From Abyssogena phaseoliformis symbiont OG214 (lineage in GTDB: Bacteria > Pseudomonadota > Gammaproteobacteria > PS1 > Pseudothioglobaceae): DNA of 64,000 nt. The notes under the pieces are model-generated. The model saw only the letters and a program-made list of their open reading frames with translations. It did not search any database and was not told the DNA's origin. Of this stretch, positions 1 to 64,000 are shown piece after piece. A program made the translations under genes and the position numbers. Position 1 is the first letter of the stretch. Each line of letters begins with the position of its first letter. The DNA lies in NCBI RefSeq assembly GCF_016592595.1, contig NZ_AP012977.1, positions 496,001 through 560,000 on the forward strand, in the 5' to 3' direction.

Positions 1-42
1 TAGTAACCTCCCAAGGGCAAGGGAAAAAAGGTTAAAAATTTA

Positions 43-303
43 GTGGTGACACATATTAAAAAACCTTTAAGTGAAATTATTGAGGCGTATTTTCCTGAAT
101 GGAAAGTAAACAATATTTCTAGCAATAGGAATATTTTAAAAACAGTTGTAACAATCATTCCTGGTGGAGGCGTTATAACCAGTGAGAATATTTTAAAAAA
201 TGTTTTTAAATTGATTAACAAACACCTAAACAATAAAATAACATTTAAAGTGCATAAAGTAAGCGCTGAAATATTTATTATTGATTTAGTAAATAAAAAA
301 TAG
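43..303 (+). CDS. Small protein upstream of pilN, possibly PilL-like C-terminus
   Basis: An 86-residue open frame that is already open from base 7, so the gene may begin outside the window. The sequence alternates charged and hydrophobic residues and has no signal peptide or membrane segment. It lies 9 bp before the pilN start. In R64-type plasmids pilL and pilM precede pilN, and the PilL C-terminus is a short TcpQ-like domain of similar size. The family link is inference from position and size only. Confidence 0.3.
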   Translation: MVTHIKKPLSEIIEAYFPEWKVNNISSNRNILKTVVTIIPGGGVITSENILKNVFKLINKHLNNKITFKVHKVSAEIFIIDLVNKK

Positions 304-311
304 GCACTACA

Positions 312-1680
312 ATGAAAATTATCTTAGTATTGTTATTACCTGCGTTTCTTTCATCTTGCTCTTTGAGTGACACCAATGATGACTTTAGCAAACTAGATAT
401 GGATGTCAAAACTTTAAAAATACCTATTTTCAAAGCCCAAATCTGAATTCAGATATATTTATCCAAGTGGCTAGGGTTTATTCGGATAAATCCAATCCAA
501 GATTAGAAAAAACAGTTAACATCTCTATCAAGTCACCAATCAATATTATTGCCGCCATTGATTTTGCTGATAGTTCTTTATCTGTATCAATAGATTCCAG
601 GGTTGATTTAAACAATAAGTTTGTTATTAATTTTAAAAATCAAACACTGAATAATTATTTTAACTACATAGAAAATATTACCGGATATAGCTTAAAGCTA
701 GAAAGCAGTATTGTCTATGTGAAGTCGATCGATTCAAAAACTTGGGGTTTACAGTCTTTGTCCATGAACACTCAACAAATTCAAACCAGTAGTAGGTCTG
801 ATATTAGCACTAATAGCAACACAGCAATCATTGTTGATGGCGCTAACAAAAATTGGGAGGACGTGGTTAATCATGTTAGGACGATCATGAATAGTGGCAC
901 TGTTAATAGTTCATCATCTTCAAGTGTATCCATTTTAAAAGCTCCAGTTGTTGTAGTGACGGATAATCAACAGTTAGGTACTATTTCAGTTATTGGCCTG
1001 CCAAACAAAATTAAACAAGTTGACGAGTGGATTAATCAATTAATAGATTCTTCAAATCGTCAAATACACCTACAAGTACAAGTACAAGTGCTCGATGTTA
1101 CGGTTGATGAATCAGTTGGACAAGGTATTAATTGGAATTTAATTTCTAAACAGTTTTCACAATTTCAAATAGGTAATAATGCTAGTCAAGTTATTGATGG
1201 CGCTGGCATTATCTGGATTGGAACACCTGCAGGTGCAGTTATTGACCTGGGTAAGAAAATTACACTTGATGTGATGCTCAACCTGCTGCGTAAGTAAGGT
1301 AAAGTTCGAGTAGATAACCAGCCAAATATAACTGTTACTAACGGTCGTTAGGCGTACATCACTACAGGTGTTGAATTTAGCTACGTCTCTTCGATTAATT
1401 CAACACCAGACGCTAAGGGTAAGGTTGTTACTACCTCAGAGATAGAGCGTATGAGTGTTGGTGTTGATATGCGAGTAACGCCAAAAATATTGCCAGATAA
1501 TCGAATTGTTGTGTCAATCGTGCCAGTGGTATCAAGCCTTAAATCTTACACAACTCTGAGCAGTGGATTCGGCTCATCTTTACAAGAGTTTAAAACACCA
1601 AATATTACGTTGCAAAAGCTTACAACACAGGTAATTGTAGAAAGTGGAAAGTGGGTGGATTGATTATTTTTACTTTGAAA
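312..1680 (+). pseudogene. pilN: PilN-type outer-membrane secretin of a type IVB pilus, broken
   Basis: Opens with a lipoprotein signal peptide ending in LSSCSL at 312-446. A one-base frameshift near 440 moves the frame into the long segment 467-1297. That segment carries secretin features: an ALNLLR-like stretch followed after a TAA (1295-1297) by GKVRV..QPNITVTNG, then a TAG near 1350, then the YITTGVEFSY region and a final beta-domain motif (TPKILPDNRIVVSI). The C-terminus is lost at about 1663. PilN secretins form the outer-membrane pore for the thin pilus used in liquid mating of IncI plasmids. Both in-frame stops sit where secretins commonly have Gln. Family assignment is good; the gene is certainly inactive as full-length protein. 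Confidence 0.8.
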
Positions 1681-1730
1681 TTGACGAACAGGTAAAAATA
1701 CAAAAAACAACATTTCATACAGATGAGCTT

Positions 1731-2564
1731 ATGGAAAACTGTTTTTCAAAGTCAAAATCATTTAAAGCATTATCAACCAAGGAGGTGCTAGAGGTATTAA
1801 GACATTCACACATGCTTCTTAAAAACACAAAATGGCACCCTGATTCTTTTTCAACAGAAGACTCTTATACTAAAAAGGCCATTGATGGTGATCAACCCTG
1901 GAACATGTTTACACCGATTCAAGAGATTTTAGCAGTAAGAAAGGCTATCAATATCATGTAACACAAGCTTTTAACAGAGAAGCCTAAAGAGCGGATACCT
2001 GATAGAAATATAGAATTGCAAGAAGAAAACGAAAATCTTGCCTATGAGAATAGGATTATGGCTGAATTTTTAGTCTCGCTTGGGATTGATAAAGACAATA
2101 TTAGTGACATTATTAACTATGAATTGAGTGGAGACTTAGCTGTTAAAAGAATAGTTGATATGTTTTACGAAGTTGAAAAAATACACTGGGAAAAGTCTAA
2201 TGAACCAATAGAGCATGTTTTCCATTCATTACGTTATTTAAAAAACTTGGTTACTAAAGATACACCTATTATGAAAAATAAGGATCTAGCTTCTAATGGT
2301 GGCAACTACATTAACAGTCTTGTCCGATAGCTAGAAGAAAAACAAATGGTCTGTTTTCAAAACCATCAAGGGCAAATAGTAACTATTGAACTCGTTGAAG
2401 ATGGATACTCCATGAGAATAATTGAGCAAGATAATGAAGTGGTAGAATTATACCGTGAAGAAGATGGCGGTCTTTGCACAGGAGGGGCTATAGATGCCGT
2501 TGAATGGTGTATGGAATGGGGTTTGGATAAAGAAGACAATACCAAGTCTAAGCTAAAAATGTAA
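1731..2564 (+). pseudogene. Unknown element protein with coiled coil, two in-frame stops
   Basis: One continuous frame of about 277 codons, interrupted only by TAA at 1959-1961 and TAG at 2328-2330. Reading through both stops gives a coherent protein with a Glu/Asn-rich, coiled-coil-like central part (QEENENLAYENR) and an acidic C-terminus (YREEDGGLCTGG). Both stops could derive from Gln codons by a single C to T change. The start is uncertain because pilN is truncated just upstream; 1731 is the first good ATG. I do not recognise the family. Confidence 0.45.
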
Positions 2565-2578
2565 ATAAAGGGGCGGAG

Positions 2579-3186
2579 ATGATGGAAGATAACAAAAATA
2601 GTTTTACTTGGAATCTTACTCCTGTTGAACTATATCATCCAGATGAAAATTCATATGAATTAGGGGATGAGTATTTATTTAGCAATGGGTCGGCAAGTAG
2701 GATGTGTGAAGAAATGGATGTACAGTTAAGAGGAATTATAAACATAAATAATTCTAGTTTAGGCGGTGATAAATCTTTGCTTATTAGGTACATTTACAAT
2801 AATAAACAGGGTTATGTCTGTTTTCTGCTGATAATCAACAAGGGGTTTACCCTGTCGCTTTAATTGATGATGAGAGTAGTTTGTCTATTGATAATATTGA
2901 TAATATTGATTTTAGAGATGGTTACAATCCAATTAAAAAAGAGTTCAAGCCTATAAATAAAGAGGTGTTTAATTTATTTTCTACTGCTCAAAAAGCTTTT
3001 AATGAGCTCAACTATCCACAAAATAATAGTGAATACCAGGTTTTAACAACCAGTGTAAATAATCAGATTACAACGAAAAAGTTCTACAAAGATGATGATG
3101 CTATCACTTACTTGCAAGATATGCAGATTGAGGCTGAGAACCCACATGAAAAAATATTAAAGCTTGAGCTTGTTGAGTTGAAATAA
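2579..3186 (+). pseudogene. Unknown acidic protein split by one frameshift
   Basis: An RBS-like GGGGCGGAG precedes ATG ATG at 2579. The first 94 residues run to 2863. The second part is open in another frame from about 2821 to 3186, and joining near 2815 gives a smooth 200-residue sequence (NKQGYVCF followed by SADNQQGVYPV). It is acidic, soluble and without signal peptide. It follows the previous gene by 14 bp on the same strand, so both probably belonged to one transcription unit of the element. No family recognised. Confidence 0.45.
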
Positions 3187-3228
3187 TGTTTCAACTTTGA
3201 TAAAAAAAGCAAGCCCAAGCATGTAAAT

Positions 3229-3505
3229 GAGTATTCAAGAAAAGTATAATGCAATGCAAGCAGCGTCTAAACAAAGCTTCATCCCCCTCCTACCCTCGTT
3301 CTAATGATAAAGTAGCTTCAGAAGAGTCGATTGCTTGCATACAGGAGAGCACAAAAATATTTGGATTCAATTTAAGAAGACCTGTTTTTAGTCCACTTAA
3401 TAAAACAAACATCCGTCAAGCATCTTGTCTTACGCCAAAAGGTGTTGATATGTTAAAAAAACATAAGCACGAATCGTCTAATAATGCTATTTTTCTGAGT
3501 ATATA
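3229..3505 (+). pseudogene. Short unknown protein, probably frameshifted
   Basis: ATG at 3229 opens MSIQEKYNAMQAASK and stops after 25 residues. An overlapping frame from 3249 runs 85 residues to 3506 and carries the sequence that seems to continue it (PRSNDKVASEESIACIQES). Its 3' end lies inside the left arm of the perfect 19-bp inverted repeat at 3478-3523. No family recognised and no membrane segment seen. Confidence 0.3.
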
Positions 3506-3523
3506 GAAAAATAGCATTATTAG
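3478..3523. terminator. Perfect 19-bp inverted repeat, possible bidirectional terminator
   Basis: Left arm 3478-3496 and right arm 3505-3523 are exact reverse complements around an 8-nt loop (gagtatat). The arms carry a T-run on the loop side rather than at the base, so it is not a textbook intrinsic terminator. It could act as a transcription barrier between the plus-strand genes, or be a recombination or transposon scar. Confidence 0.5.
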
Positions 3524-3667
3524 AATTAAAATCTGGTATTCCAAAGCAAGTTAAACGGGTGAAAACAGAGGATGTTAATTTTCCAGAAGGGTTTCAAACT
3601 GGGTAAAAGAACAAAAATGGCGAAGAGAGCAATATGACAATCATTATATTATAATAGTATTAGCGGG

Positions 3668-3922
3668 GTGTTTGATGACTATAAATCACCTACCTACAAT
3701 GTATATGATGGGGATAAGGCGATTATCAAAATAATGCAAAAAACTAAATTAGGGACTCCGGCAACACAGATTGACAACACTCAAAGGTTTATTAAGTTGA
3801 AGCTTTACAATTCTAAAGATTTAAAGCTGACACAAAAAGGTGAAATATTTATTTACAAGATAGAAAATCAACACAATGCAACGTCAGTTAATATGTCTGA
3901 TGCGTTATTAGATAGGCAGTAA
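3668..3922 (+). CDS. Hypothetical protein, 84 residues
   Basis: A short frame rich in Lys, Asp and Asn with no signal peptide or membrane helix. The start is uncertain: upstream sequence 3524-3667 is degenerate and the first codon used here is not ATG. The gene ends in TAA just before an untranslatable stretch and the convergent minus-strand block. It may be a remnant of a longer protein. No family recognised. Confidence 0.3.
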   Translation: MFDDYKSPTYNVYDGDKAIIKIMQKTKLGTPATQIDNTQRFIKLKLYNSKDLKLTQKGEIFIYKIENQHNATSVNMSDALLDRQ

Positions 3923-4066
3923 CAGGAGCAAAAAAGAACGGGGGTGTTGTCATAAAATCTATTAATACTATTATTGGCAGTAAAAACAGGAAAAGATTAA
4001 TGATTATGTGATTAGCTTTAAGATGAAAGAGGCTTTTGGCGTTCCAGTTTTAAAAAGTAAGCTTCT

Positions 4067-5092
4067 TTAATTCTTTAGCATTTCCTCATACTTGTCATTT
4101 GATAGCTTTTCTATTACCGTCATTACTGGAGAAATTTGCGGCTCGTAGTTGGCTTGTTTGTCATGCAACTCAACTTGAAAGTGTTCAGTGACAGCAATAG
4201 ATCTTATCCATGCCTCTTTTCGTCCTAGTTGATTAAGTGCATAAAACAAAACCCTATTCATTGGCTTTAGCCAAATAAATTCTGGCATAGGTATTTTACC
4301 TGCGCTTAATCTTGTCTGGTTGAATGCACCTAAAAGTAAAGTGTTGGCTAAAGCTGGCAACATTGGTTTTCTTGTTAAAGCGCCAAGACTTGCCAGATAA
4401 ATCGATTAACTCATTAGATTCGTCTCGCATGATCATGACTCTATAAATAAAAATACATAATAAAATTTTGCTAGAGTTTGGCCATTGATAAATATCCTCT
4501 ATTGTTTTGACATGATGGCCCAGCTGTTCTTTTAAGATCTCTTCGGCTACATTTTTATTGTAGCTGCCTTTTTAAGGCTAATTTTGTAATGCTTTAAAAA
4601 CTCATAAGGCTTCATTGCTCTTGCCCATCGACTATCAATAAGACTGGACTTATCCGGCCTATCTTCAATGGCAACAGGACGCATATAGTCACAATCTTGG
4701 GCTTGTAGCTTAATCAAATCTTCAAGGTTTAATTGATCAGTTGAAGTGATGGGTTTTCTTATTTTTATATTGTTAATCACATTAAATATAAAATAGATAA
4801 GAGTAAGAATATCGATAGTCGGCACTGCAATTCTGCTGTTTAGTCCCCAAACTGTCAAGAAAGCAACTTCTTTTCTATGGCGGTAAACTTCCTTAAGTTC
4901 CGTGTAGTTTGGTTCAAAAATGCCACTTAAAAAAGATAGCCATGAGCTGTCCATCATATAATTTAGACTGATTAATGTTGGCGCAATAAAACCAGGGAAT
5001 AAGGTAAGAAAATAACTAAGGGCTGCAAGTATAATTGCAACTATAACAAATGTCTCGTTAGTGTCTGAATGTTGCTGTCCTTGTTGGTTCAT
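4067..5092 (-). pseudogene. dotM: DotM/IcmP (R64 TrbA) coupling-complex protein, frameshifted
   Basis: ATG at 5092 starts a polar tail (MNQQGQQHSD) followed by a hydrophobic segment, an extended region, a second hydrophobic segment (IDILTLIYFIFNVINNI) and the DotM-like motif DSRWARAMKPYEFLKHYK. The frame stops at 4547. The C-terminal part resumes at 4363-4067 with FIWLKPMNRVLFYALNQLGR, which matches the DotM consensus for a WLK..DR.LWY.LN..GR stretch. DotM is an inner-membrane member of the type IV coupling complex that recruits substrates. Here 4364-4546 is out of frame, so the protein is broken. The start overlaps the stop of the preceding gene by 4 bp. Confidence 0.8.
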
Positions 5093-5475
5093 GGTTCTGC
5101 TTGTTGTTCGCCTATGATATTTAATTTTTTATCATTAAAAACAAGCAATATAAATCTAATTAACGAAAATTTATTAGATATTTTGTAACCATATCCTTTT
5201 GCTAAATATATCTGATTAATAATAAAGTTCAGCTGCTCAACAGTGGCATTATCAAGAATACGGAAAGCCTCAGTTGTAGTTTTCTTATTGTTGGTATCAT
5301 TCTCTAAATTTCTAAATTTAGAGAATATGTTGAAAAATTCATCACCACCTATATTGTCGGCGCAATTAAAGCCGTTTATCATTACGCCTCTGAATAATAA
5401 GGACTTAGATGGGAAAAGATTGTAGCCATCACGTTCAAACTGCTGCTTAATTTTAACCAGCACTTCTTTTTCCAC
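5089..5475 (-). CDS. Unknown 128-residue protein in the tra block
   Basis: Intact frame starting MEKEVLVKIKQQFERDGYN, with a basic amphipathic N-terminus, no signal peptide and one moderately hydrophobic stretch near the C-terminus (FSLIRFILLVFN). It lies between the broken 5552-6800 gene and dotM and overlaps dotM by 4 bp, so it is a member of the conjugation operon. In R64 this interval holds small, poorly conserved genes. A perfect 13-bp inverted repeat lies inside the coding region (5299-5326). Function unknown. Confidence 0.45.
   Translation of the reverse strand: MEKEVLVKIKQQFERDGYNLFPSKSLLFRGVMINGFNCADNIGGDEFFNIFSKFRNLENDTNNKKTTTEAFRILDNATVEQLNFIINQIYLAKGYGYKISNKFSLIRFILLVFNDKKLNIIGEQQAEP
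5299..5326. repeat. Perfect 13-bp inverted repeat inside a coding region
   Basis: ATTCTCTAAATTT at 5299-5311 and its exact complement at 5314-5326 are separated by two bases, giving an AT-rich cruciform-prone palindrome. It lies within the 5089-5475 gene, so the amino acids it encodes (LENDTN..KF..F side) are constrained by it or it arose by duplication and inversion. Confidence 0.6.
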
Positions 5476-5551
5476 ATCTCTGGCCTAAACATTGAATCCT
5501 GCTTTCTTCGTGAGAATGTATAAGTTTATAATAGTTCGCTTTATCGGTCAT

Positions 5552-6800
5552 TTATTTAACACCTGTTTCCTCTAACTTTAATAAAATATTTTTATTCATA
5601 GTTATAAATTTATCCAGATAGCCCATTGAGCACATATAGGCGTGCATTAGTTCGACAGAATTTTGCTCGGGTTTTTTAACATGTTCAAATGTTTGCCAAT
5701 ATAGAATTGGCGGCGACAGTTGTGATATTTGTGCAACCCTTGATACTCTATCATAAAAATTATCAGGTGTAATTGATTCGTTAAGTTGTGGGGCCCTAAT
5801 AACAACCTTATCCATACCGTAAGCAAAAACCCACCACGAATCAGTCTGTAGATCCTGAAATTCACCTGTTGACGAAGATTGCAGCGCAGACAGTAGTGTT
5901 TTTAATTTAATCAAGCTGTTTAGATACGCTCCGGCTGCTGATTTACTTGATCTCTCATTGATATAATATCCTTTATTAATAGATTCAAGTAAATGCATTT
6001 CTATGAACCCTGGTAAAAAAGCAAGTGACCAGCCACTACCAGGTGAATTACACTCATCTTGTATTTTTTTGGTACAGTAAGAATAATGAATGCTCCACAG
6101 TATCGTCAGCAATCAAAATATCAGAGATTTGATAATCTTCTAAGTGATCTTTAAGTGTTATAAGCTCAAACTCTGTCAACCAATTAAACATGGTGTCACC
6201 TAAAAAGTTATTGCTACTTTTAATTCCACCAAAGGCTAATAGTCTGGAAATAATAGGGCTTGTTTTTTGAAGTTTACTCGACAAAACATGGCCTTACCTT
6301 TAGCTTGGTTTTCTTCGACATATTTAATAGGTTCGTCAAATTCAGACAGTGACACTTTTTGCCAGTTATCACTTGGTATAGACTCTTTTATTAAAAAATT
6401 AACAAACACTTGCCTTTGGTGATTGAACACAACAGGCTTTGTCTGTAACTCGTTTTTTTGGTGCATCTGGATGTTCTTCGGTTGAAATCCAAGAACGAGA
6501 GCAAGCGACAATTGTATCAGGCAATAACTCTGCTGAATTACTAACAATATCATTGACAGCTTTTTTAATATTAATTAGCTTGATATCATTAGTGGCACAA
6601 GCATATATTGCCTGTGCAAATGAATCGTACGAAAAAATATCAATTATACTTAACTGCTTAGCAACATCATCAACAAGCAAGAACTTATTAGTAAAGGCGA
6701 CAACACCTTTAAGAATGTCGTGCAGCAGAGTAAACGATGTTTTTAAGTTGTCTTGGTTTAAGTGTTTCTCTGCTGATAAAATCTTTGATATTTAAGCCAT
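5552..6800 (-). pseudogene. Conjugation protein at the traV/traW position, multiply broken
   Basis: ATG at 6798-6800 overlaps the stop of the upstream gene, and codon 3 is TAA (ATG GCT TAA). Reading on gives ISKILSAEKHLNQDNLKTS and an Ala/Ile-rich segment. The frame then shifts near 6400, 6280 and 6060 into the long C-terminal part 6112-5552 (FLPGFIEMHLLESINKG, DSWWVFAYGMDKVVIRAPQ). Joined, the protein would be about 410 residues. R64 traW is of similar size and occupies this operon position. There is no Walker motif, so it is not DotL or DotO. Identity is inference from synteny. Confidence 0.45.
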
Positions 6801-7097
6801 TCTTATTTCGAAAAAGTTATCTTTAATAAATCGTGAATCTTTAAGTCCATTTTTACTTAAATCATAGCCACTATAATTAGTCCAAAACAGAGTGTTTCCA
6901 GCAGGAATTTCGGCTGTTGAGTTAAACTTAACAAGGTTTTCATTTAAGTAAAAAACCTCTATTTCTATCAATAAAGAAAATAATACCAAAATTAATATTA
7001 AGTAGTTGACTAGACATTTTCTTTTAGAACCCACCAGAATTTGAAAAAGTAGCTGCATCTGTTTGCCCAAGAATAGACTGTTGGGCAACAAGAACAA
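6792..7097 (-). CDS. Small membrane protein of the tra block
   Basis: The frame is open from 7097, but the part before about 7017 overlaps the upstream icmD-like gene, so the true start is probably near 7017. It then has one membrane helix (CLVNYLILILVLFSLLIEI) and a periplasmic tail (AEIPAGNTLFWTNYSGYDL). No ATG lies at the likely start in this frame; an ATG one frame away (MSSQLLN) suggests an N-terminal frameshift. Its position matches traS/traT of R64. The stop overlaps the next gene's start. Confidence 0.35.
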   Translation of the reverse strand: MFLLPNSLFLGKQMQLLFQILVGSKRKCLVNYLILILVLFSLLIEIEVFYLNENLVKFNSTAEIPAGNTLFWTNYSGYDLSKNGLKDSRFIKDNFFEIRMA

Positions 7098-7404
7098 CTA
7101 TTGCAATGCCAATAAGCGAAATACCACCGATTATCATTACTATGCCTTTCTTGTTGTCACCAGGTTGTTTTTGTCTGCTGTCTTTGGTTAAGGTGATAAT
7201 TCCACCTATTGCAAGGGTCAGACCGGCAATTCCGGCAGCAGATAAAAGAAGTGTTTTAATTGATGAAGCCTGCGACACAAGGTTTTCAGCTATTCCTCCG
7301 GCATTTTTAACGGCAGCCTTACTTGTTGATGTTAAAGTAAACACAAGCATTCCAACGGCTGTTTGTATTTTTCTTTTTACTATTTGTTGATTTTGAGTTT
7401 TCAT
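7024..7404 (-). CDS. IcmD/DotP-like (R64 TraR) small inner-membrane protein
   Basis: Intact 126 residues. A cleavable or membrane-anchored N-terminal helix (TAVGMLVFTLTSTSKAA) is followed by two hydrophobic segments (TLLLSAAGIAGLTLAIGGII and GIVMIIGGISLIGIAIVVLV). They are separated by a charged loop, TKDSRQKQPGDNKKG. This two-helix pattern with a KxxxxxP loop is typical of the IcmC/IcmD group, whose members are needed for type IVB secretion but have no known catalytic role. Position after the TraQ-like gene agrees with R64 traQ-traR. A good AAGAAGGGGAT ribosome site precedes ATG. Confidence 0.55.
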   Translation of the reverse strand: MKTQNQQIVKRKIQTAVGMLVFTLTSTSKAAVKNAGGIAENLVSQASSIKTLLLSAAGIAGLTLAIGGIITLTKDSRQKQPGDNKKGIVMIIGGISLIGIAIVVLVAQQSILGQTDAATFSNSGGF

Positions 7405-7433
7405 ACTCGATCCCCTTCTTGGTTATAAAATTG

Positions 7434-7934
7434 TTATAAAAATTTAAATGAAAATGTAGCCTTTATGACAGCTAAAACCCATTTAAGATTAATTAGTAAT
7501 GCTGAAAAGATTATTGACATAATGAGTTTAAGGTCTTTTTCTTGACGCTGAGAACTGCTAGATGATAGCTTTACGAGCACTTTAAATACGCTCCATGTAC
7601 CGATTAAGATTAATATTGCAAATACACTAGAAATAATCGCTTCTTTCCAATGACTGTTTTGAGCTTTTTGTACGTATCTACCCATTTCCCCTTTGGGAGA
7701 TACAACTTCGTTTACAAAAGTTATTGATGCAAGATCTATGATATTAGCAAAAACAGTCAGTAGTACACCTATCATAGTCATTCTTATAAAGTCACCCCTA
7801 TTCCGTGGATCTCTATTCGTTGTAAGACTAAATATTTCACGAACAGTAAAGAAAATTCCTAGCAAATTAGCCAGGACAAATACCAGCTCAAGTATTGATG
7901 GTAGATTGCCTAAAAAACTGAGTAGATATTCCAT
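7434..7934 (-). CDS. TraQ/IcmC-like multi-spanning membrane protein
   Basis: Intact 166-residue protein with about four hydrophobic segments: ILELVFVLANLLGIFFTV, MTMIGVLLTVFANIIDLA, ISSVFAILILIGTWSVF and LIMSIIFSALLINLKWVL. A Ser-rich linker (LSSSSSQRQEKD) separates the last two. It sits between dotG and the icmD-like gene, the place of traQ in R64 (IcmC/DotE group). The assignment rests on topology and operon order. It is one of the few undamaged genes of the transfer block. Confidence 0.45.
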   Translation of the reverse strand: MEYLLSFLGNLPSILELVFVLANLLGIFFTVREIFSLTTNRDPRNRGDFIRMTMIGVLLTVFANIIDLASITFVNEVVSPKGEMGRYVQKAQNSHWKEAIISSVFAILILIGTWSVFKVLVKLSSSSSQRQEKDLKLIMSIIFSALLINLKWVLAVIKATFSFKFL

Positions 7935-7935
7935 A

Positions 7936-9239
7936 TTAGATTGACGACAATGCTATTATTTTCAGTAAACTTTTTTTACTTTTAAAAACTGTAATGGGGG
8001 GGTTTTCTCCTTTTGAAAAAACAGTTTTTAAGACATTAACACCACCTTTGAGCAATCCTGCAATCACTTGTTTATCGCCACCTTCATAAGTTTGACTAAC
8101 GATATCATCATTAGTGCTAGGGGTTGTTCTGTTAATCCCTTGATTGATATACAAGTCTGCGGCCTTTCCCATGCCGCCCAACAAGACTGGTATGACAAGT
8201 CTCTGGAAGTAATGGTTATCAACATTATCTGCCACACCTGCTAAGTCGGAATCTATATCAATGGCAATAGCTTAAAATGGTTTAGTGATGCCATCAATAT
8301 CGATATTATTAAAAGTTAGCACCATTTTGTCAAACATGGCGTTGTGCTCCATGGCTCCTATTAAAGTTGCGTCAGATAATTTATTATCAGAAACAATATG
8401 TGCAATTACGGTTGTTTGAAAATCTGTATTAAGGTTGAAGGCCAGTCTTGCATAGAAAACATCCCCAACATAAATATCTTTTTTAGTATTTTTTTCTTTA
8501 CTGGTGTCAATATCTCCCGCTAATTCATTGACACTTCTATTGTTCACTATGGAGTCAGGAGTGTTTTTTGCCTCAGTAAAATCATAATAGCCAGCAGTAT
8601 CACCACTGGGCTCGACAACCTTTTAAGTAGATTTTGATATTCTTCAAGCTTACTTTGTAAAACAGAATTATCAACTTGTGTTGGCGCTGTTCGTTGTGTT
8701 TGATAAAGCGGAGATCTTTTTTGGCGGGTTTGGTAGCTATTGGATTTTTAACAAACAAAGTAGGGAGCTCGTTATTTTCCTCTATCTGTTTGTTCATTTT
8801 TGGTGGAGAGATTGTCGTTATTAGTTTATCTTTTCTTATCACTTTGGCGATAAAATTATTGCCAGTATTTTTGGCAAATACAACCGAGTCCCTTTCATCC
8901 TTTTTAACATTATCGAAAATAAGGTCTGTCAATTTTTCTTCTTCAATAAGGTTGCCGTGGAGCACAACACCAGGTGGTATGTTGTTATCTATTTTTGATA
9001 TACCAGTATTAACACTATCAGGCGTTTGTTTGCCAGAGATCGTATTTACAATATAGTTGCCAAAAATAATAACAACCACAAAGAATGACAATAAAATAAA
9101 AAGTGTTTTTTGTTTCTGGTTATATTTTTTTAAATTTAGATAAATTGCCAGTTTTACCGTTTACTCCAGTATCCCCGGTAATATTATTTTCGTCAGGTCT
9201 GCGCTGCTTACCTGTTGCTTCAATCTTGTCATTCATCAT
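7936..9239 (-). pseudogene. dotG: DotG/IcmE (R64 TraO) core-complex protein, broken
   Basis: ATG at 9237-9239 starts a charged cytoplasmic tail (MNDKIEATGKQRRPDEN). After a frameshift near 9130 comes a single membrane helix (SFFVVVIIFGNYIVN) and a periplasmic repeat-like region. The conserved beta-barrel domain is split into 8547-8272 (YVGDVFYARLAFNLNTDF, VLTFNNIDIDG) and 8235-7936. DotG is the VirB10-like channel protein linking inner and outer membrane in type IVB systems. At least three frame breaks make it inactive. The usual C-terminal GILFMADV-type ending is replaced by an out-of-frame tail. Confidence 0.75.
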
Positions 9240-9253
9240 TAAATTTGCATTAG

Positions 9254-10060
9254 TTAATAAAAATTAATAGGGACTTCTACATCTTGTCCATTGTCATTCA
9301 CCATTAGTAATAATGGTGCTTTTGGTATTTTGTATGCATTAAACCTACCTTTCGTAACAATGCTTATTGGTTCTGGCGCTAGTAAATTAGCGTCAGATCT
9401 TATAAAGATAAATCCAGAATTTATAGATTGATAAACATCTAAAACATTGATGTGATAGTCTTGATGCTTAATACCGACAACTTGTTCATATTTATTTGGT
9501 GCAATTCTAGATAATACTGATAGCAACTCTTTATCTTCATTAATAAAATTACTATCAAACGCCTCTTTTTTATCTATCCTTTCTTTTTTGAGGCCAGATT
9601 TTCTTCGGTTACAATAATCACGTATCGATCATATTTAATTGGGGCTGCCAATTATTTTTGGCGAGAATAAAACAATATTTCCCATGTTGTTTTTGTTTTC
9701 TGGCTTAGCTTGTATTGTTGATACGATATTATCGCTACCCTTAGAAATTAAAGATATACTCCATGGTTTGTTATTCTGATCAACAAGTTCAAGTGATACA
9801 TCAAAACCTTTTTGCATATTAATTACAACTGACTTTGCACCAGGGCGGGTGGAGGCATAAACAATAGTAGAGCTTAGGTCAAGTGGCAAGGTTTCATCAA
9901 GATTGATAGCCTGTTGCTTGTTTTTAATAAACATCTTAAGATCTCTAATCTCTTCGACTGTTAAAGAGGTTTTTGTGACTTCTTTAACAACGTCTTGACG
10001 CTCTCCAGCAAAGATTGAAATTGAAATAACAAGTGTAAAAATAGCGATAAGTGTTTACAT
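9254..10060 (-). pseudogene. dotH: DotH/IcmK (R64 TraN) core-complex protein, broken
   Basis: ATG at 10058-10060 is followed directly by TAA, then a good signal peptide (TLIAIFTLVISISIFAGE). The family core includes STIVYASTRPGAKSVV and LVDQNNKPWSISLIS, matching the DotH pattern of a short turn before PW. A frameshift near 9640 leads to the C-terminal part (ANLLAPEPISIVTKGRFNAY, PLLLMVNDNGQDVEVP). DotH is the VirB9-like periplasmic protein of the outer-membrane core complex. Immediately upstream is icmT and downstream dotG. traL and traM, expected between icmT and dotH in R64, are absent here and found near 44 kb. Confidence 0.75.
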
Positions 10061-10072
10061 AATTTTTTATTT

Positions 10073-10324
10073 TTAGTAGTTGTTAATAAAGGACTGTTTT
10101 AAAAATCTAATATTAGAAATGGTTCTACGGTAAACAAAAGACAATCCCTAGCCTTTGTTTTTTAAATAAAATGAGAACGTCACTAAAGTTAGAGTCCATA
10201 CTGAGAAAAATATCATATTTTAAAAACCGATAAATAACAGTGGAAACAGCATTAACAAGATCATTGATCCTGGAATACCAAAAATTGATATTGGATTGCT
10301 TGTTGCTGACCAATGGGTAATCAT
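10073..10324 (-). pseudogene. icmT: IcmT/TraK-like small membrane protein with internal stops
   Basis: ATG at 10322-10324 overlaps the dotB stop (ATGA). The 83-codon frame to 10073 contains two nonsense codons. Its start, ITHWSATSNPISIFGI, parallels the IcmT pattern HWR..s.P.RFF.ID, followed by a hydrophobic stretch (LLMLFPLLFI) and a second one (FSVWTLTLVTFSFYL). Length fits IcmT (about 86 residues). The position after dotB is that of R64 traK. Function in the family is assistance to type IVB secretion at the inner membrane. Confidence 0.5.
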
Positions 10325-11404
10325 GAATCACGTTCTCCGTTGTCTTGATACTGATACTTAATTGAAAATAAAATATTTTTAGTAATTTTTCCATCGTCAA
10401 ATAACGCTTGCGCATGTGAAGATTTACTAAAACCAAAGTCTTTGTATTCTTGCTTATCAAGCGGCAATAATTCTCTAACATCAACAAGTCTGCCATTAGT
10501 AGCTGGCACTAAGTTTTGGTGCACAACACAATTTTTATGTGATAACAATGATAGTACCGCTTTTTTTTACTTTCTGGAAAGTTGTTAAATTTAGACGATA
10601 ACACTTTGATGAATGAGCAAGTGTCGTTTGTGTGTGCTGTTGAATAAACTAGATGTCCGTTGCTGCTTAGATCAATTACACCATCAAATCCCTTGATTCT
10701 CTGATTAATATAATCCTAGATTTTCGTCCTAATGCATTTCTAGTTGCCTTAACAAAGTTTGGTAGGTGTGTTGGAATCTCGCTTTGACTAATAGTGCCGA
10801 GTGCTTTTGGAATGCTATCATATAAATATTCAATTGGCGTCTCATAAGACAAGAAGCGCTCTTTTTCATTTTGTAATTTATGCCTTAAAACAGCAGATAG
10901 TAGTGCGGATTTTACAGAGCCAGTTGGCCCCTAGAACAAAAAACAATACCTGCTTTATGTTTATTTGATACCAAAGAATTTGAAAACTCACTCTCAACCT
11001 TTAAATCTTCTAAGCTTGACGGTATTTCTGATAAAATTCTTAGGATTAATTCAAAACCTTATGTTGTTGCCATTGAGTAGTACAGTAGTTGTGTTTACTC
11101 GGAAACGGATAGATTTAGACTTATCCACTTTAACAGAGTAAGAAAAATCAAGAGCTTTAGCTTGAGACAATGGCGCTGTGGCAGATGAGATATAAATATC
11201 ATTCAGATAAGCACTTAATTCTGTATCAACAATAGGCTTACTGACATTGTCAATAACAACTTCATCATGATACGAAAAGCTAATATGATGCCCTGACTTG
11301 AAAATAATATCAGACGCACCTTTATCTGAGGCAGAAATAAGTATGTTGTCCAGTATTTCTTTATCATAGTAAGAATGGTGGCTATCAATAAATTTCATTT
11401 CCAC
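10321..11404 (-). pseudogene. dotB: DotB (R64 TraJ) secretion ATPase, broken and Walker-mutated
   Basis: The PilT-like N-domain is intact at 11404-11051 (LDNILISASDKGASDIIFKSG). Further segments carry GPTGSVKSALL (Walker A, with Val in place of the usual Gly before Lys), SYETPIEYL, FVKATRNALGRKSRIIL, HLVYSTAHTND and a C-terminal KYQYQDNGERDS. The Walker A segment is preceded in frame by TAG, and several frameshifts separate the parts. DotB hexamers power type IVB secretion from the cytoplasm. The start overlaps the dotC end by 20 bp. Family is secure; the enzyme is dead. Confidence 0.85.
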
Positions 11405-12060
11405 CCTCCATTTTCTTTAGTCTATTTAGATATTTCTCAATATCAAAATTAGGTTCGGACAATAAAAATAGCTCGTCTCCAATTCTAAGTTCGTTTTCTT
11501 TAACAATGTATTCCTTTTTATTCGAGGTAATTTTGATCGGCTGTATCAACCCCTGATCTTGTAAAATATAAAACAACAGAAAGCCTTTAAAATCCCTGTC
11601 CAACTCTGCAAAATAACTTTTTAAGCCGTTCTCTATAAAACTAAGCCCTTTTTGATATCCGCTTTCTATATTGTTGTGCCAATGAAACAGTTCTTCCTTA
11701 TTTAAAGGTGTGCTTGCAGAGTTAATATAGTTGTCAAGGTTTATCGTTGTATCACCTTGGCTGGTTAGAAAGTAGTAGAAGTAGTTGCGCTAAGAATAGT
11801 TGCTTGTCACCACTTTAGCGGCTTTTACTTTTTTAAAGACAAATCTAGTGCTTCTAAGTATGTTGTCACCTTTCCTTAGTAGCGAATTTTGTAAATAATC
11901 GATTACTGGCGGTAAATTTTTTTGTTTAAAAATAAGCTTTTGTATAGGGTAAAGCTTATCAAGCTTCTGGGTTTGATCTCTCGATCGGAGAAAATACCTC
12001 TTATTGCCTTTTTAGATTCAACTATAGTAATTTTTACGCCAAGTAATTGTGCTTTTTTCT
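11385..12060 (-). pseudogene. dotC: DotC (R64 TraI) outer-membrane lipoprotein, broken
   Basis: Reading frames between 12060 and 11385 give the DotC signature pieces NLPPVIDYLQNSLL, a TAG within NYS-RNYFYYFL, then PLNKEELFHWHNNIESGYQKG and AELDRDFKGFLLFYIL, ending at NRLKKMEGGNEIY. DotC proteins share PPVI near the N-terminus, an EE...W region and a RDF.G..Y segment. DotC helps assemble DotH into the outer-membrane complex. The N-terminal signal and lipobox are lost in degenerate sequence overlapping the previous gene. Confidence 0.65.
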
Positions 12061-12704
12061 AGTCTTGAATAGCGACTCAAAAAATGATTCTTGGATTAAA
12101 AAAGATAGAATAATAGACTTATCTTTATCTTTATCTTTAACCTTAATATTTATATTTGGATACTCCTCATCTATTCTTACCAAAAGTCTCATTGGGGTTT
12201 CATGAGGTTTGGACTTAAATCGGTATAAAGAATAATTCGATGAGTTTTGATTGATTAGAGAAAAATCAAAACCAATATTTGTTGCGATGGATTCAACAGC
12301 TTTGCTAATTGTTGCTTTTTGTTGATACTAAAACCATCGGCAGCGTAATTGGTGTTATAAATTGAATAGTTTGCAATTGTTTCTATTCTGCTTGCAAATA
12401 AACAGTCTTTGACTGTTACATTACGATGAATCTCTTTTTTAGAATAATAATAGTCAACCTTATTTGTGATACAGGTTTCAAAGACTTTAGGGTGATAATT
12501 GAAGGCTGTTATTGCCTGTAAAGAGTTGGCTGATGTTTCTAATGATTGAGCATCAATCATTCTTTTGATTTTTTCAATATGTTGATTTAGATTTTTTTTT
12601 GGAATTTGTATGCGGGCGTTATCATTACTATGTATTTCATTTGATACACAGCCGGAAGTCAGCATGGCAGAAAAAATCAAAAGCGGTAATAAATAATTTG
12701 TCAT
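12034..12704 (-). pseudogene. Lipoprotein at the traH position, frameshifted
   Basis: ATG at 12704 begins a clear lipoprotein signal (LLPLLIFSAMLTSGC, lipobox TSGC). The frame holds to 12255, then shifts to give VESIATNIGFDFSLINQN and VRIDEEYPNINIKVKDKDKD down to a TAA at 12034-12036. A run of AAAGAT hexanucleotides encodes the KDKDKD tract. It is the first gene of the minus-strand transfer block, where R64 has traH. The sequence itself is not one I can name. Confidence 0.45.
12119..12142. repeat. Short (TTATCT) hexanucleotide tract
   Basis: Three to four copies of cttatcttt-phased hexamers, encoding alternating Lys-Asp on the minus strand near the end of the lipoprotein gene. It is a second small example of hexamer slippage in this genome, the larger being at 48,021. 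Confidence 0.6.
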
Positions 12705-13041
12705 TTAGATTTTACAGGTTGGTAAAAAAATGATGCTCAATGGAATAATTATGTAACAATTATAATTTACATAAAAATAAAAGATAGCTAATAAAACTGT
12801 TATCAAAAAGCGTTATTCCTGACATAAATAAGCATCATCACTGATACTTAAGGAGTAACAGTAGAAGTTACCGTTACTCCTTAAGGGGTAACGGGGGGGG
12901 CAATGTAAATATAGAAATTTTTACATATATATTGAGCGTGCCCCCTGATAACAAATAATGAATAATGAATAAATGATAAATTAGAATTGGCCTCAAGAAA
13001 AAGTGCTAACAAACAAAAAAATAGGTTTCAAATAAAAAAAC
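12705..13041. promoter_or_regulatory. Divergent intergenic region with repeated AGGRGTAAC motif
   Basis: This region separates the minus-strand tra block from the plus-strand integrase. AGGAGTAAC occurs at 12851-12859, its complement GTTACTCCT at 12873-12881 and a variant GGGGTAAC at 12885-12892. Arms 12847-12859 and 12873-12885 pair perfectly over 13 bp. 12873-12892 is itself a 20-bp palindrome with one mismatch. A run of eight G follows at 12893-12900. This looks like a cluster of protein-binding half-sites, perhaps an operator, attachment core or transfer-related site. No coding frame is seen. Confidence 0.45.
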
Positions 13042-14065
13042 ATGCTAAAAACTGAAGGTAACACATATCTAAAAAAATATGAACAGCTATCAAAAAGGTT
13101 TTTAAAAGAAACTAAACAAGATAGCAAACAAAGCCTAGTTGTGTTTACTAATTGGCTGGTAGCACAAAAAGCCAAGTGGTCGCCACTAACTTGGCGACTT
13201 TATAAAAATGCTAGTATTTATTTACTGCGGCAGAATGAGATAAAAATACAAGCAAGGCGATTCAATTATTAAAAAATGAGTTATCAAACAATTTGGAGCA
13301 TCTATGCAAGTCAAAAGTTAAAGCGACGAGAGTGAGAGTCAACAAAGAACAGGATCGTTTCAATAATCATACCTCAAATAATAAATTTAAGAGCATTCCA
13401 GAAAAATCCAAAAAAAGTGTCTTTTTGGCATTCGATGCGATAAAGAAGAATAATCCTGAGTCTATGGCAGATTTTGCGAAAGAATGGATTGATGCAACTA
13501 TTGTTACTGGGTTAAGGCCGTCTGAATGGGAAAAGATGACGATCAAAGGTAATATGTCTGATTTTTATTATTCAGAAAACGAGTCAGAGGTGTTAAGAAT
13601 GGTTGTGCAAAATGCTAAATTTTCAGGTAATAGTGGCAGAATTCATGGAAAGACTAGAACGCTTATTATGAATCGACTTAGCCAAGCAGATATCATGACT
13701 ATTTTGGCTTTTCATAATAAATTACAAGATTTAATTGGGCAGTTCGGTAGTTTTGAGAAAGTAGCAAAATCAACCACCAACGTTCTACTTTCTGCAAACA
13801 AAAAAGCACTAGCCTTGTCATCAAAATACATAACGCTTTACTCTGCAAGACATCAGTTTGTATCGAACAGGAAAGCAAATGGGTGAAGACTCGATATCTT
13901 TAGCTGCAATTTTGGGGCACGGGTCAATAGCTACCGCCTAAAACACCTAATAGTAGAAAGAATTCTGGCAGTGGTAGTATGATTATTGCTTCAGAGCAAG
14001 ATATTCAAAAAGTAATTAAAAACACTAAGCCAAATATTATTAAAAAATTACAAGAGAGTTTATAA
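13042..14065 (+). pseudogene. Tyrosine recombinase (integrase), broken
   Basis: The N-terminal part (13042-13272) is an SAM-like core-binding region. The catalytic part (13293-13886) shows TGLRPSEW, containing the first catalytic Arg, and YSARHQFVSNRKANG, where HxxR is replaced by a RHQF variant seen in a subgroup of plasmid and phage integrases. A frameshift at about 13,870 leads to GEDSISLAAILGHGSIATA then TAA. The nucleophilic Tyr is not recognisable. The C-terminus (QKVIKNTKPNIIKKLQESL) ends at 14065. It would have catalysed integration of the element. It sits beside dotO rather than at the element edge, which suggests rearrangement. Confidence 0.7.
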
Positions 14066-14068
14066 ATT

Positions 14069-16976
14069 ATGAGTAGCAAAATAGAATCATTTATATATAA
14101 AGCGCATTATATTTTTAATAAAATTCAAGGCTCTTTATCTGGAAACAATAAAACAGATTTATGTGATATCAATAACATTGTTAATGAGTACACTTTATTA
14201 CACAAAGGGTTGTCGTTATCAAGCGTGATAAGCATTAAGGGAATTATTGATGATGAGTTGGGTAATCAACTAATCAATAGTTTTGCCGATGCAATGGAAA
14301 ACCATATCACTAGTGGTGTTGATATAAAAATATGCTTTTCAATTAATAACAATTCTCCAGAAGTGTTAAGTAAAAATATTGAAAAAATGAAAGAAAATAA
14401 TAGGACTCTTGATTTAGGTCTAGGCCAGTCCATTGACGCTCTTGATAAAAAACTAAAAAAACACATAAACAATCAAAAAATATTTATCATAATTTACACA
14501 CATCAAAACTCGATACCAAAAGGGCAGTATAAAAATTACAACAAAAAGCCAACGAATGGCTCAGAGTATTATGGTGAGCAAGGTATAAATGAGCAATTAC
14601 ACCTGATTAGTCCGATATACCTGCAAAAACATACTACTAATTGTGAGGCATTTTTAGAATCTATTGGTCAGCATACTTCTGCTGAAATAATTCCGGCATT
14701 AAAAGCATTGTAAACCATTCGATCTTCGTTTTCAAATCACAAAATAAGCAACTGGGCTCCAAGAACGTATAGCGACACTCATTCAACAACCTTTCTTAAT
14801 GACATTGAGAATAAAGCTCTGTTTATTAATGATGCTAGTCTTTTTATGCCACCACCTTTGGCAACCAAAACCATACCAAAAGTGCAGTGTGTTAAAAACG
14901 AAAATGGATACTTATTATAAGACTGGTCATTATTTTTGGGATAGATTAGAGGTGTTAAATTTCCCAAGCAAAAAAACGAATTTTAATAATCTTGCTAATT
15001 TTATTATCAAAAATAAGATATCAGTTAATATCAGTTTTGATATATCAAGCGACGGTTTCAGAAAATTCATGAATCGCTAAAGCAAAGAACCGCCCAGTTT
15101 TTATCAGTGGGTAGCAAAGAAAACAAGTGCATGTCTAATGTTTTGAAAAATGCGCACGAGATAAGCAAGCTTTTTGCGTTGTAATGCAACATTGCCATTA
15201 TTAGTGATAGTAGTGAAAAAATACTCAACGATAAAATTTCATTAGAGAGCCACATTCAAGGGTGGGGCGGAGCAATATCAACATTGCCAGGGGGTTGGGT
15301 GCGCTACTAACTATTTGCAGTGCGACTGGACCAATAAAGGAAAGTTTTGCACCAAAAGCCTGTGCATTAGCCAGAGAAATTACAAAAATACCATATTCAA
15401 GTGGTAATATACTCCTTAGACTCGAAAATGGACAGTTGTACCCATATTCAACAAAAACTATTAGGAAAACTGGAGCTACTGTACTCTACGGACCGCTAGG
15501 CACTTTAAAATCAGTAGTCATGGGGCAAATAGTTAGGAGTGTTATTTACGATTCAGCTGAACATGGGTGTTGCCAAAAATCTCTTTCTTGGATATTGCCA
15601 AATCACCAAGCGGCATTATTCCTTTTTTGAAAAATTCAGTTAGCTCGGAAATGCAAGACGATGTTAGCTGTTCTAAACTAGAAATGAGCTCAAACGATAA
15701 TAAAATCAATCCTTTTGACACCATCTTAGGGTTAAGAGTTCCATAAGGCAGCCAATTACAGTCGCTTGTGTTGTTGCTGTCATTAATGTGTGTTGATTCG
15801 CATGTGTATCGATAAAGAGTATAAAACAACAAAAGACGACCAGTCTCCAAAGAAATACAGCAGAAATACAAACTATGATATCGACAGCACTCTGGATAAG
15901 TTTAATGACACAATAGACCGACATACAAGCTGGTGGGAAGTTGTTGATATACTATTTAATAATGGATACATCGGCCTTTCTGAAAAGGCGCAAACCTTGG
16001 CAGTACCAATACTAGCAGATATTATTGCCGAAACGTATTCGGAAGATGTAAAAGAAATGTACACCCTAACAACATCCTCGGGTGAAGATATTATTAAATT
16101 TACAGCAAGAAAGTTATCCGAAGCATCAGGCGGCTATCCAATTTTAACAAGCCAAAGTGCCATTTCATCACAATCTAGGGTATCCTACACCAATCTAAAT
16201 AATATTTGCGCCTTCCAGTGATCCAAGGCAAACTGGCATTATGTATTTACTTGCAAGAGCATTTATGGTTAAAGATTGGACAATAGACTTGGAAAGTTTA
16301 AAGTCTGTATTGCCACAACATTATATCAACTACTATGAGAGTAAAGTTAGAGCGGAAATCGGAATACCAAAAGTTTTGTTTTATGATGAGCTTCATAGGA
16401 CGAAAGGACTTGCATCAATTTTAGAGAAGATTGAATTAGATATTAGAGAGGGTCTAAAATATTCATGGTTTGTCGTGCTGGCATTGCAAAGAGTACAAGA
16501 TTTTACCGATACTATTCTTGATTTAACCTCAACGGCCTTTATTCTTGGCGCTGGTCAAAAAGAAAGCTCAGTTCAAGAAACACAAAAGACTTTTGGGCTA
16601 AGTAACAGTAGTATGAATTTGGTTAAAAACCTAAAGCGTCCTAACGCTAATGGTGCCGAAATGCTGTTATGGCTTAATATGGGGGAAGAAAAGTTCATTC
16701 AAAAAGTTATCTCAACATTACCAACTCCAAATTTATGGATGTTTACCTCTGACGATACAGAGGCCAGAATCAGAGATACACTTCATAAAAAGTTTGGGAG
16801 TTGGTAAGACGATCGAAGTATTATCAATCTTATATCCTACGGTCAAGTTAAGCAAAGAGCTTGAAGCTAAGAAAAGAGAGCTTAGCGAAAAGGACCAAGA
16901 TATATCCTTAGTCACCTCTCTGGTAATTGATGATATTATAAATAAGATTGAGAATATGGATATGAGCAATAGCTAG
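14069..16976 (+). pseudogene. dotO: DotO/IcmB (R64 TraU) VirB4-like ATPase, broken
   Basis: The intact N-domain (14069-14713) reads like IcmB: a short N-terminus, LSLSSVISIKGI, and LGLGQSIDALDKKLKKHI. Later frames carry NWAPRTYSDTH, a degenerate Walker A YGPLGTLKSVVMG (Leu where Gly is expected before Lys), TSWWEVVDILFNNGYI, a Walker B IPKVLFYDELHRT and a C-terminal ending at 16976. About six frame breaks occur. DotO is the VirB4-like energy-supplying ATPase. In R64 it lies between traT and traV; here it stands alone on the opposite strand, 1.4 kb beyond the start of the main block. Confidence 0.85.
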
Positions 16977-17019
16977 AGTTTCGCAGATTGTCACACTTCG
17001 GCGCTAACCTAATAATATA

Positions 17020-17060
17020 TGCCATATATAGTATATTATTTGATATAATGTGCCATATAT
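17020..17060 (+). promoter_or_regulatory. Direct repeats TGCCATATAT upstream of hipA1
   Basis: TGCCATATAT occurs at 17020-17029 and again at 17051-17060, 31 bp apart, about three helical turns. They lie in the leader of hipA1 in an otherwise AT-rich promoter-like stretch. HipB proteins repress their operons by binding such repeats, so these are candidate operators. Confidence 0.45.
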
Positions 17061-17077
17061 CATTATTTTTTTTAAAA

Positions 17078-18250
17078 ATGAATCCGAAAATATATTAAGT
17101 TTTTATTAACAATACCAATATTGGGCTGATTGAGTTTAAAGAAGTTCGCGCCAAAGAAATAGTATCTTTTTCTTTTTCTTATTCAAAATCTTTCTTGGAG
17201 TTTGTTGATTTTTTTAATATAGACCCTAACCTCTCCAAAACAAGTGATAGGCAGTACTCCTTGAATCGCGCGCTCTTTGGGTTTTTAGAGGACTGCTCTC
17301 CAGACAGATGGGGTAAAGAGGGTGTTAAAACACAACCTTAAAAGAGTGCCAACAGTGTCTGAGTCAATATTTCTTATTGCAGACGATGGGGCTGTTCGTT
17401 TTTTTGACGAACAAACCTATGAATTTGTTGCTAAAAATAGTGAAATCCCCCTATTTGTTCATATAAGTGAGTTACTAGAGGATGCCCACTTGGTAAGTAA
17501 CAATATTATCAGTCAGGTTTTGCATGGCAAACTTGAAGGTTCTTTAGGCGGTGTAAGGCTAAAAGCTATATTAATGAATAACAATCAACTAAAAATAGCA
17601 AAATTCCCTAGTGAAAATGATGTTGAGGCTTGGGTGGAGGCTACACTTTTAAATCTTTCTAAGTTAGTAAACATAAAAACACCCAAAGCAAAACTATTAA
17701 AAGTAGAAAACGTTAAGCATAGTATTTTATCGATCGATCGTTTTGATAGGATTAATAATGAAAGAGTTTATTATCTATCTGCCATGAGTGCATTAAATTA
17801 TTGTGATGGTAATACTGAGGGTTCATCTTATATGGAAATAGCAGATTTTATTGCCACCGAAGGAGAAATAGAGGATGCCCAGGAGTTGTGGAAAAGAATG
17901 GTCTTTAATGTCATTATTCATAATAAAGACGATTACTTACGTAATCACGGCTTTTAAGAATTAAAAACAAATGGAGATTATCTCCGATTTTTGACTTAAA
18001 CCCAAATACAAACAAAGTAGAGCACGAGTTGAGCATTGATGGTAATCAAAGTCCTGACTTAGATTTGGCTGTTGGATTGTCTGAGTTTTTTTATGTCGAC
18101 AAAGTTCAAGCTAAAGCTGATGTCAATGAAATACAACAAATCATTAATAAAAATTGTGGAAAAATAGCTTTACAAAATAAAATATCGCAAAAAGAAATTA
18201 ACGTAGCGCTTGAAAGCCTGGGAATTGAAAATCACAAAACTAAAAAATAA
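17078..18250 (+). pseudogene. hipA: HipA-family Ser/Thr kinase toxin, copy 1, broken
   Basis: ATG at 17078 gives MNPKIY, TAA, then VFINNTNIGLIEFKEVRA in the same frame. CSPDRWGK is a HipA N-domain signature. A frameshift near 17,315 leads to the main part (FLIADDGAVRFF, LSIDRFDRINN), and another near 17,957 to HNKDDYLRNHGF, the catalytic loop (NKDDH-type with Tyr for His), then DLNPNTNKVEHELSIDGNQSP. HipA kinases inactivate glutamyl-tRNA synthetase or similar targets. The gene precedes its antitoxin, the same order as in the second pair at 33.4 kb. It is inactive as it stands. Confidence 0.8.
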
Positions 18251-18260
18251 GGATGTAGCT

Positions 18261-18539
18261 ATGCGTAGTAAAGTACATAAACTATTACCATTTAGCTTAA
18301 AACGTAAGGTTGATTTAATTGGGACAAATATTAAACTAGCACGTAAAAAACGTAAGTGGACGATAGGGAATACAGCTAAAAGATGTCAAATATCTGTGCA
18401 AACATATAGAAGGGTAGAAAATAGCGACTCTACAGTATCTTTTGCTGCTTATGCAATGGTGCTATATATATTAGGTATGGCTAATGATTTAGACAAACTA
18501 GCTGCGCCAGAGTTTGATCAAACTCTGGCAACTACTTAA
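18261..18539 (+). CDS. hipB: HipB-like XRE-family antitoxin, copy 1
   Basis: ATG at 18261 follows an AAGGA site 10 bp after the hipA1 stop. A longer frame from 18210 would overlap hipA1, so 18261 is preferred. The helix-turn-helix is clear: LIGTNIKLARKKRKWTIGNT then AKRCQISVQTYRRVEN. The N-terminus is basic. HipB proteins neutralise HipA and repress the operon through palindromic or repeated operators. It is intact although the toxin is broken, and could be retained as a regulator or anti-addiction protein. Confidence 0.75.
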   Translation: MRSKVHKLLPFSLKRKVDLIGTNIKLARKKRKWTIGNTAKRCQISVQTYRRVENSDSTVSFAAYAMVLYILGMANDLDKLAAPEFDQTLATT

Positions 18540-18633
18540 TTGAAGATGCTTTACTTAAAGTTAATAAACAAAAGTAAAATACAAGAGTAGTGATATATAG
18601 TTGCCTTTTTAAATTAAATTTATATAAATAATT

Positions 18634-20025
18634 ATGGAAAAAATGAAAAAAGATAGTTTTTTAATTGTAGGCTCTGGTGGCCGAGAGTGTGCTTTTGCAT
18701 TAAAATTGTTTGAAGATACAATACTCCATGCTTTTGTAAGTCATAAAAATCCCGCCATCATTGAGTGCGTTGAAAAATCGGGTGGAAAATATATTGTTGG
18801 CAATGTTAATAATGCAAAAGACGTGGCAAGCTTTGCAAAGGAAAATAATATAGATTATGCCTTTGTTAGTGCCGATGATCCACTGTCAAATGGCGTGATT
18901 GATGAAATGCTGAACTACAACATTAAAGCTGTTGGTGGTACAAAAGCAGCAACAAAAATAGAGTGGGATAAGATCTATTCTATTGATATGATGCAAAAGG
19001 TTTGTCCAGGGTTTACACCTTACTATCAATCAATTGAAAATAAAAAGGATTTGCCTTCTGCTATTCAAATGTTTAAAGAAAAAGGAATGCAAATAGTAGT
19101 CAAGCCCCAAGGATTAACCGGTGGAAAGGGTGTTAAGGTTATGCCAGAGCATTTAAAAGACTATTCTGATTGTGTTAATTACGCCTCTGAACTTTTAGAC
19201 AAGTGCCCTAATGAAAAAGTCTTGTTGGTTGAGAAGCTAAAGGGTATTGAGTTTACTGTTATGGGTATTACTGATGGTGAAAATTTGGTAATGTCACCCG
19301 CAAGCTATGATTATCCTTTTAGATTTAAGAATGATTTAGGCGCTGGTACTGGTGGTATGGGTTGTTTTACCAATAATGAAAAGAAATTACCTTTTATGAA
19401 CAATAAAGATTTACAGGATTGTCAAGATATTATGCAAAAAATTATCGATGAAATGAGAAATGATGGGCTATCTTTTAGTGGCGTTCTTAATGGTGGTTTT
19501 TTCAAAACCAAAGAAGGTATTAAATTTATGGAGTTTAACGGTCGCTTTGGTGATCCAGAGGGGTTGAATATTCTAACTATTCTAGAAAGTTCTTTTGCCG
19601 ACTTAATAAGAGATATGTGGCACAAAACACTTTCAGAAAACAAGGTTAGTTTTATCAAAAAGGCATCTGTTATTAAATATCTTGTAGCAAAAGAATATCC
19701 ACAAGAAAGCGCCAAAGCAACAGTTTTTACTATGGATAAAGAGGCTATTAATGAGTTGGGGGTTAATATATTCTTTGCATCCTCCATTAAAACATCAGAC
19801 AATCAATACCAAACACTTAAAAAATCAAGGGCTATTGCAATTGGCGCTATTGCAGATAAGATAGAAGAAGCTGGAGATTTAGTTAATCAAGCTATTGAGA
19901 GGTTTGTTCATACTGATCTTGAATACAGGAGTGATATTGGTTCTAAAGAAAATCTGGATAAACTTTTAAACTATGATTTTAAAAATAAACCTAAGAATCG
20001 AGCTAAGCCTTTATCGAAAATGTAG
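18634..20025 (+). CDS. purD: Phosphoribosylamine-glycine ligase (GAR synthetase) homologue
   Basis: Intact 463 residues, catalysing ATP-dependent joining of glycine to phosphoribosylamine in purine synthesis if it keeps the family activity. The N-domain has LIVGSGGRECAFALKL. The ATP-grasp part shows VVKPQGLTGGKGVKVM, the PurD signature GAGTGGMGCFTNNE and the metal-binding end KFMEFNGRFGDPEGLN, followed by the C-terminal domain. It is slightly longer than typical bacterial PurD (about 420-430). It lies 95 bp after hipB1 in the decayed element and is followed by a 12-bp hairpin. An undamaged metabolic gene here suggests selection. Cell metabolism probably relies on another purD elsewhere, but that cannot be seen. 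Confidence 0.85.
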   Translation: MEKMKKDSFLIVGSGGRECAFALKLFEDTILHAFVSHKNPAIIECVEKSGGKYIVGNVNNAKDVASFAKENNIDYAFVSADDPLSNGVIDEMLNYNIKAVGGTKAATKIEWDKIYSIDMMQKVCPGFTPYYQSIENKKDLPSAIQMFKEKGMQIVVKPQGLTGGKGVKVMPEHLKDYSDCVNYASELLDKCPNEKVLLVEKLKGIEFTVMGITDGENLVMSPASYDYPFRFKNDLGAGTGGMGCFTNNEKKLPFMNNKDLQDCQDIMQKIIDEMRNDGLSFSGVLNGGFFKTKEGIKFMEFNGRFGDPEGLNILTILESSFADLIRDMWHKTLSENKVSFIKKASVIKYLVAKEYPQESAKATVFTMDKEAINELGVNIFFASSIKTSDNQYQTLKKSRAIAIGAIADKIEEAGDLVNQAIERFVHTDLEYRSDIGSKENLDKLLNYDFKNKPKNRAKPLSKM

Positions 20026-20386
20026 AGTTGTAACATGTACAAGATAACTTTTGAGTAATATCTAGTCCTTTACTCAGTTGTTTGTGTATTTCGTATAGTT
20101 ATGTGTATAGTTTAACGTAACTATACACATTAAAAATCTAATTATCGCATCTGGCTTCTTTTTACTATACCAAGACTACTGCCACTTATTTGATTTAATT
20201 TTTGCTGTTACTTAATATCGTCAAGCAAATACACTCTTACATATTGTAAGTGCAGCGTCAGTCGTATCAAACTCTTTAAATATTGAAACATCAGTGCTGT
20301 TAATGCGCATTTGACAAATCAACCAAAGCTTTACTAGAATTTTTAGATCTTAGCACCTTTAAGGCACTTAGAACTGGCACACTAAA
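20026..20386. terminator. Intergenic region with 12-bp hairpin after purD
   Basis: ATGTGTATAGTT at 20101-20112 pairs exactly with 20119-20130 around a 6-nt loop, followed by TAAAAATC, so it may terminate purD transcription or serve as an operator. The remaining 250 bases hold no convincing gene. A short minus-strand frame near 20300-20380 could be a degraded continuation of the upstream convergent gene. Confidence 0.4.
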
Positions 20387-20860
20387 TTATAGGAAATTAA
20401 TATCAATCAGCTCCTTCGCTCTGTTTAAATAGAGATCCAAGCTGTTATTATCCGTGTATTCGCCAATGGTATCTTTTAGCACACCACTGTTAAATTTATT
20501 TTTTTGATCTATAAAGTCGTGATCTTTGATTAATTTTTCAAAAAGCAGTGCTGATTTAATTACGTGTATTTTCTGCTTACTAGTCTTGCAGTTTTCATTA
20601 TCTAGATTTATTGCACACACTATCGCTTTGGCGTAGTTGTTGAGTTTTGATAATTCTTCTGCTTTGTGAGAATGGCAAATATTTATCTTAAACATTAAAT
20701 TCTCTATATTGCCCTTTTCTTCAAATTCTTTTAGAACATTTTTTAACTTGGCAGATCCTGCCTTGTCAACGCCACCAAGACTTTCTATTAATTGCTTTAC
20801 AGTGTAAACCGAGTTCAGGCTCGTGTTTGGCTTTAAGTTTGTTGTTATTGCGACACTCAT
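20387..20860 (-). CDS. Hypothetical protein, 157 residues
   Basis: Intact and helical in character, beginning MSVAITTNLKPNTSLNSVYT, with SLGGVDKAGSAKLKNVLKEF and a C-terminal LYLNRAKELIDINFL. There is no signal peptide, membrane helix or motif I recognise. It is convergent with purD and divergent from the phage-like Ash/BRO genes. The AT-rich region upstream (20861-21060) carries an 11-bp inverted repeat that could be its operator. Confidence 0.5.
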   Translation of the reverse strand: MSVAITTNLKPNTSLNSVYTVKQLIESLGGVDKAGSAKLKNVLKEFEEKGNIENLMFKINICHSHKAEELSKLNNYAKAIVCAINLDNENCKTSKQKIHVIKSALLFEKLIKDHDFIDQKNKFNSGVLKDTIGEYTDNNSLDLYLNRAKELIDINFL

Positions 20861-20959
20861 TTATTATCAAAAGTAATTTTATTAAGGTCTATTATAAATG
20901 ACGCTATGACACACATATAATATAATTGTTATATATCCGATTAAGCTTTAGTTAGTTTA

Positions 20960-21000
20960 TAATATATCAATAACATTAGAATAATATTGTTGATATATTA
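20960..21000. promoter_or_regulatory. Inverted repeat TAATATATCAA with 19-bp gap
   Basis: TAATATATCAA at 20960-20970 and its exact complement TTGATATATTA at 20990-21000 lie in the divergent promoter region between the minus-strand hypothetical gene and the Ash/BRO unit. The spacing of half-site centres (30 bp) suits a regulator dimer pair. Confidence 0.45.
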
Positions 21001-21182
21001 TTTTTATAAAAGCTTTTTAAGCTACTTAATTTATGTTTAAAAAAACATTAAGGATTTGATAAATAAAATGTTTAAGCGTACACTCACAACTGCTAATGCA
21101 AAATCATTAGTCGGGATTAGTATCCTGAGAATCTACTGGAGTAATAAAACGTTGATTCGAGCGTTTTTTTATACAACAGTTT

Positions 21183-21440
21183 ATGGTGGGTTGTATAGGA
21201 CAACCCTTGAGTTGGCGGTTTCCAGTAATCCGTAGTACTAATCTTGTACAGCCCGCCACCCTCTTGATTAGTACCAATGGTGACGGTTTTATAACAAAAC
21301 TGGAGGCCATTATGTCTAAAAATCAACCCAAAGCCGCAGGTGTCTCTGCGCAAGTTTACCAAAACTATCAAGCCACTTGCTACACTTTATGTGGCGCAGC
21401 AGTCACTGCCGTAGCATTATTATTAGGAGGTGTGTTGTGA
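21183..21440 (+). CDS. Ash-family-like phage leader protein
   Basis: The frame reads VGCIGQPLSWRFPVIRSTNL, then VQPATLLIS and GDGFITKLEAIMSKNQ. This matches the Ash/phage family pattern of a GQP..W....S..VQP.T...G.....EAIM run seen before antirepressor genes in P4-like phages and satellites. Upstream an overlapping frame from 21068 begins MFKRTLTTANAKSLVGISI, so the full protein may start there with a frameshift. A second start at ATG 21312, with a GGAGG site, would make a 42-residue peptide ending in a hydrophobic helix. Its stop overlaps the BRO gene start. Molecular role unknown. Confidence 0.5.
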   Translation: MVGCIGQPLSWRFPVIRSTNLVQPATLLISTNGDGFITKLEAIMSKNQPKAAGVSAQVYQNYQATCYTLCGAAVTAVALLLGGVL

Positions 21441-22478
21441 ACGACAACATTAACAATCGTAATCTATCTATCTTTAATTTTAGAGATATCAAAATCAGGG
21501 TTATTGCCGATGATCCACAACAGCCTTATTTTACGGTAAAGGATGTTTGTGAGGTTTTGGAGATTAAAGACTCAAGAACAGCGGTAAAACAAATTCAAGA
21601 GCGATTAAATGAGGCCGGCTTAGATGGCGTGGTTTCAAACCGCACCATCCTCAAAGATCGCTTGGGACGTAATCAAACACTAATAACAACCAACGAACAA
21701 GGCTTGTACGAACTTATATTTTCCTCACGCAAAAAGCAAGCTGTTAAATTCAGAGCATGGGTAACTGGGCAAGTTCTGCCTCAACTTCGTAAAACAGGTA
21801 GCTACACTTTACCTACCCCTGTTATTCGCAGGATCAATGCACAAAGCAGACCACGAGTGCGAGATTATAGTTAGAGAGAGCTGGTTAATGGCTATACTGA
21901 ACATTATTTTTCTCGCAATCCTCAAGATCAATCAGAGAGCTGCATTTATCAAATTCGTAGCGCCTATCTCCCCGCACCTATGCTTTTATTACAACTTACT
22001 TTGATTCTTTAAGGATGGTTATAAAAATCTAACTGCCGATGAACTGAACAGTCTTGAGTCTATTCTATATGACAAGTAAGATGAGTTTTTAGGAGGAGAT
22101 GTTTTTATCCTGGTTACCCAGTCCAATACTAACAATGCTGTTGTCAAACAGCAACAGATCAGTGAGCTTTAATCAAAACTTGAAGTACATAATAAAGCCA
22201 CTAGTTTTATTGATGACAGTCAAAACTTGCCAAACGTTTTAGATTTTCAACTCTACTTTCAACAAGAGAGGGCAATTAACGCATCAATCTACAGCATTCA
22301 AGCTTTACTTGACCAAAGTAAGAATATTGAACTTATTAATTATACTCAGTCAGGCTTTGAATTAAAACTTGAAACATTAGAGCGCGCCTATCAAGTTTCT
22401 AGAGTTTTGTCAAATAAAATCAGTGAAAGTCTGATCAACTTAAAAAGACGATTAAAAAAAATAACAGACGAAGAGTAG
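21437..22478 (+). pseudogene. BRO-N domain antirepressor, C-terminal half broken
   Basis: GTG at 21437 lies 7 bp after GGAGG and overlaps the previous stop. The BRO-N domain is intact: FNFRDIKIRVIADDPQQPYF, TVKDVCEVLEI, ALITTNEQGLYELIF-like and FRAWVTGQVLPQLRKTGSYT. A TAG at 21872-21874 is followed in frame by RELVNGYTEHYFSRNP. After a frameshift near 21,990 the protein continues (GYKNLTADELNSLES, TAA, EFLGG, TAA) into LDFQLYFQQERAINASI and a helical Lys-rich end at 22478. Such proteins relieve phage repressors or bind DNA. Only the N-domain can be made now. Confidence 0.65.
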
Positions 22479-22489
22479 GAGGAAAGCCA

Positions 22490-22733
22490 TGTGTAAAAAG
22501 AACAAACCTATTAATAGTTATAGAAAGTTTCAAACCAGGTTAGATGATCTAGGTTCGTTACTACCCTTGGAAACCACCAGGATAGAACACACTTGCAAAG
22601 AAGCTTTGTAGATGTGGAAGAATATCAACATCTACTTGATGAGGTTAGAGCAATTCATAGACGACCTGACGAACAAATGTTGAGTTTGATTCAGTGTTTG
22701 GAATATGATTTAGATAGGGTTGTGAAAATATAA
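22490..22733 (+). pseudogene. Small unknown protein with frameshift
   Basis: GGAGG precedes ATG 22490. The first part (MCKKNKPINSYRKFQTRLDD) stops at TAG after about 40 codons. The next frame supplies RFVDVEEYQHLLDEVRAIHR and ends at 22733. Together they would make a protein of about 80 residues. It follows the BRO gene by 11 bp and probably shared its operon. Family unknown. Confidence 0.35.
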
Positions 22734-22740
22734 TAAACAT

Positions 22741-23997
22741 ATGAAGATTGTTAAACATAATAAACTTCTTAAACTTAATATGAAACAATATAACTTTAAC
22801 ATTTTTACTAATTTAACGGCTGGCGAAGCTTGTATCAGCGCTTTGTTTATATCTGTTAAAACCACTATAAAGCCTTACATAGTAGGGTTAAAATTGGAAA
22901 ACTCCAAAAGCGTAATAGTTAGCCTGGTTAAAACAGTCTTAAAACCTTGCTACGAAAGCCTTAACAATGCAAGTAGCAATGATGTCGCATCTAAAGTTAT
23001 AAGTCATTGTTTTTACAGTAAAAATTTTACCTTTAAAGCTACTAAAGCTTTTAAAAAATTATAAACAGAATTTAAAAAAATACGCGGATATTTTATTAAG
23101 CAGTCAGGTTGGACTGGTTAAAGATGCTGATAACGGTGACTGGGAAATGTTAGGTGCGTACGCTACAAAAGCTGCCTATGTAGATAATGAATTTGTCATT
23201 ACTCACAATATCGACGTTATTGATCTAGTTAATTCTAATAATAAATTTAGCGAATATTATTTCCAAAAAATATCAACTCTCAAATCAAACTATCAGATAA
23301 AAATGTATGATTTATGCGTTCAGACCATAAAACTAACCAAAAAAACGTACAGATTTTATTGAATATTTACGGGGCTACTTTAATACAAAAAACCAATTTA
23401 AAGTGACTAGAAGTTTCATAAAAAGAATTATCAAATCATGTGTAGAGGCTGTTAACAATGATGTTAATACAGATATTTTTATTACATACAAACTAATAAA
23501 AATTGCTCAAAAACAACACATATAGAATTTACTATAGTTTACAAAAAACAAATAAAACAGGTGTTAGATTTAGACAATGTGGCTACCAATAAAATAGGTG
23601 TTAGGCAACAATTAGTTAACTGGGGTGGGGTGTTTGTAAAGCTCAAATTAAAAAATGGGTAAATACACACTATAATCAAACACTAATAGATGTAATTGAC
23701 AGTACCCATAAAAAAAATCTTCCAGAAGAATGTAATAAAAACAATCCTGGCGGCTATATTTTTCAAATTCTCGGTGATGTTGGTCCTTATTCATCAAAGC
23801 AAGTTACAGTAGAAAACAACAATCGAGCACTACTTCAATTCAGCTTAACAAAAGGTGAAATAAATTATACTAGAGATCAACTAGTAAACAATAATCCGAT
23901 TAGTGATACGTTGCTTGGTTCATTAATTAAACAATGCCAAATGTCGCAACAAAAAAATAAAGAGGGCACTAAAAATATGAATACCTTTCTAAAATAG
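22741..23997 (+). pseudogene. Rep_3-like plasmid replication initiator, broken
   Basis: The N-part starts MKIVKHNKLLKLNMKQYN. Later frames give GLVKDADNGDWEMLGAYATK and FQKISTLKSNYQIKMYDLCV. Then come FIKRIIKSCVEAVNNDVNTD, THIEFTIVYKKQIKQVL and a C-terminal domain ending NKEGTKNMNTFLK. The order of a SxYxI.LYEL-like helix, a second winged helix containing vi..Av.eiN..tDi and a strand HIEFTIVYK is that of Rep_3 initiators. These bind iterons and open the origin. Joined length is near 415 residues. The assignment is moderately supported. No iteron array was recognised nearby. Confidence 0.45.
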
Positions 23998-24062
23998 TGT
24001 TTTAAAGAGTTAATCGATAAATAAAATAAAGTTATATAGAATATATCATATAATAAATTGTT

Positions 24063-24668
24063 ATGAAAAATAACAATCACAAAAGCCTATCAGATCTGTT
24101 TACCGAAGATGGTGATAGAAAGGTATGAAGTAAATTCAAAGAGGATATTCCAGTAGATAATTTTAAACCTTGGCAAGTTACAAAAAAAATTATAAAACTA
24201 CCGCTTCATTTTATTTTTGACAGTTTAAAGATTAACAGAAGTCTTTCTAAGCTTAAAGTGTTTGAAAATATAGGGTTTTTTAAAACCCCGACTAACAGAC
24301 TTTATAACATCGTTTTCCATAGAAAAACCAAACTAGACAAACAAGAGGAAACACTTATTAAAAAGTCCATTGAAGAGATGGATCAAGAGTTGAGAATAAT
24401 CGCAATCAAAAAAGCACAAGGCTTAGTCATCTTTTTAATGCTTGCATTAATCATGGTGTTACTAGTCCCAACTTTATTATTTCAAGTGAATTCTATTGTT
24501 GTTTATGTCAATATCGGACTGTCTTGCTGTTTATTATTTCTTCTGATTGCTGGAAGGCTGAAAGACGCTTATTTATTAAAGCACGCTGAATTTAATAAGA
24601 CAGATATTTTACATAAGAGGTTTTGGAATCTATCCACTCAGTTATCAAAAACAACAGGCCAAGAGTAG
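24063..24668 (+). pseudogene. TraX-like membrane protein with a TGA codon
   Basis: ATG 24063 gives MKNNNHKSLSDLFTEDGDRKV, TGA, SKFKEDIPVDNFKPWQV and then an uninterrupted 150 residues. Two membrane helices are clear: GLVIFLMLALIMVLLVPTLL and SIVVYVNIGLSCCLLFLLIA. The TGA most simply replaces a Trp codon (TGG). The gene lies 4 bp before dotA, the position and size of traX in R64, where traX is next to traY. Name inferred from synteny. Confidence 0.5.
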
Positions 24669-24671
24669 CAA

Positions 24672-26885
24672 ATGAAAAATATATTCATCCCAATTATTAC
24701 TGCATTGATATTATTCGCTTTTACAAACACTTCTTTTGCAACCTTTTGGATAGTTATGATTCTAATCAACATTCATCAGGCATTCTAGCCTCTCTCTCAG
24801 AGGTTTTAACGCTGGTTGCATTGTTATTGGTTAGTGTTTTAGTTGCATGGACAGTTGTTTCTTCATCTGTCGATGTTGCCTCAAGAGGGTAATCTACTGC
24901 AAATTAATATTCAGGCGTTTGGTTACCATTCAGAACAGCATTGTCAGTGCTATTTTTAATGCCTATGGCAGGAGGGTATGCAACAATTCAAATTATTGTT
25001 CTTTCTGTTGCCTCTTTGGGGTATGCAGGCTAGCGATGCTGTGTGGCAATCATCAGTTGATCATTTGCTTAGAGCGCCACAAACACAAAGTGTCTTTGAG
25101 AAAGATAAGAAGGCTAATCAACATAAAAGCAACATTATGGGCGGCTCACTTTTAAAAGTCAAACCAACATTACCGTTAAAAGATTTGTTTAACACGATGG
25201 TTTGTTACGAGTTTGTTAAATCGTTAGATGCAAAAGGATTATTACAAGAAGAGACAGGTGGCTGGGGCGATGTTATTATTGAGAAGCACCATTCTTACAA
25301 GCAAACAGATGTTTTAGAATACAAAAACGCCTCTAATATAAAACATGTTATCAGACACCAATGGGGAACTAGCGAGTATAAAGACTTATGCGGTGAATTA
25401 AGCCAAACGGTAATCATAGCTCTTGAATCTGATGGATCTGGTTCTGTTGCAAGCTCTAACAACTATACAGAACAAGATTATTTAAATTGGTAGAATGCTG
25501 TTTCTGGAGCTTTTAACCAGTTTTACAATGAATCTGGGTTGGAGATTGCCGCCATTAATGCACAATCATTTTTTAGTGATCAAGGGGTTACTAAAAAACA
25601 GTTTTTAGAGCACTTTTCAGTTAAAGGCTTGGTATTAGCTTATAAAAAATACCAAGAAACAATTGTTAAGGCTTTAGTTGAACTACTTACAAAAAATATA
25701 AAATTTATTGAAGCCGCAAAAAAATCAGACTGGTTTTATGCGGGCGGTTTTTATTGGGGCATTAAATCAATCAATGAAGAAACACAAAATCTACTGTTAC
25801 AGTCAAAGGTGAAGCTGGTTAAAAAAGTTCAGGATTTAGACAAAGAGATAAATAGTGATTGTTCAATACTGGAGGTCCTAGACTGGGGTGTTAGTTGCTC
25901 ATCACCTTGGGAGGATTATTTATTTCTTGCTAACGGTTATCCTGCTAATGCACTTAAATATATATATTTATCAACTGAATTTTTCAACAAGAATATTCTT
26001 AGTGTTATTGAAAAAGAGCGTTTTGAAAAACAAAATTGGCTTGAAGTTGTTACAGATTTAGATAGAGGGGAGGGGGTCGGTAGCAAGAGTAATGATAAAA
26101 ACTTATTAAACGAGGTTGTAGACAGTGTTATTAATACTTTTGCCTAGGGGAATGAGTATGATAAAAAAGGTGGTAACATTATGACTAGGGCAATGATATC
26201 GTCACAAGATCCTTTGTCGGAATTACAAAACACAGGGCATTCATTAATCGTAAATAGCACAGCTGCATACTTGGCAGTTGCTAGTATCTCATCGAAAGCC
26301 GCACTTAACGCGACAGTTCTTGGTACTAGCGTTGGTGGAGTTGCTAGTCTACTTATTCCAGATGTTGATATGATCATATCATTTTTCCAATCAATTATTA
26401 TATTTACATTTGCCATCGGTATTTTGTTTGCTTATTATTTGCCACTAATCCCTTTGATTACTTGGGTAGGTGCGGTTGTTGGTTACTTAATGTTTTTATT
26501 TGAGGCTTTTATCGGCTCTATATTTTGGGTGGGAGCACACGAAATGCCAGAAGGGCATGGCGCGCGTAAGCAGGTCAACACGCAAAACAGGGGTATATGC
26601 TAATGCTTGCGCTTGTAGTGCGCCCATCTCTTATGGTTGTAGGGTTTATTAGTGGTATGCTTTTATCAGGTATTTTTGGTTAATTTTGCTGGAGAGCTGG
26701 CAACCCCTTATCTTACCTAGGTTCATGGCAATCATTTTTCTAGCATTAGCGGCTGGGCAGCTCGGTGTTAAGTATTATTCGCCCGTTGTTTTAATTTAAG
26801 CTTTGAGCTGGCTGATCGTGTAGTTCGTTGGATTGGGCATAGTGGCGAGAAAAGGGGTAATAAAAAAGATGGTGGAGACCAGTAT
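24672..26885 (+). pseudogene. dotA: DotA (R64 TraY) polytopic membrane protein, broken
   Basis: Starts with a signal peptide (IFIPIITALILFAFTNTSFA). Segments in different frames carry ILASLSEVLTLVALLLVSVL, then GVWLPFRTALSVLFLMPMAG and GGYATIQIIVLSVASLGYAG, the typical DotA region of W.P.R...G...L.P...GY..iQ. A long periplasmic domain follows (24978-26147). The C-terminal helices then come: FAYYLPLIPLITWVGAVVGY, FEAFIGSIFWVGAHEMPEGH and RPSLMVVGFISGML. DotA is an inner-membrane, partly secreted component of type IVB systems. At least five frame breaks are present. With traX it forms a separate segment away from the main tra block. Confidence 0.75.
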
Positions 26886-26893
26886 TAATAGTT

Positions 26894-27832
26894 TTAAAAT
26901 TTAGTTAAATTGTATGGAATACTGAGAGTGTACTTACATGCGTGTTCACTAGAACTGGAGTATTTAATACAGCCAAAAAACCATTTTTGACTGCCTCTTC
27001 TTAAAATTAAAGGATGCGGATGTTTAGAGTCGAACCTATATTCTATTTTAGAAAATATATCTTGAAAAATGTCTTGCTTACTATAAGTTCGGTCATGACT
27101 AATTGAACGAAATCTGATTAAAGGTAGTCCTATATATCTAAAACTTTTGTCTTTATGCGCATCATTTTTTCTTTGAGAGTCTGTGTTATGAGAGTTGTCG
27201 TCTAGCTCTATTGCTGTAATGTATTCGTAATTATTAGCAGCGTCGCATAGGATGTAGTCAATATGCATATTTTGTAACTTCTTTGTGTGCTTAGTTTTTA
27301 TGATATCTAACACCCTAACTTTTGTAAACACAGCAAGCTTGGTTTGGTACTTCTCATTCAAAATATCAATAACAGATTTAAGTTGTTGATAAAATCTTTG
27401 CTCATTAAGTGTAAATATACTGGTATTTTTTTTATAAGCCGCTTCTTTTTTTACTATTTCTGTTGTTATAGCACTCTTTTTTCTTTTTCTAGTTGAGATT
27501 AAAAATATAATTGTTACTGCTAGTATTATTAAAACTACAACAAGGTTAAACATGAACACCTCGTATTTTATACGGGGATGAAATTTTTCTAAGGAAAAAA
27601 TATAAATTCCAATAACACTAAAAAACACACAAGCTAATGTCTCACGAGCAATTAATTTATGCAGTATACGCAATACAACATAGGTAGAGAGCGCTAGCAA
27701 CAATATAAAAACAATAAGAATAGTGTATTTATCATCTTGCGGAATCAATGGCTGAATCATTTGAGCAGCTTTAATAACACTTTGATATATGTGTATAGCC
27801 AAATTGGCTATTATGTCGTAATATTTTTCCAT
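26894..27832 (-). CDS. DUF2726 nuclease-like membrane protein
   Basis: Intact 312 residues. Two or three N-terminal membrane helices (YTILIVFILLLALSTYVVL, LVVVLIILAVTIIFLI) are followed by a cytoplasmic DUF2726 domain: LNEQRFYQQLKSVI, VRVLDIIK, MHIDYILCDAANNYEYITAI, then ELDDNSHNTDSQRKNDAHKD and GLPLIRFRS. The core (IDYILC, AIELDD.SH, KD) resembles a PD-(D/E)XK-type fold with D, E and K positions. The C-terminal RRGSQKWFFGCIKYS...CKYT looks like half of a topoisomerase-type zinc ribbon, with only two Cys left. It lies convergent to dotA. Role unknown; DNA processing is plausible. Confidence 0.7.
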   Translation of the reverse strand: MEKYYDIIANLAIHIYQSVIKAAQMIQPLIPQDDKYTILIVFILLLALSTYVVLRILHKLIARETLACVFFSVIGIYIFSLEKFHPRIKYEVFMFNLVVVLIILAVTIIFLISTRKRKKSAITTEIVKKEAAYKKNTSIFTLNEQRFYQQLKSVIDILNEKYQTKLAVFTKVRVLDIIKTKHTKKLQNMHIDYILCDAANNYEYITAIELDDNSHNTDSQRKNDAHKDKSFRYIGLPLIRFRSISHDRTYSKQDIFQDIFSKIEYRFDSKHPHPLILRRGSQKWFFGCIKYSSSSEHACKYTLSIPYNLTKF

Positions 27833-27845
27833 ATTTTACAAGTAA

Positions 27846-27870
27846 TAAAAAAAGCCGCTAAAGGCGGCTC
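27846..27870 (-). terminator. Rho-independent terminator (minus strand)
   Basis: AGCCGC at 27853-27858 pairs with GCGGCT at 27864-27869 around a TAAAG loop. On the minus strand the stem is followed by a run of seven T, ending transcription of the 28679-27895 genes. Confidence 0.8.
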
Positions 27871-27894
27871 TAATAATTTAAAGTTAAAAAAAAT

Positions 27895-28313
27895 CTATTG
27901 ACTAACAGTCTGACGAGAATCACTGATCAGTCCACCTTCAAACTAAGGATTGGTTTTATACCAAGCTTTAGCCTTAGCACAATAAGAATCCATATTACGG
28001 TGTTCAATAATCATTTGCTTAACCTGTTCAAATGATTGTCCAGTTGACTCCATGATAATATCAATAGCAACACTTGCATTTCTCCAGTAAGTGTACCAGC
28101 TGTACCTTCCATGGCTTCAACATTCTTAGTCTGCTAGCGATAATCACTTTGAAGTCTAACAAGTTTAGATTCATATTGCTGTTTTAAAGCGGCCGCTTGA
28201 GTGTGAGCGATACGGTTGTTGTGGCTTTCTACCGCATTAGCGGCAATTCTTTGTGAGGCAGCGAGATGTGCCTAAGTACATTGTGCTTAGGCTTGAGCAT
28301 AAGTCATTACCAT
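27895..28313 (-). pseudogene. Unknown phage/plasmid protein with four apparent Gln-to-stop codons
   Basis: ATG 28313 follows GGAGTGACTT. The protein begins MVMTYAQA, stop, AQCT, stop, AHLAASQRIAANAVESHNNR and continues ALKQQYESKLVRLQSDYR, stop, QTKNVEAM. One frameshift near 28,080 leads to DIIMESTGQSFEQVKQMIIE and AKAWYKTNP, stop, FEGGL. All four internal stops (TAA, TAG, TAG, TAG) fit changed CAA or CAG codons. It looks helical and Gln-rich. It shares an operon with the 28332 coiled-coil gene. Function unknown. Confidence 0.45.
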
Positions 28314-28331
28314 AAGTCACTCCTTTTTTGG

Positions 28332-28679
28332 TTAAAATTTATCAATAATTTTAGATAGTGTTAAAAAAGCACCCATAACTATAATTAATAACACCATGTT
28401 TTTATTAAGTGCCTTTTGAATAACAACCTCAATGTCTTTTTTTAGTAATGCAAATTCATTCTTTAAATCATTAAATTCACTCTTAAAACTAGCGGTAACT
28501 TCGTCTAATTTCAAATCTAGATGATTAATATGATTGTATTGAGATTTTAGTAGTGAAGTATTACTATCATCTTGTGCCAAACCTTTACCCTGATCGAATT
28601 TCTCTTCAATCTCTTTGACCTTAGATGTGATCATTTCAATCAGCATATCATTCACTTTGGTTTGGCCTGGCCTATTCAT
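28332..28679 (-). CDS. Coiled-coil protein with C-terminal membrane anchor
   Basis: Intact 115 residues. The first part (MITSKVKEIEEKFDQGKG) and the middle (LDLKLDEVTASFKSEFNDLK) are strongly heptad-like. A terminal hydrophobic helix (MVLLIIVMGAFLTLSKII) anchors it as a tail-anchored protein. Such short anchored coiled coils are common near plasmid transfer genes. It is first in the minus-strand unit that ends at the terminator near 27,850. No family named. Confidence 0.55.
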   Translation of the reverse strand: MNRPGQTKVNDMLIEMITSKVKEIEEKFDQGKGLAQDDSNTSLLKSQYNHINHLDLKLDEVTASFKSEFNDLKNEFALLKKDIEVVIQKALNKNMVLLIIVMGAFLTLSKIIDKF

Positions 28680-28818
28680 TTTTACTTTTCTGTTGCCCGC
28701 ATTTTTAATTTTACACCTGTTTTTATATTATGCCCATTCAAATTCAAATGCTACTATAGTGCCCCCTTCTCGCTGGCTATGTTGACAAAAGGCATGCATT
28801 GTACTAACATGTAAAAAT

Positions 28819-29106
28819 ATGATTACCTACAGTTGGAATAAAGAAAAGAATTTACTTTTGAAAAAAACTCGAGACATTAGTTTTGAGAAAATTGTAATGC
28901 ATATTGAGAGTGGAGATTTAATTGATATTATTCAACATCTAAACGATAAGAAATATGTCAATCAAAAAATATTGATTATTGATGTAAATAATTATGTTTA
29001 TACAGTGCCGTGTGTGATCAATAATAATGAGTGGTTTTTTAAAACCATCATGCCCAATAGACAGTTTATAAAAAAATACCTTGGAGATAAAAATGAAACT
29101 AGATAA
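28819..29106 (+). CDS. BrnT-like toxin
   Basis: Intact 95 residues. The start ITYSWNKEKNLLLKKTRDIS, then FEKIVMHIESGDLIDIIQH, YVNQKILIIDVNNYVYTVP and FFKTIMPNRQFIKKYL, follows the BrnT/DUF4258-like pattern (W...KN.., R.isFe.v, .G....V.HPN..Y.nQ, tiPsRk..K.Y). BrnT proteins are small ribonuclease-fold toxins. The gene overlaps its partner by 14 bp. A promoter-like AT-rich stretch lies between 28,680 and 28,818. Both genes look functional. Confidence 0.65.
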   Translation: MITYSWNKEKNLLLKKTRDISFEKIVMHIESGDLIDIIQHLNDKKYVNQKILIIDVNNYVYTVPCVINNNEWFFKTIMPNRQFIKKYLGDKNETR

Positions 29107-29368
29107 GGAAGAGCAAGAACTGCAAAAGTCTTTAGAGTCTGGTCAATGGGAATCTGTTGATAATCTAGATAATGAGATCGCTAAACACCGTTTAATAGCA
29201 AAAAATACTTTAAAGAAAGATCAAAGAATTAACATTCGACTTTCAACTAATGATTTAGAAGCATTAAAAACTAATGCTGTTGAACTAGGCTTGCCTTATC
29301 AAACATTGGTCTCTAGTGTTTTGCATCAATATGTTTCTGGTAGATTGATGCAAAAAGATATTAGATAG
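29093..29368 (+). CDS. CopG/BrnA-like ribbon-helix-helix antitoxin
   Basis: The ATG at 29093 lies 7 bp after GGAG, so it is preferred to the TTG at 29081. The N-half is acidic (LDKEEQELQKSLESGQWESV). The C-half is a ribbon-helix-helix: DQRINIRLSTNDLEALKTN then AVELGLPYQTLVSSVLHQYV. This is the usual antitoxin layout of BrnTA-like pairs, in which the antitoxin dimer also represses the operon. Intact; it overlaps the toxin gene. Confidence 0.7.
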   Translation: MKLDKEEQELQKSLESGQWESVDNLDNEIAKHRLIAKNTLKKDQRINIRLSTNDLEALKTNAVELGLPYQTLVSSVLHQYVSGRLMQKDIR

Positions 29369-29511
29369 TGATTATATCAGCAAAGACGAACTCAAAACCT
29401 TTTATCAAATGGGCTGGTGGCAAGAGGCACTTTTGGTGCTATATTTATGATGCAGGTGCTTTTGATACTATAGGGTGTGATAAATTATCTATAGACAAGG
29501 CTTTTGGCTAA
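29368..29511 (+). pseudogene. Truncated N-terminus of a DNA adenine methylase
   Basis: GTG 29368 overlaps the antitoxin stop and gives IISAKTNSKPFIKWAGGKRH. The PF.KWAGGKR motif is the SAM-binding start of Dam/D12-class adenine methylases. After it the sequence (FWCYIYDAGAFDTIGCDK) no longer matches and stops at 29509-29511. Only the first 20 or so residues of the enzyme remain. Confidence 0.6.
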
Positions 29512-29523
29512 ACAAGGAGAATC

Positions 29524-32312
29524 TTATAATTCATGCAAACAGTGTATTAAAAACTCTTCCAATACTTCAAAATCATTACGTAATTGTCCAACATCGACAA
29601 TGGTTCTATTGCCCGAATGCTTGATTGAGTTTCTTTTTTTGTGAATATCAGAAATTACACCTTTAATATCATTCTTTTTGCCCCTATCTTTGTAAAAACT
29701 GTTAACTTTTTTTTGCTTAAATAATTATCTAAAGCTATTCCATCGGACTTCCCCATAAGAGTGGACAGAGATTCTAAAAAAGACCATGCGCCAATATACA
29801 TTAACACAGGGTGCTTTCTTAGTGAAACTATACACAACGAGTTGTATAGTTTGAGTAATTTATCATTTTGTACCCTTCCTAGAGCTTTTGACAATTCTGT
29901 AGATTTGTCTATTTTGGAAGGTGTCTTTGCTGTTTCAGAATGAGTGTTACTATCTTTAGGAGGTTTAAAAGAGTCATCACCATTGTCAGCTTCTTTTGTT
30001 GACTCTGTTCCTACAACTTTTTCTTTGGATTTTTTAGGTCTCACTCTGTAGTCCGAAGCGATTATCTTCATCAGTTAAAATTTCTTTAATTTTGCTATAA
30101 ACACCACTTAAGTCTTCGTTGAACCTTGTCTTTTGGTAATTTACTAAAAATTGATCAAGATGAATTTCTCCATAAATTCTTTGAGCACCGTATTTATTTT
30201 TTGTGCCAGTAATACTTTTTGGTAAGTTGGGCTCTAAAGATGTTCCCTGGATAACTCTTTGATTCCTTAAAAGTCTTATGTCGGGCTGCCTATATGACCC
30301 TTTATTCATAATTCTAACAAAACCATAAACAGGTCTGTCACCAATATCAAACTCAATATTTTTTTCCCATGTGATTAGTTCAGAATCAATATCTTCAATC
30401 TCTCTAAGTTTGTTAAATTTTCTAGTATTTAAAGGAGCAGCAGGTGTAAACATATTTTTTTCATCTGCCAAAATAACAACATTATCGTGAATAATATTAA
30501 TTTTCACATCTTTAAACCTAAAGAAAGTCTCTAATAAGAAAGGCAAAACCACATCTTGATAAAATTTAGGGTCACTTTTTCTAAAATGATTTAATAAAGT
30601 AATTTTCGTGTAATGCTTAGACTTGTTTTCTTCTTGCGTGTCCACTTTGATTTCACTTGAATGGCTAGCAAGCAAATTATCTAAATCGAATACAAAAGAA
30701 AGCTTTTCATTTGAATCAATACAAGAGGTTTCCAGTTTCCATTGACTGGAAAACTATATGGCTGCAGATTTAAGCCCCATACCATAAACAGAAAGACTAT
30801 TGTTTCGATGTGGATCATTTGAACTACGGCCCATAGTAATAGCTCGCTGCAAGTTATCTCTATGAATTCCGCCAGCATTGTCTTCAATAACAATAGTTTA
30901 GTTTTTGGTATCAATCTTTATATCAATAGTAAAATTTTGATTTGGATTTTTTTCAATAATAGCATCTTTATTACCTATAAAAGATTGAATTGAGTTATCA
31001 ACAAATTCTGACATTGCAACTTCTTCGTCATACGATTGCCCTTGCAAAACTTTATAAAGCATCATTTCTGGAGCAGCATCTATTGTTAAAGGTATTTTTT
31101 CCCATTCTTTTACTTCTCTATTAAAATTGGCTTTATTCCACCTGTGGAAGTTGTTTAGCGCAATTTCTTTAACAATATGACTATTAACTGCATTGCCAAG
31201 TGCTTTAAATGCGCGTGTTGAGTTTTCAGGAAAATAATTTAAACCATTCAACCCTTGTAAGGAAGTAGCCTCTTCAATTTTTAAGTAACGTTTTTTTAGG
31301 TCCAATAATAGGGATTTGTGTAGGGGTCATTGCAATTAGAGATGGCATCTTTTTAGGCTTTATAATTCTTATTCCTGACGCTCTAAATTGAATAATATGT
31401 TGCCAAATATCAATTTTTTCAGAGTCTCTATGGTCTTGCCAATCTAACTTTTGCCAACTTTGTGGAAACGATTTAAATTGATTTTTTCTGCTATCAAAAA
31501 AATCATTGTGTTGCTGATAGAGGAGAGGTTTGCGCGTATGAAGAATAGATTTCAACAACCAATTGGATGGTTTTTTGCTGTGACGATCAATATAATGAGG
31601 CAACAAATCGAAAACTTCATTCCACGATTTACAATCGGATAGACTTTGCCCCCAAGAACCTTTATATCGCTTAACTTCTTTTAAAGTTAGTTTATGTAGA
31701 TTATTTAAAGGATAGGTAGATCCAAATTCACTAGCAACAACAGAGTGACTGCTCATATCACAAATGTAACACATCCTGTTTTTTGCTTTCTATTGTTAGG
31801 CCAATTGATTGGCTTTTGGATTGAGTTCTTTTGAGCTATAACAAACACTCTTTTTTGTTTTGGAGAATATTAAAATCAACTGGAGAATAAATTTTATGAT
31901 TCACTTCATAACCAATGTTATTGAATGAAGATTGAATATAAGACCAAAATTTGCCATTATCAATAGTGATAATATTGGGAACGTTTTCTAAAAATACGTA
32001 ATCAGGCTGATGTTTTTTAGCAATTTTAATCACATCATCGATTAATTTTACAGAAGATGGGTATTTTGCACCCTTTCTTTTTCCTGCAATAGAGAAAGGC
32101 TGACAAGGAAACCCTGCACACAATACATCATGATTAGGGATTTCATTTTCATTGATTAAACGAACATCCCCTTTTGGTTTGATTCCATGATTTTTGTAAT
32201 ATATGGATTGAAGGTTTTTGTCTATTTCTGATGCAAAAACACACTCTATGCCAATTTCTGAGAGAGCCTTATGAAAGCCTCCTAAACCTGCAAATAAATC
32301 AATAAATTTCAT
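29524..32312 (-). pseudogene. Cytosine-C5 methyltransferase fused to MORC-like GHKL ATPase, broken
   Basis: ATG 32312 follows GGAGG. The Dcm part shows motif I DLFAGLGGFHKAL, the catalytic GFPCQPFSIAGKRKGA, motif VI LENVPNI and motif VIII QNK. After frameshifts near 31,840 and 31,290 come motifs IX-X (EEATSLQGL, ALGNAVNSHIV). The same frame then runs on without a stop through FNREVKEWEKIPLTID into a GHKL ATPase: EFVDNSIQS (motif N), VIEDNAGGI after a TAA, and YGMGLKSAAI before a TAG. A helical C-terminus ends at 29524. Total about 930 codons. MORC/MutL-type ATPases occur in restriction-modification loci; a fusion to Dcm is unusual. The whole is decayed. Confidence 0.7.
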
Positions 32313-32316
32313 ATTA

Positions 32317-32690
32317 CACCTCCTGTTTGAGTAGTTTTTTTAAAAGCTGATTAATGGTATTTTTTAAGTCAGGCTGCTGTTCTATTACTATTTTTAATAG
32401 TAATGACTCAAATGATGTGCTTGCATCTATTTCCACTGAAGCATTTAAATAGTCGCATAATTCAGATACATGCTGATTAGGTAATTTGAATTGGGCTTTT
32501 CGGATTCTTTGTTGATTGGCCTTGTTTTTTTGTTATTAATTGCGTCCTTAAAGTAGTGATTAAACCCATTAGCGCAAGTTCTAACATTTACTCCATTCTG
32601 TTTTAATCTTTCATCGACTCGACTAGTAATTACTTGCTGATTATCAGCAATTAAATTCATAGAATTGTATTCTAAATTAGATACAGCCAA
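32317..32690 (-). pseudogene. Small gene upstream of the methyltransferase, frameshifted
   Basis: The first part (MAVSNLEYNSMNLIADNQQV, GVNVRTCANGFNHYFKDAIN) changes frame near 32,480 to LPNQHVSELCDYLNASVEID and LLLKIVIEQQPDLKNTINQL, ending KQEV. The stop lies just before the Shine-Dalgarno of the methyltransferase, so the two were co-transcribed. It may be an accessory or regulatory protein of the restriction-modification-like locus. No family recognised. Confidence 0.4.
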
Positions 32691-32950
32691 TAGGAAATTC
32701 TGTAAATTAATTTTTTCAGAATTTAAAAACGACTAGATCTCTATCAATAGCTGATGCGTATTGATTTGGGACGAGAGCAGCAGGAAGCGATAAATTATGA
32801 GCGATCTATAGAGAACGCACATAAAAAAGAGAGGCTATCTACCCAGCTATATTTGAATTTAAGACTGGTAAATCATATTTAGATGTTTGGTCCGCACTCA
32901 TGTTATGTAATATTATGCATATCTTAATATTTATACTTATGAGGACTCTA
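32691..32950. other. Degenerate region without an intact gene
   Basis: A short plus-strand frame from 32752 (MRIDLGREQQEAINYERSIE) ending near 32,880 looks like a fragment of a longer helical protein. The remaining sequence is AT-rich and leads to the Phd gene with GAGGA at 32941. Confidence 0.3.
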
Positions 32951-33192
32951 ATGAAAACCATGACATCGACCGAGGCAAGACAAAGTTTTAGCGCTATTAT
33001 TACCAGTGCTGAGAGCAGCCTACCACTATATCTAAAAAAAATAAGGATATAGCTGTGGTGTTATCATCTAAAAGGTATCAAGAATTAATAGAACTTGAGG
33101 ATATTTTATACGGCAAAGCGGCCCAACTTACTATTAAAGAAGGTTTAGTCGCTAAAAGCGAGACTAAGGATTTACTTAATAGTATTGATTAA
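32951..33192 (+). pseudogene. Phd/YefM antitoxin, frameshifted, no toxin beside it
   Basis: MKTMTSTEARQSFSAIITSA is the classical Phd/YefM start (T.. EAR..FS.ii..a). A one-base shift near 33,020 leads to ISKKNKDIAVVLSSKRYQEL and a C-terminal toxin-binding tail to 33192. GAGGACTC precedes ATG. No RelE or Doc gene follows: the next gene is hipA2 174 bp away. Orphan remnant. Confidence 0.7.
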
Positions 33193-33365
33193 TCAGACAA
33201 GCTGTAAAATCCCTTAAAATTGCCCCACTTTCGATGTTGTGTGTACAGCCATGATGTGCCTGCTTAAATTTAATACAACCATATTCTCTTAATATTTAAA
33301 AAAGGTTATATTTAAACTAATATATCGATATAATTGCATATATATTTCATATTTAAGCTAAAAAA
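33193..33365 (+). promoter_or_regulatory. Promoter/operator region of hipA2
   Basis: Very AT-rich leader with a perfect 12-bp palindrome TATATCGATATA at 33321-33332, followed by ATTGCATATATATTTCATAT, before ATG 33366. This is the likely operator for the downstream HipB. Confidence 0.4.
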
Positions 33366-34682
33366 ATGAAAACTTCAATAAAAGTTAATATCTTTAATCA
33401 AACAGTTGGATATCTTTCTCAAAACGGATCTATGTTGTCTTTTGAGTATGACTCAGACTTTCTAAACAACGCTATTGAGCTATCGCCCTTTATGCTGCCG
33501 AAAACACCAGGGATACATAAATTTAATAATAGAGGTAATGACTGTTTTAATGGGCTTCCTCATTTTATATCTGATGCATTGCCTGATAAGTTTGGCAGCA
33601 CAATCATAAGTGCTTATTTTGCCAAACAAGGTAGAAGTATTGACAGTATTACAATTTTGGAAAGACTGGCTTTCCTAGGGAAAAAGTCAATTGGCGCTTT
33701 AGAATTTGAGCCGGCTTTTTCAGTATTGGATAATAGTGCTTTAGATGATATTTTGAATCTGAAGGTTTTAGTCGACGCTGTAAAAAAGAAAATACATGGG
33801 GAGCTGTCTGAAGTGGAGGATATTTTAATTGAAACATCTTCTGGTGTTGGTGGCGCTAGAGCTAAAGCATTAATTGGCTATGATAAAAAAAACAAACTGT
33901 TTAAACCTGGACAGAAAGATGTTCCAGATGGATTTGAGCATTATCTAATTAAATTTGACAGTGTTTCCGGCGATGATCCTAAGGGCTATGGAAATGTTGA
34001 ATATGCCTACTATTTAATGGCTGTAGACTCAGGGATAGAGATGACTAAATCTTTTTTACTACCAAGTGGCGATGATGAGCACTTCATGACTAAACGATTT
34101 GATAGGGTGGGTAATAAAAAAATACACACACAAACCCTGTGTAGCATTATAGGCTCAGACTTTAACCGACCTAGATCATCAAATTATGCTAGTTACTTTA
34201 ATCTAGCAAACTTTTTTAATTTAGGATACCAAGCAAAAAAAGAAATGTTTAGAAGAATGGTTTTTAATGTTGTTTTAGCTAACAGAGATGACCATACTAA
34301 GAATTTTTCCTTTTTAATTAAAGAGAGTGGGGAGTGGCTGTTAGCACCAGCGTATGACATAACACATGCTTACAATAATACCAACCCCAACGCCTGGACT
34401 AAAGAGCATAATTTGTTAATAAATAACAAAGGAACAGGTATTACGAAAGAGGATATGGTGACAGAGGGGATCGTTTTATCATTAAGAGATCAAGACATGG
34501 AAAGTATTATAAAAGACGTCCAGAATGTTGCAGATAATTTTACTTTTTATGCTGATAAGGCTGGAGTTATCGGTCCGCACAAGGATAAAATAATAAAGCA
34601 TTTGAATGAGGTTTATATTGATTCAGAGCCAGAGCCAGAGCCTCCTGAGCAGCATGGCACTAAAAAACCAACTTTCTGCTAA
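33366..34682 (+). CDS. hipA: HipA-family Ser/Thr kinase toxin, copy 2, intact
   Basis: 438 residues. The N-subdomain 1 has NQTVGYLSQNG, LPHFISDALPDKFGSTII (HipA signature) and a Gly-rich loop SSGVGGARAKALIGY. The kinase core shows HYLIKFDSV, EYAYYLMA, MTKRFDRV, the catalytic loop NRDDHTKNFSFL and the metal-binding APAYDITHAY. The tail is Glu/Pro-rich (SEPEPEPPEQ). Such kinases phosphorylate aminoacyl-tRNA synthetases or other targets and cause growth arrest. All expected catalytic residues are visible, so this copy may be active. It precedes and overlaps its antitoxin, the reverse of classical hipBA order. Confidence 0.9.
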   Translation: MKTSIKVNIFNQTVGYLSQNGSMLSFEYDSDFLNNAIELSPFMLPKTPGIHKFNNRGNDCFNGLPHFISDALPDKFGSTIISAYFAKQGRSIDSITILERLAFLGKKSIGALEFEPAFSVLDNSALDDILNLKVLVDAVKKKIHGELSEVEDILIETSSGVGGARAKALIGYDKKNKLFKPGQKDVPDGFEHYLIKFDSVSGDDPKGYGNVEYAYYLMAVDSGIEMTKSFLLPSGDDEHFMTKRFDRVGNKKIHTQTLCSIIGSDFNRPRSSNYASYFNLANFFNLGYQAKKEMFRRMVFNVVLANRDDHTKNFSFLIKESGEWLLAPAYDITHAYNNTNPNAWTKEHNLLINNKGTGITKEDMVTEGIVLSLRDQDMESIIKDVQNVADNFTFYADKAGVIGPHKDKIIKHLNEVYIDSEPEPEPPEQHGTKKPTFC

Positions 34683-34978
34683 TGAATACAACACTTATTG
34701 GTGGAAAGTTTATAGCGATTGAAGATGCGCTCAAGACTTTTGGTGAACAAATAAAATTTATTAGGAAACAACAAAAGATAATCCAAAGAAGATTGTCAGA
34801 ACATTGTAATGTTAGTTTGACTGTCATCAAAAGAGTAGAGAGTGGTAAGCCAATTTCTACAATTAATCTAATGAGAATTCTAACTTCATTAGGAAAGCTT
34901 AGCTTGTTAATCGACCTGTACAAGCAACCCGATACCTCCCCAATGGAAGTTTGGAAAGCTGAAAAATATAAATTGTAA
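34682..34978 (+). CDS. hipB: HipB-like XRE-family antitoxin, copy 2
   Basis: The ATG at 34682 shares one base with the hipA2 stop (TAATG), so translation is coupled. A helix-turn-helix is present: LKTFGEQIKFIRKQQKIIQR then RLSEHCNVSLTVIKRVESG. The remainder is short and helical. Intact, 98 residues. It probably neutralises HipA2 and represses the operon at the palindrome upstream of hipA2. Confidence 0.8.
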   Translation: MNTTLIGGKFIAIEDALKTFGEQIKFIRKQQKIIQRRLSEHCNVSLTVIKRVESGKPISTINLMRILTSLGKLSLLIDLYKQPDTSPMEVWKAEKYKL

Positions 34979-34994
34979 AAAGTTTAATAAATAT

Positions 34995-35087
34995 ATGAAG
35001 TTTATTAAACTTCCTAAACTTAGCACAGCGTTGTTTGAATCAGTACCATCTAAACCAACATCTACTTATACTATAAATTTGTTATAA
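34995..35087 (+). CDS. Short IKLPKL-type peptide or gene fragment
   Basis: MKFIKLPKLSTALFESVPSK opens a 30-residue frame ending in TAA. The leader TTTAATAAATATAT and the codons for IKLPK are nearly identical to a minus-strand site at 36,865-36,915 and resemble the start of the rep remnant at 22,741. It is either the 5' end of a lost gene or a repeated regulatory leader. Confidence 0.35.
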   Translation: MKFIKLPKLSTALFESVPSKPTSTYTINLL

Positions 35088-35119
35088 TTCTAAAAAAGTT
35101 TTAACAATATGGGCGCCTA

Positions 35120-35350
35120 ACAAAAATAAACCTGTCTTTTCCTTATGATTGGAGTAATCCAAAAATAAGCGATAAAGCTTTAATTCTTAGCGTGCTTGAG
35201 CACACTGTTTACCAGGATATAGTTATGATAATCATATATTACGGAGCCAATTCGGTAATAAAAGTTTTTAATAGTGTTTCTTGGGATAGCGCATCCATAA
35301 AATTTTAAATAGAATGCTAAACAATGCAATTCAAGGGCTGAGTAATGATA
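35120..35350 (+). pseudogene. AbiEi-position antitoxin-like small protein, broken
   Basis: INLSFPYDWSNPKISDKALI then LSVLEHTVYQDIVMIIIYYG matches the small proteins (F.WSNP.IsD..Li..VL....f.DI....YG) encoded just upstream of AbiEii-type nucleotidyltransferases. A frameshift near 35,305 leads to RMLNNAIQGLSNDK, overlapping the next gene's start. No clean start codon survives. Confidence 0.5.
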
Positions 35351-36097
35351 AATAAAAAAAAGGATGCTTGGTAAAACAAGAAGCCTGTTTGAGCTATTGT
35401 TTGATGATGAAAATTTAAAAGAAGCTGCTTTAATTGGAGGAACTGCGCTTTCAATTCAAATAGGGTATAGACTTAGTGGGGGCCTTGATTTTTCTTTTTT
35501 ACAGATACTTTGCCCGTTAAAAATATTAACAATTTACTGTCAAAACTTTCAGAACAGGGATTAGCAGTAGACCTTTTAATACCACAAAGCCAAATGTCTC
35601 AAGCTAGAATCAATGGTTTTAATTTATTAGATTATGTGCAAGATTACAGTACTAATGGCGTTAAGGTCAGTTTTTTTACTTTTAATAAGGGTGAAAAGGC
35701 AAGACAAAGAGTATTTTAAAAATATGCAAAAGAAAGACATAGGGGACAAGCTTTAAAATATTTGGAATTAATGAAATTTTTGAATTAAAGTGCGTTGTCT
35801 TAAGAGATAGAGTTAATCACGAGACCTTTATGATTTAATGTATCTTTTACAAAATTATAATTACAGGATTAAAGATATTTTTTGATAATATTGAGAAAAT
35901 AGACTCCCCTTTAGAGGGGGTAAAATCCAATCAAAGAAGTGTTGATTGGGAGTGTGCCGATTGATGCTAGTGATCCCGGCTTGTCTATTATAAAAGGAAG
36001 TACAAGTATTAAGGATATTTATCGATATTTTTCTAAACAAGTAAATCAATATGAACAGAAACAAGCTAAATTGTTGAAAAAACCTATTGCTCATCAA
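35345..36097 (+). pseudogene. AbiEii/AbiGii-type nucleotidyltransferase toxin, broken
   Basis: The nucleotidyltransferase motif ALIGGTALSIQIGYRLSG is clear, but the following Asp-x-Asp region reads GLDFSF, missing the first Asp. Later frames give INNLLSKLSEQGLAVDLLIP, RINGFNLLDYVQDYSTNGVK and a C-terminal DIYRYFSKQVNQYEQ. At least four frame breaks. These toxins transfer nucleotides to tRNA or other RNAs in abortive infection. Certainly inactive. Confidence 0.6.
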
Positions 36098-36183
36098 TAA
36101 AATTAAAATCTAAATTCAGGCTAAGATAACACCGCTACCACTGTTTAATGACTCTATTAAGTTTTATAACAACTAGTCATATT

Positions 36184-36825
36184 TTTAGTGAGCGCTTGTT
36201 TTTTAATTTTGATTCAATATCTATGGATTTCTTAAGATTTTCAAGTTTATTAATAGCATCTTTGCCACGAAAAATATTGTTTGATTCAAGGTCGTAAAAA
36301 GATACACTTAAATTATTATACTTTTTTAGTGTATATAGCGTTGTTTCTATAGACTCATTATATTACCTGTTAAACACATCATCAGGCACAACCCTACCTT
36401 CTATATTGGATCTGTCAATCGTGTGCTTCTTGGTAGTTTGTTTACGGCGATAGACAAACGCTATTTTTTATGCAGATGTTAAACAGCATGCCAACTCCTT
36501 TAGAGGCGGCTTTTTGGAAAATAGAGGCATTTGCTCCGCTGTATTTAGGACAAATAGACCTAATTGAATTGGTGTCTATAATATCTAAAGAGTATTTTTT
36601 AGCTAAATTTTGAGCGGTTTTACTTTTGCCTGCTCCAGAACCCCCAGCTATAAAAATTATTTCCTTCTTAGGGTTTTTATATTTGATAAATATATTGTTA
36701 AGCATGTCTGCGTTTTCTTCTATGTAGTTAACGCTTGCAAGCTCTAATTCTGCTTCTGTTTTGCCAACAGTTTCTTTGATGTCAGACTGAATATTTGTGA
36801 GTAGTTGTTGGTCGGTCATAACCAT
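36184..36825 (-). pseudogene. Zeta-toxin-like P-loop kinase, broken
   Basis: The N-half (36825-36442) has IIFIAGGSGAGKSKTAQNLA, a Walker A with GKS, and DIIDTNSIRSICPKYSGANA, the zeta-like D..R substrate loop. A frameshift near 36,475 leads to FVYRRKQTTKKHTIDRSNIE then GRVVPDDVFNR, TAA, YNES. That is the second half of zeta-like kinases (r...GR.VP.d.f...Y). The TAA fits a former Gln codon. Zeta toxins phosphorylate UDP-GlcNAc. No epsilon antitoxin is seen. Confidence 0.6.
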
Positions 36826-36864
36826 TAGTTATACCAAATACTAATTCTGATAAGCTTTAGTTAC

Positions 36865-36903
36865 TTAAAAACCCGCTTTACATTTAGGAAGTTTAATGGA
36901 CAT
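36865..36903 (-). other. Short IKLPK-type open frame on the minus strand
   Basis: MSIKLPKCKAGF in 13 codons, with an upstream leader TTTAATAAATATAT nearly identical to that at 34,981. Too short to be a functional gene with confidence; likely a truncated 5' end left by rearrangement. Confidence 0.3.
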
Positions 36904-36933
36904 ATTAAACTTAATATATTTATTAAATATACT

Positions 36934-36963
36934 ATAATTATATAATATATAGTATATAATTAT
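36934..36963. promoter_or_regulatory. 11-bp inverted repeat upstream of parA
   Basis: ATAATTATATA at 36934-36944 and its complement TATATAATTAT at 36953-36963 lie 85 bp upstream of parA in a purely AT-rich stretch. It is a candidate operator or centromere-like site for the partition cassette. Confidence 0.4.
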
Positions 36964-37048
36964 TTTAAAGATAAATAAGACAGTCAATAATTAAATTAGT
37001 TTAGAGGTTGTCTTATATTTAAGAACTTTATTACAAGGAAGAGAAAAT

Positions 37049-37609
37049 ATGAAAATTACAGTTCACAATTCTGAAGGCGGCGTGGGAAAGATGCCTATCT
37101 CAGCCAACATTGCAATAGATAAAGGCTTTATGATCGCCACCAATGAACACACCTCAATATATGAATATATTCTTTCCGATGATGAATTTGTCGAAATTGA
37201 TATGAATGAGGACTTTCCTGATTTTGATGAAATGAATGTTGTGTTTGATTTAGCCGGCTCTATTAATAAAAATTCACAAAGTATTAAAAGCGCAATTTCA
37301 ATGAGTGATGTTGTCATAGTCCCGATATCTTGTGAATTAAAAAGTATGTTATCTGGGAGTAATACAATCCAAGAGATAAAAAATATAAACTCAGAGATAG
37401 ATATTTTAGTTGTGACAACCAAACGGCAAAAACAAAGAGAAGATGTTTTTTTAGATAACTGGGATCAAAGTAAAGAGTTTATTGAAATACGCTCATATAT
37501 TGAAAGTGCATTACCTGGCAGTGTAAATCATTACTTACCTTTAAAGGCATTGAAAGCATTTGATAATATTTTTGAAAAAACAAAGCATCCAACAATTAAC
37601 AAGATCTAA
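37049..37609 (+). CDS. ParA/MinD-family partition ATPase, small, Walker A altered
   Basis: 186 residues with HNSEGGVGKMPISANIAID at the start. The deviant Walker A of ParA is KGGVGKT/S; here the signature first Lys is Glu and Thr/Ser is Met followed by Pro. The switch-like region FDEMNVVFDLAGSINK and DVVIVPISCEL, then DILVVTTKRQKQR, fit a small StbB/ParA-type protein. A good GGAAGAG site precedes ATG. Next is a ribbon-helix-helix gene, the usual ParB partner. ATP hydrolysis is doubtful with these changes. Confidence 0.65.
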   Translation: MKITVHNSEGGVGKMPISANIAIDKGFMIATNEHTSIYEYILSDDEFVEIDMNEDFPDFDEMNVVFDLAGSINKNSQSIKSAISMSDVVIVPISCELKSMLSGSNTIQEIKNINSEIDILVVTTKRQKQREDVFLDNWDQSKEFIEIRSYIESALPGSVNHYLPLKALKAFDNIFEKTKHPTINKI

Positions 37610-37696
37610 TTCATTAGCGGCATACAGCTATAAGGTTGTTTTGGCTCAATTTAATAAAATATATACAACATTAGGTCTATAAAAAAGGAGAGTAAT

Positions 37697-37949
37697 ATGA
37701 ATAAAAAAGACTTTTTGAATCAACGAAAAAGCGGTGGTGTAAAAATAGAAAATCCTATTTTCAAAAAACCAGGGAGACCGTCAAAATCAGACTCTGAAAA
37801 ACTTACCGAAAAAGTGACGGTAACACTCACCCCCAAGTGAATTTAAAAACTTAAAAAAGAATGTAGGGCATGATCGTAATAAGACTGTTGTTCCTAGGAA
37901 CATACTTTAAAAATCAGGTATTTTGAACGAGAGTAAAGACGCAATCTAG
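37697..37949 (+). pseudogene. Ribbon-helix-helix ParB-like partner, frameshifted in a C-tract
   Basis: ATG 37697 follows GGAGAG. The N-part is basic (MNKKDFLNQRKSGGVKIENP, KPGRPSKSDSEKL) and continues EKVTVTLTP, then stops at TGA after a run of five C. Shifting by one base gives SEFKNLKKNVGHDRNKTVVP and ends at TAG. EKVTVTLTPSEF is a ribbon-helix-helix start. Its place after parA marks it as the DNA-binding partner. One-base slippage in the C-tract inactivates it. Confidence 0.6.
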
Positions 37950-38021
37950 AAAGTATAAAAGATATCGAATTAAGGTTCGCCACTGCACTTTGCCAGTTAT
38001 TTATTAAACGAGGGAGTGACA

Positions 38022-38165
38022 ATGAGCATAAAACGTTGGTATAAAGGAAATTGCTCAGTTGAACACCAAAAAATGTGGATTTTTCAAGTTGAAAGCGAAT
38101 ATATCAAGCATGAGATGTTCGGCATAAAGGCAACTTTAAATCAGTCAAATAATTTAAGGAGATAA
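38022..38165 (+). CDS. Small basic hypothetical protein (47 residues)
   Basis: GAGGGAG precedes ATG 38022. The product MSIKRWYKGNCSVEHQKMWI continues to 38165 and ends 2 bp before the next gene. Compact spacing and a good ribosome site support translation. Function unknown. Confidence 0.45.
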   Translation: MSIKRWYKGNCSVEHQKMWIFQVESEYIKHEMFGIKATLNQSNNLRR

Positions 38166-38167
38166 AG

Positions 38168-38507
38168 ATGGAAAAATATAAAAAGTATATTAATTTATTT
38201 GGTAATGATGGTGATTGATCAGCATCATTACCATTTGGTGGTGTTAAAGGTGGTGAAGTTGGCTTACAGAATTGTTGCTTTTGCGGAGAGGGTAATTCTA
38301 TTATTAATAACACCCATATGCCTAGTTACTGGATAACTTGTGAGTGCGGAATAGAATTCACACTCATCACATGTAGAAGCTGGTGGAGGTACGCATTACT
38401 GCGACTTTTTACATGATGATTCTCATAAAACAAAAGAAACATGTATGAAGGCTCACCTTAAGGCTTTTGATTACATCGTTAGAAAATGGAATAAGGAGAA
38501 AAGGTGA
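38168..38507 (+). pseudogene. Lar-like restriction-alleviation zinc protein, broken
   Basis: MEKYKKYINLFGNDGD, TGA, SASLPFGGVKGGEVGLQNCC gives way to FCGEGNSIINNTHMPSYWIT and CECGIEF. After a frameshift near 38,370 it ends with HLKAFDYIVRKWNKEKR. The CxFC...C.C G pattern followed by an A...WN.. end is that of Lar family zinc proteins, which protect incoming phage or plasmid DNA from type I restriction. The TGA most likely replaces TGG. The stop overlaps the next gene's GTG start. Confidence 0.5.
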
Positions 38508-38791
38508 GTCAATTAAAAGAATCCAACTTACAAACCTATCCTAATTCAGAAATTAGACGAGATGTTGTAAATACTATTAATTTATCAACCTTAATTGATT
38601 TTGCAAAAAATAACGCAACAACTAAAGAGTTGAGCTCTATTGATTTTTTAGAGTATGAGGTTGAAAGTTATATTCACGCTTTAGAGTACGAATATTCAAA
38701 TAATGAAAATACTGATTTAACTAGTAACAAAGAAGTGGCGTCAGATGAATGGATTCAAGCTAACTATAGGAGATTAAATAATGGAAATTAA
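38504..38791 (+). CDS. Hypothetical acidic protein, 95 residues
   Basis: The GTG start lies after AAGGAGAAAAG and overlaps the preceding stop. The sequence MSQLKESNLQTYPNSEIRRD, with VVNTINLSTLIDFAKN and an acidic middle (DFLEYEVESYIHALEYEYS), is soluble and helical. It overlaps the next gene by 11 bp. Part of a run of small coupled genes typical of plasmid leading regions. No family recognised. Confidence 0.5.
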   Translation: MSQLKESNLQTYPNSEIRRDVVNTINLSTLIDFAKNNATTKELSSIDFLEYEVESYIHALEYEYSNNENTDLTSNKEVASDEWIQANYRRLNNGN

Positions 38792-38951
38792 AAAACAAGA
38801 CATGATCGGAATTATTCTTATCTTAGCCATTGTAGTTGCGCTTGGTCTGGCAGCACCCCTTTTAACCAAGATTCAAAGTAACTGCACAGTGGAATCAATT
38901 AACAAAATCAGTTGCGTTGATACAGTAGACAAATTAAAGGAGAACAAATAA
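38781..38951 (+). CDS. Small single-span membrane protein (56 residues)
   Basis: ATG 38781 follows AGGAGATTAAATA. MEIKKQDMIGIILILAIVVA starts a membrane helix (continuing LGLAAPLL), then a periplasmic tail with two Cys (NCTVES, ISCVDTV) that could pair. The stop overlaps the next ATG (TAATG). Function unknown. Confidence 0.5.
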   Translation: MEIKKQDMIGIILILAIVVALGLAAPLLTKIQSNCTVESINKISCVDTVDKLKENK

Positions 38952-39025
38952 TGAACCAACTAACCGTTCAACAATTTAAATACAAGGATAGAGCTAGACA
39001 AGAGGCTGTTAAATGTCAAAAATAG
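38951..39025 (+). CDS. Very short coupled open frame (24 residues)
   Basis: ATG overlaps the previous stop, and the frame (MNQLTVQQFKYKDRARQEAV) ends 13 bp inside the next gene. It may be a coupling leader for the Gp37/Gp68 family gene or a truncated protein. Confidence 0.3.
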   Translation: MNQLTVQQFKYKDRARQEAVKCQK

Positions 39026-39747
39026 AATGGACAGAAAAAACATGGAATCCAGTTGTGGGTTGAAGTAAAGTATCAGCAGGTTGCAAGAACTGTTATGCAA
39101 AAACAATGCACAAAAGGTTGAGTGCAATGAGTTCTAAAGGATACGAAAAGCCTTTTAATGAAGTTGTATGCCATAAAGATAGACTAGGTATTCCACTTAA
39201 ACGCAAAAAACCAACGACTTATTTTGTTAATTCAATGAGTGATTTGTTTCATCCTAATGTGCCTGATGAATTTATTGACAAAATATTTACTGTTATTAAA
39301 AATACGCCACAACATACGTATCAGATATTAACCAAAAATACAGATAATTTTAGATAGTGGTTCTGGTCAAGAAATGGTGGGTATTTTGATAATTTATTTG
39401 GTGAAATGAAAAACGTTTTATTGGGCGCTAGTGTTGAAAATAAAAAAGATGGACTGCCTAGAATTGAGCACTTAAGAAGTGTTTTTTATTCAACTTCTAA
39501 CTTTAGACCTAAGTTATTTTTATCGATTGAACCCTTGCTTGAGGATTTGGGCGAAATTGATTTAACAGATATTGACTGGGTAATTGTTGGGGGTAAAAGT
39601 GGTTCAAATGCACGGACTATGAAAAAAGAGTGGGTGCTTAATATCAAACGTCAATGTAAAGATCAGGAGGCGCCATTTTTCTTTAAGCAGTGGGATGTAT
39701 ATGGCGAGGATAGGGTTAAGCGTAGTAAAAAACTAATGGCTATTTGA
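39013..39747 (+). pseudogene. Phage Gp37/Gp68 family (DUF5131) protein with two nonsense codons
   Basis: MSKIEWTEKTWNPVVG, TGA, SKVSAGCKNCYAKTMHKRLS is the family start (W..K TWNP..GC.KVS.GC.nCYA), and the TGA stands exactly where the first conserved Cys is expected. The same frame continues RLGIPLKRKKPTTYFVNSMS, DLFHPNVPDEFID, QILTKNTDNFR, TAG, WFW, and SIEPLLEDLG, WVIVGGKSGSNARTMKKEWV, QEAPFFFKQWDVYG. No frameshift is present, only two stops in 245 codons. The Cys pattern suggests a radical-SAM-like iron-sulfur protein; its biochemical role is unknown. Confidence 0.75.
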
Positions 39748-39775
39748 TTGATGGTGTTGAATATAAGGATATGCC

Positions 39776-40551
39776 ATGAAACCATTCTTTAGTTACTACG
39801 GCTCTAAATACCGCCTATGTCAGCAAGGCCTTTATCCTGCGCCTAAAACAGACAATGTGGTGATTGAGCCATTTGCAGGCTCGGCTACTTATTAGTGTGT
39901 TTCATGAGCCTGAGCGTGCAATACTGAGTGACTCTAACCCTTGTGTTGTAAGTTATTTGGGATTATTTGATTAACGCCAGTGAAGACGATATTGATGACT
40001 TGCCAGCCTTTAAGGGCAGGGTGGCCAATATGGTTGGCACGCCTTTGTTAGTTGATGAGCAATTTTATCATTTGCCAGATGGCGCTAAAAATCTTATCGG
40101 TTTTTGGATGCGTAAAGCACAAACACATCCGGCAAAAAGCACCACATCTTGGTTTGCTAAATATCACAACAGTCAAAATTGTATGGTGTGGAACGAGTAT
40201 GTCAAGGAGCGGATTATCAAACAACTGCCAAAGATTAGAAAATGGAGGGTATTACTAGGGGTTACGACATTGCTTACGAGCAATCGTTAGATTATACCAA
40301 TCAAACTTATTTTATTGATCCACTATATTCGAGTGTAGCTAGCAGGAGGTATAAGCAAAAACCAAAGCTCATAAATTATCGCTTGTGAAAACCAAGATTT
40401 AATATATAAGTGGGCAGATTTCAATCAAACAGCTGAAGCTTTTAATATGCGTGGCAAGAAGCAAAAATTGTTATGGGTACAGGAATGAAAAATCGCAACC
40501 AAAATCATGGTGACCACTGGACAACAAGTGCGACATACATGATTCAATGAT
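39776..40551 (+). pseudogene. D12-class DNA adenine methyltransferase, broken
   Basis: MKPFFSYYGSKYRLCQQGLY and IEPFAGSATY supply the SAM-binding motif. Later frames carry FHEPERAILSDSNPCVVSYL, DDLPAFKGRVANMVGTPLLV, SWFAKYHNSQNCMVWNEY and TYFIDPLYSS, where the catalytic DPPY has become DPLY. At least four frame breaks. The pattern is that of phage-type Dam proteins, which protect element DNA. Neighbouring Gp37/Gp68 and Dcm genes indicate a phage-derived modification cassette. Confidence 0.7.
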
Positions 40552-40580
40552 AGTTTTATTTTAAATAAATGGAGTAGAAA

Positions 40581-41427
40581 ATGAATATAATGGTTAATTC
40601 ATATTTTTCTGGCGCAGGGCTTTTTGATATTGGACTATTGGAAGGTGGGCTTCAAATTGGGAAATCATTTGAGATTGATCTAAGATGTTGTAAGGTGCAG
40701 TATCAGACTTTAGGTGATCATGTTGTTCAAGCAGATATTAGTCAAAGCTCGCACTTAACGATGAGGGTTACGATGCAATGATTTTTACTTATCCATGCAC
40801 TAAATACAGTGCAATCGCAGATATACATGGCACTCGCACTGGTGACGAACTATTTTTGCATGCGCTTAGACAGCCTGAAATGTACGTGATTGAAAATGTG
40901 CCAGGAATGAAAAAATTTAAAGTTGTTATGAAAACGATGACAAGGCTTCCAGATTATTATATCGAAGTTTTTTGTCCAGTGAATGCGAGTAATTGGCTTC
41001 CTCAAAATAGAGGCAGACTTATTGTGATAGCGTCACGAAAACAATTTAATTTTAGGCCGTCAAAAAAAGCTAAAGCAACAACTCTAAAAGAGATTCTTGA
41101 AAAGGATGCCAAAGGCAGTACATAGTTGCTTATCTGGCAAATATCGAGATAAGCCAATTATTAGCGATCCTAGTAAAGGCGGTATTGCTCCTACTTGTTT
41201 AGCACATTATGCTAGGGATAGATCTACTAGACTAGTGGTCGATAAATCTCATTCTTGTTGGTGTTAGACCTTACACAGTCAGAGAATATGCTAGATTACA
41301 AGGCGTTCCAGGTTGGTTTGAATTTAACATACCTGATACAGATGCATATCGAATGATTGGCAACGGTGTTGCTGTACCAATAGGGCGGTGGGTTGCCAGT
41401 GAGATTAAAAGGTATTTTAAAAAATAA
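40581..41427 (+). pseudogene. Phage-type cytosine-C5 methyltransferase, broken
   Basis: Motif I is NSYFSGAGLFDIGLLEGG. Motif IV is TYPCTKYS with the catalytic Cys. Motif VI is VIENVPGMKKF and motif VIII NWLPQNRGRLIVIA. The target-recognition part is short, and motifs IX-X read REYARLQGVPGWFEFN and MIGNGVAVPIGRWVA. Frameshifts near 40,775, 41,125 and 41,240 break it. GGAGTAGAAA precedes ATG. It has no restriction endonuclease beside it. Compare the different Dcm in the 32.3 kb fusion. Confidence 0.75.
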
Positions 41428-41486
41428 GAACATTGAAAAATATTTTTTAAACTTTAACACTAGAATGGTTGTAGAATAAAAAAAAT

Positions 41487-42038
41487 ATGCACTATTCATT
41501 CTCAATGCCAATTGCAATTACCAGCTTCCATACGTGTAGAAAAAATGGAACGGACTATTTGGTTCCATTTTTAAGCAAGCCTAATAACCAATGGTTAACA
41601 CAAGGGTTTTACTTTTGGACCGACTCTGATTATTTTGCAAAAAAATGGGGTAAAACTCACTATAAAAATAAAGGTGAAAATTATTGTATTATGAGGTTTG
41701 GCTTAACTTTTGAAAAAGAATATTTATTAGACTTGGTTGGAAATGTTGATGATAAGATTGAATTTAAAATTTTTTACACTCAAATCTGTAAAAAGAAATC
41801 GGGAAAGGTGAATTTAGGAGATGTAATTACTTACATGAGAGATATAGAAAGCAGAATTCTAGGAGCGTTTTCTTATAAAGTAATAAAATTAGAAGACAAA
41901 AGAGAGCTAGACTTAATAAGCATTCCTTTTACTCAAAATTCAAAAGAATCTATTGATATTGGGCCAACTGGACAGCAACTATGTGTTTTTGAAAACTGTT
42001 ATAATTTTGATAAAGGAAAAGAGGTTGATTATGAATAA
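41487..42038 (+). CDS. ADP-ribosyltransferase-like toxin (CmdT-like candidate)
   Basis: Intact 183 residues. SFHTCRKNGTDYL supplies the His of an ART-type first motif. WLTQGFYFWTDSDYFAKKWG is the second motif, in which GFYFW..D...A..W recurs in bacterial ART-like toxins. ENYCIMRFGLTF and the late GQQLCVFENCYNF form the strand and third motif. I could not identify the catalytic Glu with certainty; QQ or E in the last motif are candidates. The stop overlaps the next ATG by 8 bp, and a SecB-like gene follows. This trio matches toxin-antitoxin-chaperone systems such as CmdTAC, where the toxin ADP-ribosylates mRNA during phage infection. The link is by architecture, not by alignment. Confidence 0.55.
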   Translation: MHYSFSMPIAITSFHTCRKNGTDYLVPFLSKPNNQWLTQGFYFWTDSDYFAKKWGKTHYKNKGENYCIMRFGLTFEKEYLLDLVGNVDDKIEFKIFYTQICKKKSGKVNLGDVITYMRDIESRILGAFSYKVIKLEDKRELDLISIPFTQNSKESIDIGPTGQQLCVFENCYNFDKGKEVDYE

Positions 42039-42405
42039 AATTTTAAAACAATTTATAGATGAGCAAACGCCCGAACAAATACAGGAGGCTTTTACTAAAA
42101 TAAGAGAAAAACGTGGATACTATTCAAATGATATATCTGTTGAAGACGCATTAGGAATCTCTATAGAGTCTAAGACTGGTTTTCAGTACCCTAAAATCTT
42201 ATCAGGTGCTACTATCTCTATTCAAACATCAGACGTATCTTCACATCAAGATATATGGATCAATATTAATAATGTTATAGTTGAATCTATTAAGATTGAA
42301 GTTATAGGGAAGAGTATCGATACTGGATCGGTATCTTGCAGTAACAAAGGTGGTAACATTTATGAGAATGCCACAAATCAAACGCCTTATTCTGTAGCAG
42401 CATAA
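42031..42405 (+). CDS. Putative antitoxin of an ART-SecB toxin-antitoxin-chaperone locus
   Basis: ATG 42031 lies inside the toxin's last codons (ATGAATAA), after AGGAAAAGAGG. 124 residues. A helical N-half, ILKQFIDEQTPEQIQEAFTK, with EDALGISIESKTGF, is followed by a beta-rich C-half (SGATISIQTSDVSSHQDIWI, SIKIEVIGKSIDTGSVSC) and an Asn/Thr-rich tail ending PYSVAA. Chaperone-addicted antitoxins carry an unstable C-terminal extension recognised by SecB-like chaperones, and this tail could serve so. Its stop shares a base with the chaperone ATG. Role inferred from position. Confidence 0.45.
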   Translation: MNKILKQFIDEQTPEQIQEAFTKIREKRGYYSNDISVEDALGISIESKTGFQYPKILSGATISIQTSDVSSHQDIWININNVIVESIKIEVIGKSIDTGSVSCSNKGGNIYENATNQTPYSVAA

Positions 42406-42788
42406 TGGATATTTAATTACTCGGCTCCCACATAAGAAGTCTAAGCTTTAAAGATAATAGTGAAAAGATATTAGAATTTGATCTTGGCTTCGGAGCCGCA
42501 TATCAAAGCGATGATTTAAAAACATTTGCTATTTTATTTAAAGCCTCATTGCCAGTAAGTGACAACTTAATATTATCTTTGGAACAAGTGTCTGAATTTT
42601 CAACATCTGAAGATATAGATAAAATATTTAAAGAATCAAGTTTTCCTACTATCAACGCGCCGGTAATTGCTTATCCATGCCTTAGATCATTTGTTTTTCA
42701 ATTTTTACTTCTGTCTGGGTGCGGCCCTCAAATGTTACCAACAATTAATTTTGTAAAGATGCGAGAAGAGAAAAACACTAAGGATTAG
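42405..42788 (+). pseudogene. SecB-like chaperone with a nonsense codon at position 4
   Basis: ATG 42405 is coupled to the antitoxin (TAATG). The sequence MDI, TAA, LLGSHIRSLSFKDNSEKILE continues uninterrupted to 42788. DLGFGAAYQSDDLKTFAILF is a strand-rich middle. The end, FPTINAPVIAYPCLRSFVFQ then MLPTINFVKM, is the SecB signature (nA..i.yPy.R..v......g...l.P.nF). SecB-like proteins in toxin-antitoxin-chaperone loci stabilise the antitoxin. The TAA needs one C to T change from CAA. Unless a downstream start is used, the chaperone is not made, which should destabilise the antitoxin. Confidence 0.6.
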
Positions 42789-43009
42789 TTTTAGACCTGC
42801 CCACTTTTAAGCCAGTCATGTCAAGGATTTTTAAGTTAAGTAGCAACAATGTTCTATCTAAAGTTATAAATTCTTTGAATTGGAAGTGATAACCAAGATG
42901 GCTCGTTTAGAGTTGCCATTTCAAAATACAAAGCCTTATATTAGACACCTAATTGCTATCAGATAATATTTGCCCACTGCACCTCTTCTTTGTTAAGGGC
43001 AAATGCAAT
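42789..43009. other. Degenerate region after the SecB-like gene
   Basis: Only a short frame (MARLELPFQNTKPYIRHLIA at 42898) is open. No recognisable motif or repeat. Probably remains of a gene that followed the chaperone. Confidence 0.3.
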
Positions 43010-43374
43010 AATGTTACTGCTTTTTTATCAGTATCTCCGCTTTGAATATATCCCAAAATACAAGCATAAATGAGATGAACAATATATTTGATGTTGTATT
43101 GATGCTGCTTGTATAGGGAAAAATTTGAATGCTGGCTTTGTCGATATCAGGTGTAGGTCCAATTAAGATTGGGCATTTAATATGAGTATGCCTATTCCAC
43201 TTATCTACAACAAGACTACAAAATTATAGGAAAGTCCAAGTCATTATTCAATAATCCATCAATCGTAAGGTCGTAACTTTCGTTGTTAGTTGTAATTTTA
43301 AATTTCTTTTTCAAAGCTATATCGTTTATAACCTCAACACTTACAAGGATAAATTTTTTAACTGCGAGTAGCAT
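43010..43374 (-). pseudogene. Unknown minus-strand protein, frameshifted
   Basis: ATG 43374 starts MLLAVKKFILVSVEVINDIA then KFKITTNNESYDLTIDGLLN and stops at 43216. The next frame carries HIKCPILIGPTPDIDKASIQ and a hydrophobic end. About 115 residues when joined. The coherent sequence across both frames supports a real former gene, but I cannot name it. Confidence 0.35.
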
Positions 43375-43424
43375 GTTTTCTTATTTTTCGTATTCTGTCA
43401 AGTCATTATTTTGATTGATTGTAA

Positions 43425-43730
43425 TTGGCTTGTTATAAGGGTTACGAAGTGCCAGTTTTTGCAACCGCTTTGAAAACTGCCGTAGCAGAAGCAGGTGAAG
43501 ATGAGTTTGCCAAAGTTGCATTTAAGACTGACAAAGGCTATTATGTTAAGAAAACTGAGCACGTTTCAGATTCTGGGACAACTTACCATGACAACTATGT
43601 CTTTGGTAATGTTGAGGTTATGGAAATTAAAGCCAGTCAAGAAGATGGTGCTAGCCTTGATAAGGCTGCGCCATCTGACGATGACAAGGGTGGAGATAAA
43701 CCCATTGGCAAGAGCAAGCCAAGTATGTAA
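43425..43730 (+). CDS. Hypothetical acidic-tailed protein
   Basis: The start is probably TTG at 43425 (MACYKGYEVPVFATALKTAV). The body is mixed alpha/beta, with KVAFKTDKGYYVKKTEHVSD and YVFGNVEVMEIKASQED, and an Asp-rich low-complexity tail (PSDDDKGGDKPIGKSKPSM). An acidic tail like this is common in single-strand DNA-binding proteins, but no OB-fold motif can be confirmed. It lies upstream of the traL/traM-like genes. Confidence 0.4.
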   Translation: MACYKGYEVPVFATALKTAVAEAGEDEFAKVAFKTDKGYYVKKTEHVSDSGTTYHDNYVFGNVEVMEIKASQEDGASLDKAAPSDDDKGGDKPIGKSKPSM

Positions 43731-43771
43731 CCACGGTTTTTTAATTATAGATTTTTTTTAAAAGGAGCGAT

Positions 43772-44068
43772 ATGACTAAGGCCAACAAAATTAAGACGTT
43801 ACTAATAATTACATCTACACTTTTCGCATTAACACTTAATGTTAATGCGAAAAGTGTAGATGATAAACCACAAGACAATCTTAAACAATTAAAAGAACTG
43901 ATTACTAGCAGGCTTAATTTTGTCCATAGATTGTCATCAAAAGGAATTGAGAGCAAATTACTTATTAGTGAGCTAACAACCTTAAGATTTCTACAAGATG
44001 CCTATATACAAATACTAGTTGATAATAATCGTAACAACGGATTGGTCCAGTTAAAAAACCAATTATAA
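43772..44068 (+). CDS. Exported protein at the traL position
   Basis: AAAGGAGCGAT precedes ATG 43772. A signal peptide (IKTLLIITSTLFALTLNVNA, cleavage after NA-K) is followed by a helical domain (QLKELITSRLNFVHRLSSKG, LRFLQDAYIQILVDN). 98 residues. The next gene is the DotI remnant, so the order traL-traM is kept. A perfect 23-bp inverted repeat lies within the signal-peptide codons (43812-43862). Confidence 0.5.
   Translation: MTKANKIKTLLIITSTLFALTLNVNAKSVDDKPQDNLKQLKELITSRLNFVHRLSSKGIESKLLISELTTLRFLQDAYIQILVDNNRNNGLVQLKNQL
43812..43862. repeat. Perfect 23-bp inverted repeat within signal-peptide codons
   Basis: Left arm 43812-43834 and right arm 43840-43862 are exact reverse complements around the loop CTTAA. 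In RNA it would form a very stable stem early in the message, and in DNA a cruciform. Both arms are coding (TSTLFAL..LNVNAKSVDD). Confidence 0.85.
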
Positions 44069-44094
44069 AGACAAAGGCTTTAACACTTGAACCG

Positions 44095-44712
44095 AAAGAA
44101 ACGCCAAAGTAAATTTCAGCGAAAGGGGTTACCCTAAGTTATCGAAAACAATATGTTAAAGGACTAGAGGCTCTCGACATTACTTTAACAAAGTCAGAGA
44201 GTAATATCTTTAAAACTATTAAAACGCAAAAAGAGTTTTATGGATATTTCACTGTAAGCCCAGCAGGGGTTGTGACTAAACTTGTTGCACTTGACAAGCC
44301 TCTGGTAACAGATGAAGTGGCAAGGCAATTCAGTAGAGATTTTGCGATGACCTTGTATTCAATTAATTATATTAATTTTAGGCAAAAGATAGAAAGTGTA
44401 GAATCGATGTTTTATGAGGCATCATTTGACAATTTTATTGTGGAATTTGAGGAAGTTTTAAACTTTATCAAGAAAGAGAAAATGTATGCCCATGCGCTTA
44501 TCGAATTGCCGGTTCTTATTAAAAAACTAAAACACAATGGCAGGGTGAAGTGGAAGTTTGAAATGCCAATTATAATTCATTATGAGAGCTCCTCTAATTC
44601 TAGCTTTACTCAAAAAGTAATAGCAACGATTGTCATTCAAAGAACTGACAATAGAAAGAAAATCGGAGGAGTTGAAGTGTTTAGTTTTATTACTGAATCT
44701 CAAAACATTTAG
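44095..44712 (+). pseudogene. dotI: DotI/IcmL (R64 TraM) inner-membrane protein, N-terminus lost
   Basis: From about 44,138 an open frame reads SYRKQYVKGLEALDITLTKS, then EFYGYFTVSPAGVVTKLVAL and LVTDEVARQFSRDFAMTLYS. NYINFRQKIES follows, and the frame continues to WKFEMPIIIHYESSSN and IVIQRTDNRKKIGGVEVFSF. This is the DotI pattern: YF....G.i..l..l..P..t...l..W......., fdf.NyR..l, a glycine-poor beta domain and a final vVR....GI....f. The usual N-terminal tail and membrane helix before it are out of frame. DotI is part of the inner-membrane complex of type IVB systems. It is missing from its normal place between icmT and dotH. Confidence 0.7.
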
Positions 44713-44778
44713 AAACAACTTTAAGATGGTCTCTCGACAATAAGAGTGTATTACAAAAATTGAGATAAACATAAAAAA

Positions 44779-44913
44779 ATGGACATAGTTATGAAAAATA
44801 TACAGACACAAAAAGAACAAACTAATAACACAACGAGTAGATTCTATCTAGGTACAAAAAGAAAGCATTTTAGAATGAGTGCTTCGCTGATTAAAACCCT
44901 CTACTTAAAGTAA
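44779..44913 (+). CDS. Short hypothetical protein (44 residues)
   Basis: MDIVMKNIQTQKEQTNNTTS continues with a basic end (LGTKRKHFRMSASLIKTLYL). No signal or membrane segment. It could be the 5' remnant of a larger gene. Confidence 0.25.
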   Translation: MDIVMKNIQTQKEQTNNTTSRFYLGTKRKHFRMSASLIKTLYLK

Positions 44914-44934
44914 TTTTTTTTAGAGAGGGTGTTT

Positions 44935-45484
44935 ATGAGTGAGTTAATTGACCAATTCCCAATGTTTGATATACAATTTAAAAAATTTGTGGATTACGGC
45001 ATAATACTAAACTGTGAGAACTTTGCCGATAATACGTTCTATTATGAATTGCTTGATGAGCATAAAAATCAAGCTAATTTAGATAAGTGGTTTAGTAACA
45101 AAAACATTTTTATTGATAAGGATAAACGCTTGTCAGTAAGCCAATTGTATGCAATTTATTCAAGAGGTTCATATTATTGGACATACTGACGATTTTTATA
45201 TAACGCTAGACCCTTCTGGCAGGTGGACTGTTTTACATTCAAAAGATTTTGAGCAGATTTTTGGTGAAGATCTACCAGAAAGCGACCCTTCAGTTGTGCT
45301 GTTTCCAACTCAAGAGCAAATGCTAAAACTTGATGGAGTTAGAGATCTAGCCATGTTGGAGCTTACTGGCACTATTAATATTAAAACCTTAATTTATGTC
45401 GTAGATAAAACTACAGGCATGTATTTAACAGATGCCAGTAAGCTTACCTGGGTCGATATAAATGCATTAGCAATAGACGGGTAA
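44935..45484 (+). pseudogene. Unknown element protein split by one frameshift
   Basis: AGAGAGGGTGTTT precedes ATG 44935. The first part, MSELIDQFPMFDIQFKKFVD, runs to VSQLYAIYSRGSYYW. A one-base shift near 45,180 continues TDDFYITLDPSGRWTVLHSK to LTGTINIKTLIYVVDKTTGM and ends at 45484. Joined length is about 182 residues, acidic and soluble. No family recognised. It is the last plus-strand gene of the element. Confidence 0.45.
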
Positions 45485-45572
45485 TAAAAGATTCTTGTTT
45501 ATCTCCTTATGATGAGTGTGATACGCTTAAGACTGATTTAAAAACTAAAATTATAAAGTTGAGAGGCGTGAT

Positions 45573-45737
45573 TTAATCAACACTGCTACAGCATCCCGCC
45601 TTTAGTATATTTTTATAGCCCATATAGGGTGATTTTTTTAGATTTGGCAATTTTGATTTGTCTGGAATGTTTAATAAGTGATTAACGCTTTTTGCATTAA
45701 TACGCCAGTTTTTACAAATCGTTTTATTAATGGCCAT
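45573..45737 (-). CDS. Small basic peptide gene at the element edge
   Basis: AGGAGCC lies 5 bp upstream of ATG (minus strand, 45735-45737). The 54-residue product MAINKTICKNWRINAKSVNH ends MGYKNILKAGCCSSVD. A good ribosome site and clean stop suggest it is expressed. The paired Cys near the C-terminus is notable. Function unknown. Confidence 0.45.
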   Translation of the reverse strand: MAINKTICKNWRINAKSVNHLLNIPDKSKLPNLKKSPYMGYKNILKAGCCSSVD

Positions 45738-45880
45738 GATAGGCTCCTAAATAGTTATATTTTAGTGTCTAATTTATTGGGGGCAGGTGGCTTACATAAA
45801 CAATTAGGAGTATAGTAGGAATATTTACCCTTTTAAGGGAGGGGAAAAGTCTTTATATCAATGGTTTATATACTATGTTA

Positions 45881-45939
45881 GATGCGCCCCGTCCGCTCCG
45901 CCATAACTTTTCTTTGCCATAACTTTTCTTTGTTATGGC
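45881..45939. other. Candidate attachment site: tRNA-Ser-like 3' end with tandem repeats
   Basis: CCGCTCCGCCA (45893-45903 region) equals the acceptor end expected for a tRNA-Ser beginning GGAGCGG. It is followed by two tandem copies of CCATAACTTTTCTTTG (45901-45916 and 45917-45932). The second copy folds with TTATGGC into an 8-bp hairpin (GCCATAAC...GTTATGGC). It sits between the last element gene and ppiD, so it may be the att repeat left by integration. No intact tRNA is present. Confidence 0.4.
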
Positions 45940-45952
45940 TTCCGATTTGTCC

Positions 45953-46015
45953 AACATTCGAATGTTAAAAACATAACAAAATCCATGTAAGAATACAAAG
46001 GTTTTCGTTTATAAT
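45953..46015 (+). promoter_or_regulatory. Promoter region of ppiD with a 14-bp palindrome
   Basis: AACATTCGAATGTT at 45953-45966 is a perfect palindrome. A TATAAT box lies at 46010-46015, 67 bp before the ppiD ATG; no strong -35 box is seen. The palindrome could be an operator. Confidence 0.45.
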
Positions 46016-46081
46016 TCCTGTTTTTTATTAAATAAATGGTTTTTTAGATCATTAATTAATTAGCCGTTAATACACATCATT

Positions 46082-47929
46082 ATGCTAGGTTCAATTAGAA
46101 ACAAAACCAAGGGCTGGGTCGCTTATTTAATCGTTGGTTTGATTACCATTCCTTTTGCTTTATTCGGCATCAATGAATACTTTACTGGTGCTTCAAATAT
46201 TAAGGTTGCTTCTGTTGATGGTACTGACATCTCAAAAGCAGAATTTCTTGCAGAATTTAACCCGCAAAAAAGACGTCTGCAACAAGAACTAGACAAAAAA
46301 TACGACACAGAATTTGATGCCATGCTCAAGCAATCCATTCTTAATCAAATGATTGATAGGCGCTTACTTGAGCAATTATCCAGTGAATTGTCGTATGAAA
46401 CAACTGCCAGTGAACTTAATACTATTATTCAAGCTAATAATTTATTCAAAGAAGAAGGGCGATTTTCATTAGAAAAATATAAGCAATTATTAAGGCTAAA
46501 TGGCTATACAACAGAAAAATATGAGGCAATAAGGTTACAAGAATTAACCCAAACTCAAATCAAATACAATTTATTAGATTCTGCTTTTGTAACGCCATCA
46601 CAACTCGTAAGATTACAAAAATTGAACAATCAACAGCGACAATTTAGCTATATTACTGTTCAAGCTGATGATTATGTTAAAGAAGTTAAGGTTGACGTAC
46701 AAAGTGTCAAAGATTTTTATAATAATAAAAAGGCGTTATTTTTTGCACCAGAGCAAGTAAAAATAGAATTTGTTGAGTTGTCATTAAATGAAATTTCAAA
46801 AAATATTAAAGTAAGTGACGATGAATTATTTAATTTTTATGAAGATGAGCAAGAGCGCTTTACTACAGAAGAAGAAAGGCAAGCACAACATATTTTGCTT
46901 GAAGATGAATTAACTGCGCAAAAGGTTATTACCCTATTAAACAGTGGTAGTGATTTTGCTAAACTTGCTGGACAATACTCTCAAGATACAGGCTCTAAAT
47001 CTGACGCAGGAGATTTAGGTTTTTTTACTCGCGGTGTTATGGTGCCAGAATTTGAGAAAAAAGTATTTGCAATGAAACTTGGCGAAGTTAGCGATTTGGT
47101 TAAATCTGAGTTTGGCTATCATATTATTAAACTTAACAATATTAAAGCTAAAATACTTAAACCGTTTGATGCAGTTAAATCAGAATTGCTTGATTTATAC
47201 ACTCAAGCACAAGCACAAAAAGTGTTTTACAGTTTGACTGAACAATTGGCCAACTTGGCTTACGAGGCAAGTTTAGAGGAAATTGTTGATCAAATGGATT
47301 TAAAACTTCAGGTGAGTGATTTTTTTGACAGGGGTAGTACTCAATTAAACCAAAAAATTGTTACTACTGCATTTAGTGACGTAGTTCTTAACAAGGGTGA
47401 AAACTCAGAAATTTTAGAATTATCAAAAGATAAATTAATGGTCATTCGTGTACGAGAAAAATTAGCACAAAGACAAAAACCCTTTACTGAAGTTAAAGAT
47501 GAAATTAATGCACATTTAATGACACTGTTAGCTAAAACTTTTGTTGATAATCTTGTCAAGAATATTGTTGATTTATTGACGCACAATGATAAAGACACAC
47601 TCAAAAAACTAATGAATAAGAACAAACTTAAATGGCACCATGTTGATTGGGTGAAACGAGATTCCAACAAAGCTGAGATGGCTATTATCAACAAAGTGTT
47701 TGCATTGGCTAAGCCAACTAATGGCAATTCTAGCTATAGCGCTCAAGACTTGGATGGAAGTAATGCAGTTGTAATCAAATTATCAGGTGTTAAAACGACA
47801 GATATAAAGACGATTAATGCTACTCTTGAAAGGTCTTTATTAAGTTTTGAATCAGATGAGATATTTACAAATATCCTTGAAACGCTTAAATCTCGAGCAA
47901 AAATTAAATTTTTTAGTAGAAATTTATAA
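46082..47929 (+). CDS. ppiD: Periplasmic folding factor PpiD (SurA-like peptidyl-prolyl isomerase)
   Basis: 615 residues, intact. A short cytoplasmic tail (MLGSIRNKTKGW) and one membrane anchor (VAYLIVGLITIPFALFGINE) are followed by a SurA-like N domain (SVDGTDISKAEFLAEFN). The parvulin domain has QAQHILLEDELTAQ, SDAGDLGFFTRGVMVPEFEK and SEFGYHIIKLNN at roughly residues 265-355. Its C-terminal chaperone part is long. PpiD sits at the Sec translocon exit and helps exported proteins fold. Length matches the family. First chromosomal gene after the element. Confidence 0.9.
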   Translation: MLGSIRNKTKGWVAYLIVGLITIPFALFGINEYFTGASNIKVASVDGTDISKAEFLAEFNPQKRRLQQELDKKYDTEFDAMLKQSILNQMIDRRLLEQLSSELSYETTASELNTIIQANNLFKEEGRFSLEKYKQLLRLNGYTTEKYEAIRLQELTQTQIKYNLLDSAFVTPSQLVRLQKLNNQQRQFSYITVQADDYVKEVKVDVQSVKDFYNNKKALFFAPEQVKIEFVELSLNEISKNIKVSDDELFNFYEDEQERFTTEEERQAQHILLEDELTAQKVITLLNSGSDFAKLAGQYSQDTGSKSDAGDLGFFTRGVMVPEFEKKVFAMKLGEVSDLVKSEFGYHIIKLNNIKAKILKPFDAVKSELLDLYTQAQAQKVFYSLTEQLANLAYEASLEEIVDQMDLKLQVSDFFDRGSTQLNQKIVTTAFSDVVLNKGENSEILELSKDKLMVIRVREKLAQRQKPFTEVKDEINAHLMTLLAKTFVDNLVKNIVDLLTHNDKDTLKKLMNKNKLKWHHVDWVKRDSNKAEMAIINKVFALAKPTNGNSSYSAQDLDGSNAVVIKLSGVKTTDIKTINATLERSLLSFESDEIFTNILETLKSRAKIKFFSRNL

Positions 47930-48001
47930 GCTAGAATCGATTCTTACTTTAAATAAATTGTTTATTTTTAACTTATTTAAACATAATTTAAAGTTCAATT
48001 T

Positions 48002-49068
48002 ATGAAAATAAAATTAACGTTGATATTGATATTGATATTGATATTGATATTGATATTGATATTGATATTGATATTATTACCTGTATTAAGTTTGGCAGGG
48101 GTAAGGAGATTTATAGCGAATTTTGTGAAAATTGCTACGGTTTTTCTCGTCAAGGTTCTCTAGGCTTGCCATTATACAGCTCAACCATTGCCAATCATTC
48201 TGATAGATATTTACAACGAACCATCAAGGAGTGGTAGACCAGGTCGGATTATGCCTGTATTTAACTTATCTGATGCTCAGGTGGCTAAATTAATTAGATT
48301 TTTGCGTGCTGGAATCAAAGCACTAAAATACGACACAACACCCATTAAAGGTAATATTGAAGCTGGACAGTATACTTATGAGCAATATTGTCAAAGGTGC
48401 CATGGGGTTGATTTAAAGGGCGAACAGGGTACTGTAAATTTTTTTTTGGAAAAAGGACAGAGAAGTTTCACCACCAGCACTCGCCAATCAAGGTTTTTTA
48501 TATTCAGTAGAAGATCAAATGATTAAACATATCATTGTTAGCGGTATTAAAGATACTGAGATGATATCTTTTACTAAAGTGTTTAATTTTACTGAGCAAA
48601 CGGTAGATGATTTGGTTAGCTTTATTCGCTCTTATGAAAAGCCATTTGAGCATAAGCATACGATTAAACAAATAGATGAACCAGTGTCGTTTATTTTTAC
48701 AAGTCCATATAAATTAGAAGAAATAGTGAATAGATTGCGAGAGTCGGCCGCGGCTTATAATTTTTAGGGTTTATCCAAATAGGGCGTTACTTCAAGGTTT
48801 GGGAGAGTTTGAAATTGGCGATAAAAAGCAAGTTGTGGTTCGCTTTTGTAATTTTAGGAATATGCAAGCATTTTTGAAACTAGATCCTAGATTGGGCGTT
48901 ATGCTACCATGTAGAGCAACAGTTATAGAGGATGGGCAAGGCAAAGTAAGCGTAGTGCTTGAAAACTATAAGCACACAGTGACACGTTTTAATAATGAAC
49001 AAATGAGCCAGTCAGCTGGTGATCTAATAGAAAAAATGCAAGAAATGGTTGAGGAAGCGTTATGGTAA
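48002..49068 (+). pseudogene. Exported dihaem cytochrome c with DUF302 domain, decaying
   Basis: ATG 48002 begins MKIKLT followed by (Leu-Ile) repeats from nine TGATAT hexamers, then LLPVLSLAG. A one-base loss in the G-tract at about 48,100 shifts the frame into KEIYSEFCENCYGFSRQG, where the first haem motif reads CENCY instead of CxxCH. Further on come GRPGRIMPVFNLSDAQVAKL and an intact second haem site CQRCHG. More shifts near 48,225, 48,450 and 48,765 precede the DUF302 domain (GDKKQVVVRFCNFRNMQAFL, LGVMLPCRATVIE). The protein would have been periplasmic, linked to electron transfer. The stop overlaps the next gene. Confidence 0.75.
48021..48075 (+). repeat. Nine tandem TGATAT hexamers in signal-peptide codons
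   Basis: 48021-48074 is nine exact copies of TGATAT, encoding alternating Leu and Ile in the hydrophobic core of the cytochrome c signal peptide. Slippage by whole units keeps frame but changes signal-peptide length. Confidence 0.95.
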
Positions 49069-49519
49069 TTAGAACTTTAATATTGCACATAGTATTGTTA
49101 GCTGGCTCAGTATTTGCAGGACATGAAGAGCTTTTAATTGAGCGTGTTAATGCGAAATTTTCATATACTTGGTCAGCACTTGATAAAACCATTACAGCCT
49201 ACCATTATAAGCCAGCTTATTTGCAACGTTGTGATTTTGCGTTTAATGAGCGCCATTATAAATCCGATAAATATCGTATTTTATTTTTTGGTAAGTATGA
49301 TGAAATGAAAAAAATGAGCAAAAAATACCCTGAAATTGTGCCGTTTTTCCATTAAAAATTACAGTAATGGAAGAAGGCGCATATACTTTAATGATTGTCA
49401 TACCGCCAATTGCACTCTTGCCATTGGTTCAAACAAATGAAGAACGTATGACTATTTTTCGCTGGCAAGAAGATATAAAAAGTATCTTAAAACAAGTTAA
49501 AAGCCAGTATCAACAATAG
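49062..49519 (+). pseudogene. Exported DUF302-type protein, frameshifted
   Basis: The start at 49062 overlaps the preceding gene by 7 bp. A signal peptide (TLILHIVLLAGSVFA) is followed by HEELLIERVNAKFSYTWSAL, AYHYKPAYLQRCDFAFNERH and RILFFGKYDEMKKMSKKYPE. A one-base shift in the T-run at about 49,348 continues ITVMEEGAYTLMIVIPPIAL and ends RWQEDIKSILKQVKSQYQQ. DUF302 proteins often accompany c-type cytochromes in sulfur oxidisers. A single shift in a homopolymer broke it, so loss is recent. Confidence 0.65.
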
Positions 49520-49582
49520 AATATTTTTTTAAAAACCTCTTTGTCAGTCGCTATAGATTTTTAGAGATATTCAGCAGGCAAT

Positions 49583-49616
49583 AAAAAACCCTGCATTCTT
49601 TTTTAGAGTCAGGGCT
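49583..49616 (-). terminator. Rho-independent terminator of fabI
   Basis: On the minus strand AGCCCTG pairs with CAGGG across an 18-nt partly paired loop, followed by six T. It lies 28 bp beyond the fabI stop. Confidence 0.75.
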
Positions 49617-49643
49617 TGTTTGATTGGTAATTGCCTTTATTTA

Positions 49644-50426
49644 TTAATTTGGCCCCTTGTCATAAAAGTTATAACCAGAATCAATATAGGTTATTTCGCC
49701 AGTGATGCCTGAGGCTAAATCAGAACACAAGAATGCAGCAGCATTACCCACTTCTTCAGTGGTTATGTTGCGCTTAAGTGCAGAACTGTCTGCGGCATAA
49801 TCAAGCAGTTTGCCAAAATCTTTAATACCAGATGCTGCTAAAGTTTTAATTGGCCCTGCTGAGACTGCATTAACGCGAATACCTCTTTCAGGTCCTAAGG
49901 CTGCTGCCATATAACGAACATTAGCTTCAAGTGAGGCTTTAGCTACACCCATTATGTTGTAATTTGGAATGGCACGAATACTGCCTAAATAACTAACTGT
50001 TAATAAAGCGCCATTGTCATTAAGCATGGAATAAGCGGCTTTTGCAAGTGCAGTAAAGCTGTATGAGCTAATATCATGCGCCGTGGTAAAATTTTCACGA
50101 GTGGTTGCTTGAATATAGTTACCATCTAGTGCTTCACGTGGTGCAAAGGCAACTGAATGAACGATAATATCAAAATTATCCCAATGGTTTTTTAATTCTT
50201 TAAAGGTTTTTTCAATACCCTCATCACTAGCAACGTCACATTCAATGACAATATTTGAGTGGCAAACTACGGCGCATTTATCAACTCGTTTTTTGAGTTT
50301 TTCATTTTGGTAGGTGAGTGCAATTTCACAGCCTTGTTTGGCCATAGCCTCAGCAATTCCCCAAGCAATAGAGCGATTTGACGCCACACCAACAATGAGT
50401 GCTTTTTTTCCAGTTAAGAAGCCCAT
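49644..50426 (-). CDS. fabI: Enoyl-[acyl-carrier-protein] reductase (NADH)
   Basis: 260 residues. It reduces the trans-2 double bond in each elongation cycle of fatty-acid synthesis in the cytoplasm. The Rossmann start [20 protein letters not shown], then [16 protein letters not shown] and [20 protein letters not shown], are typical. The FabI active site reads [19 protein letters not shown], with the Tyr-(X)6-Lys arrangement. The end [20 protein letters not shown] is also conserved. GGAG lies 7 bp before ATG. Divergent from the MFS gene; own terminator. Intact and full length. Confidence 0.95.
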
Positions 50427-50517
50427 AAATCTCCAATTTTGTTATTAATAAAAAATAAATTATAACCTACACAGCACCTATAATAATTAACTGTTTCTTG
50501 CTATTATTATTTTATAG

Positions 50518-51978
50518 ATGTTAGATATTTTCTTGACCCCTATTCGATCGCTTAGAATGCGCTACATTCCCCTATTGCTGATTTATTTTTCCTATGGCAG
50601 TAGCGTTTTTACTGCCATTGCTGAGAATTTTTGGGTGAAAGAGGTGTTAGACATGTCAGCTTCTGACTTGGCCGAGCTTGCTGTATGGTTAACCGCTCCT
50701 TGGACTGTTAAGATGATTTTTGGGCAAATGGTTGATAGTATTCAAATTTTTGGCTCTAATCGAAAATCTTATGTTTATATTGGCGCTACTTTAATTACAT
50801 TAAGTTCTGTATTAATGATTGCTGTCGTTGGTGATTATGCCATTGTGCAGGATTTTTCTAAAAAGTTTATTTATATTATTGCCAGTGTCATCGCTGTGGT
50901 AGGGTTTGTGATACAAGATGTGGTTGCTGATACTATGACAACAGAGGTTGTTGATAAATCTAAAAGTAAGAATAAAATTAACCAAGAACTTGCCACCATT
51001 CAGGTTTTATCAAGACTTTCATTAGGTTTGGCTATCTTTTTAACAGGCTGGATTGGCGGTGAACTGGCTAGTGTTTTTAAAGATAATCGTGAAGCGGTGT
51101 TTATGATTGCGTTGTTTGTGCCTTTATTGTCAATCTTAGGCGTCAGTTTGGTTAAGTTAAATATAGTAGTTGTATCACCTATTAACAAGCAAATATTGTT
51201 TGGCGGTTTGACATTCGCTGTCTTTATTGTACTGATGGGATATAACGACGTGCCTTATTCACAAGAAATTGTTTTTATTGTTTCTCTTGGCGTAGTGCTG
51301 TATTTCCTTCGAGGATTAATTACTGATTTGGATGCTCGCACTATTAGGCACATTAAAATGGCAATGATTGTTATTTTTGTTTATCGAACTATGCCATCAG
51401 TGGGTGCTAGTCTTAGCTGGTGGCAAATTGATGTACTTGGTTTTGATGAGTCTTTTTTTGCCAAGTTGTCTGCTATTGGTGGTGTTATTGCGCTTGCTGG
51501 TATGTGGTTTTCTGCTAAATTTATCATTAAAAGGAGCATTGCTGAAGTATTAATCTTTTTAACCATTATAGGCACTTTGTTATCAATGCCTATTATAGCG
51601 ATGTATTACAATGTGCACATTTGGCTAGGTGTTGATGCGCGCACTGTGGCATTGGTTGACACGGCTATTTCCTCACCTTTTAATTATATCTCTCAAGTGT
51701 TAATGCTAACATTAGTGGCTATTCATGCGCCAGAAGGCAAAAAAGGCACTTGGTTTGCCTTAATGGCAAGTTTAATGAACATTGCGCTTTCTGCTGCTGG
51801 TTTACTTACTAAATATTTAAACAAAATTTTTGTTGTCAGTCGAGAGGTTATGACAGATGGTGTTGTGACTAGTGCGCAAAATTACACTGAACTTGGTAGT
51901 CTGCTTTGGATTATTATTGGTGTAGGGTTTGTGATGCCCATTACTGTTATATTAAAATTTAACCCAAATAAATCGTGA
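50518..51978 (+). CDS. Major facilitator superfamily transporter, BT1/AmpG-like
   Basis: 486 residues with about twelve hydrophobic helices, for example IPLLLIYFSYGSSVFTAIAE, ILFGGLTFAVFIVLMGYNDV and MAMIVIFVYRTMPSVGASLS. The N-terminal loop WLTAPWTVKMIFGQMVDSIQ has the MFS helix 2-3 character. The general pattern resembles folate-biopterin (BT1) and AmpG-like carriers; the substrate cannot be told. It overlaps lspA by 4 bp and heads the MFS-lspA-thiO-DUF1566-recJ cluster. In symbionts such carriers often import cofactors, but that is inference. Confidence 0.75.
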   Translation: MLDIFLTPIRSLRMRYIPLLLIYFSYGSSVFTAIAENFWVKEVLDMSASDLAELAVWLTAPWTVKMIFGQMVDSIQIFGSNRKSYVYIGATLITLSSVLMIAVVGDYAIVQDFSKKFIYIIASVIAVVGFVIQDVVADTMTTEVVDKSKSKNKINQELATIQVLSRLSLGLAIFLTGWIGGELASVFKDNREAVFMIALFVPLLSILGVSLVKLNIVVVSPINKQILFGGLTFAVFIVLMGYNDVPYSQEIVFIVSLGVVLYFLRGLITDLDARTIRHIKMAMIVIFVYRTMPSVGASLSWWQIDVLGFDESFFAKLSAIGGVIALAGMWFSAKFIIKRSIAEVLIFLTIIGTLLSMPIIAMYYNVHIWLGVDARTVALVDTAISSPFNYISQVLMLTLVAIHAPEGKKGTWFALMASLMNIALSAAGLLTKYLNKIFVVSREVMTDGVVTSAQNYTELGSLLWIIIGVGFVMPITVILKFNPNKS

Positions 51979-52433
51979 AAACAAAATATTATTTTTTATT
52001 AGTTGTGTTATTGGTTGTCCTTGACCAATTAACAAAATTGTTGGCTTATGAATATTTAGGCATTGGCGACTCAATTGCCATTAATGAATTTTTGTCGCTT
52101 ACTTTTGCTCATAACTACGGTGCGGCGTTTAGTTTTTTGGCTGATAGTGGCGGTTGGCAGCGTTATTTTTTATCAAGTGTTTCTGCTATTGCCAGTATTG
52201 TTATCAGTGTTTGGATGCTAAGAACATCCTTGAAACACAAGTTCAAGCTCATCAGTTTAGCACTTATTTTATCAGGCGCACTTGGTAATATGATTGACCG
52301 AATTGCTAACGGGTTTGTTGTTGATTTTATTGATTTTCATTACGCTGGATTTAATTATCCAATTTTTAATTTTGCTGATATTTTTATCAGTATTGGTGTG
52401 ATATTATTAATCATAGTGGATTGGAAAAAATGA
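51975..52433 (+). CDS. lspA: Lipoprotein signal peptidase II
   Basis: 152 residues. An inner-membrane aspartyl protease that removes signal peptides from prolipoproteins after lipidation. The GTG start overlaps the MFS stop (GTGA). Four membrane helices are visible. Conserved parts are VVLDQLTKLLA, FAHNYGAAFSFL, the catalytic region LGNMIDRIANGFVVDFIDFH and NFADIFISIGV, which together supply the two catalytic Asp. Length is standard. It would mature the lipoproteins seen in the window, such as the gene at 58,776. Confidence 0.95.
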   Translation: MKTKYYFLLVVLLVVLDQLTKLLAYEYLGIGDSIAINEFLSLTFAHNYGAAFSFLADSGGWQRYFLSSVSAIASIVISVWMLRTSLKHKFKLISLALILSGALGNMIDRIANGFVVDFIDFHYAGFNYPIFNFADIFISIGVILLIIVDWKK

Positions 52434-53416
52434 GTGATTGTTTGGTGATTGGTGGTGGTGTTATTGGCATGATGAGTGCGAGAATGCTAGCAATGGCAGG
52501 TGCTAGTGTTACCTTGTTAGACCAGCGTGAGTGTGGCAAAGAGTCATCTTGGGCGGGTGGTGGTATTATTAGCCCATTGTACCCTTGGCATTATGATGAT
52601 TTGACCAATGAATTAAGTTTTGCCTCACAAGCAGTTTATGCAGATTTATGTCTGCAAATTTTTGAAGATACAGGCATTGACCCGCAATATATTCAATCTG
52701 GCTTGTTAATGATGGATGAATATGACTCGTTATTAGCGATACAATGGATGGATAAATATCAGGTTAGTTATCAGCCTCATGTTAATGGCGCCTTGTTTGC
52801 CAACATTGCTCAGGTCCGCAATCCAAGATTATTACAAGCCCTGAAGGTTGATATTTTGAATAAAGGCGTGAATGTTATTGAGCATGTTCAGGCAAATGAT
52901 TTATTGATAAAAGACAACCAAGTGATTGGTGTAAAAACTAAAGATAAAGATTGTTTTGCACAAGATGTTGTTGTTTGTTCTGGCGCATGGAGTTCAAAAT
53001 GGCTAAAACTTGCTGATGATATTTTTCCAATGAAAGGTCAGATGATTGTTTTAAAATCAATCAAGGGTGTGGTAGAGAACATTGTGTTAGATCAAGGCAG
53101 GTACATTATTCCAAGGGCAGATGGGCGAATATTGGTTGGCTCTACCATGGAAAATGTTGGTTTTGATGGTCGTACTGATATTGGCGTACAAAAATCACTC
53201 CACGAATTTGCTTATCAAAGATTTCCAGTTTTACTTAATGCGACAATTGAACATCACTGGTCTGGTTTTAGACCAGCAAGCCTTTCTGGCAAAGTTATAC
53301 TGGGTAAGCATGAACAATTTGAACATTTATTAATAAATACTGGGCATTTTCGCAACGGCTTAAATATGGCGCCTGCCAGTGCAGATAAAATTAAACAACT
53401 GATTATCAATGCATAA
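52430..53416 (+). CDS. thiO: FAD-dependent glycine oxidase of thiamine synthesis
   Basis: Starts at ATG 52430, overlapping the lspA stop (ATGA); the upstream TTG gives an unlikely extra three residues. 328 residues. The Rossmann FAD site is CLVIGGGVIGMMSARMLAMA, followed by GKESSWAGGGIISPLYPWHY, typical of ThiO/DadA-like oxidases. Later come PMKGQMIVLKS, RYIIPRADGRILVGSTMENV and FRPASLSGKVILG, ending GHFRNGLNMAPASAD. ThiO oxidises glycine to the imine used in thiazole formation. No other thi gene is next to it. Confidence 0.85.
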   Translation: MSDCLVIGGGVIGMMSARMLAMAGASVTLLDQRECGKESSWAGGGIISPLYPWHYDDLTNELSFASQAVYADLCLQIFEDTGIDPQYIQSGLLMMDEYDSLLAIQWMDKYQVSYQPHVNGALFANIAQVRNPRLLQALKVDILNKGVNVIEHVQANDLLIKDNQVIGVKTKDKDCFAQDVVVCSGAWSSKWLKLADDIFPMKGQMIVLKSIKGVVENIVLDQGRYIIPRADGRILVGSTMENVGFDGRTDIGVQKSLHEFAYQRFPVLLNATIEHHWSGFRPASLSGKVILGKHEQFEHLLINTGHFRNGLNMAPASADKIKQLIINA

Positions 53417-53960
53417 AATAATCGTTTTCTTATCATTCTTTGCTTGTGCTTTAATTGCCAATGCACAATTAATTAAAGTTTCGGCACAAGGAAATATCCT
53501 TGAAAGCGAGGTTAAAAATCATCGGTGTATGCTTGATCAGCAATCTAAGTTAGTATGGGAAGTTAAATTAAGCGATAAGGGATTGCAAGATACGAACAAC
53601 ACCTATACTTGGTTTAACGGTAAATCAGGGGTTGATAATGGCGACTATAGCCATCATTGCCATTGGGGTAAAAACTGCAATACTCAAGCGTTTATTAATG
53701 CGTTAAATACAGCTAAGTTATGCAAGCAAAGCACTTGGCGCTTACCCAGCGAGTCAGAACTCAGAACTTTATTGATTTATGGCGATAATGACTTGCTCAT
53801 CAACCCAAACTTTTTTCCAAACACTAGACGCAAATCTTATTGGAGTGCAGATGAGCAAGATATTGATATTGCAATCGATGTGCCATTTTTCTATGGTGGT
53901 AGCAAAAGTTCTGACAAGTCCTTTTGTGCCCATATTCGAGCAGTGAGTGATGCTTACTAG
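53409..53960 (+). CDS. Exported DUF1566 domain protein
   Basis: 183 residues. A signal peptide (IIVFLSFFACALIANAQ) is followed by the DUF1566 body: CMLDQQSKLVWEVKLSDKGL, NTYTWFN, CNTQAFINALNTAKLCKQS, TWRLPSESELRTLLIYGDN and NPNFFPNTRRKSYWSADEQD. WRLP and the final YWSA are hallmark motifs. Several Cys suggest disulfides in the periplasm. It overlaps thiO by 8 bp and recJ by 11 bp. Biological role unknown. Confidence 0.75.
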   Translation: MHKIIVFLSFFACALIANAQLIKVSAQGNILESEVKNHRCMLDQQSKLVWEVKLSDKGLQDTNNTYTWFNGKSGVDNGDYSHHCHWGKNCNTQAFINALNTAKLCKQSTWRLPSESELRTLLIYGDNDLLINPNFFPNTRRKSYWSADEQDIDIAIDVPFFYGGSKSSDKSFCAHIRAVSDAY

Positions 53961-55641
53961 AACAATAGACCAAGATTTATTTGATGCATATTCAGATGAT
54001 ATACCTACTTTTTTAAAGAAAATTTATGCCGCTCGTGGTATTAATGAGTCGCATTTATCTTTGAGTCTTGTTCATCTTTTAAAACCTAATTTTCTCCAAC
54101 TAGATGTTGCACTTACTTTACTTGAACAAGCCTTAGTTAATCAAAAACGTATTTTAATTGTTGGCGATTTTGATTGTGATGGGGCGACTGCATCTGTTGT
54201 AGCAGTTAAGTCATTGCGCATGATGGGGGCAAAATTTGTTGATTTCTTAGTGCCTAATCGTTTTGAGCACGGCTATGGTTTGAGTGAGGAAATTGTAAAA
54301 TTAGCCATTCAAGAAAAACAACCCGATTTGATTATTACGGTTGATAATGGCATTTCAAGTTTTGACGGAGTAAAACTGGCAAAATCATCAAATATTCAGG
54401 TGATTATCACTGATCATCATTTGCCTAGCAAAACTCTGCCTGAAGCAGATGCCATTATCAACCCTAATCTTAAAGGTTGTGAATTTTTAAGCAAAAATTT
54501 AGCAGGCGTTGGTGTGTGTTTTTACTTGTTTTCAGCTTTTAAAACTCATTTGGTCAAGTGTGATTATTTTACCAATCATAAAATCACCCTGCCAGATTTA
54601 CGAAATGTGCTGGATTTAGTTGCACTTGGTACAGTAGCTGATGTAGTAAAACTTGACCAAAATAATAGAATCTTAGTTGATCAAGGCATTAAACGCATTC
54701 AACAAAAAAAATGTGCCCCAGGTATTTTGGCATTACTGGAAATCTCAAATCGACCCAGTGCAACCCTACGTGCCAGTGATTTAGGTTTTTCAGTCGCGCC
54801 ACGCCTAAATGCAGCAGGGCGTTTAAGTGATATTTCTCGTGGCATTAAATGCTTGCTAACTGAAGATATGAATGATGCTAGACGTTACGCCCAAGAGCTA
54901 GAAGTCTTTAATCAAAAGCGCAAACAAGAGCAAACTCGTATGCAAGATAAGGCGCAAGCTATTGTGGATGCGCAAGAAGTAACAGAGGATAAATTTGCCA
55001 TCAGCCTGTTTGATGCATCTTGGCATGAAGGTATTGTCGGCATTGTCGCTGGCAAACTTAAAGAGGATTATCATTGTCCAGTTGCGGTATTTGCCCAGTC
55101 GGGTAATGACTTAAAAGGCTCTATTCGCTCCATTCCCAGTGTACATATCAAAGATTTATTAGATTTAGTAGACAGACAAAACCCTGATTTAATTTTAAAA
55201 TTTGGTGGTCATGCTATGGCAGCAGGATTAAGTATTAAGCCTGAAAATTTTGCTGGTTTTAAGCAAGCTTTTGCAAATGCCATTCAAACTCATTTTGACA
55301 ATCAAATCCCCAAAGTTGAACTGTTAACCGATGGCGAATTAGAGGCGTTTGAATTGTCTTTAGACAATGCACAATTATTAGTTGATGCTGGACCTTGGGG
55401 TCAGGGGTTTGATGAACCAATTTTTTATGGTGAGTTTGAGTTGGTTGAGCAAAAAGTAGTTGGAGAAAAACACCTAAAATGTCGTTTAAAACTCAAAGGT
55501 AACACCCAAGTATTTGATGCTATTGTATTTTTTCAACCACCATTGGTATCCATGCAAGTTTTAGTAGCTTACAAACTGTCCATTAATAGTTGGCGAGGTA
55601 GTACTTCATTGCAACTAATGGTTGAGCGAATAAACGCTTAA
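53950..55641 (+). CDS. recJ: Single-stranded-DNA-specific exonuclease RecJ
   Basis: ATG 53950 is preferred to the GTG just upstream. About 563 residues. A 5' to 3' exonuclease acting in recombination and mismatch repair. DHH-family motifs are ILIVGDFDCDGATASVVAVK (motif I), IITVDNGISS and IITDHHLPSKTLPEADAIIN (DHH). They continue with SVAPRLNAAGRLSDISRGIK, HEGIVGIVAGKLKEDYHCPV and LKFGGHAMAAGLSIKPENF (DHHA1). The C-terminal OB fold follows. Complete. Confidence 0.95.
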   Translation: MLTRTIDQDLFDAYSDDIPTFLKKIYAARGINESHLSLSLVHLLKPNFLQLDVALTLLEQALVNQKRILIVGDFDCDGATASVVAVKSLRMMGAKFVDFLVPNRFEHGYGLSEEIVKLAIQEKQPDLIITVDNGISSFDGVKLAKSSNIQVIITDHHLPSKTLPEADAIINPNLKGCEFLSKNLAGVGVCFYLFSAFKTHLVKCDYFTNHKITLPDLRNVLDLVALGTVADVVKLDQNNRILVDQGIKRIQQKKCAPGILALLEISNRPSATLRASDLGFSVAPRLNAAGRLSDISRGIKCLLTEDMNDARRYAQELEVFNQKRKQEQTRMQDKAQAIVDAQEVTEDKFAISLFDASWHEGIVGIVAGKLKEDYHCPVAVFAQSGNDLKGSIRSIPSVHIKDLLDLVDRQNPDLILKFGGHAMAAGLSIKPENFAGFKQAFANAIQTHFDNQIPKVELLTDGELEAFELSLDNAQLLVDAGPWGQGFDEPIFYGEFELVEQKVVGEKHLKCRLKLKGNTQVFDAIVFFQPPLVSMQVLVAYKLSINSWRGSTSLQLMVERINA

Positions 55642-55695
55642 AAATAAGCGTATTATCAAGGTAAAATATGGCCTTTTTATTTTTAAATTCTTGTA

Positions 55696-57612
55696 ATGCC
55701 GATTATCACCCTGCCAGACGGAACCCAAAAAACATTTGAGCAAGCGCTTAGCGTTGCGCAAGTGGCAAAGTCTATTGGCTCGGGCTTGGCTAAAGCGGCA
55801 TTGGCTGGCGAGGTTGATGGTGCGTTGGTTGATACATCATTTTTAATTAAGGCGGATGCTAATCTTACGATTATTACAGCGAGTGATGACAAAGGGCTTG
55901 AGGTTATTCGCCATTCTACAGCGCACTTATTGGCACAAGCCACGCAAATGCTTTATCCAAAGGCACAAGTGACAATTGGCCCTGTGATTGATAATGGTTT
56001 TTATTATGATTTTGCATATTCAGATGGTTTTTCAGAGGGTGATTTAGCCAAAATTGAAAAAAATATGCACAAACTGGTTAAGCAAAATCTTAAGATTGAA
56101 AGATTTGAGATGGGTCGTGATGAAGCGGTACAATCTTTTCAAGATAAGGGTGAGTACTATAAGGCTGAAATTATTGAATCAATTCCTGCTGATCAAACGC
56201 TGTCTTTATATAAGCAGGGAGATTTTATTGACCTTTGCCGTGGACCACATGTGCCTTCGACTGCTAAGTTAAAAGCCTTTAAACTAATAAAATTGGCAGG
56301 TGCTTACTGGCGTGGTGACTCTAATAATGAAATGTTACAACGTGTGTATGGCACGGCTTGGGCGACCAAGCAAGATTTAGAAACACATTTGCACAGATTG
56401 GAAGAAGCTTCAAAGCGCGACCATCGTAAAATTGGCAAAATTCAAGACTTGTTTCACATGCAAGAAGAAGCACCAGGTATGGTATTTTGGCATGCTAAAG
56501 GCTGGATATTGTACCAATTGGTTGAGCAATATATGCGTGGTATTTTCAAAGACAATAGCTATCAAGAAGTGCATACACCACAGTTAATTGATAAAAGCCT
56601 TTGGGAAAAATCAGGCCATTGGGATAAATTTGGCGATGTTATGTTTACCACTAGTTCTGAAAATCGTGATTATGCTGTAAAACCCATGAATTGCCCTGCA
56701 CATATCCAAATTTATAACCAAGGCTTAAAATCTTATCGTGATTTACCACTACGCTTGGCAGAGTTCGGCTCGTGCCATCGCAATGAGCCTTCAGGTACGT
56801 TGCACGGTATTATGCGTGTGCGTAATTTTGTACAAGATGATGGTCATATTTTTTGTACGCCTGAACAAATCCAAGATGAAGTTTCAACCTTTATTGATTT
56901 GACTTTTGCTGTGTATAGGCATTTTGGCTTTGATAGCGTTGATATCAAACTTTCAACCCGTCCAGAAAACCGTGTGGGTTCAGACGAGGTATGGGATAAG
57001 GCCGAGGCAGCGTTAGAAGAGGCGCTTGACACTAAGGGCATTAAATGGGAGTTACAGGAGGGTGAAGGCGCATTCTACGGGCCTAAAATTGAATTTGTAT
57101 TAAAAGATTGCCTAGATCGGCAGTGGCAGTGTGGTACATTGCAGGTTGATTTTTCTATGCCAGAGCGATTAGGTGCGCAATTTATTGATGAAGATAGTAT
57201 AAAGCAAACCCCCGTCATGCTGCACCGTGCAATTGTAGGTTCGTTAGAACGATTTGTGGGTATTTTGATTGAACATTACGAGGGTGCATACCCTTGTTGG
57301 TTGGCACCTATTCAGGCAGTTATTATTAATATTTCTGAAAAACAAGCAGATGTTGTTGTTGATATGACTAAAAAGTTAAAAAAACAAGGGCTTAGAGTCA
57401 TTTCGGACTTGCGAAATGAGAAGATAGGCTTTAAAATACGCGAGCATTCATTACAACGCTATCCTTATATTTTAATCGTGGGTGATCGTGAAATGGAGAA
57501 GGGTCAAATTTCAGTGCGCCAACGTGGCGGTGAAGATTTAGGTGCAATGAGTATTGAGGCGTTTGTAAAAAAGGTAAACCAGGAGACATTATTAAAAAAA
57601 CAAATAAAGTAA
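55696..57612 (+). CDS. thrS: Threonyl-tRNA synthetase
   Basis: 638 residues. N-terminal TGS domain ([20 protein letters not shown]), then the editing domain with [10 protein letters not shown] and [16 protein letters not shown]. The class II catalytic core follows: [40 protein letters not shown] (motif 2 with Arg) and [20 protein letters not shown] (motif 3), and then the anticodon-binding domain. It charges tRNA-Thr. The end overlaps infC, as in E. coli. All zinc ligands (C in NCPAH, H residues) appear present. Standalone upstream spacing of 54 bp. Confidence 0.97.
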
Positions 57613-58121
57613 AAACTAGAATTAATGACACCATTAGAGTAGCAGAAGTTCGATTGATTGACGCTAAAGGCGAGCAACTTGGTATTGTTGATACCGATAT
57701 TGCAAAGCAAAAAGCAACGCAGGCTGGGCTAGATTTAGTAGAGATTTCTCCCAATGCTCAGCCACCTGTTTGCAAGATTATGGATTTTGGCAAGTTTCTT
57801 TATGAATTAAAGCAACAAAAGAAAGAAGCCAAAAAGAAACAAAAAAGAAACACAGTTAAAACCATTAAGTATCGTCCAGGCACTGAAGAGGGTGATTACC
57901 AAATTAAATTTAAGAATTTGGTGAAATTTTTAGACAATGGTGACAAGGTTAAAGTTAGTATTTGGTTCCGCGGTCGCGAAATGCAACACAAGGAGCTGGG
58001 CATGGAAATGCTAGACAGAATTGAAAAGGACACAGAAGAATTTGCCAATGTAGAACAAAAGGCAAAATTAGAGGGTCGTCAGCTAGGCATGATGCTGGCA
58101 CCTAAATCAAAGAAAAAGTAA
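57591..58121 (+). CDS. infC: Translation initiation factor IF-3 with rare ATT start
   Basis: No ATG, GTG or TTG lies at the expected start. The family N-terminus [18 protein letters not shown] is in frame with two ATT codons at 57588 and 57591, and AGGAG lies at 57581-57585, 5 bases before the second. infC of E. coli also starts with AUU, which lets IF-3 repress its own synthesis. 176 residues: [40 protein letters not shown] and [15 protein letters not shown] are all family motifs. The start lies inside the thrS 3' end. IF-3 binds the 30S subunit and checks start codons. Confidence 0.93.
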
Positions 58122-58178
58122 GACTTAAAAGTCTGAAAATATAAAAAAAGCCTGATAGGGCAATAAAAGGAGTAAATG

Positions 58179-58376
58179 ATGCCAAAGTTAAAAACCAATA
58201 GAGGGGCTGCAAAGCGCTTCAAAAAAACTGCCAGTGGTGGTTATAAATGTAAACACTCTCATCTACGTCATATTCTGACTAAGAAGAGTTCTTCTAGAAA
58301 ACGCAGTTTGCGCGCACCAGACACGGTTGAGAAAGCCGATGTACCGATGGTTCGTAAAATGTTACCGTATAGTTAA
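58179..58376 (+). CDS. rpmI: Ribosomal protein L35
   Basis: Two ATG codons are adjacent (58176 and 58179); the second lies 6 bases after AGGAG and gives the usual [20 protein letters not shown]. 65 residues, very basic. Part of the large subunit. It follows infC in the conserved infC-rpmI-rplT operon; the 57-bp gap holds a 6-bp hairpin (AGACTT..AAGTCT at 58121-58134). Confidence 0.97.
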
Positions 58377-58393
58377 TTTAGGAGTATAAGAAA

Positions 58394-58753
58394 ATGGCAA
58401 GAGTATCAAGAGGTGTGCAAGCGCACGCTAAACATAAGAAAATTTTAAAGAAAGCTAAGGGTTATTATGGCGCAAGATCTAAAGTATATCGCGTTGCTAA
58501 ACAAGCGGTTATTAAAGCAGGACAGTACGCGTATCGTGATCGCCGTCAAAGACGCCGTCAATTTCGCCGGCTTTGGATTGTGCGTATTAATGCTGAGGCA
58601 CGTAATAACGGTTTAAGCTATTCAAGAATGATTGATGGCATGAGCAAAGCAGGCATTGAAATTGATCGTAAAGTTTTATCAGACATTGCTATTTTTGATA
58701 AAGCGGCATTTGCAAAAATTGCAGATCAGGCAAAACAGGCTTTAGTTGCATAA
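58394..58753 (+). CDS. rplT: Ribosomal protein L20
   Basis: 119 residues. [20 protein letters not shown] and [20 protein letters not shown] are characteristic, as are [20 protein letters not shown] and [21 protein letters not shown]20 binds 23S rRNA early in assembly and represses its operon in enterics by binding the leader. Preceded by AGGAG. Complete. Confidence 0.97.
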
Positions 58754-58775
58754 TAAATAATAATAGGAGCTAGAT

Positions 58776-62632
<3,857 letters not shown>

Positions 62633-62633
<1 letters not shown>

Positions 62634-62920
62634 TGTCAATTACTAAAAAAGACATTGCCAGTGCATTGGCAAAAAACATGGACATAACCCATGTTCAGGC
62701 ATTAACAATTACACATGATTTTTTTGACCAAATCAAACAAACGCTAGCCTCTGGAGAGTTGGTAAAGCTGTCTAGCTTTGGTAGCTTTGTGATTAGAAAG
62801 AAGTCTGCTAGGCCAGGTAGAAACCCTAAAACTGGTGAAGTGGTTGAAATTTCAGCCAGAAAGGTGGTGGTATTTAAATCAGGACCAAAGCTTAAATCAG
62901 CCACTCAAAAAGGCGAATAA
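62633..62920 (+). CDS. ihfA: Integration host factor alpha subunit
   Basis: 95 residues. TAATG couples it to pheT, as in enterics. HU/IHF fold: MSITKKDIASALAKNMDITH, SGELVKLSSFGSFVIRKKSA and the DNA-intercalating arm RPGRNPKTGEVVEISARKVV with the Pro that bends DNA. IHF is a heterodimer with IhfB and bends specific sites in recombination, replication and transcription. It could have served the integrase of the neighbouring element. Confidence 0.95.
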
Positions 62921-62985
62921 TCGTAAGCATATCTTAAAGAGTGCAAGTTACAGCGCTAAAATTCCACCAATATTATTAGAACTGC

Positions 62986-63096
62986 TTGTTAATCTGTAAT
63001 AGCTGACACACCCAAGGGCACGAGTGGCGGTGCTAGAAGTTTATCAATATTATTAAAGACTATTTAGAATTGGTTGTTAATCCGTAATAGCTGACA
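62986..63096. repeat. Direct repeat of a gene 3' end
   Basis: TTGTTAATCYGTAATAGCTGAC plus one base occurs at 62986-63008 and 63074-63096 with a single mismatch, and ATATTATTA-like sequence precedes both. The second copy is the 3' end of the 63077-63547 gene (encoding SAITD-stop on the minus strand). The first is a duplicate beyond the gene. Confidence 0.8.
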
Positions 63097-63547
63097 TAAA
63101 ACCTTTTAATACTGGCATTACCTTGTCAATAATTTCTTGATTTTTAGCCACGTTATTCACATGACCTTCGATGGTTTTTTTTGTCTCTTGTAAGGTTGTG
63201 TTGTAATCATCATCAAATTCAAAATTAATAAAATAAAAACCCTTGGCTTTATCTCTAACAGACCTAACTGATAGAAAGTCAGTTTCCCAAGCGAGTTCTG
63301 CTTGATAGACAGCATCTGAATTTGTTGTGTCTTTTTGTAGCAAAACAAGGGTTGAGCCAAAATGAAAAATAAAGTGACTTGCACTGCAATTTGATACAGG
63401 CGTTGTGTTTAATTCGCCACTTTGAAGTGCATTGGCAATTTGCTTAAGCTGAGAGTTGTTAAGTTGGATATACTTTGCATCTAAATATTCATTAATATTG
63501 GCATTAGGATAATTGTTTTTTAAAAATTCAACAAGTCTTTTGAGCAT
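63077..63547 (-). CDS. Hypothetical protein, 156 residues
   Basis: Intact and soluble. MLKRLVEFLKNNYPNANINE is followed by SQLKQIANALQSGELNTTPV, a beta-rich middle (HFIFHFGSTLVLLQKDTTNS, FLSVRSVRDKAKGFYFINFE) and a helical tail (IEGHVNNVAKNQEIIDKVMP). No family recognised. It is convergent with ihfA, with the duplicated 3' end between them. Confidence 0.55.
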   Translation of the reverse strand: MLKRLVEFLKNNYPNANINEYLDAKYIQLNNSQLKQIANALQSGELNTTPVSNCSASHFIFHFGSTLVLLQKDTTNSDAVYQAELAWETDFLSVRSVRDKAKGFYFINFEFDDDYNTTLQETKKTIEGHVNNVAKNQEIIDKVMPVLKGFMSAITD

Positions 63548-63614
63548 GGTTATGACGCTTGGTTAAAACCTGATATTATAGTCAAATATAATGAGCTATT
63601 CTTGGTAAGCGTGC

Positions 63615-64000
63615 TTATGAGTCAAATCTATCTTTATTATATCTAATGTTATAAATATCAAAAATACTAATGGCCATCGCAGCAATAATAGGGCCAATAA
63701 ACAAGCCTAAAATGCTAAATTGTATAATGCCGGCCAAGGTAGATAGTACCGTGATTAGCGTGTGGTCTAGTGTATTTGCACCACTGGATTTTTTAGATAA
63801 GAGCTTGATGATGCTAGGTCGAGCCAAATTATCAACAATAAAACCAATCACAACAGCACCAGAGATCGCAACAATCAACGCATCAGTAGTTTGACCTTGG
63901 GCGTATAAATACAAACTCAATGGTAGCCAAATAATTAAACCACCTAATAAAAGTATAAAACTAACCAACGCCATCGCAATACCAAAATATAGGGCAGGTA
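63615..64000 (-). CDS. AI-2E (PerM) family transporter, C-terminal part
   Basis: The frame enters from beyond the right edge (PALYFGIAMALVSFILLLGG) and ends at 63615. Three to four hydrophobic helices are visible, with DALIVAISGAVVIGFIVDNL, ARPSIIKLLSKKSSGANTLD and LITVLSTLAGIIQFSILGLF then IGPIIAAMAIS. The D-N-ARP-I region and the final G..G.iiGP..A are PerM-family marks. Members export small molecules or act as Na+/H+ antiporters; the substrate is unknown. Only about 128 residues are in the window. Confidence 0.8.
   Translation of the reverse strand, partial: PALYFGIAMALVSFILLLGGLIIWLPLSLYLYAQGQTTDALIVAISGAVVIGFIVDNLARPSIIKLLSKKSSGANTLDHTLITVLSTLAGIIQFSILGLFIGPIIAAMAISIFDIYNIRYNKDRFDS

Follow-up and report, generated by a model that had tools for sequence, protein, structure and literature searches.

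The cytosine methyltransferase (Dcm) and MORC-type ATPase that run together in one reading frame in Abyssogena phaseoliformis symbiont OG214 are probably the remains of a pseudogenised defence cassette. The cassette would have held, in that order, a small gene, Dcm and a MORC ATPase ending in a HEPN-like domain of the PD-Lambda-5_A type, and the apparent fusion would have arisen only as it decayed. The locus lies in a window, that is, the whole stretch of 64,000 nucleotides analysed (contig NZ_AP012977.1, positions 496,001 to 560,000), and the source genome is one contig of 1.54 Mb. The idea of a one-protein methylase–ATPase design falls away. The locus points to a small Dcm–MORC clade without helicase or restriction-type nuclease, in which the effector domain is common to a tested phage-defence system.

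Organisation and decay of the locus

The first-pass annotation had placed a cytosine methyltransferase and a GHKL ATPase between a start at 32312 and a stop at 29524. These edges are correct for the pseudogene, and the naming of the parts was borne out as a C5-cytosine methyltransferase and a MORC-type GHKL ATPase, both decayed. All parts are on the minus strand. The N-terminal part of Dcm (31836..32312, frame -3) contains catalytic motifs, among them the PCQP loop and ENV, matches PF00145 (E 6.5e-53) and is 59–62% identical to the Dcm of L025 and L029 (L numbers denote the loci fetched for comparison). The target-recognition part (31274..31834, frame -1) was located by tblastn with 44–47% identity to residues 191–370 of intact Dcm, and stops and a deletion mark its 5' edge. 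The C-terminal part with the motif GNAVN (31153..31308, frame -2) was also located by tblastn, with 44–54% identity to residues 360–413 of intact Dcm, and by itself gave a weak Pfam match (E 0.025). Dcm is split over frames -3, -1 and -2, its target-recognition region is partly gone and stops occur within the damaged stretch; intact Dcm relatives match PF00145 across the whole profile (E 6.6e-63 for the L018 Dcm), whereas the window copy matches it in pieces.

A linker of 23 open codons (31084..31152), bridging the two reading frames in the window copy only, leads into the MORC-type GHKL and S5 ATPase (30061..31083, frame -2). This part is 48% identical to L029, and the window pieces below 31320 match HATPase_c_3 (PF13589, E 6e-16). 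It is broken by two nonsense codons, TAA at 30898–30900 and TAG at 30754–30756, and two further frame changes (-2 to -3 to -2) precede the stop at 29524. A second linker and the first part of the C-terminal domain (29655..30071, frame -3) are 36% identical to L029 and match the PD-Lambda-5_A profile; the end of the domain (29524..29721, frame -2), with the motif RNSIKH and the stop at 29524–29526, is 52% identical to L029 487–551. The damage is greater than the frameshifts in A-runs and two nonsense codons described beforehand, since Dcm occupies three frames and has lost a piece, in addition to the two nonsense codons of the ATPase. The window copy is a pseudogene and is itself unable to work.

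Upstream of Dcm, the remains of a small gene that is a possible regulator (~130 aa in relatives) are spread over two frames (32317..32732). When a profile built from the counterparts of this gene in L024, L026 and L029 was run against 1723 window segments, the two collinear pieces at 32732–32317 ranked at the top, with E values of 5e-5 and 6e-5 at profile positions 13–55 and 53–121.

The GHKL motifs of the window ATPase read EFVDN, DNAGG and YGMGLKS, and the E, D, N, DNAxG and GxGxK columns are invariant. The MORC-specific S5-domain motif is GhXhhpXXRhl (PMC2292703); intact relatives read GLRLLRNNRVI or GIRLLRNNRVI at this place, and the window reads DIRLLRNQRVI, with the first Gly changed. 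The full-length structure model was weak (pLDDT 67, few sequences), and its ATPase half matched the Hsp90, TRAP1 and SMCHD1 folds.

Several other features were observed in the window. Just past the 3' end of the ATPase lies a probable BrnT/BrnA-type toxin–antitoxin pair, apparently intact, with a weak DUF4258 match and a CopG-antitoxin-like gene (28819–29368, plus strand), followed by a short remnant that resembles the beginning of a D12 adenine methyltransferase (29370–29450, plus strand) and reads NPFIKWAGGKRHF. An intact gene on the minus strand near the locus (26894–27832) combines a predicted hydrophobic N-terminus with DUF2726, which has weak similarity to an REase family. An intact HipA-like gene and then an HTH-like ORF occupy 33366–34978 on the plus strand, and a second, truncated HipA_C gene is present at 17322–17957. 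A Bro-N antirepressor-like gene is immediately preceded by sequences that match isrK and C4 antisense RNA in Rfam (21092–21263 and 21377–21874, plus strand), and this region looks like a prophage immunity region.

Junction between the methyltransferase and the ATPase

A minus-strand ORF from 31305 to 30898 spans both ALGNAVNSHIV and EFVDNSIQS without a stop, as the first-pass annotation had noted; the distance of about 70 residues that it gave between these motifs is 54 when counted from the translation. The non-homologous linker between Dcm and the ATPase measures 69 nt (23 codons), and a stretch of this length is stop-free by chance in 11% (shuffled sequence) to 14% (random sequence of local composition) of cases, which makes the open frame only slightly surprising. 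The distance from GNAVN to PEM is 111 nt in the window and 106–221 nt in relatives, in which a stop and a start lie between.

The closest homologues among 84,980 species genomes were L022–L029 (41–50% identity). In all eight, Dcm and the ATPase are encoded by two ORFs, and the gaps between these measure -4, -11, 38, 41, 38, 104, 51 and 36 nt; the Dcm ORF of L023 starts at the contig edge, and its Dcm/ATPase junction is complete. Two ORFs were likewise found in L124, which came from a later search. L018 is the same locus as L025 and was excluded from the counts, and L122 is the same locus as L029. Among all fetched loci, none of 91 related MORC ORFs was fused to Dcm, and a separate Dcm ORF was directly upstream in 76, overlapping in 53 of these. 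No natural Dcm–GHKL fusion was found in the collections searched, and none of the further genomes examined from the symbiont's genus or family contained a homologue of the window copy. The same class also includes Endozoicomonas sp. G2_1 (G174), which shares its contig with L025. In L028 and L029, the Dcm and ATPase ORFs are in the same frame, their spacing being a multiple of three, and they are parted by no more than a stop and a short spacer, so that one lost stop is enough for an apparent fusion in a pseudogene.

One candidate, L079 (Corallococcus, 5876–8518), was rejected as a Dcm–MORC fusion because its N-terminal half is MTaX1 (methylase-associated X1) and not Dcm. It joins MTaX1 and a MORC ATPase in one ORF and is a possible fusion of another kind.

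Clade and gene neighbourhood of the intact relatives

In a tree of 92 ATPases, the window ATPase groups with L022–L029 in a starred clade (100/99). Most other loci have genes for a Z1 helicase and a PD-(D/E)XK nuclease downstream; no member of this clade has either. No Z1 helicase gene was found within ~6 kb downstream in L022 and L024–L029 or on the short L023 contig, and no long ORF adjoins the ATPase gene in the window. A gene of ~130 aa precedes Dcm in L024, L025, L026, L029 and L124; of these, L024 is from Pseudoalteromonas byunsanensis and L029 from Kangiella, and both carry all three genes intact.

The surroundings of the intact pairs vary. The pairs in L027 (317–5529) and L018 (10910–13983) adjoin Tn7-type transposition genes, with TniQ confirmed by Pfam for L018, and are therefore probably transposon cargo. 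SprT-like ORFs were read by eye upstream of Dcm in L027 and L028; as read from translations, L022 and L023 adjoin apparent type I R-M genes and the L029 pair sits between housekeeping genes. No homologue was found in phage records, and plasmids yielded only two loci, both Z1-type.

The C-terminal domain

All members of the L022–L029 clade end in a domain of ~135 aa, to which neither Pfam (E up to 10) nor a PDB sequence search assigned a family. PADLOC identified it as the C-terminal domain of PD-Lambda-5_A, with E 2.9e-37 for intact L029 and E 1.5e-25 for the window fragment. The profile matches of L029 and L024 are limited to the C-terminal part of the models, and the N-terminal half of these proteins is the MORC ATPase. 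The first-pass annotation had raised a C-terminal nuclease as a point to check; the intact homologues bear no recognisable restriction-type nuclease, and what they do bear is the HEPN-like domain shared with PD-Lambda-5_A.

The same domain ends proteins of 444–460 aa that adjoin a D12-like adenine methyltransferase gene in L116 (5056–6417), L117 (2341–3678), L118 (5080–6414) and L123 (5789–7171), three of which are on viral contigs. The D12 methyltransferase was confirmed by Pfam in L116, L117 and L123, and PADLOC names the L117 and L123 pairs PD-Lambda-5_A and PD-Lambda-5_B.

The AlphaFold2 model of the C-terminal domain is helical (pLDDT 88.7). In a second comparison with PDB, its top 20 matches were HEPN or HEPN-like, at Z scores of 5.6–8.4, on a scale where helical bundles can reach 13 by chance; 7ae6_A, for example, gave Z 8.0 (rmsd 3.6, 117 aligned), and vinculin was lower (Z 5.3). 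The best Foldseek E value was 0.24, for which reason the structure matches are no more than suggestive of a HEPN-like fold. A search of a viral structure library gave no useful match.

GNxxKH is invariant in all 14 intact rows read, which represent 13 distinct loci and two unrelated architectures. The HEPN catalytic motif R-x4-6-H is absent from the same 14 rows, where Gly takes the position of the Arg, so that RNase activity is doubtful. Only the window copy, which is decayed, has an Arg at this position (RNSIKH), and from it a canonical HEPN motif was first read; that reading was dropped, as the intact copies have GNxxKH.

Discussion

The claim of a single chain combining methylase and ATPase was not upheld, since none of the 91 MORC ORFs is fused and 76 have a separate adjacent Dcm upstream. 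The close homologues (L022–L029 and L124) are all two genes, the outcome that the first-pass annotation had said would mean a fusion arising here by loss of a stop codon; the nearest relatives are only ~48–52% identical, and a fusion may on that account have existed shortly before decay. That a true Dcm–MORC fusion protein was once made in the window lineage and decayed afterwards is nonetheless unlikely: the linker is in frame and free of stops, and the spacing in L028 and L029 is such that the loss of a single stop would join the two genes, but a linker of this length is open by chance in 11–14% of cases, none of the 91 related loci is fused and several other disabling changes lie within the same gene. 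The absence of fusions together with the chance expectation for the linker makes fusion by decay the plain reading. We give hardly any credence to sequencing or assembly error in intact genes. A-runs coincide in part with the frame changes, but the two nonsense codons argue against homopolymer error alone and a stretch of Dcm is missing. The neighbouring small gene is also decayed, as is a second cytosine methyltransferase at 40581–41125 on the plus strand (PF00145 E 1.9e-6 on 40778–41125, with a motif-like start at 40581–40781), and long housekeeping-type ORFs outside the island (46082–62633) are intact, so that the decay of the methylase/ATPase region is local. More broken DNA_methylase pieces were observed elsewhere in the source genome.

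The locus might also be the remnant of a Dcm–MORC–Z1–PD-(D/E)XK operon (Iyer type 3) that had lost its helicase and nuclease, as this type is common to most related loci and Z1 is present in 66 of the 76 with an adjacent Dcm. This is very improbable, because the window ATPase bears the PD-Lambda-5_A-type domain and groups in a clade without Z1 throughout, and because the window retains, in decayed form, the small upstream gene characteristic of that clade. A more serious alternative keeps the same cassette and takes the C-terminal domain as a dimerisation or ligand-binding module rather than a nuclease, with defence exerted by clamping or blocking foreign DNA. The replacement of the HEPN Arg by Gly in all intact copies read speaks for it, as does C. 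elegans MORC-1, by which DNA is topologically entrapped and compacted (PMC8277788). The invariance of GN-x-x-KH in 14 intact copies of two unrelated architectures, as expected of a functional site, and the abortive-infection arm proposed for PD-lambda-5 stand against it, and we hold this alternative to be possible, though less likely than not.

In the preferred reading of a pseudogenised cassette, the Dcm stop would have been lost, or frames shifted, once selection had gone. The intact cassette is most likely a methylation-marked, MORC-sensed abortive-infection system in which restriction and Abi are coupled as proposed for PD-lambda-5. Dcm would methylate host sites, and the MORC protein would act as an ATP-dependent dimeric clamp that engages DNA which is unmethylated or in some other way foreign, or stays locked on it. 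The engaged clamp might then activate the C-terminal HEPN-like effector, thereby halting the infected cell. We see about an even chance that Dcm–MORC–CTD is an undescribed helicase-free phage defence that has no restriction-type nuclease, with a MORC clamp as sensor and a PD-lambda-5-type HEPN-like domain as effector, methylase and sensor having been swapped around a shared effector (the PD-lambda-5 N-terminal half with a D12 methylase versus MORC with Dcm). The locus thus offers a testable guess for a minimal bacterial MORC role, the coupling of a loss of self-methylation to a killing domain, and is relevant to how the MORCs of eukaryotes, proteins that act on methylated chromatin, originated.

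Comparison with known systems

No link between the Dcm–MORC clade and the PD-lambda-5 effector domain was found in a limited literature search. MORC–methylase neighbourhoods without a helicase were already noted in 2008, as a minority with methylase or nuclease (Iyer, Abhiman and Aravind, PMC2292703). The prokaryotic MORC R-M operons of that study are alike in that a MORC GHKL and S5 ATPase adjoins a cytosine methyltransferase; the window clade differs in adding the PD-Lambda-5_A-type C-terminal domain and the small upstream gene, and in being without Z1 and the PD-(D/E)XK gene. As to MZA, the ATPase domain matches MzaB weakly (E 1e-7, 31 bits), far under the family cut-off of 850, and the window clade is without a Z1 (MzaC-like) gene.

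ParaMORCs that are encoded near R-M genes and end in a HEPN domain were described in 2013 (Anantharaman et al., PMC3710099). The HEPN (Ymh)–paraMORC proteins share with the window clade a GHKL ATPase and an R-M neighbourhood, and their C-terminal HEPN domain has its counterpart in the predicted HEPN-like domain of the clade; a PrrC/RloC-like action was proposed for them. They differ from the clade in that Pfam gave no PF09509 (Ymh) match for the window-clade domain, and the HEPN Arg is absent from the intact copies.

The effector end is common to PD-lambda-5, a system recovered by experimental selection in E. coli. It gave protection from nearly all of the phages tested, and has been called a compacted RM+Abi system (Vassallo et al. 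2022, PMC9519451). In both systems a DNA methyltransferase gene is paired with one whose protein has this HEPN-like domain at its C-terminus. The N-terminal half of PD-Lambda-5_A is different, the window clade having a MORC ATPase there, and PD-Lambda-5_A is paired with a D12 adenine methyltransferase (PD-Lambda-5_B), whereas the MORC protein is paired with Dcm.
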